Assembly: GCA_014871385.1 (NCBI GenBank)
Contig: CM026429.1
Coordinates: 669,365 to 733,364, forward strand
Reading direction: 5' to 3'
DNA length: 64,000 nt
DNA from: Ceratodon purpureus
Taxonomy: Eukaryota > Streptophyta > Bryopsida > Pseudoditrichales > Ditrichaceae
The translations under genes and the position numbers were made by a program. Under the pieces are notes generated by a model that did not search any database, had not been told where the DNA came from, and was given only the letters and a program-made list of their open reading frames with translations. This document shows positions 1 through 64,000 of the stretch, piece after piece (position 1 is the stretch's first letter; the number at the start of each line of letters is the position of its first letter).

Positions 1-3000
1 GCACCTCCTCTTGCCCCTCGTCTAACCCCTCCTCTCCTATCACCTTCAGTACATGAACATCCCCCCCTACCTTACCCTTACTCTCCCCTCCTCCTTCTAT
101 TTCACTGTCCAACTCCATGTCACTATCTCTCTTAACCTCCCCGGACACTAAGCCTATGTTACGTCTTGGCACACCTCCCTCACCCGCGTCACTCCTCGCG
201 TCTTCTTTACGTGGGCGTTCCACGGCTTCTATGTCTTGTGTGAGCACCATCTGAACCGGTGTACTCTGAATGAGTCCCTCATCCCTGAACTTCTTCTCGA
301 TGTCCAACCTCGTTGCTTTATCTTCTTTTGGCTTCTCTTCTTGTACCTGCTGAACCTGGGGACTGTGGCCACTTTCTCCCTCATCGTCTTCATCGTCGCT
401 CTCTTCGCTCTCACTATTGCTGCCACTTACTGTAGTCCCCGAGTTGGACGGTAGATCAGGACATTTCTCTGAGACAACCCCACATGAACAGTTAGAACTT
501 AAACCTTGTGGACAAATCACACACTTTCCATTCATTCGGTTCATATTACAACTGAATTACAATGTGAACTATATAATATAATACATCATAAGTGGAGTTA
601 GAATGGCATACCTTCGGGTTCAGAGTCTTCATCTTCCGATTCTTCAATGAACTCGGGCTCCGTCACCTTCGATTTCCCGCGTGAATCCTTCTCTAGGCAC
701 TCGAAAACCTTCTCCGGAGGTAGTGGAGCTCGTGCTCCTGACTTCCGTCCCTCAGATCTCCCGATTGAAGTTCCAGACCTTGTGGTTTCCAGATTAAATT
801 TCACGGGACTGTCCACCACCATCTTACCTCCATCATGCTCTCGGACCACCTGTAGGCTGCTAGTAAACGTCTCTCCACCAGCTGAGTCTCTGAAACGCGT
901 AGAGACGGCCTGACTTTGCTCTCCACCACTAGCAAGCCCGTGAGAAAGGCAGGACATCGGCTTCAATGACGAATCTGCCATCAAAACAAACATTCTGAAT
1001 TAACAAATCCATCAAAAGTACAACAATATACTGTAAGTACATATACTACATCAGAAACTACTATTAGTACTTCTGCGCCTCATCTTCCTCGAGACTTTGC
1101 TAGTACATCCCAGAATAATGTACTATTCTGGACCAACGTAGTACTTTTATGCCACCTAAGTACTAGTATAACTGAAACAAGTACTAGTAAGTAAGCTTTG
1201 GATTACAGATAGATTCTCACTCATACAAAGAGTACTACGCTGAAGTACTCTATAAATTGAAAATGAATACATCATGTACAACACACACAACTACTGCGTC
1301 AACATTTGTATTTACCAAAAGTATTCAATGTACAGAAACTCTGTGAAATAAGCAATATGTACATGAAAGTACTAAAATAATACAATATGTAGTGAAAACA
1401 AAAAAACAAATAATGCATGCAAGTACAGAAAGTAAAAACTGAGCAGGGGAATGTAATCTTCCTTGAGCCTCTGCAAGACAAGTACTTGTGATTAGTACTC
1501 TACGTTTAAACGGAAAACAAAAAAATGCTACTTAGTACATCTTTAGTACTATTTCTAATACTAAAAGGAGGATCAGTACTATAAAGGTATACGTCTCGTA
1601 GAAACAAGAAACCTTAAGGCAGTACCTCAGAACAGCAAGGTAGGATGGCATTTGAAATAAAAACCACCATAGTACTGACCTGTGTTTGGACATCGTAGCC
1701 TAGCTCGTTCAGCTCGTTCAGCAAGCAACCGCGCCACCTCCTCGTCACACATGGTAATCTGGGCAGCAACATCTTCGACAACGAGAGTACCTGGACCTCC
1801 CCACCCGAAACTACGGTGCCAATCCGGGTCTACCATTTTATCACTACAGTTAGCTGCGGCACACTTGTACCCGTTCTCGTAGGTCACCTTTGCACAGAAA
1901 GGGTGGTACATGTGCTTACAGCTCGCTATTATAATATCACTCTTGGGGAAGTTGAAACCGCAAAGGGCACACATGGTGATCTTCAAGAACCTGCGCTCGG
2001 GAGACTCGTCTTCGCCAAACGCGGAATCAGGGTATACAAGAGGTACAGGGTTGAGGCTCGCAGATTGCCTCCCATATTTTATGCGATCAATCTCCACCTT
2101 CACCCCTTCACACATCCGCGTCTTCTGCTCCCGCAACCTGCGACATTCTTCTGCGGCTAAATCCCTCTGTAGCGCCTCCGCCTCCTTCCTTCCTAGACAT
2201 TGCTTCTGTTCCTCCAACAGCTCGGCTAGTAAACTCTGTTTCGCTTCATTTCCCGGATGTGCCACGTCCGCATTTTGAAGAGAGGCCAAATTAGCTTCGT
2301 AGGACTCGACCATCAAGAGCGCCAGCCGCTGGTCCTGAGCAGCTCCATCTTTAGCTTTCTTCGCCAACTCCTCGTCCATCTTCAACCCCTCTATCTCCAT
2401 TAGTAAAACTGTGTGCATTGTCTGGAAGTACTCCAATTTTGACATCGAGGCTATCCCCCGATCCTCCACCTTCACTGTGGAGTTAGCGAATTCAGATTTC
2501 GTCCCCACCCTTCTACTGGTCGTCACATTGCCAGGTGGCGGGATAGCCCTCCTCTACAACAACAACAACAATAAAAAGAAACAAACAGTTAATAGTCAGA
2601 AAATATGATTTTAGAATACATGTCGCATTCAGACACAAACTAAAACCGGAGATAATAACCTTAATCAGAACAGACTTATATTACACTGCAATTCATTTCA
2701 ATTGATCTGACTAATGCAATGCGAAGCATAGACCTACTCAGAATACTTTAACACTGACTCGTCAGATCCAGACTTCTAATTTTCAGTAACTTCCTAAACT
2801 AGAAATTGAAATGAATCCATTATCATTGCAATGTCTTCTATAACATAAACTGATATCACACACCCTAAGCAAATTGCATTGCATCAACAACTGACATAAT
2901 AGGAAAACAGAATACAGTTTAGTGCACATACCTTAGTGGGCGTTGCAGCCTCCATTCCAACGTTCGGCTCCAACTTCACTTTGACCGCAACATCAACCTT

Positions 3001-3657
3001 TAGACTCCTCCAAGTCCGCTTCGTCACCTTCGCTCCCGTGTTGATGGCAAATTGTAGCTTTGAGAGATCCTGTTCGTACTTTCGCCGCTGGCTATTATTC
3101 GTCTCTTGGCCATACAACGCCCAGTTGACCAAGTTCTTCTGGTACTCCAAGACTACGCCCACAGCGAACTGTTTCGTCACGCATCTCGGTATTTCTTCAG
3201 GTCCGTGTTGATACACGATTGGATGTAAGTACTTTATGCGGTTCACTATCTCCCGCACCTTGCAATCAGACCACGAGTATCCACCACGCCCCTTAACCCC
3301 CTCCGGCTTCAAACCGAACTCCAGCATCGTCTTGTCGCTAATATCCTTATCCTTCCGACAACGATGGGGGTTGATGGAGTTCGGGCCGCACTCCAGATCG
3401 TACCTGTCCCGGAAGTCCTCCCATGTTAGCACATCCGGAGGAGACTTCAGGCCGTCTATCAACTCCTGCAAGTCATCGATGTCGAGAAAGCGCTCCTCCT
3501 CCTTCACGGACATCCCTAGCTGTTCACTGCCCCCAGACTTAGTCTTACCAACCTGCACTCCCATCCCAGATCCCGCACTCCCTCTAGACTTAATCTTCCC
3601 ATCCCTCGAAGTCGATATTACTCCCTCTAAACCCCCGGACTTGGACTTCCTCGACAT
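1..3657 (-). CDS. RING-like/SUVR-type SET fusion protein, copy 1 (3' part outside window)
   Basis: Proposed exons on the minus strand are 3657-2932, 2553-1680, 974-612 and 504 to beyond the window start. Splice sites are GT-AG and reading phases agree (0, 1, 1). Exon 1 starts at an ATG and encodes a lysine/serine-rich start followed by a globular domain (242 aa). Exon 2 encodes a long charged coiled coil, then a RING-like finger with the pattern C-x2-C, C-x-H-x2-H-x2-C, C-x4-C, closed by a DPDWHRSFG motif. Exons 3 and 4 encode acidic Glu/Asp/Ser-rich sequence with a small Cys cluster (NCSCG...C). All four frames are open here, unlike in copy 2. The SET exons seen in copy 2 would lie before base 1. 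Role inferred: chromatin factor carried by the transposon. Confidence 0.65.
1012..1679. repeat. GTAC-motif-dense intron (copy 1)
   Basis: The intron between exons 2 and 3 of the fusion gene contains about 22 GTAC tetramers in about 680 bases, mostly within AGTACT, AAGTAC or GTACTT. Chance at equal base use is about 3. No open frame of note. Similar clusters occur in the transposase introns and near both element ends, so this is a property of the element. It may be binding sites for the element's own protein. Confidence 0.75.
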
Positions 3658-3960
3658 TGGTAAACAATCAAGATCTGCGCCCTACCACTACCCTAAACCC
3701 TAAAACACTAAACAAATATTCCAACTCTTACCCAACACGACCAGCTGACCCTAATCGCAAAAACTGAATGGAAAAAAAACCTTAACTTCGACAAAAGAAT
3801 ATAACCCTAAATCCTCTAATTCCGAATACCCATCTCATGTACCGCACCCAAGAACAAAACACCTCTGAAACAAACAGAACCCCTAAACAATGACACACAA
3901 ACAACTGAAATCAAACCCCAGACCAAACCCTCAACACAACAAACGCATCTCACGACATTG
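3658..3960 (-). promoter_or_regulatory. Leader/promoter region with telo-box of the fusion gene
   Basis: Upstream of the ATG at 3657 (minus strand) the DNA is C/A-rich on the plus strand with short 'accctaaa' units at 3,690-3,710. These telo-box-like motifs are common near plant transcription starts. No clear TATA box was identified. The assignment rests on position and motif only. Confidence 0.4.
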
Positions 3961-4370
3961 GTAACTCTCAATCACTCTCTCCTTACCGAAAGCTCTATCC
4001 CTCAAACCCTGAAACCCACAATCCCTCTATCCCGCACAAAAACACCAACCCTCCATCTGAACTAACAACACAACAATAAACAAACAAAACAGCTAAACCT
4101 CCTCTCCAAAACTCTCAACTCATAAGCACATTGCTAAAACAAACCGTAAGCAAAACAAACGAAACTCACGAAAACTCTAACTCTCAACCCCTCTATCTCT
4201 ACCAGCAACCTCTAACATTCAAACCCTCTAACAGTCGATCCCTCTATCCCTCACAAAACCCCCTAACCCTCCATCTGAACTAACAACACAACGAACAACA
4301 TCATAACAAAAGACCCCCCTCTTCAAAACTCAAAACTTTTAAGCAAATTGCGAAACAACAAACACAACCG
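3950..4370. repeat. Imperfect 218-bp tandem duplication near the element end
   Basis: The block around 3,960-4,150 recurs around 4,170-4,370 at a spacing of 218 bp. For example, a segment starting aaccctccatctgaac lies at 4,047 and again at 4,265. Copy 2 carries the same pair at about 63,420-63,830. C/A-rich, no coding frame. Confidence 0.7.
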
Positions 4371-4559
4371 AGACTAGACCAACACCACCAACACCAACGA
4401 GACTGGAGAAAACTCGAGGTGCAAGACGAAGACTACCGGCTACAGTAGGTGAGACCCAATCCGGTTACCTGAGACCACCGGTCAAGTCCAACGCTATTGG
4501 TCGATCTGAGCATGGGCGCAGGTGGATCGCGGTGGTAATATCGACGGCTACGATTATCC

Positions 4560-4653
4560 AGAGAAGTACTAGAGATACTTACTAGCAGAAATGTACTAAA
4601 AAAGTACTTCACAAATCTGCCCAAAGTGTACCCGGTGTAGTGTACTCTCACCC
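4560..4653. repeat. Candidate right terminal sequence of copy 1
   Basis: GTAC motifs cluster at 4,565-4,650. The last 20 bases (4,634-4,653, ggtgtagtgtactctcaccc) read on the minus strand resemble the start of the second copy at 49,276 (gggtgtaagcacactgcccc). Shared are the GGGTG start and the central ACACT. The match is imperfect and the boundary is a hypothesis. Confidence 0.45.
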
Positions 4654-5667
4654 GGCTGCTGTTCTTAATGTTCTTCGAATCTCCAAAATCCGACGCTTTT
4701 TGGCAGTTTCCCATGGGGCGAGCACAACCTGCTCGTCCTCCTTCGCAAGCAGTATGGGGTCATTCAAACCACCAAGAATTATAGATGTAAGGCGTACATA
4801 CACGTGTTGACTTTACATGGAAAGACTTGCTTTTATAGCAGCTGAGGATACATTTGAAGATCTTATGATCATTTCTTGATCGCAAACTTTGCTTTTCTTC
4901 TTTTCATTTCGTGTTTTAGTTCCAGGGAGAGGTTTTCAGATTGTTCAACTAGTCATGAACCCTTTATTCATCAGGGGATACACACAATTGTTTTTAAACA
5001 TAAACACTCTATATCGATATACATTAATTTGGTTCGACCTGAATTCTCGTCTTTTGTTCATTCCAATGCTACGTCGATGCTGCCTTGTATCGGTGAAATT
5101 TGCACTGATGTACAATTTGGACTTGCGTTTTTAGTCTGTTAGAATGATTTGCAACAATTCAAGGTGTGAACCTTTAACTTCTTATGTCCACTAGAGAGTT
5201 TCACTGACATCTCAGAGTTAATGATATTGTAGCTATATCTCGGACTAGATGATGAATCTGGCAATGCGGAGAAAGGTGACACAGGATGTGGTCAACTGTT
5301 TCCTTGATTTTGAGCTGTGTTTTTAGGGGGTTTGAGTCGAGCCCATCATCTACTGAAAGGCTTAGGAGCTTCAACAATCCAAAACATACGTCTGGTTTGC
5401 AAGGAGACAGCAAGGAGCTCCTTGTGAATGTCAAGGACCATCTATCTCAGCTGCATTTTAGAATCTCTTGAGCTAGGCTTCCTGGTTTCAAATTTAATCC
5501 ACCAAGTAAAGCTCTCGACGTGAAGTAACTGCAGTGCGTGCTTTGCAAACATCAATTCCCTGAATCACTTCGATCAATGAAGTCGATCGCGGGCGAATAA
5601 GTATGTCATGATTGAGCTTATGAAGTTGGAACCATCCACCACAAAACATGCAGGCAAGGATGTACAC
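4654..5667. other. Non-coding sequence without recognisable gene
   Basis: Only short open frames occur here. None has a recognisable domain, and no repeat of note was found. Confidence 0.5.
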
Positions 5668-5940
5668 TACCGTATCATCGTAGCAGGCCCATGAAATATA
5701 AAATATAAAAATGAAAAAAATAGAAAATTATGTAGATGTAAAAACGAAAATAGAATTATTAGTTTTTACTATTTTTTTTAAAAAAAAAGTCTAAGCCATT
5801 TAAGGTCATTTTTGCTGATTTTTTGCCTAAAAAAACAAAAATCGTGAAATTCAATTTTTTTGAGACAAATCTTAATTTTACAAAAAAAAAATAAAAATTA
5901 TTTGTTTACGAAGGACCAAACCTGCTATGATGTTACGGTA
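5668..5940. mobile_element. MITE-like inverted-repeat element
   Basis: A 273-bp AT-rich block is bounded by near-perfect 20-bp inverted repeats: TACCGTATCATCGTAGCAGG at 5,668 and its complement with two mismatches ending at 5,940. The outer TA on each side would fit a TA target-site duplication of the Tc1/mariner (Stowaway) type. Inside are A- and T-runs without coding capacity. A non-autonomous element is inferred. Confidence 0.6.
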
Positions 5941-6059
5941 CTAGAATGAAGGGGTCTAAACATTGAACAGCACCGGGAATCTGTTTAAGGCATTGCACAA
6001 CAGGAGCCACAAAAAGTCATATCCCTCAAAGTAGCATTGAACAATGAAGATACAATGCC

Positions 6060-6750
6060 TAGCAATGTCCACTCCAAGGGCCTGGGGTCCCCAATCCAAG
6101 GGCCTGGGGTCCGCAATCCATGTGCTTCGGCACCCCAGTCCATCTTCTTGGGGTCTGAAACAATTCAGTTTCATTTTTTTCAGTTTTTACTTTTCTTAAT
6201 TTACTTTTTAGGGTTGTAAGTAGGAATACATAATCTTCATACATATATAGACTATTAAACTAAATTCTAGACCTCTTGTTTTCAATCATTGCACGTGAGT
6301 TCAAGTTTTTTAGAGTAACAACCGCAGTCCAAGGGCCTGGGGTCCCCAGTCCAAGGGCCTGGGGCCCCATCCATAGGGTGCCAACTGGGGTCCCCAGTCC
6401 GAGGTCCTCGGGCCCCAGTCCATGTGCTTTGGCACCCCAGTCCATCTTCTTGGGGTCTGAAACAGTTCAGTTTCATTTTTTTCAGTTTTTACTTTTCTTA
6501 ATTTACTTTTTACTTTTTACTTTTTAGGATTGTACGTAGGAATACATAATCTTCATACATATATAGCCTATTAAACTAAATTATAGACCTCTTGTTTTCA
6601 ATCATTGCATGTGAGTTCAAGTTTTTTAGAGTAACAACCGCAGTCCAAGGGCCTGGGGTCCCAGTCCGAGGGCCTGGGGCCCCAGTCCATGTGCTTCGGC
6701 ACCCCAGTCCATCTTCTTGGGGTCTGAAACAGTTCAGTTTCTTTTTCTTA
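6060..6750. repeat. Tandem repeat, about 2.3 units of roughly 300 bp
   Basis: A GC-rich core (repeats of ccaagggcctggggtcc, then gtgcttcggcaccccagtcc) is followed by an AT-rich part. The core occurs at about 6,065, 6,330 and 6,645. Short ORFs here are repeat translations. The G-runs could form G-quadruplexes. Confidence 0.75.
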
Positions 6751-8045
6751 ATTTTTTCTTTTTTTTAATTGTCGTGATAATAAGATATTTCTTAAGTTAA
6801 AAGTGATAATTGTTTTGTAAAACAATCTTTGTGAAGTTTGGGAAATCAAATGAAAGAGGAATTAGGGCTATGGTCTTCCAACTCTGTCATTTTCTAAATC
6901 CGTCAGGTCCTTATAAGCAACATTCAAAAGATGGACATTTGCGGCTACCTACATGTACAGAGACACGATATGTAGGCAAGATGAGATGTCGGGTTTAGGG
7001 GTTAGTGCCTGGCCTTCATCAACGGCTCGTAGCTCACATGAGGAAATGCACGGCCTAGGTTTTGTCTCTCTCGCGGGAACGATCAGGGCTTTGCATGCAT
7101 CGGAGATCAGTTTCTTTGCAAGCCGATGAGCTTCAATATTGTATTGGGATTTTCTGATGAAACAATTCCCAATGGCTGATTTGTGTTCTGTGAACTTTCA
7201 TTTGATGTGCAGGGTTGGTAGTCAGGCAGCTGTAAACAAAGTTGGTGCAGCCATGGCCCATGGGTATGATACTTGGAAAGATCACGGTAGAAACAGCAAA
7301 GTACAAATGATGCACGCCGAGTTGTTGCGGCTGGCTTTCGACTTCTTGGTAACACTAGACTTCCACGATTTGCTCTAGTCAATCATGTCTCTTCTGTTTT
7401 GTGTGGTGGCTTTTTTCGCTCTTTCTTTATATAGTTGATTTCGGTTCAGATTTTTAACAAAGGCGAGGTTGCATGCAGGGGAGTTGATGCAGGTTCAGCT
7501 TCGAAGACTATCTAATTTTCAACGTCATCGTCACGGTCCAAAAGATCAGTGACAGTGCAGTTTTTTTGAGTGATATTTAGAGCTTAATTAGATATTGTTT
7601 CTGCAGTTCCGCTCGATGTTAACAATTGTTTACGTGATAATCGGTAAGTGATTCTCGTCTAATATGGACCTTTTTCCTGAAGGATGAGATGAAACGAAAT
7701 CGAGTTGTCAAAGTCAACCACTGACCAGCGAGTGGGTACAAACAGATCTTGCATCCCTCATTGAATATGGTTGTGCCGTATGTTGTAGTCTCCCTCTGGC
7801 TCTTGTTTAGACGGGTTGGTTTAAATAGTTCAAGCGACATCATTATTTGTTGCGCCTACGTGGTTTATTTATTTTAATGAGAGCATATACTTGTCAAGAC
7901 CTGGAGTTGGTTATCGGCTTTTGGAAATAGACCCGCGAGTTTCGTTGGAGTTTTTTTATCAAGGGATTTTATATATTGTTTGACAGTATTCTTTCCTCTG
8001 CAGATTTGGTTCAGTTCCTACTCGCATGTTTAGGGTGCTTTTCAG
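6751..8045. other. Non-coding sequence
   Basis: No recognisable gene. Short open frames at 7,107-7,382 and 7,619-7,843 show no domain and no splice-consistent extension. Confidence 0.45.
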
Positions 8046-8109
8046 GTGCTGATTCCAGGTGCTTTTGAAAAACCTTCGGATTGTGTACTTGGTGTGGTGG
8101 GCAGGAACG

Positions 8110-8375
8110 GAGATACAGATGCTGGATCTAGTATTTCGCAGACAAGATGCATGGGTACGGTGTCTACAAGTTTGCTAACGGCCATCGTAACGAAGGCTCA
8201 TGGCACGACGGATGAAAACAAGGATTAGGCATGATCTACACTTTCCGCAATGGTGACACTCACGCAGGCCACTGTCATTTGGGTACGTACCCTGGAGAGC
8301 AGAAGCACGCAGGTCCCCAATGCATCGGCTCCAGTGGCTGTTAGTCACTCCAAAGTTTTGAATGCTGCGCAGGTA
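8110..8375 (+). pseudogene. Broken MORN-repeat protein fragment
   Basis: Translation shows two MORN repeats (HGYGVYKFANGHRNEGSW, then MIYTFRNGDTHAGH) of the plant type, followed by SHSKVLNAAQ before a GT donor at about 8,372. The SHSKVLNA motif follows the MORN repeats in known plant MORN-motif proteins. An in-frame TGA at 8,213-8,215 replaces an expected arginine-type codon, and a frameshift separates an upstream NGDTDAG from YFADKMHGYG. MORN repeats usually mediate lipid or membrane association. This copy is a truncated, non-functional fragment; downstream coding exons were not recognisable. Confidence 0.7.
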
Positions 8376-9990
8376 ATGCTCTGAATGTCATCTCGTTCTG
8401 GCCATTCTATTTAGCGATACCAGTGAATCAAATATCCACACGTACCATATTCAGTGCAAGAATAGAAACGAACTGGGAGTTTCGAGAAATCACGCTTCAT
8501 TCCGTGTTGCAGTGCTTCAACCAAAATTTCGGAGACTGTACTAACTTAGTCTAACAAGTGTTATTGAAAAAATAGACTCATTGAATCAAGCGTCCAGAAA
8601 ATCTCCTAAATTCACTACACCTAGCGTATTGCATCATAACCCATGACAACAGATCTCATCCACTTATTGTCAACACCTTATATGTAATTGAATTATAACT
8701 TATACAGAGGGGGGCTATAAAACCAAAAATCCAATGAGGTCAACCCTAGCTACCCCGTGATCGTCGTTTTGAGTGAACCCTAAAACGTAACGGGCAACGG
8801 GTCCTACCGGACCCGTCGCCCTCAGTCAAACCCTTCTCGCTCCGCTCGATGGGTTTGATTTATGTTGCCTGAATATTTTTATGAGAAGTGAATATTCCAC
8901 TTATAAAACTTAATTTAATGAATGAATTGATTTCCCTGATTTTTCCCTCGAGAGTCGAAGGAGCAGAAACTGTAAGAGCAGTGAAACTGTATTTTCATTC
9001 AATCCTTCGTGAATGTCGGTCTTCATCTCTTTGATTTAGTGACCACTGTCTGATTACCTGGCCACTGACAGGCCTATGTGCACTGCAAGCGACGCACGGC
9101 CATAAGCTGTCCTGCAGCAACTGCTATGGACTGTGTTGTTCCTATCATATTCCGCATGAAATACACCATCTGAGCGAGAGCAACACAGTCACCATCATCA
9201 AATGTGGCGCGCCTTCAGACATTGTTGCCCACTCAAACTGGTTATTCAAAGTAACCGATTCAAGGAGTACTAGTCACAGCAAATCTCATCAGGTCAGTAA
9301 CAGGTCGTGTAATCACATACGGGACTTGTTAATCTTATTTCGATATCATTCCAGAGAGCACAAGACTTTACTGCAATCAAACAGTACCTTTTTTATATCC
9401 GAGTTTTTAGTTTCTAGAGATTTGGACTGCCTATCAAGTTAACAGCTGAAATTTCCCCCACCGCGCAGTCTTTTTGGTACGACAATCCCTTCACGTCATC
9501 CACCATGGTCTGGTCATTGGATTTCCACATCGTTTGCAGTTGAAACTTGATGCTAACTTATTTCGCTTCGCATTTCTTCCAGGAAATGGGCCACTTCGAA
9601 GTCATCAATTTGTATTAAGCAAATAATACATGTGTGATGGGGAAACTTGTCATACCTGACAGTGTACGCATATGAGGGCTGTTGTAGAATGTCAGCAGTC
9701 ATCAAACAGGACTGTTGTGGTGAGTCGTTCACTCAGGTGTCGTTTATTCATTGTAGTATGTAGTATTTGTGTTCTGAATAAAAAAAGGGGTAAAATTATA
9801 TTATGCGTATGTTCATGGGATTCAATGAGAAAACGTGCATGACTAGGTGTGTTTTATGCCGCTGTGCAAAAAAAATAATAAAAATGACTTGTATCCAGTC
9901 AACGAACATTTATTTAAACATGGTTTCAAGCACAGAAAGAGTGAAGCGTGATGCAAGAAAATTAACACATCTAACAACGACGCGTTCCAC
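8376..9990. other. Non-coding sequence with dispersed repeat
   Basis: No gene recognised. It contains the first copy of the dispersed repeat (8,716-8,875). The segment around 9,060-9,240 may hold decayed MORN-gene exons, but I could not confirm a frame. Confidence 0.4.
8716..8875. repeat. Dispersed repeat, GC-richer copy
   Basis: Matches 14,323-14,475 in the same orientation, from ctataaaaccaaaaatccaa to the segment ending with ctccgctcgatgggtttg. The partner differs mainly by C-to-T and G-to-A changes, often at CpG sites. Confidence 0.7.
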
Positions 9991-10049
9991 CTACTTCACT
10001 AAAATGTAACTCCTAACAGCAGCCGCCTTCATTTCTTGGGTGTACGACT

Positions 10050-10247
10050 TGGGAAGCGTTCCTGAAACCGATGTCCCTACTCTTTCATCTAATATATCTA
10101 CTATAAACACAGAAGATATCAGAACACAATCAATTAACCCATCTTTCATTCCAAATAGGTCGCACTGTGATGTACAATCACATTCCGAAGACACTGAGTG
10201 CAAAGAATAACGAACTATAGACAGAGACATACAAAAGATAGAAAACG

Positions 10248-10279
<32 letters not shown>

Positions 10280-10690
10280 CTAAAAAAGCCTAACATTTAT
10301 TGCAACTGGACTTCCTAATCGAGAGAACAGAAGAAGAGTTTCGACGAATAATAACAACACATTGCATGCAACTTGTGGCAGCTTATTTTTTTATTCAGTG
10401 ACGCTCATCTCTTTATACTTGCGACGACAGTGGGCATCATCTTCTTCTCTGCGATGCCATGTGGCTCTTGGGAGCGGCCATCTTCAATTCATGTGAATAC
10501 GATTCGGGAAGCATCCCTCAAACCAAGATGCGTACTCTTCCCGTCGGGATCTATTGCAAGCACGGAGGATATTAGAATTCAAACAATTAACGCGCATTTG
10601 ATATTCCAAATAGGTTGCACTGTGATGTACAATCACATTCTGTAGACACCGAATGAAGATGAGAACGAACCTACAGACACATACCTCCAA
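10050..10690. repeat. Direct duplication with 455-bp spacing and an A-tract
   Basis: The segment around 10,060-10,235 recurs around 10,505-10,660. The shared core ccaaataggt(c/t)gcactgtgatg lies at 10,151 and 10,606. A long A-tract at 10,249-10,276 lies between them. No coding frame is supported. Confidence 0.65.
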
Positions 10691-10698
10691 TATGCTTA

Positions 10699-11397
10699 CT
10701 ATGCATGCCGTGGTGGATGATCCCACACGTGGTGGATGGTTTTGTCTGCAAGTGAAACCACAAAGTCCTCCCCCTCATCCGGTGAATCCGGGTGCTCTTC
10801 TAGTCTCTTGCGTTTGAGTCTATTTACTTCGAGGAAACGGTTCACTCGGAGCCTCCATAACCGCATCTGTATATTTTTAGGCCACGGCGAATCCATTGCA
10901 TCCCCCCATATGGAGTCCAGATTGTCGTTGGGACCAAACTCGTCTTCCCTGATGGTCCGTTGACACCTAAACTCTGCATAGTCCAGTTTGTAACCAAGAA
11001 ATGAAGGATCGGCATCGGCTATGGCGCAGTACTCCTCATATTGCCTGTGTGGGGGAAGCCAATCCTCGTCAAGTTCGTCCAATCTTAGCCTGTACTCCCA
11101 ATTGGCTTTAGGTCGCACAAACGCTTGCTCCGGTTTAGCAGACCGTGCGTGTCCACGTGATTGTGTCGAAGTTGTGTCGTCTCCATCCTGTTTTGGAGGC
11201 CAGCTTTCCAAATCCACCTTCTCCCTCGACGGAACCCATGATGAGCCTACGGGTCCTTCCTTAGCCGCAGCACTATCTGAATATTGAGTTGCTTCAAACT
11301 CCGGTGTACCATCTCGGTGACGGCATCTCTTCTCGTCCTGTCGATGCTTCTTCGAGGCTCTCCTGTCCTTACCACCGCTGATTCTCTTCTTGTCCAT
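10699..11397 (-). CDS. Hypothetical charged protein, 232 aa
   Basis: A single long open frame starts at ATG 11,397 and ends at a stop near 10,699. The first 30 residues are strongly basic (Lys/Arg/His clusters, probable nuclear localisation signal). The middle is acidic and polar. The last 110 residues are rich in Trp, Arg, Asp and Glu (SPWPKNIQMRLWRLRVNRFL) and end with a Pro/His-rich tail. No catalytic motif or family was recognised. It resembles in style the N-terminal exon of the transposon fusion gene (basic start, Trp-containing charged domain), but I could not align them convincingly. It could be a single-exon lineage-specific gene or an exon of a larger one. Confidence 0.4.
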   Translation of the reverse strand: MDKKRISGGKDRRASKKHRQDEKRCRHRDGTPEFEATQYSDSAAAKEGPVGSSWVPSREKVDLESWPPKQDGDDTTSTQSRGHARSAKPEQAFVRPKANWEYRLRLDELDEDWLPPHRQYEEYCAIADADPSFLGYKLDYAEFRCQRTIREDEFGPNDNLDSIWGDAMDSPWPKNIQMRLWRLRVNRFLEVNRLKRKRLEEHPDSPDEGEDFVVSLADKTIHHVWDHPPRHA

Positions 11398-11399
11398 TC

Positions 11400-12110
11400 T
11401 AACAACCTCCTCTCCACCGCAGCCTCCTCCTCCTACAACACCTCGAATAAATGATCAGAGAAAATGGATACAACAATAATGTTACTAGTAACGGCGCTGT
11501 AAAGTGCATAAGTGGACACGTACATTGCAACTTCCAAGAGAGATTAAAAAAACAAACTAGTAGAATGTTCACAGTATCATGACTTAATGGAGATTTCTGA
11601 TACTCCGTAATGGTTTCACTAGTCGATGACAAACATGGTAAACGCAACAGACAAAACATCGTAGTACTCTTCCCTCGTAGTCGAGTGCAGCACCCCCGCC
11701 CTGACAGCACTTGCCCTCGCACACACCCCATGAAAACAAATAAAAACCCTAAACCCTTACTCCGAATCCCGAACACCCTCCACCAAAACTCCAACGCTCA
11801 AATCATTGCTAGGACAACTCCCCATTCTGAAACACTCACTGTACAAACTCCTACCTCACCAAACAACTCAAGATTGAAACATTTACCTCGTCGAAACGAT
11901 TCGCCCGCTCCACAACAACTGCCCTACGACTCACGATCTCCCCGTGCTCAGATACAGAGAAAAACCGCTTCGACGTCCCATTCACCGCCACTCTGTGCGA
12001 CACACTCCTGTACCGCATATTACTCAACACTTGCAGCATTACAATGAGACTCGAGTAAGAACTCAAACACCAAATGGTTGGGTGGTGAGGCCAAACCCTA
12101 AACCCTAAAG
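11400..12110. other. Non-coding region with telo-box motifs
   Basis: Upstream of the minus-strand ORF that starts at 11,397. aaaccctaaa-type motifs occur at about 11,745 and 12,095-12,112. It could include the promoter of that ORF. No gene recognised. Confidence 0.35.
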
Positions 12111-12149
12111 ACTGTATGGAGACTGGTGATCAAATTGGATGGAGTCTCA

Positions 12150-12345
12150 TACTTGGAACAGATTGCCGACGTTCACGACGAAGCAATCCGGGCGGGGTTT
12201 GACGGTAATCCACTCGCCATCGATCTATCTGCACGTGCGGGCCGGCGACTTCGTCTTGGTGCAGGATGGTGAGCAGATGCGGGTCGGTGTGCGCGCGCAG
12301 GCCAATTGCGAGCGGCATAGGAGGCGTGCGGAGGGAGCATGCAGC
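12150..12345 (-). pseudogene. 2-oxoglutarate/Fe(II) oxygenase exon fragment, frameshifted
   Basis: The minus strand encodes IGLRAHTDPHLLTILHQDEV, the signature of the plant 2OG-Fe(II) dioxygenase core (HTD gives the metal-binding His and Asp). After a frame change near 12,215 it continues as DGEWITVKPRPD...NVGNLFQ, the next conserved stretch, ending at a GT donor. Plant members oxidise hormones and phenolics (gibberellin oxidases, flavonoid enzymes); which one is unknown. The second metal His exon and the N-terminus were not found nearby, so this is a decayed or captured single exon. Confidence 0.7.
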
Positions 12346-12529
12346 AAAGCAGAGCAACGGAGACGGGGAACTGCAGCTTGCATGACGGTACCCGGGGCTG
12401 CATGTCAACGTGTCGTAGCATGGGTTGTCTCGTTGACGGATTCCGTCGGGAAACCGTTCAGTGACACATCCATGCTCATTCGTAACATTGATTGCTGCAC
12501 TTTGTAAAACCGTGAGCTCATAGATGTCT

Positions 12530-13300
12530 TGAAATTTGCATGCAAATGCAAGGTAGAAACAAATGGGAAAGTTTCAAGGATGCTCGAGTTTTGAAATTAT
12601 GCATACGGTCGCATAATGCATTCAAATCATGCGAGCATTGGACAAATGTATGGGAAAGTTTCAAACATGCTCAAGTTCTGAAATGTATCGTTGCATTCAT
12701 GTCATGCTAGCGTTTGAAATTCCTCTTTACGTGGAAGCATCATGGAATTGCCGTGGTCGGGTGCTGTTTTACGCAGTCGCACTCGGGATTGCCGTGGAAT
12801 TTGCACCCGAACGTGCCATAGCATCAATTGCAAATATGTTGAAGTCGTGGAATGCATCTAAGTTGCATTAAACTCTATGAAGTGTTGATTTGGTGTTCCG
12901 TCAAAGTGAAAGTATGATATGAAAATGCATCGGTTGCTCTACTTTCTGAAGCCGAACACATGATTGTCGTAGAATTAGCATGAAAATGTATGATATGGAT
13001 TAATGAACAAGTTGATAAAATATTTACATAGTCAGGTGCATCGTTGCATGTTTGGCATATCAGCGTTTAGGGAGTTCTTTTACGAGAGAATAGTATGAAA
13101 ATTTACGGAGTGTTGTAGTTTATTGAGCCCCACACATGACTGTCAAAGAATCAGCATCCCAATGCTCGACAGAAATAAATGACCGGGCTCTTTATGTTTT
13201 GAAATTGTCAAACACGTCGCAGCATCCTACTCACGCGAGTCTTTTGGGAACATATTGCATGAATATAATATGAAAAACTTACAGATTGCCCAACTAATGA
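12530..13300. repeat. Degenerate satellite-like repeats
   Basis: Loose units of about 100-120 bp share phrases such as gggaaagtttcaa(a/g)(c/g)atgctc, ATGCAT-rich tracts and 'catgctagcgtttg'. They are seen at about 12,560, 12,650 and 13,040. No coding potential. Confidence 0.45.
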
Positions 13301-15500
13301 GATCTAAAACTGATCGATATTTGAGGTCGCCACGCGATAATGCCATTTTTCTAGGATTCCATGATGAAACAGCAAGCCGGCAGGATTGGACGTTGCATAC
13401 AACAGATATCGATGGATAAAGTTTCGACAAATTACACAGACAACTCAAGAATGGAATTATGAAGACTACGTCTACAAGAAGGCGTCCTTCATATCATCCG
13501 TTTGAAACAGTAGTAGATGCGGTCCTTTGAATGCTGGTCTAGTTGGGGTTACCGGAAGCTGCTAAGGGGAAGTATACAATCTTGGAAAGATATGGGCTCC
13601 TTCATGTTCGATTGTGGCACCTAATTTGGGAGCCCTAGACCTATGCAATGCAGCACCACTACGACATGGGCATGCCGTCCACCAGCCTGCAGCTCATGGC
13701 GACTGAGCTCATGGCGACTAAGCATTGCCTCCTGGAGTCGCTGCAGAAGACGAGAAGCGGGGGATTGGGGACCGACCGGAGGAGGGGGAGCTGCAAGCCT
13801 TCGCTTCCCTCCTTCGCAAGAAGTAGCCTGGGCAGGCATGCATGGAGCTGCCCTCGCTCTTCTACGCTCCTGCTGAAGTACTCCATCATGCAATCATGTG
13901 TATTAGATTTAGTTTTGAATTCCATCAAGGTTAAATTTTTAGTGGAAAAGGGGGACAGATGGTGGCGGTGACATCAACTGTGCTAGCTGATTCAATCCCT
14001 AGAAATAATTAGTCTCTTTCTTTGCAGTCATTTTCTATGAGCAAACGAGTGGACAGGTGGTTTTGAGTTGCAGCGGTGTTATAAGCTTAGGACATTAGCT
14101 CCGGTGTTGCGTCCAAGACCTCCTCCGACGCCACATCCAGGGGCTTGTTGTCGACATCCCACAGTAGGGGACACATGTAGCAGGGGTGACCCCCGGCCAT
14201 GGCCCTGGGGAAGGGAAGGGTCGGGGCAGGGGGACCCGTCGCCTAATGGGAGGGCAACCCCATCGAAATTGAATTTTTTTTTATTTTTTATTTTTAATAA
14301 AAATTATTTGGGAAAAGGTAATGGCTATAAAAACCAAAATCCAATGAGATCAACCCTAGTTACCCTGAGATTGTTGTTTTGAGTGTACCCTAAAATTACT
14401 TAATGGACAACGGGTCCTACTGGATTCGTCACCCTTATTCAAATCCTTCTCACCCCGCTCGATGGATTTGAAAAACCTTATGTTATTCATGTAGATTTCT
14501 TATTAAACCATTTGTCTCAAAAAAACTAAAAAATAAAATTAAAAATTATTCAAATTTTTTTAAAAAAAAATCCTAAAATCTAGGGCAAAATGTGGTTTCA
14601 ACATGTGGTTTCAACCATGTTGTTTCCATTTTGCTTTTTTTCATTTAAGCTATTTTTGGGAATGTACTCCCCATGAAGATGTTTGGAAATGTACTCCCTG
14701 TGAAGATGTTTGTGAATGTACTCCCTGAGAACATGTTTGGGAACAAACTCCCTGTGAATATGATCGAAATTGTATTCCTCTTTAACTCCTAAGAGGTATA
14801 CTCCATTACATGTGGAATTCTCAGGGCATTCACAATGTTCGCATACACAACATTTAGAGAATGATAATCGATGTATCATGACAGGTGTGTTTCTACTGCT
14901 TATACCATGACGGATGCCGCTTCTGGAGTAGAGCAGAGCATCGATATTTGACTTATGGATCAAATTTTTCTGCTAAGTTAGTAGCATTTGTTGAGTTTAC
15001 TTTCTTCAATATATTGTTGGTTGAGAGTATTGCGGATTGAGAGTTTGTCTGTACGTGAACTTCTGAGAGTTCCTCAGAAGAGGATGGATTTTTCTGAGAT
15101 CTGCATTTGTTTTCATAGTCTGGTGGTTGAGGGTCATGGCTTCTAAGGGGGTGGGAGGTAGATGAATTGAAATACTCAAAACAAGCACATCATATATCCA
15201 CATGTATTGTTTGACAAAGGACACAAACAAAATATGATAGTATCATTAATTTAGCACGTCATACATAGACTGGTTCAAGCTAACATAGTAAGACAGGAGC
15301 AGAATACAATAAATTCACAAAATGACTGAGCATAAGTCTGCTTGTGGAGGAAAGCAGTGGTGAGTTTTCACAAGGACTTTGTCAGAGTCTCCAGAAAGTG
15401 AAGCACATCCTTTACCATAACAAACAATAGAAGACATGAGATCATTGGGTCTCAGACCAGTGGTCCTAAGACAGGAGCAAACACTAAACCTGCACCAAAA
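13301..15500. other. Non-coding sequence with second dispersed repeat
   Basis: Contains the second dispersed repeat (14,323-14,475). A GC-rich patch at 13,640-13,880 is open in several frames but has no recognised domain. Near 14,650-14,760 a short 'aatgtactccc(t)gtgaa' phrase is repeated about five times. The window's usual gene signals are absent. Confidence 0.45.
14323..14475. repeat. Dispersed repeat, transition-decayed copy
   Basis: Partner of 8,716-8,875. Many C and G positions of the other copy are T or A here, the pattern expected from deamination of methylated cytosine. Confidence 0.7.
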
Positions 15501-15534
15501 GTGAAAGGGAGAGCAATGTACCTTGGCCATTCGA

Positions 15535-18500
15535 TCCCAGAGGCCTCGACACACAGCAACAAAAACTCGTGTGGTGAACACATCATGTAGGTGCGAAATC
15601 GTGTCGACAAGTTGTGTGTTGAGTGGTTGCATGCGCTCTCGTACATGTCTGATTCCCCACCAGCCTCTCTAGTGTCCTGCAAAATTTTCTTCAACTTCGT
15701 TTTCCTCTGCAACCTTGCCTGCAAGTCCATCACAATAAGCTGAGCTGATGAGAAGGTTACAAGGTTGAAGGGTATGAAGAACCTCAACTTATTCAAGTAA
15801 ATGTGAACTTTCTAGCACTAGAATCCTGTGTGCAAGGTCAGATGGTTTTAAGTGTATAAGAATATTACATAGAAGCCATGGGACAGCTCAAGCTCAGTTC
15901 AACCTTCCTAGTTGAGTGAGAATTAAGACTTACATTGTCGGCGAGCTTCTCCACAATAGATTGCAAGTAATTCTTCAAGTACTTGGCTCGAAGCTCAATG
16001 GTGACCTCGTTGAGGCGCTCTCCAAAAATAGCGCGGCCGGCTCCACCACTATCCTCAGGAAGCCAGGCAATCCAGGCCTTCATCTGCGCTTCCATCCGGG
16101 GCCGTAGCGTATCCAACAGCCTCTTCAAGCTGTTGAGCATCACTCCTAACTGCATCATCCAAGAAGCCGGAATGCAGCAATTAAACCTTAATTAATCATA
16201 AGCATGCTGCCAGCCCAGCTCGCAATGTGTACAAGGCGATCGCGGTATTTAAGGACACATCTTAGTAACAACAAAGGGATGAAGGTTTAAGTACATTACG
16301 TACCTGGGTTGGCACACTGTATATTGTAAGCTTTTGTCAACGAGTAAGTTTCTGCATGTACTGCAGGCTAAACTTCTTCGGAATCATCACATCCTTCAAA
16401 GGCAGGAGCATTTCAGCGTACTGCTTCTCTAGAGCTCCAAGTACTGCCCTTTCAACATCTGCCAAAGCCTGCCAATCAATCAAGCCACCAAAAATCGAGA
16501 ATAAGTCTCCTACAAGGCTTGGAATCGTGATTCAACAAGATGTGATCACCATCGACCCTAAATCCTAGACAAAGTTGTGTCTGCAGAAGGCTTAAAAGGC
16601 GGTTAACATACGCTTTCTAAAACGACGGTGTACTCAGGCCAGCGGCTGATGATCACTTCGTACTCATTCAGAGTCTCCTTGATGCGCTTGCAGACTCCTT
16701 CCACAAACGGCGACGTGGTATGTTGAGTTGTCACCCATGTGCATCGCTCCTGCAACCAGCGTTCGGCTCAAACCCACATCAGCTGTAGAGTTTCGTACAA
16801 AAGCCCAAACCCACGGCAATCAAAAGAAGTAGAGTTCAACGTTACAGGTTGTCGGGGTAGCTTACTTTGTCAAACTTGCAGAAATCGAGTAAGTGGAGCC
16901 GCTTGTCCTGAATTCAGAGAACAATGTACAAGTGAAACAGGTCCTTGGCATCTATCCCTCCATTATATTTCCTGCACCCAGTTCCAGCACCATGATAAGG
17001 ATTTATGGTAGAGATTCCGAGAGACACCAACAGTTACGTTTCACAAACCTTGGAACTTACATGGGTCCTGAAGTGAACAATTCAGTACCTGATGCGCCAA
17101 AGCTACCAAGTCTTGCTGAAAGTCAGCTGTGGCAAGCATGAGATCAGCGACAGGTGGCGAAGGACAAGAAGGGGGGCAAGCCACCAGGAACGTGCGAAGG
17201 CGCTTAGCTAGCTCTACATCGTATATGCTGGCTGCAATGCTGGGCAAATCAATGCAGCTGCAAATCACCCAAGCTGAATGACATCAGTACACTGCAATGA
17301 ACTCTCGAGAATTCAGGGATTATGATTCGTTAATCAATGAAAGTGGTGCTCACTCAGATTCAAGAGAGATCTAACCTGGGCAGAACATGTGTATCGTGGA
17401 TTTCAATATCAGCACGCACTTCACTTCGAACATTAAGACAGAAGTTCCTCATCTTTTGATATGCGCTTGACATGCTAAGCGGATCCATTAAAAATCCTTC
17501 GCTGCCATTGGATACAAATTCATCCGTTTCTGCCACAAGTCGCTTCCATCTCTTCATTGAGCACTGCAGTCTGTCACATCCCAGATTAGTTCCGCACACA
17601 GTTAGTCATGGCAGCTGACAACCTCTCAACATGACCGGAGGCAAATTTCAATGAGCTCAACTTGAAAAGCATAAGCTTTGGGAACAGACCTGGAAGAAGT
17701 TCTTGAGGGAGTCCTGTGATTCCACAGACAGGATGTCCTGCAACAGCGTGTAAATCTGAACTGCTGGCACTTGCGCTGGTGCCACGGTCCCCGCCGCAGG
17801 GGTGGAGCTGTCAGCTAGGCCATAGGGTGCATCCTCATCGAGCGACTTATAATTCTCGAACACAACGGCAAGAAGTTGCTCGACCTGCTCTTGCACATCC
17901 ACGAGAATGCGTTTCTGCAGCACATTACAAAGTAGGACAAAAGCTCAGAACTGCCAAACCTATTTAACTCTGTCAACATATCAGCCAAAGTCAACATTTG
18001 GTTACATTCGCATTACCTCCTGTCGGTTCAAGGCATTTTCGTCACGGGCTTTAATTATTGGGCACAAGAGGTCGTGGATGAGGACCAAGCAGTCCTCGGT
18101 AGGGGTAGCCATCTCCATAATGCACACAATGTACCTGAAACGATCACACGGCATATCAACTAGCGCACCGGACCCAGTTTGCATTACCAGAAGCTCATGC
18201 ACCCATCCTGAAGCGATGCATATCCAGAAGCAACAAGAAATGACACACTACCTCAGCTTGGTGTACGAGACCGAGACCCCATAGTAGGAGGCGAACTCAG
18301 AGAGCAGCCATACCCTAAACCCTTCCGGGCGCAAATTGCGACGCTGAAATTGTTGCACTCTCATGGCCACTTCCAAAACAATGTTGTATGCTCTCGTCGA
18401 CCCCACTGCAATAGCATCACATGCAGATGCCATGAGCACAAATAAAATCTGTTGTACGAGTATGTACGCAAATTCAAGAGAGCACTACGAGTACGTCAAT

Positions 18501-19510
18501 GCAGCCAACTGAATTCAATATGATTTTTTTGGCAATTCCGCACATCTTGGACGATTGGAAAGCCAGGCCGTCCCTAATACCAACGAAGTGGGTAGCTAAC
18601 CTTAGCGGAGTCGACTTCAGCAGACGTGATGGTGTAGCTAAGGAACAGTTGCACTTTGCCCACCAGTTCATGCTCAGGTCCACTGTAAAGGTTATACCAC
18701 CGCAACCGATCGCTCTGCACGGATTATACAAGATCATGTTAACAGATTGAAAAGATCCTTGATGCTAAACAGTGATGAAGCTGCCAGAAACAACTCTCGA
18801 AAAGGGATGCTCGCGAATGACCTTTCATATTCATGCCTGGAATAAGTTACGTACCGGATCATCACTAATAGAAGCAACGTGTAGTGTCAGGCGGCCCTGC
18901 AGATTCCCCTCAATATCTTGCACATCCAACAGGAGGTCATCTCCTGCATTCTCAGGGAGCCTGCACAATTGGTTTGCACAATCGAATAATTAAAAGATTG
19001 TAACAATCCAATAATTAGCGACAACATTAATTAGTATTTGATAGTAAAACCAAAATCTTGCCCATTACAAGCTTTAGAGATCACAAAACTAGAGGAGAGG
19101 ACCGAGGCCGCAACCGCAGCACGTCTTGCTCCAGTGAACTCTTTAGCCGTAACACATACATGAAATTCTCTGCAGTCGACGAGAGCAGCGTTAGACAAGG
19201 TTGAAACACCTAGCTAAGCTCGCCATAGGATTTGGCAGGAGGCGTCCTATTGACTCAAACTGAAAATGGGGTTTAACGTGGACTGTGACATACGCACCTT
19301 GAGCAACCTCAGTAAGGGACTATGCCGCAGGCTGTTCACGACGTTGTCCTTCAGCATCCCCGAGACCTGTCGGACGCAATGTGCACCAGCATTCACATAT
19401 ATGCGATGCTGCGCTGGGAGGAGTTAGAGTTGCGAGTGGCAGCTCTGGTTTGAGACTCTTTCTGATTTGCCGCACGGCAGTGTTCCAGCCATTTGAAATA
19501 GCGGATTTCT
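15535..19510 (-). pseudogene. At4g24610/At5g65440-like protein, truncated and frameshifted
   Basis: Minus-strand exons match in order a conserved plant protein family of unknown function. Recognisable pieces are SNGWNTAVRQIRKSLK (about 19,500), a VRQVSGMLKDNVVNSLRH exon (about 19,300-19,380), MYVLRLKSSLEQDVLRL (about 19,130), a C2-like DDLLLDVQDIEGN exon (about 18,900), RLRWYNLYSGPEHELVGKVQ (about 18,700), VAMRVQQFQRRNL, VFENYKSLDE, LVACPPSCPSPPVADL, LGVMLNSLKRLLDTLRPRM and TISHLHDVFTTRVFVAV (about 15,560-15,620). Breaks: a 2-bp insertion near 15,642 and another near 19,397-19,402, plus a further frame change near 19,440. The N-terminal part and the final conserved C-terminal exon are missing. 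Some indels could be sequencing errors, but the missing ends argue for a real truncation. Confidence 0.75.
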
Positions 19511-22159
19511 TGTGGGATGAAGCACCCTATGTCTTGGTTTTCTGGCTTGTTGGAATGATGAGGAGCTCTGTGGGATGGTGTAGGTGGCAGTATCATAACA
19601 TCTACAGCCTTCTGAAAGAGCTCAACGTTGTAAGCATCGATGTTCTTCTTTTTTGTCGCGGTTTTGGTTATGTCGATGAAGCATGGGATTGGTAGAGTTT
19701 TTGAGAATTGGTTTGGTTGGCAGGTATGGCCGTTCACGGACTGGACGATGAGCTCGTTTTACTCGCCGGAGGGGATCCAAGTGGAGGCTCCGGTGTTCAA
19801 CACACTTCCACGGCTTCCCACTCCGCTTGGTTCCTTCTTGTACACTTCGTCGTATTTCAGGTGACTTCTCTATCCTGAAACTTCTGCATGCTTTTCTGGA
19901 TTGGATTTGATGATCGAGAGCTTCGTTGTGGCCATGTGATTGTGTGATGAGGACTGAGAGGGTGGTGTTTTTGGGGGCAGGAATTTATCGGTGGTGGATC
20001 GCCTCACTGCACTTCCACTCTTTCAAGCCCTTCTTGAGTTCGACGCAGTATGATTAATTACACGTAGACTCTGCTTCCTCCCTCACTAAACTCGATGGAT
20101 TACTTCATTGCAAACATGTGGGGCTCCTAGGATTGAGTCCACTTTGTCGTGATGTCGTTGTTGTATCGGAGAGCTTGGTTACAAAAGCACGATAAAGCTG
20201 GCAATTGGTCTCTCGCTTTAGGTAGTAGATTTCTCATGAATTTAAAAAATGTGTCGAATTCGATCATTGAGATTGATTTTTAGAACCGCTAGTACAGTGT
20301 ATTGGGAAGTAAAGCAGTATACCGGTCTCTAGGTAGTCATTGATTCATTCTAGTTTGTACCTTGGGTTGCCTCATCGCTATTTTCGAAGAATTCTGTATT
20401 GCCGGCTATAATTATGTCAGATGATGTGTTTACATGAAGTGAGATGGGTTTGTCCAGGACGAGGAGACATATGCTAGTTACGATGCAATGAGCGCAAGGG
20501 AGCTGTTTCGTAAGGCTGGAGTATCGGCTAAACTTTACCGTGAATTTTTGCAACCTATACTCCTGGTCACTCTCTTCGCTCCGGGGGAACAGCTCTCAGG
20601 TGAGGATTTTGTGGATTGTCCGTATTAATACATCTTATTGTATTACATGGGTGTTGATACTGTATGAATGGATCACATCTCCTCTAACATCCCTGAATGG
20701 CTGGTGCATGCAAATATGAATATCAGCTGCGGCAGCTCTTGGAGCGTTGTATTACTACGTATTGGCTCACCAGGCGGACTTCGACGTTTGTTGACCGTGT
20801 AAAGGCTCGGTGGCAGAAGTCATATTCAAACCCTGGCTTGAGCTGATTAATTCTCAGGGTTGTCGAGTGCTGGGCAACAACCGTGTGGTAGATGTGATCC
20901 ATGACGACGAAAGCAACAAGATTACAGGAATAGTCGCCAGTAAGTCTGATGGAATACATTTATGATCAGTTTTCAGCTTGTTTGCCGATTTTTCTTCACA
21001 TTGTTTACACTTGAGTTTTTGGTACCGTAGCTTTGGTATGTAGTGCCTAGTGTGTGGGCGTGAGATTTTAAAGATAGCGTAATCGAGACTTTCAAAATGT
21101 GCAGTGGACGGCAGTGGGGAACGTACAGTCTACGATGCTGATGTAGTGGTCTTTGCAGTCGGAGTCCAAGCAATGCAGGTAACTCCATGGGATTACCACA
21201 TCTACTAACTTTGAACATTCAAGACACTTTAATTACAATGCTGGATAGTATTTTAAGTTAGTCAACCCGTTGCTTTTGTTGAGGAAGTGCATCCTTATTC
21301 AAACTGTCTATGACACAGAGGATTGTGGCATCCTCTCCGGCCTTGGCAGGCCGTCCAGAGTTTGCAACTATTTCAAATCTGGGCACTGTTGATGTTCTTG
21401 CAACTCGTTTGTGGTTCGATCGCCGTGTTCCGTTGAAGAATCCGTCAAATGTGCTCGCTGGGTTTGAGCCAACCACGGGAGCCACGGTCTTCGACTTAAA
21501 TGCCTTACAAGTACGAATTTTCTGATCTCTTCTTAACTTCAATTACCAGAATTGAATTAGCAACTATGGAAATGCCCGTATCCATGTTCCCTCCTTGCTT
21601 TTTAAACGACATGAAAGTAACCAGCAGCCTACATGTCGCTTGTATCACGTTCAGCCTCGTGATGAATCTACTCAGACGACCTTTGCTTGCTTCATCATGC
21701 AGAATGAATTCGCTGATGAACCTGGAAGTGTCTTCGAGGTGGACTTCTACCATGCCAACCAGCTCCTTCCACTAACAGAGGACGCAGTCATTAAGAAATG
21801 TGGGATCCGAGAAACTCAGAATAACCCGGAAGAGCCCCAGCCGTCGTAAGTATTCCATTAATTTTTCATTTTTTTTGGTTAATTAGGTAAAAACTAGCCA
21901 GACACTAGCAGTATTAGTAGTTAACGTAAACCGGATACTCCAGAAACGTTAAAACAGTTAACGCAGGAAGTGTTCCCGGAACTTGGATTCCGAAACTCGG
22001 AAGATAAAACACGGATCGGGTGGACGATCCGAGTACTGACCGTTACTGTAACCGCGTCAAGGATCCGAAGCGACGCGAAAGTCATCATGACCCGGATAGG
22101 CGTTTAACCCGGTACGTTGGCGGCTGCAATTACGGGCCGCCACAGCGTTTATTATGCCT

Positions 22160-22172
22160 GGGGTATATAAGC
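22160..22172 (+). promoter_or_regulatory. TATA box of the gag-like gene
   Basis: The sequence gtatataagcg lies about 155 bp before the ATG at 22,323, in a suitable position for a plant core promoter. It is followed by a transcript-like leader with no upstream ATG in good context. Confidence 0.5.
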
Positions 22173-22322
22173 GAGGGTGTTAGGGTTTGGAGTTCCTTTT
22201 TGCGAACTGGGAGTAGAGAGTGAAAGAGCGGTGAGGTGTTTTTGTCTTTTCCGATTCACCGGCAGTTGGATTGCCGGGTTTCTTGCTGTAGGAGTGTAGA
22301 AGGAGAGACGTAAGGCGTAGAG

Positions 22323-24532
22323 ATGGCGCACGTGCAGTGTAGCATCCTTAGCCCCGGAACTCCAGTGAAGGAATCGGACATGGAGGAACTGATCACCGAC
22401 CTCACTCGGATGAGGTGTGAGGGATTGTTGGCACGGCCGTGGTTACTGAAGAGTGAGGTGATGGTGAGGGAGGTCCTGGAGGGTCCGGACAACCGGTGGG
22501 ATAATACGATCCGAGGCAAGCCCACGCTGTGGAATGCGGAACAGTGGGCGGAAGCTTACGGTTTCGAGCAGAAGGGACTCCTTTGGGCGACCCGGACGGA
22601 CCAGTACGTGCAGGATAGGTTCCACGGGAAGATCCATAGGAACAATGGATACGAGATAGACGCCTGCAAGGATAGGAGGCAGAGGCAGGTCCAGCTTTCC
22701 TCGTTCCGATCCTGTACCCGCAAAAACCGGCACAAGTCACCATTACGGTCGGGAACACCATCCTCGGAGCGTACTCAGGAGAACGCCCGGTGAATTGGGC
22801 CGCACTCATGGCGGAAGTGGTGCAGAAGATGGTGCCGACGATCGGAAAGAAGCCGACCCCGCTCTCCCCTTTCCTCTTTCACCTTTACCATGCGTATGAG
22901 TTGCTGAGTGATAAGGAGGACGAGACGTATACGCACGCGAAGAACTGCCTCAAATTTTCGGAGATTCCGCCCGGAATGGAACTCGATCCGCGAGGTGAGC
23001 TCTCGGATACAACGTCCTCGGAAGATGAGGACGATACGAAGGAGGTTCCGAACCCTGGCGCTACTAGGGCTCAGTCCAGATCGCGATCGGAGCAGGCTGC
23101 GTCACGACACGCGGAGCCCTCTACGGCCCGGGGAGATCTGGAGCGGAGAGAGGTCAGTTCCGATCGGGGATTTCCGGTGGAACTATTTCGGGGAATTCGG
23201 GAGGAGACTCACCGGGCGCAAGCTTCTTACGATCGGATCGAAACACTGTTCCGGAGGGTCTGTACATCACTGGGAGGTTGCTTACCGGAAGAAGTGATCC
23301 GAGAAGTGGAGTTGTTGAAGGACGCCCCAAATCTTCGGAGTGAGAAGAAGCGGCTAGAGCTTCAGTTGCAGGAGCTGACAAAGGAACTGGCAGCAAAGAG
23401 CGAGGAGGTCCGTAAGTTCCATGCCGAGCAGGAGGAGATTTTGGGGGAGCTTCGGAAGTTGGTGGGAAGTTCGGGAGCGGTAATCAACAAGGCCCGGCTG
23501 TTTGATGAGAACGTAGTGCAGCCGGCCGATTTCGAGGACAAGCAGAGGATCATCATGATCCTCTCCAAATGCGAGCACTCGATGAACATGATCCTGAAGA
23601 AGGTCCGGCAGCTGCTCAATCCGAGTACCGGAAGTCCCAGTTTCGGAGTCACCGGTCGGAGCCTTCCGCTCCCCGGATCGCCCTCTCGGGCCGTTGTAGG
23701 AGAATCTCGAGGAGTAGGGTTCCGAACCCCGATAGGGAGTAATCTCCAAGTCGAGGAGCGGATGACAGTCGAAGAGGCCGCCATGACGAATCGGACGATC
23801 GCAGAGGTGATCCGGGAACACCAAGCACAAGTAGCGTCACCCGGAACCAGTACAGTCCAGCAGAGCTGCGCGATCCCCACAGGTCAGGTGGAGGTGACCG
23901 GAACGACAGTCACCGAGAGGCGGATCGAGGAGAGGACGGTTTCGGAGCAGGTGACTCGGACCGTGCAGCCGGATGTTCTTCTTCGACTCGGAGAGGAGGT
24001 GATCATTGCGAATTACCGAGGGGAGATAGCGGGACCGGAATGGGGACAAGCTAGTTCACCACCCGGACGGACCCGAGTGACTCAGGAGGGCGGATTGACC
24101 CCTTCACCCACAGCCAAGACCGGAACGGTGACGCCTACTCCCACCGGAACGCCAGCAGCGGATTCCCCTCCGAACAGTGTCGGTGCTCGGAGGAGGTTGC
24201 GGAAAAGGAAGGAGCCGACAGAGAAGGTTTCGATTACGATTTCAGAGTCCGACTCAGAGACGTACGAGAGCTCTCCGGTTGGGACCACCGGAACTGAAAC
24301 TCGGACTCCGACGTCCGGAACCCCTCCCGCACATATGATCCCGAAATCGCCCAAGTCCCCCAAGCCCCGGATTGTTACCCGGTTGTCCTTGGAGGCTCAG
24401 GAGAGGGAGTCAAAGGCGGAACGGAGTGCTAGGCGCAAGGCGGCACGAGCAGCAGGGGCGGGCGGATCAGAGCCGCGGGTGACCAGGTCGAAGGATCGCG
24501 AGCAGGAGAGCCACAAGAAGCCAAAGAAGTGA
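22323..24532 (+). CDS. Gag-like protein (about 735 aa, one frameshift)
   Basis: The first frame runs from ATG 22,323 to about 22,680. The second is open from about 22,685 to the stop at 24,532. Sense in the second frame begins before its nominal start (VTITVGNTILGAYSGERPVN), so one indel near 22,680 splits one gene. The N-terminal third is Trp-containing and globular, including FLFHLYHAYELLSDKED, a style seen in plant gag-like and mobile-domain proteins. A coiled coil rich in Glu, Leu and Lys follows, in the middle of the second frame. The last 200 residues are Ser/Thr/Pro/Glu-rich and end strongly basic (RKAARAAGAGG, KKPKK). No zinc knuckle, protease or reverse transcriptase was seen. Function unknown; capsid-like is an inference. 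Confidence 0.55.
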
Positions 24533-25620
24533 TAGATTCCTCTCACTGCCACTTGTCGTAACTTTCCGGATTTATAGGAGTAGATTCCGGATCGGGAGAT
24601 CCGTTCTAGTCGTAAAGTAGAATTCTAGGTAGATAGTTAGGGATTAGGGTTTTGATTGAACTGCCGGCGCCGCCGCTTTTGTGAAAGCCCCTGCTTACTT
24701 AAACCAGGCAGGCGATGCGGCCCGGGTCTTCGTTTTTGCATGTTTTCCCCCTATATTCCTTATCAGTAAAGTATTTGTGTTTTGTAAGTACTGTGCGTGA
24801 TTTCCCGCTAAGTGTGAATGATCCGGGAAGGATATGAGAGTTCCGCTGTAGCTCGGATAGGAAGGTGATGGGAGTTGCAACGAGACCCGAACCGGAAAGG
24901 AAATGGGATTGAGCGTAAAGATTTAGCGGATTGTCGTAGGAGTGAAGCCTCACTGTTCCGTCCCCAAATCAACCTCATACGGAATAGCCGTCGCTAGGGT
25001 CGAAGCGGATCAAGAACTACTTGGTCGGGCTCCCTGAACTTCTGAAGAGGTTCCGTACACAGTGAGAGGGAGAGTCGGAACGTGGTACGGGTCGCCTAGG
25101 GATAATCGGATCCTGGTTCTCCCAGATCCGGATTGGTTTGTCGTTGTAGTCTCACGGATCGGAGAGGATCGTTTGTGTGACCTGCTGGACAAAGTACTCT
25201 AGGACAGTTGTGAGACGGTAACTGATCCGAGACGTTGGGGTTTGTGGACGAAACACCTGATGAGAGAGAAGAATAGAGAGAGAGATAGTTAAGGAGTTAC
25301 GTTCCGAAGACGCTATCCGAGCAGTGGCAAGGCTCGGAATGATTAGAAGTAACTACTTGGTGAAGCACTATTGAATCCCTGGACGATACTCGGAACCTAG
25401 TGACAATACGGAAGTTTACGCCCAATCAGGGTGTTATCCGGATGTTAGTTGTGTTTCCGTGTTCCGACAAGAAAGTAAGAATGTCCCAGCGATCTCACCC
25501 GAACCGAATCTCGATATTGAGGCTCATACCTTATTACTTGACTAAGCAAAATCGATTGCCAGTGAGGAACTTTCTTTCAGATGGAGGCTAATTTTACCCA
25601 CTGTTGTTGTGTGTGACCCA
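24533..25620 (+). other. 3' region of gag-like element
   Basis: About 1.1 kb without a long frame, keeping the CGGA-rich style of the coding part. It probably contains the 3' untranslated region and element end. No terminal repeat partner was found upstream of 22,300. Confidence 0.4.
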
Positions 25621-25999
25621 GGTCATGAATGAATACTTAACAAGGTGATAGACAGCAGCGTCCTACGCTTCAAAGGGGCAGTGACGCTCTTCGGACCAGG
25701 CTCTCACCAGCACATGCCCTCGACCACAACAAGCTTCTGGAATGTGTTCATGTTAGGTGACTGGCTACAACAAGGTCCTGGAGCACATGGCGCCCGGGGC
25801 CTATCCCAGGAGAAGGCATCTGTCACCGGCCTTCTGGCAGCTAATGCAGCTGCATCTAGTCTAGGATTAAAGTCTCAAGTGGAAGTACTACCAGTGGAGG
25901 AGGACGAGGCTCACATTGCAGCTGGGAAATCTGCTGCCCAAACCCTGCGTCAAGCTGCTCGTGCTTTTGGCCTCAGATCACCTTTCTTGTAGATCCTCG

Positions 26000-26560
26000 T
26001 CCAGGAAACCATGAAATCCAAATCCATTCTAGTTGTATTACATCTCATTCATGAACAAGGGTCCTGTATTTTACTGAAGTACCCAAATCTGCTGAATTCT
26101 GAAAGACTAATGCGAATTGCAATACCTTATCAACCTTGCTCTTGTATCTGATGGTCATAGACATCGAGGACAGAAGTTGGAACCATCTGTGGCATAATGT
26201 TTAACCAAATTGATATTTTACAAGAGAAATCGCGTAGAAGGATTACATTTAACAGAACTGGCAGCGTTGTTCCTCTTCTGATCTAGCTTGAGGAGCTTCC
26301 AGGGCAGAAGATGATCCCCTCACAATCTGTACGTACGTTACGAAACTAGAGCAGAGCTTAAAATGAAGTCTTGTGAGGATAGATATTGATCGAAACATTA
26401 GTACGGTATAATCTACAGCATCTGTAGATCTCCTTCCATCTTTTGTCTCAGATTTCAGATCTACAAAACCACACCAATCTCCACTATCTCCTGGATTTTT
26501 GTAGATTTCAGATGTGAAGCAGCGCGTTTTGGAGATTAACGCGGTTTAGGGGCTATACAG
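26000..26560. other. Non-coding 3' flank of the oxidoreductase fragment
   Basis: No coding frame or repeat recognised. It may hold the former 3' untranslated region of the oxidoreductase gene. Confidence 0.4.
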
Positions 26561-26574
26561 CGGCTTTGGGATCG

Positions 26575-28350
26575 TCTCTCCCGAGGCTGCGATGGAGAAA
26601 CTCAGCGACACCAAACCAACCAAATGAAAGACTCCAAATGAATTCGACCCTAAATCTCAACCCCAAGCAATTTACCCTTCACGGCATGCACCATCCACCG
26701 CCACTGTTTACAAAGGTGCCACGGCTCAAGAGGCAACTTTTGATTGGCGGGGAATGGGAGGGCGAGCCTTATACCGATGGAAAGAGCGTGAGAAATCAGT
26801 CACAATGAAGCCAAGAACGACCGCAGTCGGACACAAAATGGCGGAGATATGGAAGGTGGCAGTTGGCGGCAACACGGCAATTTCAATGAAAATGTCGCAT
26901 TTGACTCGCACCGAATCTGTGAACGAAAATTAGATGGTTGGAAAGAGCTCACAAAATCAGAAAAGACCGACCTTTGAAACACTCAAATCGCACAAGATAT
27001 GAGGGAGAAAATGCACCCTAAACATTGGTGTGGCATGCGGGGTACACCAGTGCGGTGTACCTCACGGAATGCACTGCATTCCGGTCCCCTCTTCACATAG
27101 GTGTGACGGAGGAGAATGTGCTTTCAGGAGACGGTGTTGTCGCTGTTTGCAAAGCGTCGGTGTGATGTGCATTGCATCGAAGATCATACACTCTAAAGCC
27201 AAAAAACTCAAATGAGCAAACCCCGCACCATAGGTGGCATCTGAGACTCCAAATCAGTTCGACCCTAAATCAAAACGCCGTGCTTCAACGTTCACGCCGT
27301 GCTTTCCACCGCCACTGTTACAGAGGTGCCACGGCTCTAGAGGCAACTTTTGATTGGCGGGGAATGGGAGGGCGAGCCTTATACCAATGGAAAGCTCTTC
27401 GAAAAGCGCACAAGATGCACGCAAAAAACAAGCAAATTGAGCAAGAATTGATTGAGATATCGCTCGCCGAAGTTAACAGTTGGACGGCGCACCCGGAAAT
27501 GCAACTTTTGCATGCGGAGGAATTAGCGGCCGTGCCTTATACCGATGGAAAGAGCGTGAGAAATCAGTCACAATGAAGCCAAGAACGACCGGAATCGGGC
27601 ACAAAATGGCGGAGATATGAAAGGTGGAAGTTGGCGGCAACACGGCAATTTCAATGAAAATGTCGCATTTGACTCGCACCGAATCTGTGAACGAAAATTA
27701 GATGGTTGGAAAGAGCTCACAAAATCAGTAAAGACCGACCTTTGAAACTCTCAAATCGCACAAGATATGAGGGAGAAAATGCTCCTCAGAAATTGGTGTG
27801 ACCTCCGGGTTACACGAGTGCGGTGTACCGCACGGAATGCACTGCATTCCGGTCCCCTCGCACCATAGGTGGCATCAAAGACTCCAAATGAATTCGACCC
27901 TAAATCTCAACCCCAAGCAATTTACCCTTTCACGGCATGCACCATCCACCGCCACTGTTTACAAAGGTGCCACGGCTCAAGAGGCAACTTTTGATTGGCG
28001 GGGAATGGGAGGGCGAGCCTTATACCGATGGAAAGAGCGTGAGAAATCAGTCACAATGAAGCCAAGAACGACCGCAGTCGGACACAAAATGGCGGAGATA
28101 TGGAAGGTGGCAGTTGGCGGCAACACGGCAATTTCAATGAAAATGTCGCATTTGACTCGCACCGAATCTGTGAACGAAAATTAGATGGTTGGAAAGAGCT
28201 CACAAAATCAGAAAAGACCGACCTTTGAAACACTCAAATCGCACAAGATATGAGGGAGAAAATGCACCCTAAACATTGGTGTGGCATGCGGGGTACACCA
28301 GTGCGGTGTACCTCACGGAATGCACTGCATTCCGGTCCCCTCTTCACATA
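26575..28350. repeat. Nested tandem repeat (1,251-bp unit with an internal partial copy)
   Basis: 26,630-27,090 and 27,880-28,345 are near-identical at a spacing of 1,251 bp. A third, partial copy of the same module lies between them (about 27,300-27,850). Each copy contains a palindrome-like phrase, gcggtgtac(c)...cggaatgcactgcattccgg. The conserved ORFs seen in both directions are translations of the repeat with no recognised domain. Confidence 0.8.
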
Positions 28351-28369
28351 GTCCAATTCAGACTGCTCC

Positions 28370-28790
28370 AAGTCAACTCAAAGTCAACACCTCCATATCT
28401 CCCAAATGGCGACACATTAGGGAAATATTTTTACATATTCGGAATCACAAGGGTCGAAAATGGGGGGGGGGTAGGTTCAAAAAAAAACTCTTAATTCCAA
28501 AAAGTCAAGAATCTAACCAACCCTAAAGGCCGATTTTGAAACCGCTATAACTTCTAAACCCTAAACTTTTAGGGAAAACTAACTACACCATTAGATTCAC
28601 AATGGTCAAAAATAGGGGGGTAGGTATAATCAAAAAGTTCAAAACCCTTAAAAATCACCAAAGTCAACCCTCCACCCTAAAGTCAAAGTTTCTAGATCTC
28701 ACAAATGGTGATACATTAGGTAATGATTTTTACATATTCGGATTCACAAGGGTCGAAAATGGGGGGGGGGGGTAGGTCACATCAAAACCC
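28370..28790. repeat. Diverged tandem repeats with G-runs
   Basis: The module '...ttttacatattcgga...cacaagggtcgaaaatggggg' occurs at about 28,430 and 28,730. A weaker copy near 28,590 reads ttagattcacaatggtcaaa followed by a G-run. Runs of 7-11 G follow each. Confidence 0.6.
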
Positions 28791-28799
28791 CTAAAAAAG

Positions 28800-31700
28800 T
28801 ATGCCATTTTTTCGGGAACACCCATGTAACCCAGAACCCTGCAACTGTAGACTGAGTTTGGTAATGTTGTAGATAGTCTTGTGCATGCAGATTTGAATTA
28901 CGTCTACCTGGATTTGTTTACCTTTTATCTTCACCGTGGATTTAGTCAATTTATTTTTGAAGCGGTTCCAGTGCAAGACTGATATAGTGCAACTAGTTTA
29001 AATCGTTTTCCACCTAGTTTTAGAATTGAAGTGTGAGTTGGCTTGTTAATTGTATATGGAGGTGTAACTGCTGACGCTTGTAAAAGTACGTTTAGTGGTA
29101 GTGAAGTGACGGTTGATTGCTCACATGTAAAGAAACGTACATTATAGATTCATTGGATGGAAGAAGTGGCTTCTTCGGCTGTAAAGTTACGAACGATGTG
29201 GAGATTTTGGTTGTAGAGGTGATACGTCAATTTAATAACACTTTGTGCGTTGAACAGATCCATGGAGCCATCAGCTCTTTTGAAAAGGTATTCCAGCTCA
29301 AAGTGGGTGGTAGGGCAGTGTCAAGGGACTTATGATTGTACCTTGTTCACCTATAATTGTCTCCTTGATAAGTGTTTCTACCTACCATCAATGATAAACA
29401 TAATAATCAATGTATTCATGTGATTTCTCATATGCTTGGAATCTGTAATATACTGTGCATTCTGAGTTGGGGCTTGTAATCGCAGAGACTGAGGTTGTGT
29501 GTACGTTATATTGAAGTCATGAGCTTCAATATATAGAAATTTAACCAGGATCCCATGTGCACAAATTCAGCATATGTTTTTCCTCAAATTTTAGCGTGGT
29601 TCACTGGTTACTTAGTTGCAGTTGTCGGTACATATTGTTGCACTGTACAAACCGGATAAATGGCTTTTAACTTGTAAGGTGGTTGAAAATATTGGTTGAA
29701 AAATGCATCTTTCTGGTGACACAAAATCAGATTTCTTTTTCTTGATGACACACTGAGATACCGTAGTACAATTTAGGCACAAACTTATTATGCTTAGAAA
29801 TTCCAAACACTTTTGAAAATTATACTTTATAAATGAAGAAGTAGATAGAGCTGCCAAAATCCGGAAGCTAGCTTGCAAAAGAATGAAGGCGAAATTCGGC
29901 AGGCTTGCCCATGAAAATCAATCCCAATCATGGCAGACAGAGATGCAGCAACGTTCCTTCCAAACGACGCCATGGAAGCTCAAAACTTGCTGTCGCGGGT
30001 CCAACTTCGTCTCCGGAGCACCTACACAGTACACTACTAAGAGTAACTATTAGGAAGGCTGCTTTCTCATATAATGTGTGTGCTTAACGTGCAACACCCC
30101 CTGGTCTAAGCACACTCAGCATCCTCATAAAGTGTGAGGATAACGTTCAACATAGAAACTTAGGGGCAAACCTGAAATGGCGATGATTTCTGACACACCC
30201 TTGCTGTTAATCTACTCGGCGTTCTCAATGAAGCAGCTGGGAATGTGCAGCTTCTGGCTGCCACTCAAATGAATTCCAGAAACATTAGTCACAGAGCAGT
30301 TGTATATTTAATTAAGGAGCTGAGTACCGACGGATCTTCGCAAACAGATCATGTGGGATCGGTACTTGAAGAAAAGTTCTCAGCAGGAAACAAGGGCAGA
30401 CATGACGTGCAGAAGAAATGGAAGACATAGAGCGATCACGACGACGTCCAAGATCCCATGCCAAGCAAGAAATGGGATGGTCGCTTCATGTCATTAGGTC
30501 ATCCTGCACACGTCTGCCTTCGCCAATGGCAACTGAATTGGGATAGATTTGCAGATCATGGCCGGGAGGTTGAGAAGCAGTGGCAGATTTTGAAAGTGCC
30601 AACAGGAGAGAATTGTACGTAAAATGTTGGTGAGATGAAACGGGCTGTGAGGCAAGAGGGACACTGACTGCCTCTTGGGAGATCACACACAGCAGTGGCC
30701 TCATGGCCCACAAGCAAGGCCTCTACCCTGCAAGAGCTCCCGCGGGACCCCCAGTGCCTGTCTCGTCTCCCGGAACGTTTGAGCGGCTCATCCATGGTTG
30801 ATTGATCACACTCTGAACTTGGCTAAATCATACTTGATGCTGGCGTGCCCAGCACGAACTTGCGACCAGACAAGCTGCTCCGTAACTGCAATAATATTCT
30901 GTACTTAAACACATGTTCGTAAGAAAGTCATTGAAGAACAATCATAACAGAGTTGAATAGAATTTTAATTTCACATTGGGGAGAATTATATCGACAGAAT
31001 GTTTGGCAACTTAGCTAGCGCTGCAGTTGGAAGTTTGTTGAAAATAGCAAGATTGTAAGAGATATTGCATCTTGATGTTCAAATTTCGACTAGAGAACAC
31101 ACGGATGATTGCTTCGGAATCAGTAGAGCAAGGGCTGCCCGGCCAGCTTCATTTGATGCCTCCAACGCCACTGAAAACACCACCGTAACACATGTTAATT
31201 GGAAAAGAAAACAACGTCAATCACATCAAAGCGGATCAATAGAATGAATCACTGAGGTACTGGTGGAGATGAGGATTTAAGTGATTCAGGTGAGATGTTA
31301 GAGGTGCCCTGTTTGGAATGTTAGAAACAAGCCCCACACCAGTCTACCGAGTTCAAATTCCGCATTTGAGTCCTTCATTTTCTTGATGAACTTGATAAAA
31401 ATATTTGAGGCCTGTCAAGATTTAGAGCTAAGATCTGATTCCAAATCATAGGGTTCTAGTTTGAGGGCTAACCTATATTTTGAGAATCCAAAATACCTCG
31501 CTATAGCACCTTGCGATTACAGTCAAGGAAGTACTTCTGAACTAGCAGTGCTAGCCTTTATCACAATTTAAGACAAAGGAAGACTTGAGATAATTTGCAA
31601 CATCTTACCAAGTTGCTATGTCGGATGAAAACGTTCAGGTCTTCCTTCACAGCCAAGTAGATGCAGAGAATTCTGTACCCGGGATGGAAGATGAACTCAC

Positions 31701-32220
31701 TCGGCAGGTGCCAGTCGTCTCCTCTCCCTGGACTTCGGAAGTCGACCAGATGGCTGCTGTGTTGTCAACTGAGAAACCATCCCGTCACTTGCAGAGAAGC
31801 AGAGGAACTGCATCGTGGTAACCAGCCGGCAACATAAATTACCTTGCCAACTCCTTCTCACGCCGCTACATTCTCGTAAGAAATTAACCAAAAAGCAGTA
31901 TAATACATTCAATGAAACGGTTTCTTTATAAACAGTCCATTTGCTGTTGCTTACAAGTTACACGTGTAAAGAGCTCTCTGACAAAGAGTCTGTATAGAGC
32001 TTCAACATTCTTGAAGTTCATATTATCCTATTCCTACAGAATCCAATAGTGTCCGTTTTCAATTTCTTGATCACCCCCCTATCCCCGTGAGAACCGTCCT
32101 GCGACTGCCCTTGCTGGACGACACCCTCGCTGCCTGCAATTGCACCTGCCTCGTCAAAGCGTATATGTGCAAATGCAACAAAATCTGTTGACAAGCAACC
32201 GGTGATTCCAAACAGTTCCA
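28800..32220. other. Non-coding sequence, no gene recognised
   Basis: Short frames only (for example 30,556-30,795 and 31,618-31,821). None has a domain, a repeat or splice-consistent neighbours. Small undetected exons are possible. Confidence 0.4.
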
Positions 32221-32230
32221 GAAATTCCTC

Positions 32231-34042
32231 CTAAGAGTACATGTGAGATGGCCAAGGCATATCCACATCTGGTACACCAGAGAACATGGGTGTGTGCAGC
32301 AGCTTTTGAAGCTGCTGAACGCCAATTTGAACTCGAGCACTCAGAATTTCTTCATCAGGTATTAAACCAACCAAATCCTTCAAGTTATCCATCTCTGGAG
32401 GCTCATACATCCTTCGCTTCTTTATAAATTGCAGATCCTCATTTTCACCATGCGGATGTGCATAACTTGCTAGTGCCTCTGAAGTGCCCATTTCGTTGCC
32501 ATCGGAATCCTGCAGAAGTTCCTCAATGTACCCAACAGCACTAGCCCTCGACTCAAAAGTAAACCAAAATATGGTTGATCCATCCATCCAAAATAAGGAC
32601 CAAGTATCATCCAGGTCGGTAAGAACAGCACAAGGTTTGAACTGCGGCGCAAAAAGGTTAGCCATCACAAGACAAATCACAGTCTGAATACAAGCCTTCT
32701 GATGACCACCACCTCGAAGTTCTTTCTTCAATTCAAAGATACACTTCAACCCACTGCGTTCCATAATTCTGCTTGCTGTCCGATGTACAAAAGCCACATC
32801 TGTGGTGCCTTTAAAATTCCAACCACCGAAAGAGCCAGATAGAAGGGTTGGATGCTTATTTGCAGCATCAATCAGCTTCCACTCCCGCCCACGTTTTATC
32901 TGGTTTAAGTGAACAATGTACCTATCAGCCTGTGACTTCTCCAGCCTATCGTCCCAACCGAATGCAGGCAGATCACTCAAGCACTTGGGTTCAGAGCCAA
33001 TAGCTTTAAAGGTCATTTTCAAGCCTTCCTGCCGTTGGAGAGTATCCCAAATAGACTGGCTCACAGACGATAAACAAACTGATTTCTTCGATTTTTGTTT
33101 TGCCTTTTGCTCAGCCAGGTATTCTGTCAAATCCTGCAAGAGCTTTTCAGGAACAGCAGAAGACAGCCCTGCACAGTAGAGCACAGAACGGGATCACACA
33201 CGATGGTCACAAAACTCAATCAAACAACCATGAAAACAGGTTTAGGGTTTGGGTCATGGCGCTTCTCATACTGCAAAAATAATATGCCAAGAAAGAGAAA
33301 GAAGGATCTGACTGTAGGAACCAGGTTTAAGTACACAGCTCAAAGGGAAACAAACCTGGTGGACCTGGTGGGCCGTGGCAATGCATTTCTCAAACAGCAG
33401 ATAAGACATGATGCATGGGTGGATTGCGCGTTTAGGCTGGAAAGAAAACGCAACGCTCACAAAACAGAACTGACGAAACCCCAAAGAGTGCAGGTGTCTT
33501 TCGCAACGAAGGTGGCTGCACTGCATAAAACCCTATGATACCCTCCTTCTTGAAGCAAGTATCACAATCCTATGCCAATCCTAATTCCATGATCATGACA
33601 TTAATACGCGCCCATGCATCCAGCAGCCCCCGGGAACATTGAAAGACAAAGATGATGAGTAACAGGAGTCACCTCGTCCGTGCTGGATTTGCTCCCGGAG
33701 TTGCGCTTTCTCGGCCCGAAGTCGCTCTTCCTTGCCATCAAGTCGCGCTCTCTCGTCCCGAAGTTGCGATTTCTCGGCCCGAAGTTGCGCTTTCTCGGCC
33801 CGAAGTTGCGCTTTCTCGTCCAGAAGTCGCGCTTCCTTGCCATCAAGTCGCGCTCTCTCTTGAAGGTTAGAGCACGTTTCGATCTGCTCTTGCACTCTTT
33901 CAATCTGCTCTTGCACTCTTTCAATCTGCTCTTGCACTCTTTCAATCTGCTGTTCCACTCTATCAATCTTCTGTTTCACGTCTTGTATCTCCCCTTCCAC
34001 GTCTCGTATCTGCTCTTCCAAATTTCTCACAGCGTCACCCAT
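32231..34042 (-). CDS. Coiled-coil plus PD-(D/E)xK nuclease-like protein (Crinkler-type)
   Basis: Two minus-strand exons, 34,042-33,673 and 33,168-32,231, join by a GT-AG intron with matching phase (1) and give about 435 aa. Residues 1-123 are an almost uninterrupted coiled coil built of heptads (QIERVQE, then LRAEKAQ). After a basic linker (EQKAKQKSKK) comes a domain with GTTDVAF, FELKKE and a downstream Gln (ACIQTV), the D...ExK...Q pattern of restriction-endonuclease-fold enzymes. This arrangement resembles nuclease-type Crinkler (CR) proteins, for which nuclear DNA-damaging or defence roles have been proposed. No secretion signal is visible. The frame is intact. It is head-to-head with the kinase-like gene at 35,686. 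Assignment to the Crinkler class is from motifs, without a search. Confidence 0.65.
33690..33970. repeat. 21-bp tandem repeats encoding heptads
   Basis: Two adjacent arrays inside the coiled-coil exon. At 33,870-33,970 a 21-bp unit (caatctgctcttgcactcttt) occurs about four times. At 33,690-33,850 a related 21-bp unit around gttgcgctttctcggcccga occurs about seven times with substitutions. Unit length equals one heptad of the coiled coil, so copy-number change preserves frame and register. Confidence 0.85.
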
Positions 34043-35685
34043 TCTCCTCCACGACCCGATTCAATGAACAACCGACGATGAGAGCCCAAGCACTCCCACC
34101 CCAAGCACACGATCCTTTCAGAGCAGCAAAAATGACTTCGCAGGCACACTCACACAGAGCCTGCAAGGGATTGATGACAGACTGGATTAGGAATAAGTGG
34201 AAAAGCACGCTCCAATGCACAGAACAAACTAGCTACCAAGCACATCATCCAGAGGAACAGCACAAGCACAGCACAGAATAGAACAGAAGCGGCCTGCGGG
34301 AGAAAGGGAAGTTGAGAGGCACAAGGGAGAGTGCAAGGCCGAAATTTCGACCCTTGTCACGGTCGTCCACAAAAACCCGAAAGAACCCTAATTTCAGTGG
34401 ACAAGTTCAGTTCCAACAAACATCCCTCGAACGCAACGCCTTGAACTGGAATTGAAGTAGAACTAGAACTGAAAGAAAAACAGAGACTGAAAGTAGGTAG
34501 ACCTGCACTTTCTGTGCGAACGCTTACTTGCTCGCATATACCCACGCGATCTTTCAAGACATGGATCAAACAAGGAGAGCCAGAAGAAAGAAGGACAAAA
34601 CCCTTTGTGAACAGAAATGTAGCGATAGTGAGATAGGTCTAATTTCAGCACACGAACCTCTCTGAGCGGCAAGAGATTCTTCGCAACCAACACTCACACA
34701 GCGCCTGCGAGGTTTTGATAACCAACTGGATTATGAACAAATCAAAAAAAGTACCTCCAATGCACACAACAAACTAACTACCAGGCACATGAACAAGAGA
34801 AACAACAGAAGCACAGCGAAGAAATAGTATCCACGCAACGTAGGAAGCTTACCTCGAACAACAACGCACGGGGCTGCCAAATCAGATCACAGTGCAGAGC
34901 TATTCAACGTACACAAAAGAAAGTCGAAACAATCGTGACAATCGAGGTACTAAAATGAGATCGCATCAATAGAAGGACCTAAATACATATGAAGATCCAG
35001 GTTCTAGTAGTGTTGCGACAGTACAACACTATTACAAACTCTTTGCATTAACACAAATTATTTGTGTTTATTTCTGTGTCCTCTCTTAGAGAGAGAGCCG
35101 CCTTTTATAGGCTAGGTGGGCGTTCCAATGCTAGGAGACTCTTAGATCGTAAACTGCTAGTTCTATATAGCACTGAAGCTAACTGCTAGTTAGATTTTAC
35201 TTCTATATAGTTAGCTTTTATTTTAACAAGTAGCAACCCTAGGGATTACATTCCTTCGTTAGTCATTACATTGTGTAATTGTGTCTTGGGTTGAAGGGTT
35301 TACTGTGTCGACACTCTTGCTGTGGCTGCATTTGTAGGGGGATGATCGTTAGCATGGATCGTTGTACTTCGGTTTTTGAAGTTTGGGCTTCTTGCCTTCG
35401 TAGATAGAATAAGCAGGTCTTGTGCCTGATGCTATGATTTGCCCCAGAACTGCATTGGGTTTAGGGTTGGGCCTAAATCCTAAACCTTAAACCCTGATCC
35501 TCTTATGTAATTTTCAGAGGAAGTATTTTAGAGCTTCATTTCCGAAAAATTGTCAAGTAGGGTATTATCGACAGTGAAGGTTTAGGCATGCACTCAAGGG
35601 TATACTTAGGGCTATTGTTTGTTCGTGTGCAGGTGAGGTCAGGGATCGTTCTGAAGCTTGAATTAAGCACATGCTGCTCTCATAG
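34043..35685. promoter_or_regulatory. Shared intergenic region of the divergent nuclease/kinase pair, with a duplication
   Basis: The segment 34,130-34,275 is repeated with divergence at 34,680-34,840 (ccaatgcac(a)(g/c)aacaaact at 34,212 and 34,757, spacing 545 bp). This may have duplicated a leader exon or promoter. A 5' exon of the kinase-like gene should lie in 34.9-35.65 kb, but I could not identify it. Confidence 0.4.
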
Positions 35686-37053
35686 CTACCTGAGCTCCCA
35701 AGAAGTAGGGCCGACCTTACAAATGTGTTGTTCCCCCCTCTGCAACATCAGAAGCTTCCTGTAACCAAGGAATTCTACAGGCGCCAAATAGTATGCATGC
35801 CTAATTTGGCGAAGGAGACTTTGATCGAGGCAGATGGTTCAACGCTTCCTTGCGCTGTGTCATGGTTCCTGCATGCTCAACGTGTGCGTTCAAACACCGA
35901 GTTGGACACAAGAATCCTTGTTGCACACTCTTTCGGTTTGTTCTTTGGCATTTTCGATGAGTATACCAAGTACCGTTTTGAGCTCACTCTGGCGTTCAAT
36001 TCTACTAAAAAGAAGTTGCATGGTTACTCCGAAACGACCGAAGCCCGGTCAAGGCCTCATACCCTACTTACAGCGTCTAGATGCACCTTCCTTGTAGGTG
36101 AAGACAAGCTTCATGGCCTGCATGCAGCTGAAGCGGATCTTAGGTTGAAGGTAGAGCCACTTAATCCAATGTATTACGGGGAGGTGAAATTCATCGTTGG
36201 CTATATAGTGGCAGGGAGTCAGTTTCAGTGGGTGTACATCGGCAGGGATGGTTCAAAGGACATTCATCGTATGAATCCACCTCTTAACCTGTCGAAACTT
36301 GTTGATTGCTGCAGTTTCCTACTCAACTTAGGCAATGTCTTCCAGCTATTGCAGAAAATGGCGAATTCTGTCCCGGATGTCCCAGGACGCCGTGCCATGT
36401 TCTCCGTCGAAGAATCCTCGAGTGGAAAGAGGATAAGTTACTTTTATGCCAACAAAGTGGTGAAGCACATTCGAGACTTTTATAGTCATAGTACTGACCA
36501 GGGGACGAGTCTTTCTAAGATAGGAAGGGCTTACGATGCTGGAAGAGGATGTCAATTTCTTTTGCAGTCAGAGATAGGGCCCACCGTTAGTGCTCACAGA
36601 GCCTACAAAGTTGAGTGTACTCTTCTTGGATACTCATGCTCATTGGAGTCCAAACAGGATTGCAGGTGGATGGCTCAGTGTGTGTGCCATGTCTTGTGTA
36701 TCCTCCACAAAGCGGGCCTGTTGCACAGGGATATTCGATTCCCAAATATTGTGCGCCTTTCAGAGACGGAGTTCATGCTCATTGACTTTGAATCTGTAGC
36801 AGAGTCTCTTTTTAGGTTGCCTGAAGGATTTCGATGCTTCCGAGGTTGGTGTTCGAAGACGCTTGAGGGCAACGTTTATACGCCCTATTCAGACATGTAT
36901 AGCCTTGGCAAACTCCAGGAGGAAACTCTTCCCAATTCAAGGACATCACTTGCTGAAGAGTTTGTTAGGAAGCTCACCAACAAACAGCTGAGTGCATCAG
37001 ATGCATTACATGATCCTTGGCTATCAGGGCCTATTGCATCTCTCGTTTCGTGA
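35686..37053 (+). CDS. Nuclease-like plus protein-kinase-like protein (Crinkler-type), 3' exon
   Basis: An uninterrupted frame of about 455 codons follows a plausible acceptor (catag at 35,681-35,685) and ends at 37,053; an upstream coding exon is likely. The N-terminal half contains a FLVGEDKL segment (ExK) followed by ADLRLK and a hydrophobic YGEVKFIVGYIVAG strand, similar to restriction-fold regions preceding kinases in some CR effectors. The C-terminal half is a kinase fold: an N-lobe lysine in VVKHI, LLHRDIRFPNIV (catalytic Asp and Asn kept), LIDFE in place of DFG, and YSDMYSLG (helix F Asp). Glu replacing the DFG Gly leaves the metal-binding Asp, so activity is possible. Family naming is inferred. 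Confidence 0.6.
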   Translation, partial: LPELPRSRADLTNVLFPPLQHQKLPVTKEFYRRQIVCMPNLAKETLIEADGSTLPCAVSWFLHAQRVRSNTELDTRILVAHSFGLFFGIFDEYTKYRFELTLAFNSTKKKLHGYSETTEARSRPHTLLTASRCTFLVGEDKLHGLHAAEADLRLKVEPLNPMYYGEVKFIVGYIVAGSQFQWVYIGRDGSKDIHRMNPPLNLSKLVDCCSFLLNLGNVFQLLQKMANSVPDVPGRRAMFSVEESSSGKRISYFYANKVVKHIRDFYSHSTDQGTSLSKIGRAYDAGRGCQFLLQSEIGPTVSAHRAYKVECTLLGYSCSLESKQDCRWMAQCVCHVLCILHKAGLLHRDIRFPNIVRLSETEFMLIDFESVAESLFRLPEGFRCFRGWCSKTLEGNVYTPYSDMYSLGKLQEETLPNSRTSLAEEFVRKLTNKQLSASDALHDPWLSGPIASLVS

Positions 37054-37228
37054 CCTTGATGTTTATTAATGCTTGTGTGAGTTGGCCAAACCTTGTCATT
37101 AGTAGCCCTTATTAGTTGCATGGCCTAGGCGATGAAGTTTGTTGATGAAGTTGTGTTAGAATTGATGGAAATGTTGTTTTTTGTGTTATGGAGATTGAAT
37201 GCCTCCACGTGGGACTTGCTAATTTTCA

Positions 37229-37960
37229 TACCAGTAGGGAAGCTACAAGTTGTGCAATATCATGTTTCCTTTTTTTTCCACTTTGTTTTCTATCTCTTTT
37301 TTTATAGGGTCTCACTTTGCGACCATGGAGAGATTGGAAATTCTTTCAGGTCTGCTTTTTCAACTTTTTGGCGTTAGTACAACGTGTCTAATGTCATTTC
37401 CAAAGTCGTTAACTTTGACTCCAAACCTTCTAATGTGGATGTGTAGCATCTTAGAGGAAGTTATCTTTGAACATATTTGTTTTTTTATCCTAAGTCAAAT
37501 CTGAGAGTAAGCAAGCGCTATGACACGTATGCAGACTCTTCTCATCAGCTAATATGCTCTCGTCGTAGTAGTAGTCGTGCTTGTGCTTTTGATCCTTTCG
37601 TGTCATACCAGTAGGAAAGCTACAGGTTGTGCAATATCATGTTTCCTTTTTTCCACTTTGTTTTCTATCTCTTTTTTTACAGGGTCTCACTTTGCGACCA
37701 TGGAGAGATTGGAAATTCTTTCAGGTCTGCTTTTTCAACTTTTTGGCGTTAGTACAACGTGTCTGATGTCATTTCCAAAGTCGTTAACTTTGACTCCAAA
37801 CCTTCTAATGTAGATGTGTAGCATCTTGGAGGAAGTTATCTTTGAACATATTTGTTTTTTTATCCTAAGTCAAATCTGAGAGTAAGCAAGCGCTATGGCA
37901 CGTATGCAGACTCTTTTCATCAGTTGTGTGTGCATATGTGTATATCTGTGGTTGGCCATT
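37229..37960. repeat. Tandem duplication, about 377-bp unit
   Basis: Two near-identical units directly follow the kinase-like gene. They begin ataccagtagg(g/a)aagcta at about 37,230 and 37,605 and differ by a few substitutions and short indels. The pair of similar ORFs (starting at 37,250 and 37,577) is a product of the duplication, not genes. Confidence 0.8.
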
Positions 37961-38229
37961 GTTCTCTGAAGTGACTATTTTTTAGCTGCATGCAGTTGCT
38001 TAGGTGTAGCGTGTTGTGTCCTTTTCATCTTAAAATAGAATCCAAGCCTGAGATTAAGTTTTGTATTTGACTTTGGAAGGAAAATCTGGCTAGAAGGGTC
38101 CAATAAAACCCACTCATGATGGTCGTGTTGGTGGCTATGACGTGCAAATTTTGTACCCGCGAAGATTCTAGGCACAGTCGCTCTTGCCAATTCTTCAATG
38201 CAGACAAGTAGGAGGTCAATCAATGCATG

Positions 38230-39540
38230 ATAGCTTAGAGATTTCTATGGAAGTATTTTCAGAAGTATTTTCAGAAGTTTGATGGCACAAGGTCATCACT
38301 TGAGAATCTTCATACCTGTGCAAGGCGGCATTCATCGACCTCTGTGAGTGTTTTAAACTCCACCCTTCGAGTCAAAACGTGCACACGGGTTCTAACGGCC
38401 TGTCAATCAAGTTTATTAGGGTGATTTTTATCTAAGTTCAATTTGTGCCTTCCAAGCAATGGACACTTTGTTTTTAAATATCCAAATTAAACTTAAATAA
38501 AGTAAATTCTAATTTTCTACGCTATGGTTAACTAAATCGATTAACTAATCAAAAGATAAATTCAAACTAAAACCAATCTAACCTAACTTGTAGAATGTAA
38601 TTTGCTCTTTCCAAAGTGATAAAGCAAGTTAAATTCTGACCTCCCTAGTAAAAGAAATAAATGGATAAAATATTGATCCCTAACTACATCACAACTTTCA
38701 TCCACAAATTAAAAATAGTAAAACTACTCGAAATAAATCTAAATTTTAGGGTTAAGTTTTTAGTGATGTTAGTTTTCTAATTCTAAGACTAAACCTAATT
38801 TGACCACTAATTAAAGAATTTCATCCAAACTAAGATCAAACTTCATCCAACCTTTTCTCACTTAATAGGTTTGGAACCTTTAAAAGATTCTCTAATTGAT
38901 TCCTAATTCAAATGATTCTTTAAATATTCTTTAGAAATTCTTTTTAATTATCTTCTAATCTATCATAAACTAAACTTTCTATTATAGTTTTTTAGAGCTT
39001 TATGGAAATTTAGAAATTACCTTCTCAACAAGGTAGAATACTAAATAAAAATTATTAATGAATGAAATTTGTTTTTAAAAGTCTAACGAATTAAATTTCA
39101 TTCATTAATTACTTTTTAATCCAAACGAACAATTATAATTTCTAAATTAAACTTCTTTTCTAATTTTTTAATGGGTTAATTTATTAATTTGAAATTAAAA
39201 ACGATAAAAAAAAAAACCTAACGTACCTTCTCCGTGGAGTAGTCGATCGTACCGTCATCGAGGGTTACGAGATAAATGTTTTCGTAGTAAACCGCTCCAT
39301 CCTCCATTTTGCTAATTTATCGTGCCAATTGAAGTCAATCCTTGTTCAATGTTGTTTTTTCTCTTCAATTTTTCTTTTCCTACTAATGATTATGGGATTT
39401 TACTACTTTTGATTGTATTTAAACCAATTCCTAATTGATTAGAAACTATTGTAAATATTCAAAACCATTTAAATCCACTAAATCAAATCAAATCAAATAG
39501 ATTCTAATTAATTTTAAAATTCCTAATGATCCAAAAGATA
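38230..39540. other. AT-rich non-coding sequence
   Basis: Very AT-rich, with no open frame of note. It may be an old transposable-element remnant, but no terminal structures were seen. Confidence 0.45.
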
Positions 39541-39571
39541 TTAGGGTTTAGGGTTTAGGGTTTAGGGTTTA
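39540..39571. repeat. Short interstitial telomere-like repeat
   Basis: About four TTTAGGG units (plant telomere type) stand directly before the truncated VPS16 fragment. They could mark a repaired break. Confidence 0.8.
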
Positions 39572-39626
39572 CCGTTTTGAGGTATTTTATTAAAGAATAC
39601 ATGTTGTCATATAGGTGCCTTGCAGG

Positions 39627-40846
39627 TTGCAGCAAGAGTTTGAAATCTCCACAGGGCAGCTTATAATCTTTGTGGACTCTAGTGTCAGTGATACAATACG
39701 TACACTAATTACCCTGGGCAATCACCGAGCTGCTCAAAGGGTGAAGGTGGACTTTAAGGTATGTGCATATGTGCCACATTCTACAACTAAAATTGTACTG
39801 TATACTTGACTAATTTTATTGCCACTACTCCTCATGCGTGTTGTACTTTGGACATGTTGGATGTGATGCTTTACTTGGGCATTGTAGGACTTCACAATTC
39901 TTTGCCATATCTCCTGGTTTGTAATTCACGAAGTTTTGTTGTTTCAACGTTCTGGGCTGTGTGTTAGTCGGATCTTGTGTTAATTCTGCTTTTTGGTTGT
40001 TCAGGTCCCTGACAAGCGTTTCTATTGGCTGAAAGTGTTTGCACTTGCAACTGCAAAGCAATGGCCCGAGGCACTAGAGAAGTTCTCGAAAGAAAAGAAA
40101 CCTCCTATTGGTAGGATGCCAACAGCTAATCACTCTTGCTAGATCTCGACTATTTTCTTCAATCCTCGAGGCGCTGAGTTCATTATCTTACACACGTGTA
40201 CCGTACAAAGTGGTAGTTGTCATTTTTGTTCGGTTGTGAATATTGACTTAGATAGTCTTTTAGATCTTTACCAACGTTGAAAACACTGATTAGCGGCTGC
40301 AAAACTCGTTCAATTTACGGACCTTTCAAGAGCAGGGAATTTTGAGGTAGATGGTGTTATATTCTCTTGATTTGTGCTATCCTATCGTGTCCATGCAGGA
40401 TACAAACCATTTGTGGAGGCATGCATAGAAGAAGAGGAAAATGCTGAAGCTTTGAAGTACATTGCTAAGCTTACGGATCCCCAAGAGAGAGCTGAGGTTT
40501 GGCCTATGTCATCCCATCAATCATTGGTTTGTCAACTGTGTGTTGTTAAAAAGTGACGAAACTTGCATGAACATCTTCTGGCATAAGACTGGGTTTTTTT
40601 TAATTAAAAACCTGAATATTTTAGGTCATGAGCTGTGTACATTGGTTCTCTCCTCTACTGATGAGTAAACTTGGTGGTTTCAGGCCTATGCGAGAATCGG
40701 GATGGAGAAAGAAGCAACAGAAGCTGCTGCTCAAGAGTCAAGCGAAAGATAATGAATTGCTGGGCAGATTGAAGATTACATTTGGGCAGAACACAGCTGC
40801 TCGAGCTCTGTTTGACACTTTACGTGATCGCCTCTCGTTAACATGA
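39627..40846 (+). pseudogene. VPS16: VPS16 C-terminal fragment, frameshifted
   Basis: Four plus-strand exons (39,627-39,758; 40,005-40,110; 40,399-40,496; 40,684-40,846) have GT-AG borders. They encode the end of the plant VPS16 (VACUOLELESS1) family: [71 protein letters not shown], and NELLGRLK to the stop. VPS16 is a core subunit of the HOPS/CORVET tethering complexes at the vacuole. The rest of the protein (beta-propeller and most of the helical solenoid) is missing upstream, where a telomere-like repeat stands instead. A one-base insertion in an A-run near 40,746 shifts the last exon. Truncation is certain; the frameshift could be an error. Confidence 0.8.
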
Positions 40847-40849
40847 GCA

Positions 40850-41960
40850 ACATAGTGAGCTTAAATGTTAGCTTGCGAAGAGGTTTTTTTTTGGGTAGGT
40901 TCAGATTATTGAACTAGGTGCCTTGTTTGTACATTTTGTGTAACTGATTTTTCTTGTACCGTAATCTTGGTGTAGGTCTACATTGAGTTGCAATCAACTT
41001 AGTGCATACTCGTAATGAAGATTAAGGAGGAGTGTGTACATTATTCACATCTGACCTAGATCAATTCAGTTCTTATCATCTCTATACTCTTGAATCTGTT
41101 CTTGTTTTTGCCATTTAATTCCACAATCTCTATTATATTGAAAATAACATTTACTAAATGTCACCAACGTTGAATATTTACATCAATACTAATCATGACT
41201 TGCGTAGTGAAACCAGCACTACATGCTAGAGACCTGTCACTTTAAATCCTTTAGAAACTCATACTTAAAATGCACCATCGCCAAACAACGGTCCCATGAA
41301 ATCCCAGTATCCAGTAAACATTAGACATGGGCATTACAAGTTTGTATATTGACTGGAAACATTAAACATCCGTGAGAATTATTATATAGTCTATAATCCT
41401 AAAATATGTTCACAAGGCGCAAGTCCAACGGCCTTCAGAAAAGCTGATTCACGGCACTGTGTAAAATCCGGGTATGGAATTCCAGAGATTGGTCTTCGTA
41501 AAGATCAGCTGAGTATCAATTGACAACATCACACAGGATTAGGAAAACTGCACCTGAAGGAAACTCAATGAAAAGTGATACAGAGTAACCATTTCAGGCT
41601 AACTTACGTGAAGGATTTTGAAAAGAAGTATCTACTCATGCCGCATCCAGAGCAAACATCAACTCTTGCCAGGAATACTTTTCCTACGACCTGATGGAGA
41701 TGCCTTTTCCTTCTTCACGTAGTTCAACCCGCCAATATCAGAATTTAAGTGTCTGCGCTTCTTCTCACTCTCCAAACCAACCTCGGCCGATGGTGTCTTG
41801 ATTGGATCTGTTTACGAGAAGCATTATTAACCAAGGTCACTAAGTCGTAGGTTGAATCAAAACATACCGAAGATAATCAAAAACACCAGGATATCATATT
41901 CAGAAACATATAAGGTTACTGAAACAACGAATATCCGTGACCTTGGAAAGTCAACATCGA
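40850..41960. other. Non-coding sequence, no gene recognised
   Basis: No domain-bearing frame. It contains the likely 3' flank of the VPS16 fragment and the 3' flank of the minus-strand pseudogene. Confidence 0.4.
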
Positions 41961-41970
41961 GAATCCAAGG

Positions 41971-43131
41971 CTACTGAAACCTCGACAAACCTTCGATCAT
42001 GTAATATCCAAAGCTTTTGAGCCACGACACTGGAAATTCGAGATGGCAGGTAGCTCTTGCACAGCTGCCATCAATCCAGGCCTGCATGGCAGCGCACCAA
42101 GGGTGATAGACACAAAGGCAGGGTGCCAAAATGACATCCTTATTGGGAAATCCTGTCGAGCACATGGCACACGCATGCACATTGATAACAACCGCATCCG
42201 TCCGTGGAGTATCGCTGTCAATGAAGCGGCTTGGTGCCCTCACGAGTGGGATGTTCGAGCGCTCTGATAATTTCAACTTGAGATCCTCGAGTCTGTCAAC
42301 GGTGGCTCGCTGCTCCTGCTCCAAGGAGTTCAAGCGCATCTCCTCTTCAATAGCTATGCTCAGCTCCGGCTCAACAGAAACCAGTTCCTCCACCCTGACG
42401 CGGATCCTTTCGTCCAGCTCTGAAAGAAGACGTTCCTCGCTCTGAAGCTCTTCGTTATACCACTGCCTCATCTCCTCGTCCACACTGATGTCCATCTTCG
42501 CCTTAAATGCCCGTCTCCTCTCGTGCTTCAACACCGCCGCGTCGTAGCGCTCCTTCTAGCAGGACAACTCCGCAATGGCCGTATCCTTCCCTCTCATCAC
42601 CGACTCATGGTGCTGCTGCTTGGCCCTCAAGATGCCGACCCTCTCCATCTTCCGATTGTGCAAAGACCGCGTGTCACTCCACTGATTCTCAGCCTCTCCG
42701 AGCTGCTCCTCAATTCAATCCATAGCCATGTCGGAGAAGGTCCTCCTGCCATCATCTCCTTGGTAGAACACAACCGCACCACCTGGCTCCACTTTCTTGT
42801 TTCTGCAACGATCCGCCGCATATTTCGCCCAATTCATTTGATTATAGTGGCAAACCTCCGAGATGACTGCGCGAGCAAAACTCTCGGGTATCAAGGCTGG
42901 TTCAGGTAGAGTTGCGGTCTGGAAGATGGGAGGATAGAGCTCCTGGACTCGCGCTTTCACCCGGTCAGACTTTGCCACCATAAAGTTATACCCCTTCTGT
43001 TGTTCTCTTTCCCCGAACATGAACACCAGCTCCCCATCCCTTACGTGGTGGCAGTCCTTGCTCGGATCGAGACCAACACTGGGCAGACCAACCTTACTAG
43101 CGAAGTACTGCTCACTATTCACATCGGCCAT
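41971..43131 (-). pseudogene. Intronless relative of the transposon RING-like gene, two in-frame stops
   Basis: One minus-strand frame of 387 codons runs from ATG 43,131 to the stop near 41,971. It is broken only by TGA at 42,715-42,717 and TAG at 42,556-42,558. The first part resembles in plan exon 1 of the transposon fusion gene (small charged domain ending in a Trp/Tyr-containing helix, NQMNWAKYAADR). The second is a Glu/Arg/Leu coiled coil followed by CAMCSTGFPNKDVILAPC, CVYHPWC and WLKSFGYY. This matches the finger order of the transposon protein (CALCGFNFPKSDIIIASC, MYHPFC, WHRSFG). There is no intron where the transposon gene has one. It could be a retrocopy or an ancestral single-exon form that has decayed. 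Confidence 0.7.
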
Positions 43132-43134
43132 GGT

Positions 43135-44940
43135 CACTTTACAACCACTGTTTGGACGAATGAAGTCACTCCCCTTTCCACAGCCTCTCTTTCCAACTAA
43201 TAGCTTTCGATTGCAATGCACAACACTTACAAAATTAGGCAGACGCCAGCACCCTCTATCCAGATATCCAAACAACGAAAATTACATTCAGGTGGAAAGC
43301 CAATCCAGTGTGTGTTGACAACAGAGCCAAGCTCAGATCTCACCTTCATCGTGATCAATTAAGCCCTAGAGAACCGAACATGAAACTTGCCCGATGGGGA
43401 GCAGTAATGTTGAGGTAGGAATTAATGAAGCAAGATTAGTACAACTTGATGAGATGTGCAACACTTTCACGACAATACAGCGAATTCTAGATAACTTGCA
43501 AAAAGATCTAAGGATTATGAAGATTAAATGGATGAATCCACCAAAAATATCTAAAACGGCCAGAAGACTAATCGAATGATACAGGACCAGACATGATGAT
43601 CAACATCCTTGAGCATCATCATTCAAGGACCTTGAAATTGTAAGATGTCAATTTCCAGTAATACAACATGATACTCCTACCTATCATTGGCAGCCAAGGC
43701 AGCATGATAATCGCCACTGGTGCTAATACTAGACTTCATAGGGCAACTGAATGTCCATGCTGCATATTATACGTATATGTCACTTTGATTTCAAGCATGC
43801 AAATTTGATGAAATCCATCCAACCCCGAGCGCAATACTTATGCGATCAGTGTGAAAACCGATCAGGCGACTTTCTAGATATTATTTACCTTGGAGCCTCT
43901 AAGTATAGGCTATCTGGCTCTAACTATGCTTCAAGCTCCATTAAGGCCTTTGATAATTGTGCAAATTGTGGAAGGTCAGCTGAAACAAGTGTCCGCTACG
44001 GAGTAGTGTCACTGTGGAGGGGATCTTACGGAGCCTTTGGTTGGGTTTAGATAGTGGTCCCGACGGCTATTTGTTCTTCTCTTCAACAATATCTTGTATT
44101 TCATTTGGGTAGGTTTGGACTCCACTTAGAAATGCTCACACAGAGTTTTCCTACAATTTTTGGAAGAGTGGTTGACGAGTGTTAACAAGGGAATCACTGG
44201 AGACAGACAGCATGGAAGCGTACTCTTCGTTTCCTAACAGGGCAGTTTGTTACTTCAAAGAGACTTTTCATTGAGTCTTATTTCTATGTTTACAGGCATC
44301 GTTGTGTGCTTCATGTATTAGAATTATTTGTATAGGATTTAGATAACTCTATTGGTGCTAAATTGTTTGGTTGTTGACCAATTTAATGTTGCAAGTACTT
44401 TGCATTTCTCCCATTTAAGGAAATTAATCCCGAAAGTGGAAAATATAATGCCATTGAGCAAAACTGACAAATATTTTCAGTTCTTTCGATTGAAATTCGA
44501 AGGACATTGTATGATCGTTCCGCTACGCAAGCTCTGCTTAGTTGGGCATGTGAGCGGTTACTGATTTGGCATGAATGCTCCTACAGGGAAATTAACTCTA
44601 CCAATGCAAAAAATTGCTCCATTGAATTCTCGATCAGGCGTATGATCATGAGTCATTCTCGCAAAGCAACTGCCTTGCAACTAAACTTTCTTCACGAACT
44701 AGCTCATGCTTGCGTACTTAAGCCCAGAAGCCTTCATCTGCACCACCACAACCAAATGTACTCACGTCAACTTCCTGAAAATCAAGCGTACATCCAAACT
44801 ATGGCAATGTAATCGCAATTCCTCGAAGATACTACCTTACCAATTTGGAATTAGCAACCCTATCTTTGAAAGGAAACAGTGCATCCAAGCACCACAGAAA
44901 TTTGGAATTGTAAAAGGACAGTCCGCTCTTGATAATTGTA
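43135..44940. other. Non-coding sequence, no gene recognised
   Basis: Several short frames (43,394-43,579; 43,751-44,050; 44,507-44,812) without recognised domains or splice-consistent partners. Confidence 0.4.
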
Positions 44941-44954
44941 CTGATATTTCAGTA

Positions 44955-45401
44955 CCTTCAGCTTGACATAAGAGATGCCTGTGCCATTGAGCATGTACAT
45001 GGTGTGAAGGCCTTTTCCTGCAAATCCCATGTTGGCAACTCCAGATTGACGGATGAGACCCAACGGCTTCCCCGACTGGGCAAACACTGAAATACAGACA
45101 CATCAATCATCATTACAATGCGTCAGCTTGAAGTTACAAATTATTCATGTAGAGCCAAAGTCATCTGGCTATCCTGCAACACGGAATAATTGCAGCACAC
45201 TGACCTTGGACCCCATCCACAGTGGCGACGTAAACTCGTTCCAACGTGTCGACCTTAATGCCATCCGGAATTCCAAGTCCCACGCCGCTTCCGTTGTAAA
45301 CTCCAACCGAGGCAAATAACCGTCGGTTGCTGAGGAGTCCATCAGCACCGATGTCAAAGACTGTAATAGAGTGCGGCCTTGTGACGTCGAAGGTTCCTTG
45401 C
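44955..45401 (-). pseudogene. SMP-30/gluconolactonase-like fragment (two exons)
   Basis: Minus-strand exon 45,401-45,205 encodes TRPHSITVFDIGADGLLSNR and IPDGIKVDTLERVYVATVDG. After an intron in matching phase, exon 45,088 to about 44,955 encodes VFAQSGKPLGLIRQSGVANMGFAG. These are typical blades of the SMP-30/gluconolactonase/LRE-like beta-propeller (lactone hydrolysis; the GIKVD and ANMGFAG motifs belong to the metal-site blades). N-terminal blades are not found upstream, where the telomere-like array begins at 45,541. Probably a truncated copy, though missed exons are possible. Confidence 0.65.
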
Positions 45402-45540
45402 CTGTTAAGGACAGATGAATCAAGCATCAAATTGGGTTTTAGCACTTGACATGCAATTCCTCACATGAGCATCAGATTGTTTTCCAATGGATAAGCACAA
45501 TTTGCTTCCCGTTGAGAATATAGGATAAATCAAGCACCAA

Positions 45541-46570
45541 ATTAGGGTTAAGGGTTTAGAGTTTAGGGTTTAGGTTTAGGGTTAAGGGTTAAGGGTTTAG
45601 GGTTAAGGGTTTAGGGTTTAGGGGTTAGGGGTTAGGTTTAGGGTTAAGGGTTAAGGGTTTAGGGTTAAGGGTTTAGGGTTTAGGGGTTAGGGGTTAGGTT
45701 TAGGGTTAAGGGTTAAGGGTTTAGGGTTTGGGGTTTAGGGTTTAGGGAAATTAGGGGATATGGGGGAAATTAGGGAAAATTAGGGGATTTAGGGAAAATT
45801 AGGGGAAATAGGGGAAATAGGGAAAATTGGGGGAAATTAGGGGAAATAGGGAAATAGGGGAAATTAGGGGATATAGGGGAAATAGGGGAAATTAGGGGAT
45901 ATAGGGGAAATAGGGGAAATTAGGGGATATAGGGATAATTAGGGAAAATTAGGGGATTTAGGGAAAATTAGGGGAAATAGGGGAAATTGGGGGAAATTAG
46001 GGGAAATTAGGGGAAATAGGGAAATAGGAGAAATTAGGGAAATTAGGGAAAATTAGGGGAAATTAGGGGAAATAGGGGAAATTAGGGGAAATTAGGGGAA
46101 ATAGGGGAAATTAGGGAAAATCAGGGGAAATAGGGGATATAGGGGAAATAGGGGAAATTAGGGGATATAGGGGAAATTAGGGGAAATTAGGGGATTTAGG
46201 AGAAATTAGGGGAAATCAGGGGAAATCAGTGGACAATAGGGGAAATTAGTGAGATATAACGGAAGTAGGGGAAATTTTAGGGGTTTATAATTAGGGGAAA
46301 TTAGGGGAAATTAGGGGAATTAGGGGAATTCGGGAAATTAGGGGCTATAGGAGAAATTGGGATATAGGGAAATTAGGGTTAACTAGGGAAATTAGGGTTA
46401 ACTAGGGGAAATTAGAGAAATTAAGGGAAATTTTAGAGAAATAGGGGATATAGAGGAAATCGGGAGGAAATAGGGGAAATAGGGGAAACTTAGAAGAAAT
46501 TGGGGAAAATAGGGGAAATAGGAGAAATTAGCGGAAATTAAGGGATACAGGGGAAATTAAGGGAAATTAA
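45541..46570. repeat. Telomere-like array grading into degenerate AAATTAGGGG repeats
   Basis: The first 200 bases are TTTAGGG, TTAGGG and TTTAGGGG variants, including two copies of a longer higher-order block of about 80 bp (45,560-45,720). The remaining 800 bases are tandem gggaaattaggg, ggggaaatagggg and ggggatatagggg variants that become more irregular toward 46,570. The graded structure suggests local expansion from an interstitial telomere tract. Confidence 0.9.
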
Positions 46571-46771
46571 ATTCAGTAGCATCTATCCGAGGGTTAGTCT
46601 TGAGGTCTGTTTCTTGCCGTTCGATGTCAAAAGTTTCCTCTTAGCTCAGAGTAGACTGCCAAGTCCATGGTGAGCGCTGGATGGTCACGTAGAACCTACT
46701 TCAATTTTTACTTCGAATTTAAAACTACAGAAATAATACGCGAACTTGAGGTGTCACATTCAAACCTGAAG

Positions 46772-46928
46772 GTACTCCAATATTGCTTCGTGGCAGAACT
46801 GCTCTGGATTCTTTGGTGGTGTAGCGAAAGACTCTGGGTGCTCAGCCAAACGGTTCAGGAAAAGAAGAGCTTCCCGGTGCTTATGATAGGCGCTCTTGTA
46901 CAGTTGAATGAGCTGAGCGTAATACCCA
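46772..46928 (-). pseudogene. Isolated conserved-looking exon, family not recognised
   Basis: Between a plausible acceptor (tttggcag, minus strand) and a GT donor, the minus strand encodes YYAQLIQLYKSAYHKHREAL and a further NPEQFCHEAILEYLQ end. The helical, charge-patterned sequence looks like a real exon, but I do not recognise the protein. It lies between the SMP-30-like and phosphohexomutase fragments and could belong to either or neither. Confidence 0.4.
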
Positions 46929-47429
46929 CCTGCCAAATTTATGAATTCAACATTCATATTAAGAAAGACCCAAGTGTATCTAACAGGTAACAACAAGCAA
47001 GGAACTCAACTGCAATTCGAAGCTCGTTGATTTCACCTTGAGGGATTTCCGTGCAAGATTACGAGTTTGAGAACGGAATCAGAACTTGATGTAGATTCAT
47101 TAACTCCGAAAGCCTAAGAACGATATTGATGTGTCATGATTATGCGTCGTACTGTAAAAATGACCGTGAACTCGTTACAAGCGCCCTAGTAACTTGAAGG
47201 AGATTTGGCCTTGTTTCAACATATTATGATGTTCACCCATGAATACTAGGACTATCGTTTCACCTTCTAGCACGACGTCGAACACAAGAACTGCACCTTC
47301 TAACATCAACCCTGCCCAAAATATCTGGTGTGAGCAGTGTAGCCGTGATAAAATATTTATGAAGGCGAAAAGGGAAACAAATCATGACTATGATGCTGAT
47401 ATCCTCAACTTAGTTCGATAGATTCCTTA

Positions 47430-47770
47430 CTGCAAAGAAGCTGCCTGCTCCATTTCCTGCGTCCACAACTATGTGGAACCCCTCCAAAGGTCGCTCTGAT
47501 TATCAACAAAATTCAACTTATGTTAGAGAACCTCCAAAGTGCAATTGCAGCTTAGGAACACACTGTCAGTTTCTTCAATTCAAAACGATCATGAAGACTA
47601 CTTTGAGTAGACATATCAACTTCGACAAAGAGTTGAAGCTCACCAACACCTCCAGCCCCTTTGCGAACAGCATCTACAAGATCAGCAGTATACTGCTCCA
47701 TGTAATCAACAGAATGTGTCTCTTTCTTTGCTACGGTCTCTGCAGTATTAGTACTTTCTTTGGACATAAC
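47430..47770 (-). pseudogene. Alpha-D-phosphohexomutase (PGM/PMM family) fragment
   Basis: The minus-strand exon at about 47,755-47,658 encodes SVDYMEQYTADLVDAVRKGA, ending at a GT donor. The following exon (about 47,500-47,435) encodes PLEGFHIVVDAGNGAGSFFA. Both are diagnostic of the phosphoglucomutase/phosphomannomutase family, of the plant plastid-like subgroup. The phosphoserine loop exons before and the remaining domains after were not found, so this is a two-exon remnant. Confidence 0.65.
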
Positions 47771-48464
47771 ATGGTTTATTTTTGTTTTTTGAGGCAAATG
47801 AAGAGAGATCTTCTCTTCCGTCTCGTTCATCGCGATAAAACATAAGTTATTTTTGAATCATGTGAGCTTCTCTCCATTTGTTTTTTTCATTCTACACACG
47901 ATCATTTAGATGGTGACCAATGGTAATTTACTGTTATTGATTTTTTTGGTCAATTTGCCATGCTTGTAGTGCGAGTTATGTCTTTCATTGCGTTCTCTGT
48001 TGCAGCTGAGGCGTAAGGATTGGTAAATATGATTTACAATGTATATATGAATCGGTCATACGTTATGTTTGATGATCTGACATCGTGGGATTATGTAGTT
48101 CTGAACTGATTTGTTAATATGAGGTCATTGAGGGAGGTTTGCAGGTTTCTTACAAGTGGCTGCTCAAGTAGGAAGTTTTCTGTCTCTTCGAATGCTGCAA
48201 AGAGGTAATTAGTTAGCTGGTCGATGTTGGCTCTGACATGATTTTATGTAATAGTTATGAAGGCTAGCTGACAACGATTCCACACTGGAGGGCCTTGGTG
48301 AGTTGTTGAGATTTTGAAGGAGCCCAAATCTTGTTATCAGGATGTAGGAGATCATTTTTGTGATGATGGTTGCACGTTTACCTGAATGCATCTGCTGCTG
48401 TTTCTCTTTCTTGTGGAGACAGACTAGATTTACTCATCCAACTTTTTGTCTTGCTTTTGAAGCA

Positions 48465-49080
48465 GGATCTTACAGTCCAATTTGCGAAACAAACGAGGGG
48501 AATAAGGTTGAGGTTGTATGCACCGTTTCTGGATGGTCGAAAGGCGAACCCCGAGCTTATAGTGTACAGCTAGTGCCAAAAGCCAAGTTGCATGGTACTC
48601 TATCTTTACGTCGGTTTTTAACCAAATCTTGCAATCTTCAGGAGCTGTGTCTTTCTCAGATTGGGAGGATTGTTTACTGCTAATTTAATTCGTTTGTGTT
48701 CGAAAGTTTTGTTTGCTGCAATATTTGGATCTTGTGTATTTTGATGTGGTCAGTTCATTCGTGTGTACTTACTTTTAGTAAGTGCACGGCTATTAGGGCT
48801 CAGGTGAATCCTGACACGGCTGCGGAGGGCAAAGTGTCAAGATAACCGCATGATACAGTTTGATGATCAGTATGTGCTCTAATTGTGTGTTCGTTTATTT
48901 TGCCTGTACACAGATGCAAAACATGAATTTGACGGGTCTGCATCTCACCATGTATACAGTGTACAGCCTTGCTTACCCAAGGACCCAGCCCAGCTTTATA
49001 TTGGCGAGTATGTGCAAGCTCAGGAACTCGAGCGCTCCCCTTTTTACTATTGCGAAGCTAGACATGGGTCACCGGTCAAC
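48465..49080 (+). pseudogene. Two exons of an unidentified plant protein
   Basis: Plus-strand frames at about 48,465-48,595 (GSYSPICETNEGNKVEVVC, then SGWSKGEPRAYSVQLVPKAK) and about 48,913-49,075 (ASHHVYSVQPCLPKDPAQLY, then IGEYVQAQELERSPFYYCEA) look like consecutive exons of one conserved protein. Each lies between plausible splice sites. I do not recognise the family. The transposon begins about 200 bp downstream, so the rest of the gene may have been cut off by its insertion. Confidence 0.4.
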
Positions 49081-49275
49081 ATAGGACCTTCTGTTCTCTA
49101 TTTCTCATGTTTACTTAAATGTTCGATGTGAATTGAATACTTCGGAGGTTTGATGAGTTTGGACCGACTAAACATTGCGGTAACCTGCATCTCCTGCTAC
49201 TGATTATGTGTTTTATGGTGAGGCAGAATGGCAGCTATATGCGGTGTTAATTGGAATGATGTTATTATCAGGGCT

Positions 49276-49545
49276 GGGTGTAAGCACACTGCCCCCCTAA
49301 AAAGTATGTCAGAAAAGTACTTTTCTGGAAATACTTGGTAGAAAGTACTCTGTTTTCCCAAGTAAAATCTGTACGAATGCATTTCCCATCACAGAATATG
49401 ATTGGAACATTGCTTAGCATTGTTATCGCAATTCCAAGATCACAAAAAAAGTCGTATGGAGTAACAAAAGTAGTACTTTCCCCAAATTTAAAAGTATGTC
49501 AGATTGTCAAAAATTATACAAAGTACAAATTTATGCTTAGTTAGA
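49276..49545. repeat. Candidate left terminal sequence with GTAC motifs
   Basis: Begins gggtgtaagcacactgcccc and continues with aaaagtacttttctgg, aaagtactctg and gtagtacttt. The minus-strand reading of 4,634-4,653 begins similarly, and is also followed by agtactttttt-type motifs. Taken as a short imperfect terminal inverted repeat plus subterminal motifs. Confidence 0.45.
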
Positions 49546-50149
49546 TGTTTTTTTTTCCTGTGATATTGTAACAGGGTATAGGACTCATAAAAGGCTACGG
49601 ACCCCACTTGAAAAAACTAGGAGAAGCTGAAGATCCATGGAAATATTTGCTGCCTTTTGCCTTTTTTTTCCGCAGTCTAGAATTCCTAAAATACAAGGAT
49701 CTTTTGTGATTTTCCTACGTAGAAGGCTTTCTGGACGTGCGCCCCATGTTGGCTAACGGCCATTTCATTCTTATCAGTTGTTTTATTAGACATTAATAAT
49801 TGATGTGGCCGCCACTAAGAGTAGTTGAAAATGTACTCCCAAAATGAGAAGTACTTAGAGTACTTTCCTGCAGAATTTTGAACCGTCGGATTACAATGGG
49901 CTCACATCTCAGCCGTACGCGTTGTTGATAAGGTCCGATATAAGTGGATCTAGCCGGTTTCGAATGCAGGTGGATCTTCTGTTAGTTTAAGAGATGGATG
50001 AATTTTACTAGAATCTGTTCATCTCCAAATGGTTTCTCTTGCATGCACCTACAGTGCATGCAAGGGTTCTGAACGTCGACTGAAGTTGTTTTTCGGTGTT
50101 GCAAGGATTGTAAGCTGCGGCGCAGCCATCGCCAGGGTTTGCCACACAA

Positions 50150-50748
50150 ATGTCTGGGGAAGGGCATCTTCCAAACTGCACACTAGTTCAGTCCCTCATA
50201 ACATCTTACTACGTAGTGCGAGATCCCCCGCAGCTTGTGCAGCAGCGAATTACCCATTACTACCCTGTCTGCGACGTTGTCAACGAAAAGATTGAGAGTG
50301 TAGGTCAGCATTTCACTACGTATTCATGCGATAGTCCCTCAGATGATGTGTCTAGTAGTACCCACGTATCCGAAACTCCAACTTCAAAGGTTGGAGATAT
50401 TAGCTGGTACCTGCATCATTCAAACCAAGCGCTGCAGTCCCGTGAGCGCCTGGTCCAGTCGCCCAAAACCTTGTTCGGATCTTTCACCGTTGAGGGCGGT
50501 CTCCCTCGGCAGGAACTCAGGTGCTACCCCGACTGTCGAAGTCCTTCCCCTGTGCGTTCGGTGAGTTTCTCCTCAAGTTTGTGCAGAACTTTTCATTTCT
50601 GATTATGTACTTGTTTTGTTGTCAAATTTATGTTCTTTGATGGCAACATGTTGTACTTGTTCCCCACTGTATTTGCACGTAGGTCCAGGACAAGGCTCTT
50701 GCAACCTCTATTTTTCCAGAATGTGATCTGCCTTCTCTAACCGCGTAG
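50150..50748 (+). CDS. Small two-exon transposon gene, 158 aa, unknown function
   Basis: Exon 50,150-50,560 (137 codons, ATG start) joins exon 50,683-50,748 by a GTGAGT donor and TAG acceptor with phase 0 on both sides, ending at TAG 50,746. The product starts MSGEGHLPNCTLVQSLITSY, contains QQRITHYYPVCDV and a Ser/Thr-rich middle, and has no recognised domain. The stop is 37 bp before the transposase ATG. The two could therefore be co-transcribed, alternatively spliced into one protein, or represent an ORF1-type accessory protein such as a DNA-binding partner. Confidence 0.5.
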
Positions 50749-50785
50749 TCTCTTCTGTGGGTTCACGGGTCTCATCACTTGTAGC

Positions 50786-53700
50786 ATGGGGGACCAAGCC
50801 CGGAGACAGAGGTTGAGGCCGCGACGTGCTGGTGCTGCGGAGAGGGCGTCATCAATGGAGACTGTAGAGGCTGCACGGTTAGAGAAAGCAGAGCGCAATC
50901 GGTTGTACCAGGAACGCCGTCGCAAGAGAATTTCCATGGAATCGGAAGGAGGAGAGACGTGTACGACAAACACAGTGCCTGAGATTTCAGATGCCATTTC
51001 TACGCGAGATGCATCTAGGGTTGCTCAGAAAATTGTCCACAGCATGTGTGATGAGCTAAACCTTCTTCCTGGTCCCCACTGTCGTCAACTTGTGCTTGAG
51101 AAGGTTCTTCGCCACAGTCTTGTTTGGCCTTTGTTACCTTACTATTATCCTCGGGATTTAGAAGCTAAGAGTATTCATTATTTTATTCAAAGTTATAGAG
51201 CAGAGTTACAGTCCGTGTCGATACCGTTCTCAAACAACATGTTGTCTAGAAAAGGTGCTCTTCTGGATGCTGCTGTTAGTGGGAATGTTGGGGGTGTTAG
51301 GGCGCTTGCACGTGTCTTAGGAACCAAGACAGATAATATACAAGCTGCCTTGGAAAGGAGAGAAGAGTATGAGGAGGGTGCTGCTCGGTTTGCACCCTTC
51401 GCAGGCAAAAACGCACAGATGGATCTACAGAGTACTGTCTTGCTACAGTTCAAGCTTGGTGGCACAGTCAAACCAGAGTAAGTCCAAACAGAAAGGACGT
51501 CGTGAACAAGGGCGGTGGGCTGAAAAGAGGAGGAGAGACACATCCAAAGCACTATTTGACAGTCACGCAGGTATGTCTTCAATACTTTGCATGAAAACCA
51601 TCTTGTACCGCATGTACACAGCAATCCCACTGTACAATGTTGCATTTACTTGATGTACTTCAACACCGTTAGTACTTCACGTACTCGCAAAGAAGTACTA
51701 ATAGTGTCGAAAATTCTCCCCTATTTTACTCTTTTCATTTCAAGGTGCAAAAAGTATGTTCCTTAATGAAAACAGTAGAGTACTATTAGTATCACATGTA
51801 CTAGTTCTTATATTAAGTGTACTTGCGAAATTACTTTGTGTACAAATGGATTTATGTAATGTGTATTATTATGATTTAGGGTACAATCCGCATGTAGTTT
51901 TCATAATATAGGTAGTACTCGATGGGGGCAGTGTTGTATACTGAAGTACTTTATGTTTTGAGTATGTACGCTTAACTAGTACTTTTTATAATACAAGGTA
52001 CTCATAGTATTATGTTAATGCCGAATATGTATTTGTTGGTACTCGGTGAATGTACTTTCGTTTTTCAATGTACCTGTGGGTTCAGATTGTCGGTTCTGTA
52101 GTACTAATAATACTTTTTTATGTATGTGGTGTGTAGACGACATTCTTCTTGCAGTTCAAAGAGGCTCATCCAAAGTGTAAAATCGGGCAACGACGATTTG
52201 AGAATCTGAAACCATGGTATGTGAAACCTCTTAGGGACCGTAATGTGTGCTGCTGCATCTACCATGTAGAAATGGATCTCATGAGGGTAGGACTGAACAC
52301 CCTACGGGAGGAGAAGAGGGGTCTGCATGCACAAATACATTGCTCTTGTAAATGTGACGTCTGTTCTGCTTCTGTGGAGACTGCAACGGGTGAGGGTATA
52401 GGCTGTGATGCTCATCACGGAATATTTAAGAGGATCACTCATTTGTGGGAAGCTTGTCTTTGCAAGAAGCCAGAGTTCAATGAATGGCACAAGCTCTCTT
52501 GTCTAATGGGTGATTGTGAAGAATGTGGCGTAGATACTCTAGGTTTTTGCCCACAGGAGATGTCTTCACTGGAAGAACCTAAACTTAGGTGGAAACACTT
52601 CTCGTATGTTACTATTGGCACTGACCGTGAGACAGGGAAGGCGAAGAAAAGACTGCAGGAGGTATATGAAGAGACTAGTCCTCTGGAGTTTGTTACTTAC
52701 CTAAAACCCAAAGTTCAAGCCTTTATCAAGCATAATTTTATTGCCAATTGGCAGGATTGGCAGTGCAAGGAAATGATGGAAGGTTTGCCCGAGGGAGTTA
52801 TAGTTTCCCACATCGATTTTGCAGAGAATTACGAATTCCAGATTCAAAACGAAGTTCAGAGCATGTACTATATGTCTGAGTATGTGTCCTTGTTGGTCCA
52901 TATCACTTTGCAGAGAGTCCGTGATGTGACTGGTGATTTGATCACCAGAAAACATACACACTACTATATTTCGGATGACAAGAAACATGACAGTTTGTTC
53001 GTTCAGCATTGTCTTATGCTACACTGGAGGTGGTTGATTGCTAACGGGGAAAAACCAAGGGAGCATTGGGTATTCTCTGATGGCTGTGCAGGTCAGTTTA
53101 AGGGGGCTACAGCAATGTATTTTGTTGCTAGATATCCCAGTCTCACAGGAGGCTGCTCGATGATCTGGAACTTTTTCGCGACTGGACATGGGAAAGGTAC
53201 TTGTTATTCTGTACTTTTGTACTTATTTGAGTGAAGCTCCATTACTTTTAGTACTTTTGTTACTGGAGCGTATGTACTTCTGTATATCTTGAATGGAGAC
53301 AGTGTACTTATGTACTTTTTGTGAGAGAAGCAGAATGTATATTACGAGATGGGGATGATGTGCTATGTTGTCAATATGGATTTACTGAACATTTTTGGAT
53401 GCAATTGTAGGTGAATGGGATGGTGCAGGGGCCGTAGTGAAGCGTGCTTTACGTATCGAACAGATTCGAAACCCTGAGAGGCAGCTTCAAAACGCCCTCC
53501 AATGTGTTGAGTACTTACAGCAGGGCTTCTCTAATAGAGCGCCTTCTTCGTATGCAGGGACTAGCAGCAGGGATATTCACCGTACCTTTTGGCACGTAGG
53601 TGAGAGCGAGATCAGCAGGGAGTCATCGATGGCGTGTCACACTATTGCAGGCTCAAGATCTCTCCATTCCATTATGGGGAATTCTACCAGCAATAAGACA

Positions 53701-54407
53701 TGTTTGCTGGTTAGACCTCTGTCATGTTTCTGTGCATCGTGCATAGATAAAGACTGGGAGAATTGTGAGCAAACGGCTCATGTTCCAGGGTGGAGGGCAG
53801 TGCAAATTCAGCCCAAAGCGCCGTCAGAGGAGCTGGAGACCCTGGAAGACGACCCAGCCGAGCAGGTATTGTTGTGTGATAGCATCTCAGTGCAAGGTTT
53901 TTTTTTTTACATCAAATTCGGATTCTTTAATGCACGTAACTTTGCTGGACACATGAAACATAATCTAAGATGCTCATATACTGATTTATTCAGGTACAGC
54001 GAGGAGAGAGGCTAGACGAAGTCGTTGACATTGGTGACAATTTTGTGGTTCCAGCTGAACAACCAAATGAAGAGGGTGTTGACTTCTATATCTTGCAATG
54101 CCAACGACGAAAGTATAAACTGAAGGCTCCTCTGTCGTGTCCTTGGGGTGCCGAATTTGAAGCAGGGGATTTCGTCATTGAAGGCACTTATTACAAAAAG
54201 TCTGGCCGGGGTGAATACACATACACATATCTTGAAAAATCAGTCGTAGCTCATGTTTCATCGCACCTGGTTCTAGCCTGCAAGTTCCGAATGAAACTCG
54301 CCCCATACTGCCTGAAAGGTGGGGATCCAGTATATAAGATCTCCTCAGAAGTAGTCGATGTTGTGAGACACGCTTTAGCACAGATGTGGGAAAATGACGA
54401 TGAGTGA
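50786..54407 (+). CDS. DDE-type transposase-like protein, five exons
   Basis: Exons: 50,786 to about 51,480; a short basic segment to 51,570; 52,155-53,196; 53,411-53,865; 53,994-54,407. The last three junctions are GT-AG with consistent phases. The N-terminus is Arg-rich (nuclear or DNA-binding). Exon 3 carries Cys clusters (HCSCKCDVC; CLMGDCEECG...FC), then a likely RNase-H-like core with three acidic stations: VSHIDFAENYE, HWVFSDGCAGQFKG and, across the intron, GHGKGEWDGAGAVVKRAL. The C-terminus (WGAEFEAGDFVIEGTYYKK) is a small beta-rich domain. Similar SDG...HGKG...DGAG proteins are transposon-encoded in several eukaryotes; I cannot name the superfamily securely. The joins around 51,480-52,155 do not keep frame, so one indel or a misjudged exon remains there. 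Confidence 0.65.
51640..52136. repeat. GTAC-motif-dense intron of the transposase gene
   Basis: About 18 GTAC tetramers in about 500 bases (gtactt, agtact and ggtact contexts) against about 2 expected. A second short cluster fills the next intron (53,197-53,320, about seven). Exons of the same gene do not show this density. Confidence 0.75.
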
Positions 54408-57158
54408 TAATTATTGCAATTAATCAACTGGAACTTTCATACTATTTCACTGGAATCAACTAACCTGGACTATGATCCGACTGAAATCTATGTGTCATGT
54501 GTGAGAACGTACCTGGTTGTTATCCATCTCCCATGGAGGACGTTGATTGATTGGGTCAATATACAATGAGGTACATGGATACCATTATGTTCCACTGTCA
54601 TTAAGCAAATCAGAGTTATTCACCAGTCGTAGTGTTAGGTGAGCATGAACAAGGCATCAGAAACCAGACAGGTATGATCCATACAAAAGTTATGTAGCAA
54701 TATCAATGGAGCGCCTAGGTGGGACTGGAATGATGTTCACGATTAAAAATAATCAAATACCGTTGGTTAAGTTTTTACTCGGAAGGAATACCCACAGAAA
54801 TGACACCTCAATTCACAAGACTGGCATCTACCATTATTATGATCCCTCTAATTTTAACTCAAAAACATTCCCTTCAAAAATTAAAGACATGTTGTCCACA
54901 GGCGCAGTCGAGTCTCACTATAAACAGGGATCTGGAGCAATAATGGAATCGCTTTACCTTTTGCAAAGGGACCACTGCTTTATAAAACAGCTGTTTGTCA
55001 GCTATTAGTACGCAGCTTACTTTGAGTCTCGGCAAATACTGCAACTGGACTAACGCTTCACAGAATTTGAAGCATAAACCATGAATAATAAAGGGTTATA
55101 CTAGTAGACGCGTCATGGTATTGTCTTAAGCGCCTTCAGTGTCCGGGTAAATGCACGTTTATAAGTTCTTTAACCAAACTTAACATGCAAAACGGCGATT
55201 TAAAATGATAAAGGCAATTACAAATGAATAAACAACAACCAAAAAACATAACTATATCATATTTAACTAAATATAGATGTGCATGTATGTGACCTTAAAT
55301 AAAACCTTATTGGACAATTACTTTGATTTAGATAATTTAGAACTTAAAGGTAAGTGACCAGTCAATTTTTAAAAAAAAATATGGAAAGCGGATATAGGCA
55401 TAGATGTTATTCACATTTATTTAAGAAAATTAAAAGATTTTAATTTGAAATAATCTGAGAATACAATTTTTGGTATAAAAAAAGTTTAAACGCTTAGATA
55501 ATACTTGAGTATTAGTGGATATGCGGTAATATTTCAAAATTACCTATAAGAGGTTCTCTAATAATGATTCACATAATTATCCATTACTTTTGTATTGTTT
55601 ATTTACATTTTTTATTTATTTTCAACCTTCTTTATTCTTCTTGACCTTCCTCATACTTCATTTACTTTTATTTTTCCCTTGAATCCACTTTATTTCATCC
55701 TTCTTATTCTTCATTTTTTTTTTGAAGCTTCTCTCTTCTTGTTCTAGAGTTTCTTTTATTTGATCTATTATTATCAATCTTATCCATTCTTAGTATTTAA
55801 TTTATTTACATTTTTATTTTCAACCTTCTTTATTCTTCTTGACCTTCCTCATACTTCATTTACTTTTATTTTTCCCTTGAATCCACTTTATTTCATCCTT
55901 CTTATCTTCATTTTTTTTTTGAAGCTTCTCTCTTCTTGTTCTTGAGTTTCTTTTATTTTGATCTATTATTATCAATCTTATCCATTCTTAGTATTTAATT
56001 TATTTACATTTTTATTTTCAACCTTCTTTATTCTTCTTGACCTTCCTCATACTTCATTTACTTTTATTTTCCCTTGAATCCACTTTATTTCATCCTTCTT
56101 ATTCTTCATTTTTTTTTTAAGCTTCTTCTCTTCTTGTCTTGAGTTTCTTTTATTTTGATCTATTTTTTTCAATACTATCCATTTTTTAAATTTTATTCAG
56201 TTACAATTTTTTTTTTTACCTTTTTATTCTCTATTATCCCTTTTTTGTTCCTCTTGTTTTTTCTCCTTTCATTTAATTGAATCTTTGAAAGGCCACATAT
56301 TTCTTCTTTTATTTATTATTCTTTTAGTTGATTACATGTTTTCCAATCTTCTTCTCCATTTGTGTTGTCTTATTTTTTCTTTAATTTTTTCATTTTTTTC
56401 CCTATCTTATTGTTTATTATTGTTCACGTTCATTTTCTATTTCTTGAATTTCTGAATTTTTTCCTCACCCATTCTTATTTCAGGATATGTCAAAGTCTTT
56501 GTGGACTGATTGGGTTGGTGGGAGAGACGCTGATCTGGATGTAAACAAGTACATGTGGCGGGAGAATTAAGAGGGGGAAGGTTTCTGAGTGGAGGGAAGT
56601 GATTCCTTTCTAGGAGAACAGTCCGAGCGGGACGGAATCCAAAGCAATCAGATTGCCGCCTGAATGTGGCCGTTTGGAAACAAATATAGTCCATATAGCG
56701 ATGTCGAAGCTACTGCTCTGTATTTTTGGTCTCTTGTATTTCTTTAGCTTGAACTCAGTCCCTGATAACCGTAATAGCGTCACAACCTAGGTACGCATCT
56801 CTTAGTACTCCCTCATTCCTTGACCCAGCTGCTGCGTGTTTCCTGACTCCTCTTATCAGTTCATTGCTTTCGAAGTTTTTATGTTTGTGTGCTTCAGCCT
56901 TCTTCCTAAGTGACATTATGAAGTTGACGTCTTCTTAAGAGTATGTTTACGCTTGTTCATCTACGTTGTACTGTTTTTATTTGTTAGACTCAAGAGAATG
57001 CGGATGTGTTATTGTGAATGCAAGTTATTCTGGAAACGCGAGTGCATTGAGGTGGCTTACTGGAGTGATTTACAAATTTGTGTTGATTTCAGTTAGGTTC
57101 TACAATGCACAAATGTCTCCAATGTTCTGACCATAGACTTAGCAAAAGTTCCTCAATC
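54408..57158. repeat. Central spacer of the transposon with threefold pyrimidine-rich repeat
   Basis: 55,594-56,190 contains three successive copies of a unit of about 200 bp, beginning near tatttacattttttatttt and containing cttgaccttcctcatacttc. They differ by small indels and are T/C-rich on the plus strand. A 100-codon frame at 54,706-55,008 has no recognised domain. The rest is AT-rich and non-coding. The spacer separates the convergently transcribed transposase and SET genes. Confidence 0.7.
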
Positions 57159-60100
57159 TTATGGCACTGTTTTCTTGCGGCTCCTGACTGTCCACTTGCA
57201 GGTGCCGTGATGCTTCCTTTTCATTTTGGTTTTCCTGATCGACCTGATCGGCTTCTCTTCCATCGGTTGCCTTGGCTTTTCCTCCATCGGTGACGCTGGC
57301 TTCTCCCGTACTGACTTTAGTTTTACCTTCCTTTGCTTGTCTCGGCAGTTGCTACTTCCGCATCGGCATCTGAAGCTGGGTATATCCCGGTCATCAGACT
57401 TGAAGTCTTCGCCGTAGTCCTGCCACAGATGACAACCTTGGGTTAGTAACAGTCCCTAGAATTCACTTTGGAATTTACATGATAATAGAAACTAGGCTGG
57501 ACAACGTAGAGGTAGGGCCTCATATTCGGTAGTACTACTTACCCAAGTCAACTCCTCTCCTGGGTAGATGTCACGTCTGGCAAAGAATGCCACGTGGTAG
57601 ATGCGGTCTTCAGCTGAGTGGAGTCGAGCAGGCATGTCGATGACGTTGGCTCCCTCGCACCTGAAACCACCAGAGTAGCAATTTTTTAGAATAATTAGGA
57701 CTACTAGACACTAAGCACTGAATTCCATTGTGCCATTCACATTTTGAGCTAGGACGGTCCATGCCTGTGGTTTAGAAATCTCGCAACATTGCCATAGTGA
57801 GTTGCATCGATACATAGGGAGTTGTTGTCCGTGGCCATTATTTCTGATCGCCAATTAGCATCGAGCTGAAGCGTATAGGTTTGCCTAAACCCAAGAAGCT
57901 TGTGCACCAAGTGGTTCCGTTCGATCAATTCACCATTTGTCACTATCTCCCCCGCGAGCTCAAACAAAAACTTACCTGCCTGGATGTGCTCCACTGTCCG
58001 GACACCCCAGCCTCGTGTAGAAGTATTGAAAACCTGGCAATGACAATGCAATTGTTAAAAACAAGATATTTCAAAAACGCAAGTTCCATAATGATAACCG
58101 TAACTCTGTAATCTAGTTCATTCATCCTTACCTGGACTTTCGTTGTCATGCCATGCTGTATGACCCGGTTCCCACACTTCGAATGGCAAGCGCACATGGA
58201 GTTGCATTCCGTAATAAAGGTCCTTGTTTGGTGACCACGACAAACTATCTCCTCCTCACTAGTAGTGTCTTTGTCTTCATTCGGGAGACTAGAACAATAA
58301 CAACCAGCACCTTTGTCACAATATTCCAAACTTAGCTTGTCATCCAACTTGTTCAGGACATCTGTCCGAAGGAGGCCAGCCGTGTCGTATGCAAATTCCC
58401 CTGACTTCAGGGCGCACGTACAACCAGATTTTCCGGATGTTAGACAGTCAGAACCACATCCTACACATCCCTCTTTGGGTTTGAATGTGTCTCCCACGGG
58501 TTTCCACAAGTCGCCACCACTAGGCTCCTCAACATATACCATGCTCTCTTTAGTGTAGTAAAATTCAGGAAGGGGGATGGGTTTTCCAATAGGACCGATC
58601 AGTTGCACGGGATTTCGCTCCAAGCCCTGTGATAGGTCCGCAACCAATACTTTACCCTGTTTTGACAAGGCAGATTTTATTCCCTTAGAATTAGTGGATT
58701 GGTTGAGTTGTTTTGGCACATGATGGAATACATACAAAACAGTCAGAGTATAGAGGAAAAAAACCAATTATCAAAATGAATAAAAAACAGATCAGAGTAT
58801 AGAGTAAGAAACCGTAGACATAATGGAGCCCACGTATGTATATCTGAAGATACGAAGCATTGTGTACAAAAAAATTCCATCCCATACTTAACTGCCTACA
58901 CAACTCTACACAATCCTACACAAGCCTACTACAACAGTTAGTTAGAGGACTCCAGTACGCTGTTCACTGGCTTGAGTTTTTCCCGCTTGGGCTTGGGCTG
59001 CATCCGGGACTACCAACATTGGGGCAGTTACGAAGAGAAGGGGTCTCCTTGACTTTCTCTTGCTAGATTTCTTCTGCCCACCCTTTTCCACCGCACAGTC
59101 CTTCTGCCTTCTACCCTTAGACTTCCGTTGCGTTGCCAGATCATCACCTTCACTCGATCTCCTACTGGCCCGGGTCCTCTGAGCTGGCCCGTGTTCTCCG
59201 CCACCTGATATTCCAATCACACCGTGTTCTTCCAACTCCTCCTGAAGCCTCCTCCCTTCTAAGGACTTTCTCTTCCCCTTCACCTGTTTCTCCTTCACCT
59301 GTTTCTCCTTGGCCTCGTTCTGAACACCTTGGGCGGCCTCATCTCCCTCGATACTTTGCTCCATGCCCTTCGGGTTCTCCCCTTCTTCACACTCCTTATC
59401 CTGGTTGGTGGGCACATCCAAAGCCATATTCGACTGAACCAAGGAGGTCCAAGGTCTGCCCCAAATTTCTAGGCTATCCTGTTCCAGCACCTCTTGCCCC
59501 TCGTCTAACCCCTCTCCTATCACCTTCAGTACATGAACATCCCCCCCTACCTTACCCTTACTCTCCCCTCCTCCTTCTATTTCACTGTCCAACTCCATGT
59601 CACTATCTCTCTTAACTCCCCGGACACTAAGCCTATGTTACGTCTTGGCACACCTCCCTCACCCGCGTCACTCCTCGCGTCTTCTTTACGTGGGCGTTCC
59701 ACGGCTTCTATGTCTTGTGTGAGCACCATCTGAACCGGTGTACTCTGAATGAGTCCCTCATCCCTGAACTTCTTCTCGATGTCCAACCTCGTTGCTTTAT
59801 CTTCTTTTGGCTTCTCTTCTTGTACCTGCTGAACCTGGGGACTGTGGCCACTTTCTCCCTCATCGTCTTCATCGTCGCTCTCTTCGCTCTCACTATTGCT
59901 GCCACTTACTGTAGTCCCCGAGTTGGACGGTAGATCAGGACATTTCTCTGAGACAACCCCACATGAACAGTTAGAACTTAAACCTTGTGGACAAATCACA
60001 CACTTTCCATTCATTCGGTTCATATTACAACTGAATTACAATGTGAACTATATAATATAATACATCATAAGTGGAGTTAGAATGGCATACCTTCGGGTTC

Positions 60101-63100
60101 AGAGTCTTCATCTTCCGATTCTTCAATGAACTCGGGCTCCGTCACCTTCGATTTCCCGCGTGAATCCTTCTCTAGGCACTCGAAAACCTTCTCCGGAGGT
60201 AGTGGAGCTCGTGCTCCTGACTTCCGTCCCTCAGATCTCCCGATTGAAGTTCCAGACCTTGTGGTTTCCAGATTAAATTTCACGGGACTGTCCACCACCA
60301 TCTTACCTCCATCATGCTCTCGGACCACCTGTAGGCTGCTAGTAAACGTCTCTCCACCAGCTGAGTCTCTGAAACGCGTAGAGACGGCCTGACTTTGCTC
60401 TCCACCACTAGCAAGCCCGTGAGAAAGGCAGGACATCGGCTTCAATGACGAATCTGCCATCAAAACAAACATTCTGAATTAACAAATCCATCAAAAGTAC
60501 AACAATATACTGTAAGTACATATACTACATCAGAAACTACTATTAGTACTTCTGCGCCTCATCTTCCTCGAGACTTTGCTAGTACATCCCAGAATAATGT
60601 ACTATTCTGGACCAACGTAGTACTTTTATGCCACCTAAGTACTAGTATAACTGAAACAAGTACTAGTAAGTAAGCTTTGGATTACAGATAGATTCTCACA
60701 TACAAAGAGTACTACGCTGAAGTACTCTATAAATTGAAAATGAATACATCATGTACAACACACACAACTACTGCGTCAACATTTGTATTTACCAAAAGTA
60801 TTCAATGTACAGAAACTCTGTGAAATAAGCAATATGTACATGAAAGTACTAAAATAATACAATATGTAGTGAAAACAAAAAAACAAAAATGCATGCAAGT
60901 ACAGAAAGTAAAAACTGAGCAGGGGAATGTAATCTTCCTTGAGCCTCTGCAAGACAAGTACTTGTGATTAGTACTCTACGTTTAAACGGAAAACAAAAAA
61001 ATGCTACTTAGTACATCTTTAGTACTATTTCTAATACTAAAAGGAGGATCAGTACTATAAAGGTATACGTCTCGTAGAAACAAGAAACCTTAAGGCAGTA
61101 CCTCAGAACAGCAAGGTAGGATGGCATTTGAAATAAAAACCACCATAGTACTGACCTGTGTTTGGACATCGTAGCCTAGCTCGTTCAGCTCGTTCAGCAA
61201 GCAACCGCGCCACCTCCTCGTCACACATGGTAATCTGGGCAGCAACATCTTCGACAACGAGAGTACCTGGACCTCCCCACCCGAAAACTACGGTGCCAAT
61301 CCGGGTCTACCATTTTATCACTACAGTTAGCTGCGGCACACTTGTACCCGTTCTCGTAGGTCACCTTTGCACAGAAAGGGTGGTACATGTGCTTACAGCT
61401 CGCTATTAATATCACTCTTGGGGAAGTTGAAACCGCAAAGGGCACACATGGTGATCTTCAAGAACCTGCGCTCGGGAGACTCGTCTTCGCCAAACGCGGA
61501 ATCAGGGTATACAAGAGGTACAGGGTTGAGGCTCGCAGATTGCCTCCCATATTTTATGCGATCAATCTCCACCTTCACCCCTTCACACATCCGCGTCTTC
61601 TGCTCCCGCAACCTGCGACATTCTTCTGCGGCTAAATCCCTCTGTAGCGCCTCCGCCTCCTTCCTTCCTAGACATTGCTTCTGTTCCTCCAACAGCTCGG
61701 CTAGTAAACTCGTTTCGCTTCATTTCCGGATGTGCCACGTCCGCATTTTGAAGAGAGGCCAAATTAGCTTCGTAGGACTCGACCATCAAGAGCGCCAGCC
61801 GCTGGTCCTGAGCAGCTCCATCTTTAGCTTTCTTCGCCAACTCCTCGTCCATCTTCAACCCCTCTATCTCCATTAGTAAAACTGTGTGCATTGTCTGGAA
61901 GTACTCCAATTTTGACATCGAGGCTATCCCCCGATCCTCCACCTTCACTGTGGAGTTAGCGAATTCAGATTTCGTCCCCACCCTTCTACTGGTCGTCACA
62001 TTGCCAGGTGGCGGGATAGCCCTCCTCTACAACAACAACAACAATAAAAAGAAACAAACAGTTAATAGTCAGAAAATATGATTTTAGAATACATGTCGCA
62101 TTCAGACACAAACTAAAACCGGAGATAATAACCTTAATCAGAACAGACTTATATTACACTGCAATTCATTTCAATTGATCTGACTAATGCAATGCGAAGC
62201 ATAGACCTACTCAGAATACTTTAACACTGACTCGTCAGATCCAGACTTCTAATTTTCAGTAACTTCCTAAACTAGAAATTGAAATGAATCCATTATCATT
62301 GCAATGTCTTCTAAACATAAACTGATATCACACACCCTAAGCAAATTGCATTGCATCAACAACTGACATAATAGGAAAAACAGAATACAGTTTAGTGCAC
62401 ATACCTTAGTGGGCGTTGCAGCCTCCATTCCAACGTTCGGCTCCAACTTCACTTTGACCGCAACATCAACCTTTAGACTCCTCCAAGTCCGCTTCGTCAC
62501 CTTCGCTCCCGTGTTGATGGCAAATTGTAGCTTTGAGAGATCCTGTTCGTACTTTCGCCGCTTGGCTATTATTCGTCTTGGCCATACAACGCCCAGTTGA
62601 CCAAGTTCTTCTGGTACTCCAAGACTACGCCCACAGCGAACTGTTTCGTCACGCATCTCGGTATTTCTTCAGGTCCGTGTTGATACACGATTGGATGTAA
62701 GACTTTATGCGGTTCACTATCTCCCGCACCTTGCAATCAGACCACGAGTATCCACCACGCCCCTTAACCCCCTCCGGCTTCAAACCGAACTCCAGCATCG
62801 TCTTGTCGCTAATATCCTTATCCTTCCGACAACGATGGGGGTTGATGGAGTTCGGGCCGCACTCCAGATCGTACCTGTCCCGGAAGTCCTCCCATGTTAG
62901 CACATCCGGAGGAGACTTCAGGCCGTCTATCAACTCCTGCAAGTCATCGATGTCGAGAAAGCGCTCCTCCTCCTTCACGGACATCCCTAGTGTTCACTGC
63001 CCCCAGACTTAGTCTTACCAACCTGCACTCCCATCCCAGATCCCGCACTCCCTCTAGACTTAATCTTCCCATCCCTCGAAGTCGATATTACTCCCTCTAA

Positions 63101-63127
63101 ACCCCCGGACTTGGACTTCCTCGACAT
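57159..63127 (-). CDS. RING-like/acidic/SUVR-type SET histone methyltransferase fusion (copy 2)
   Basis: Minus-strand exons, counting down from ATG 63,127: four exons equivalent to copy 1 (the fourth 59,983-59,032), then 58,656-58,132, 58,033-57,765, 57,660-57,543 and 57,419-57,159 (TAA). All phases agree if one deleted base near 59,615 is restored as in copy 1, giving about 1,360 aa. Residues 1-242 are a novel domain; about 290-410 coiled coil; about 435-490 RING-like finger; then acidic and basic linkers. From about 973 comes the SUVR-type module: pre-SET cysteines (CVGCGSDCLTSGKSGCTC; CNSMCACHSKCGNRV), SET motifs GWGVRTVEHI, CIDATHYGNVARFLNHR then CEGAN, and GEELTW then DYG, and post-SET CRCGSSNC. 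Plant SUVR proteins are H3K9-type methyltransferases. The methyltransferase motifs look intact. Copy 2 has indels in exons 1, 2 and 4. Alternative: two genes, the upstream one stopping at 58,942. Confidence 0.65.
57661..57764 (-). other. Probable GC-AG intron within the SET domain
   Basis: The exon ends AAC CAC AG and is followed by GCATGG, not GT. The next exon begins after tttcag with G TGC GAG. Splicing at GC-AG gives N-H-R-C-E-G-A-N, exactly the conserved SET motif order, and keeps phase. GC-AG introns are a known minor class. Confidence 0.7.
58657..59031 (-). other. Proposed intron linking linker and SET exons
   Basis: A GTAACT donor follows the codons for RRPLLF (59,032), and an aaaacag acceptor precedes GGT AAA GTA (58,656). 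Both sides are phase 0. If unspliced, the upstream frame stops at 58,942. The intron is what turns the RING-like gene and the SET gene into one. Confidence 0.5.
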
Positions 63128-64000
63128 TGGTAAACAATCAAGATCTGCGCCCTACCACTACCCTAAACCCTAAAACACTAAACAAATATTCCAAACTCTT
63201 ACCCAACACGACCAGCTGACCCTAATCGCAAAAACTGAATGGAAAAAAAAACCTTAACTTCGACAAAAGAATATAACCCTAAATCCTCTAATTCCGAATA
63301 CCCATCTCATGTACCGCACCCAAGAACAAAACACCTGAAACAAACAGAACCCCTAAACAATGACACAAACAACTGAAATCAAACCCCAGACCAAAACCTC
63401 AACACAACAAACGCATCTCACGACATTGGTAACTCTCAATCACTCTCCTTACCGAAAGCTCTATCCCTCAAACCTGAAACCCACAATCCCTCTATCCCGC
63501 ACAAAAACACCAACCCTCCATCTGAACTAACAACACAACAATAAACAAACAAAACAGCTAAACCTCCTCTCCAAAACTCTCAACTCATAAGCACATTGCT
63601 AAAACAAACGTAAGCAAAACAAACGAAACTCACGAAAACTCTAACTCTCAACCCCTCTATCTCTACCAGCAACCTCTAACATTCAAACCCTCTAACAGTC
63701 GATCCCTCTATCCCTCACAAAACCCCCTAACCCTCCATCTGAACTAACAACACAACGAACAACATCATAACAAAAGACCCCCCTCTTCAAACTCAAAACT
63801 TTTAAGCAAATTGCGAAACAACAAACACAACCGAGACTAGACCAACACCACCAACACCAACGAGACTGGAGAAAATCGAGGTGCAAGACGAAGACTACGG
63901 CTACAGTAGGTGAGACCCAATCCGGTTACCTGAGACCACCGGTCAAGTCCAACGCTATTGGTCGATCTGAGCATGGGCGCAGGTGGAGGTGGTAATATCG
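59487..64000. repeat. 4.5-kb direct repeat of 1-4,543
   Basis: Offset to copy 1 falls stepwise from 59,486 at the left to 59,457 at the right edge, a net loss of 29 bases in copy 2. Examples are loss of ctc units near 59,495 and 59,515, one c near 59,615, tca near 60,699 and tcgc near 63,987. A few single-base gains in A or C runs occur. I noticed at most one or two possible substitutions. Confidence 0.95.
60490..61155. repeat. GTAC-motif-dense intron (copy 2)
   Basis: Copy of the intron at 1,012-1,679, with the same GTAC motifs retained despite several indels between them. Confidence 0.75.

Follow-up and report, generated by a model that had tools for sequence, protein, structure and literature searches.

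Does a histone methyltransferase gene that lies beside a transposase gene in a moss belong to the transposon itself, and if so, to what end is it carried? The question is raised by a stretch of 64,000 nucleotides (hereafter the window; contig C9:669365-733364) in the 362.5-Mb, 151-contig assembly of Ceratodon purpureus. Plants silence transposons through H3K9 methylation, and a transposon that keeps an enzyme of the silencing pathway under selection makes self-regulation versus subversion of silencing directly testable. In all likelihood the unit described here is a large cut-and-paste moss transposon encoding a transposase, a RING-like protein and a SUVR4-type histone methyltransferase, with the SET gene part of the unit. 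The window contains sequence of two copies, A and B (Table 1).

The original prediction was of one unit bounded by candidate terminal sequences. Comparison with other genomic copies fixes its left edge to the base. Longer stretches were examined for 11 copies: A and B themselves and nine outside C9. Alignments of seven of these nine start at 49276 (five copies) or at 49275 (two copies, in which the flanking base agrees with the window by chance); the other two are C7, whose stretch holds no left end, and C3, covered in part and represented by the other side only. Copies C10 and C5 of a second subfamily, both of those with ends fetched, also start at 49276. The right end, in contrast to the left, is not where the prediction had put it, at 64000: copy A ends at 4653, an identical right end recurs in all five other subfamily-1 copies in which one was found, and by comparison with these, copy B would end about 110 bp past the window. 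The element termini read GGGTG...CACCC, and the terminal inverted repeats match at 16 of 20 bases in subfamily 1 and at 19 of 20 in subfamily 2. Both ends were read in nine copies, and seven of these sit between exact 4-bp target-site duplications; in C5 one of the four bases differs, and C6:78.11 has no duplication and the same left flank as C6:77.78. Aligning the ends and target sites of other copies, the check proposed with the original prediction, in this way bears out the unit. Complete elements measure 14,422-15,102 bp (n = 7). The ends are absent from the longest inverted repeats listed in an inverted-repeat scan of the window. Taken together, the terminal inverted repeats, the fixed 4-bp duplication and the predicted RNase H-like features of the DDE transposase place the unit among terminal-inverted-repeat DNA transposons. 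A 198-bp tandem repeat (3.1 units, 55615-56230) lies within the element and differs in length between copies in the alignments.

The ends of a 4.5-kb repeat at the edges of the window had been equated with the ends of the transposon, and this part of the prediction fails. Window positions 1-4543 (copy A) align with 59484-64000 (copy B) with 4 mismatches and 36 gap columns in 4548 columns, three of the four mismatches falling within the first six bases. The alignment occupies the entire overlap that the window permits, so its ends are uninformative on those of the element. The match also extends at least 1.1 kb to the left of the element, which makes A and B parts of a larger duplication with a spacing of about 59.5 kb. 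As a marker of the element ends the repeat was therefore rejected; it does literally end elsewhere than the transposon, but because the window cuts it, and the true ends were found independently. Few substitutions combined with many small indels are consistent with a duplication that happened very recently as well as with an effect of assembly. The small indels, almost the sole difference between A and B, disrupt the RING frame of copy B and possibly reflect assembly rather than biology.

Table 1. Features of the element in the window (positions are those of the window).
Feature	Position	Strand	Remarks
Right part of copy A transposon	1..4653	.	remainder left of window
RING-like protein gene, copy A	1..3657	-	open frame to window edge, 822 aa
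Right terminal inverted repeat, copy A	4634..4653	-	
Right target-site duplication GGCT, copy A	4654..4657	.	
Left target-site duplication GGCT	49272..49275	.	same 4 bases after copy A at 4654-4657
Transposon copy B	49276..64000	.	left boundary common to independent copies
Left terminal inverted repeat, copy B	49276..49295	+	other copies: GGGTGTAAGCACACTACGCC
AGTAC/GTACT cluster, left terminus	49276..49880	.	19.8 per kb
DDE-type transposase gene with introns	50785..54407 (about 50.1-54.4 kb; 5' start uncertain)	+	open frames, relatives
AGTAC/GTACT cluster, transposase intron	51570..52136	.	37.0 per kb
Transposase main exon	52137-53201	+	predicted exon limits
AGTAC/GTACT cluster, transposase intron	53202..53410	.	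33.5 per kb
SUVR4-type methyltransferase gene	57159..58656	-	predicted exons 58656-58132, 58033-57765, 57660-57543, 57419-57159
RING-like protein gene, copy B	58939..63127	-	small indels break frame
AGTAC/GTACT cluster, RING gene intron	60461..61156	.	44.5 per kb
4-bp target-site duplications by copy			A GGCT; C11 TGAC; C2:16.93 TAAG; C2:13.62 TTGA; C2:16.24 AGTA; C6:77.78 TGGT; C10 TGAT

Within the unit, open frames together with motif and Pfam evidence confirm the predicted arrangement of a DDE-like gene on the plus strand convergent with a SET gene on the minus strand. The main exon of the transposase belongs to a family with 76 relatives in public sequences; D227 and D315, the two acidic residues assigned, are invariant. 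Its predicted strand order is RNase H-like, with fold matches at Z 7.3-8.6, values that are middling and near the tool background; a Foldseek search against the PDB returned nothing at E <= 0.001, and the top match of a second round was a designed protein. Three transposase frames and eight homologues matched no Pfam transposase family, the MuDR type that would be expected of a VANDAL element and the Harbinger type expected of HarbingerS included. The family has no Pfam model of its own and may merit one. No relatives of the transposase or of the SET exon frame were found in viral contigs, plasmids yielded no match in a tblastn search with the transposase, and Rfam and tRNA scans gave no credible one. 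Among named DNA transposon lineages is Lanisha, proposed by authors who work on Ceratodon. It is reported to resemble EnSpm (Maumus, McDaniel and Carey 2020, cited in PMC12730594) and belongs to the CMCT clade, described as having CA...TG ends in most members, and C(2)C and H(3-4)H motifs that lie between the second D and the last E (PMC12730594). The GGGTG...CACCC ends of the moss element differ from these and set it apart by description. The 4-bp duplication and large size recall Sola elements, which, according to PMC10741241 and PMC3627910, make 4-bp target-site duplications, can pass 15 kb and are reported in Physcomitrella; this likeness is one of description.

The SET gene encodes a protein with Pre-SET (49.3 bits) and SET (40.6 bits) domains, both over the Pfam cut-off, and a post-SET motif read by eye. 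Its splice junctions were predicted from the sequence, one intron having a GC donor, and the same exons recur in other copies. The leading matches among 32 protein hits are SUVR4-like proteins of land plants (38-41% identity); a bird SETDB2, a fungal KMT1 and one protist protein are the weakest. The moss protein shares the pre-SET/SET/post-SET layout of land-plant SUVR4 and differs from it in its many copies within a transposon. The N-terminal WIYLD domain (PF10440), which a precomputed annotation gives for 12 of the 32 hits, was not seen by a Pfam scan of the first SET exon frame. In a quick tree built from the proteins among these hits the SET sequence groups with plant SUVR4 proteins; the long branch of the window sequence meets another long branch there, so the tree does not settle its origin. 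Descent from a plant SUVR1/2/4 gene appears probable.

The RING-like protein encoded upstream is 97% and 91% identical, in copy A, to two hypothetical Ceratodon purpureus proteins, and none of the other candidates, 7993 being scored in all, gave a hit; both of these annotated paralogues are 993 aa long and lack SET. Its RING domain match lies under the cut-off. A distant second relative (24% identity) occupies 41971-43281 on the minus strand and perhaps represents another element family. The original prediction made the SET module the C-terminal third of a single gene. The SUVR-type module itself stands, with its post-SET part as read by eye; its place in one gene is unproven, because the upstream protein stops at 58941-58939, matching the ends of the two SET-less 993-aa paralogues, and the stop has the same position in copy A, in C7 and, from subfamily 2, in C5. 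A conserved acceptor, AAAACAG/G (58656), marks the opening of the SET frame, and no start codon was found in its exons. Expression would require either splicing onto the RING transcript or an upstream exon that escaped recognition; a single RING-SET fused protein is one possibility.

Whether transposase and SET travel together was assessed across the genome. A 401-base SET probe detected at least 40 SET copies (40 of 87 candidates scored). All three genes, transposase, SET and RING, are present in 8 of the 11 long copies, including C6:78.11, which has a gap in RING exon 1; C7 has transposase, SET and RING exons 3-4, and C6:75.87 has transposase and SET with no RING exon within the fetched stretch. 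For the other 29 SET copies, 1-kb stretches were probed at the expected distances on either side. In 26 of the 29 the transposase-side stretch contained element DNA, and equally many had it on the RING side, 26 of 29, so that SET is flanked by element DNA on at least one side in 28, the only one with neither being C6:44.22. The transposase-side stretch of C6:99.68, C6:9.18 and C6:22.22 corresponds to the 5' part of the element, and the RING-side stretch of C6:38.37 to its right terminus; these displaced parts indicate that internal deletions occur. The joint travel of transposase and SET implied by the original prediction is thereby upheld, and the copies examined do not place the two genes in different repeats. 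The second subfamily accounts for 7 of the 29 further copies (among them C6:40.18, without a transposase-side match) and shows 73-82% identity to subfamily 1 in matched stretches; the gene order is common to both. Copy A, C11 and three C2 copies lie at different sites and are only 0.28-1.17% apart, which speaks for recent movement. The many copies of the element, which differ in age, offer natural material for testing self-regulation against subversion of silencing.

Coding sequences of the element bear the marks of constraint. The SET exons carry no indel in any of the 11 copies and no stop in 10, C6:77.78 having three stops. SET dN/dS is 0.14-0.34 within subfamily 1 (seven comparisons) and 0.41 in the one pair compared within subfamily 2, several of whose SET copies have stops or small losses. 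Between subfamilies, for five of the seven subfamily-2 stretches (L091 and L093 left out), it is 0.16-0.18 overall, falling to 0.10-0.13 within the SET core. The SET gene is thus under purifying selection, and the between-subfamily values make a dead captured fragment unlikely. For the transposase main exon, dN/dS within subfamilies is 0.04-0.10 in three comparisons and 0.30 in a fourth based on eleven changes, with weaker constraint in the upstream exon (0.55 and 0.83). RING exons give 0.11-0.64, plus two values higher than 2, which are based on eight and nine changes. Corresponding values between subfamilies are 0.05-0.10 for the transposase (6 copies) and 0.07-0.11 for RING exon 2 (7 copies). 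Synonymous divergence between subfamilies is lower for SET (dS 0.90-0.95) than for transposase (1.3-1.8) or RING (1.6-2.4), which argues against simple co-inheritance and may reflect an exchange of SET or its separate acquisition.

A further trait of the element is its density of the motif AGTAC/GTACT, which occurs 104 times; 200 first-order simulations gave 27.7 on average and 53 at most. The motifs are clustered (Table 1) and absent from the first RING intron and from the upstream part of RING. Their density in the SET gene (1.9 per kb) equals that of the rest of the window; set against the clusters elsewhere in the element, this background level suggests that a transposase-plus-RING element existed first and gained SET by later addition. 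We infer that the addition preceded the split of the subfamilies.

SET and transposase genes have been joined before. SETMAR is a primate SET-mariner transposase fusion, and a SETMAR chain appeared at E 0.14 in a search; SETMAR is a fusion gene of the host, not cargo of a mobile element. A closer parallel is provided by the HarbingerS and MuDR families of Phytophthora, DNA transposons with an acquired SET histone methyltransferase gene (Kojima and Jurka 2014, cited in PMC12730594). These known cases, here compared by description only, are from oomycetes and have Harbinger or MuDR transposases, unlike the moss element with its lack of a Pfam transposase family match. SET cargo on DNA transposons is thus already known, and a search of open-licence papers found no plant transposon with a SUVR-type or SET gene. 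Fungal DNA transposons bearing TET/JBP likewise carry an enzyme that alters epigenetic marks, of the DNA demethylation type (PMC12730594). In Arabidopsis and other plants, VANDAL elements with VANC and KIU proteins possess an additional gene whose product acts on the epigenetic state of the element itself, and the target motifs of VANC sit in introns and terminal noncoding DNA (PMC5735166, PMC13317346). VANC lifts silencing and does not belong to the SET enzymes; the cargo of the moss element would write a repressive mark, and any motif binding is likewise putative.

What might the element gain from such an enzyme? As a tentative reading, the SET protein would methylate histone H3K9 on copies of the element itself, guidance coming from a protein of the element that reads the AGTAC clusters of introns and ends, and this marking would limit the element's own expression and copy number. 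That the catalytic core is the best-conserved part of SET favours a working H3K9 writer. The fuller picture of a self-restraining transposon, its own writer steered to the dense AGTAC motifs through an element protein, with the RING-like protein as partner, is somewhat more doubtful. If true, such an element would be the mirror-image counterpart of VANC-based anti-silencing.

The main rival to a self-directed writer is escape from silencing, in which the SET protein would compete with host SUVR or convert the mark into one that represses less. Anti-silencing proteins that bind motif clusters in noncoding DNA are known from plant transposons (PMC5735166, PMC13317346), and the AGTAC layout is alike; a best-conserved catalytic core, however, suits a working writer more than a decoy, and we regard escape as unlikely. 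Considerably less probable is that SET is passive captured cargo of the Pack type, without function for the element. The missing start codon and the copies with stops or deletions agree with such a fate, and host copies seeding elements could explain part of the low dN/dS, but dN/dS far under 1 within and between subfamilies and SET exons free of indels in all 11 copies run counter to it. We give slightly less weight still, and little in all, to a role in marking or selecting insertion sites, such as the heterochromatin of contig C6, which may be a sex chromosome: these 110.5 of 362.5 Mb hold 28 of the 40 scored SET copies, yet only 40 of 87 candidates were scored, the closest copies among those examined are on C2, C9 and C11, and C6 may simply retain old copies. 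That SET is an ordinary host SUVR gene beside a transposon, the first view taken given its introns and its grouping with plant SUVR4 proteins, was dropped as refuted once the genome search had shown at least 40 copies within shared ends and target-site duplications.

Outside copy B, the window contains several smaller features. A TTAGGGT-like array followed by a GGGAAATTAG-like array occupies 45542-46569. A 455-aa open frame at 35686-37053 has a protein kinase match of 31 bits against a cut-off of 31.7. A 375-bp unit is repeated 1.9 times at 37226-37923, and a local duplication at 26624-28351 comprises segments up to 99.6% alike.
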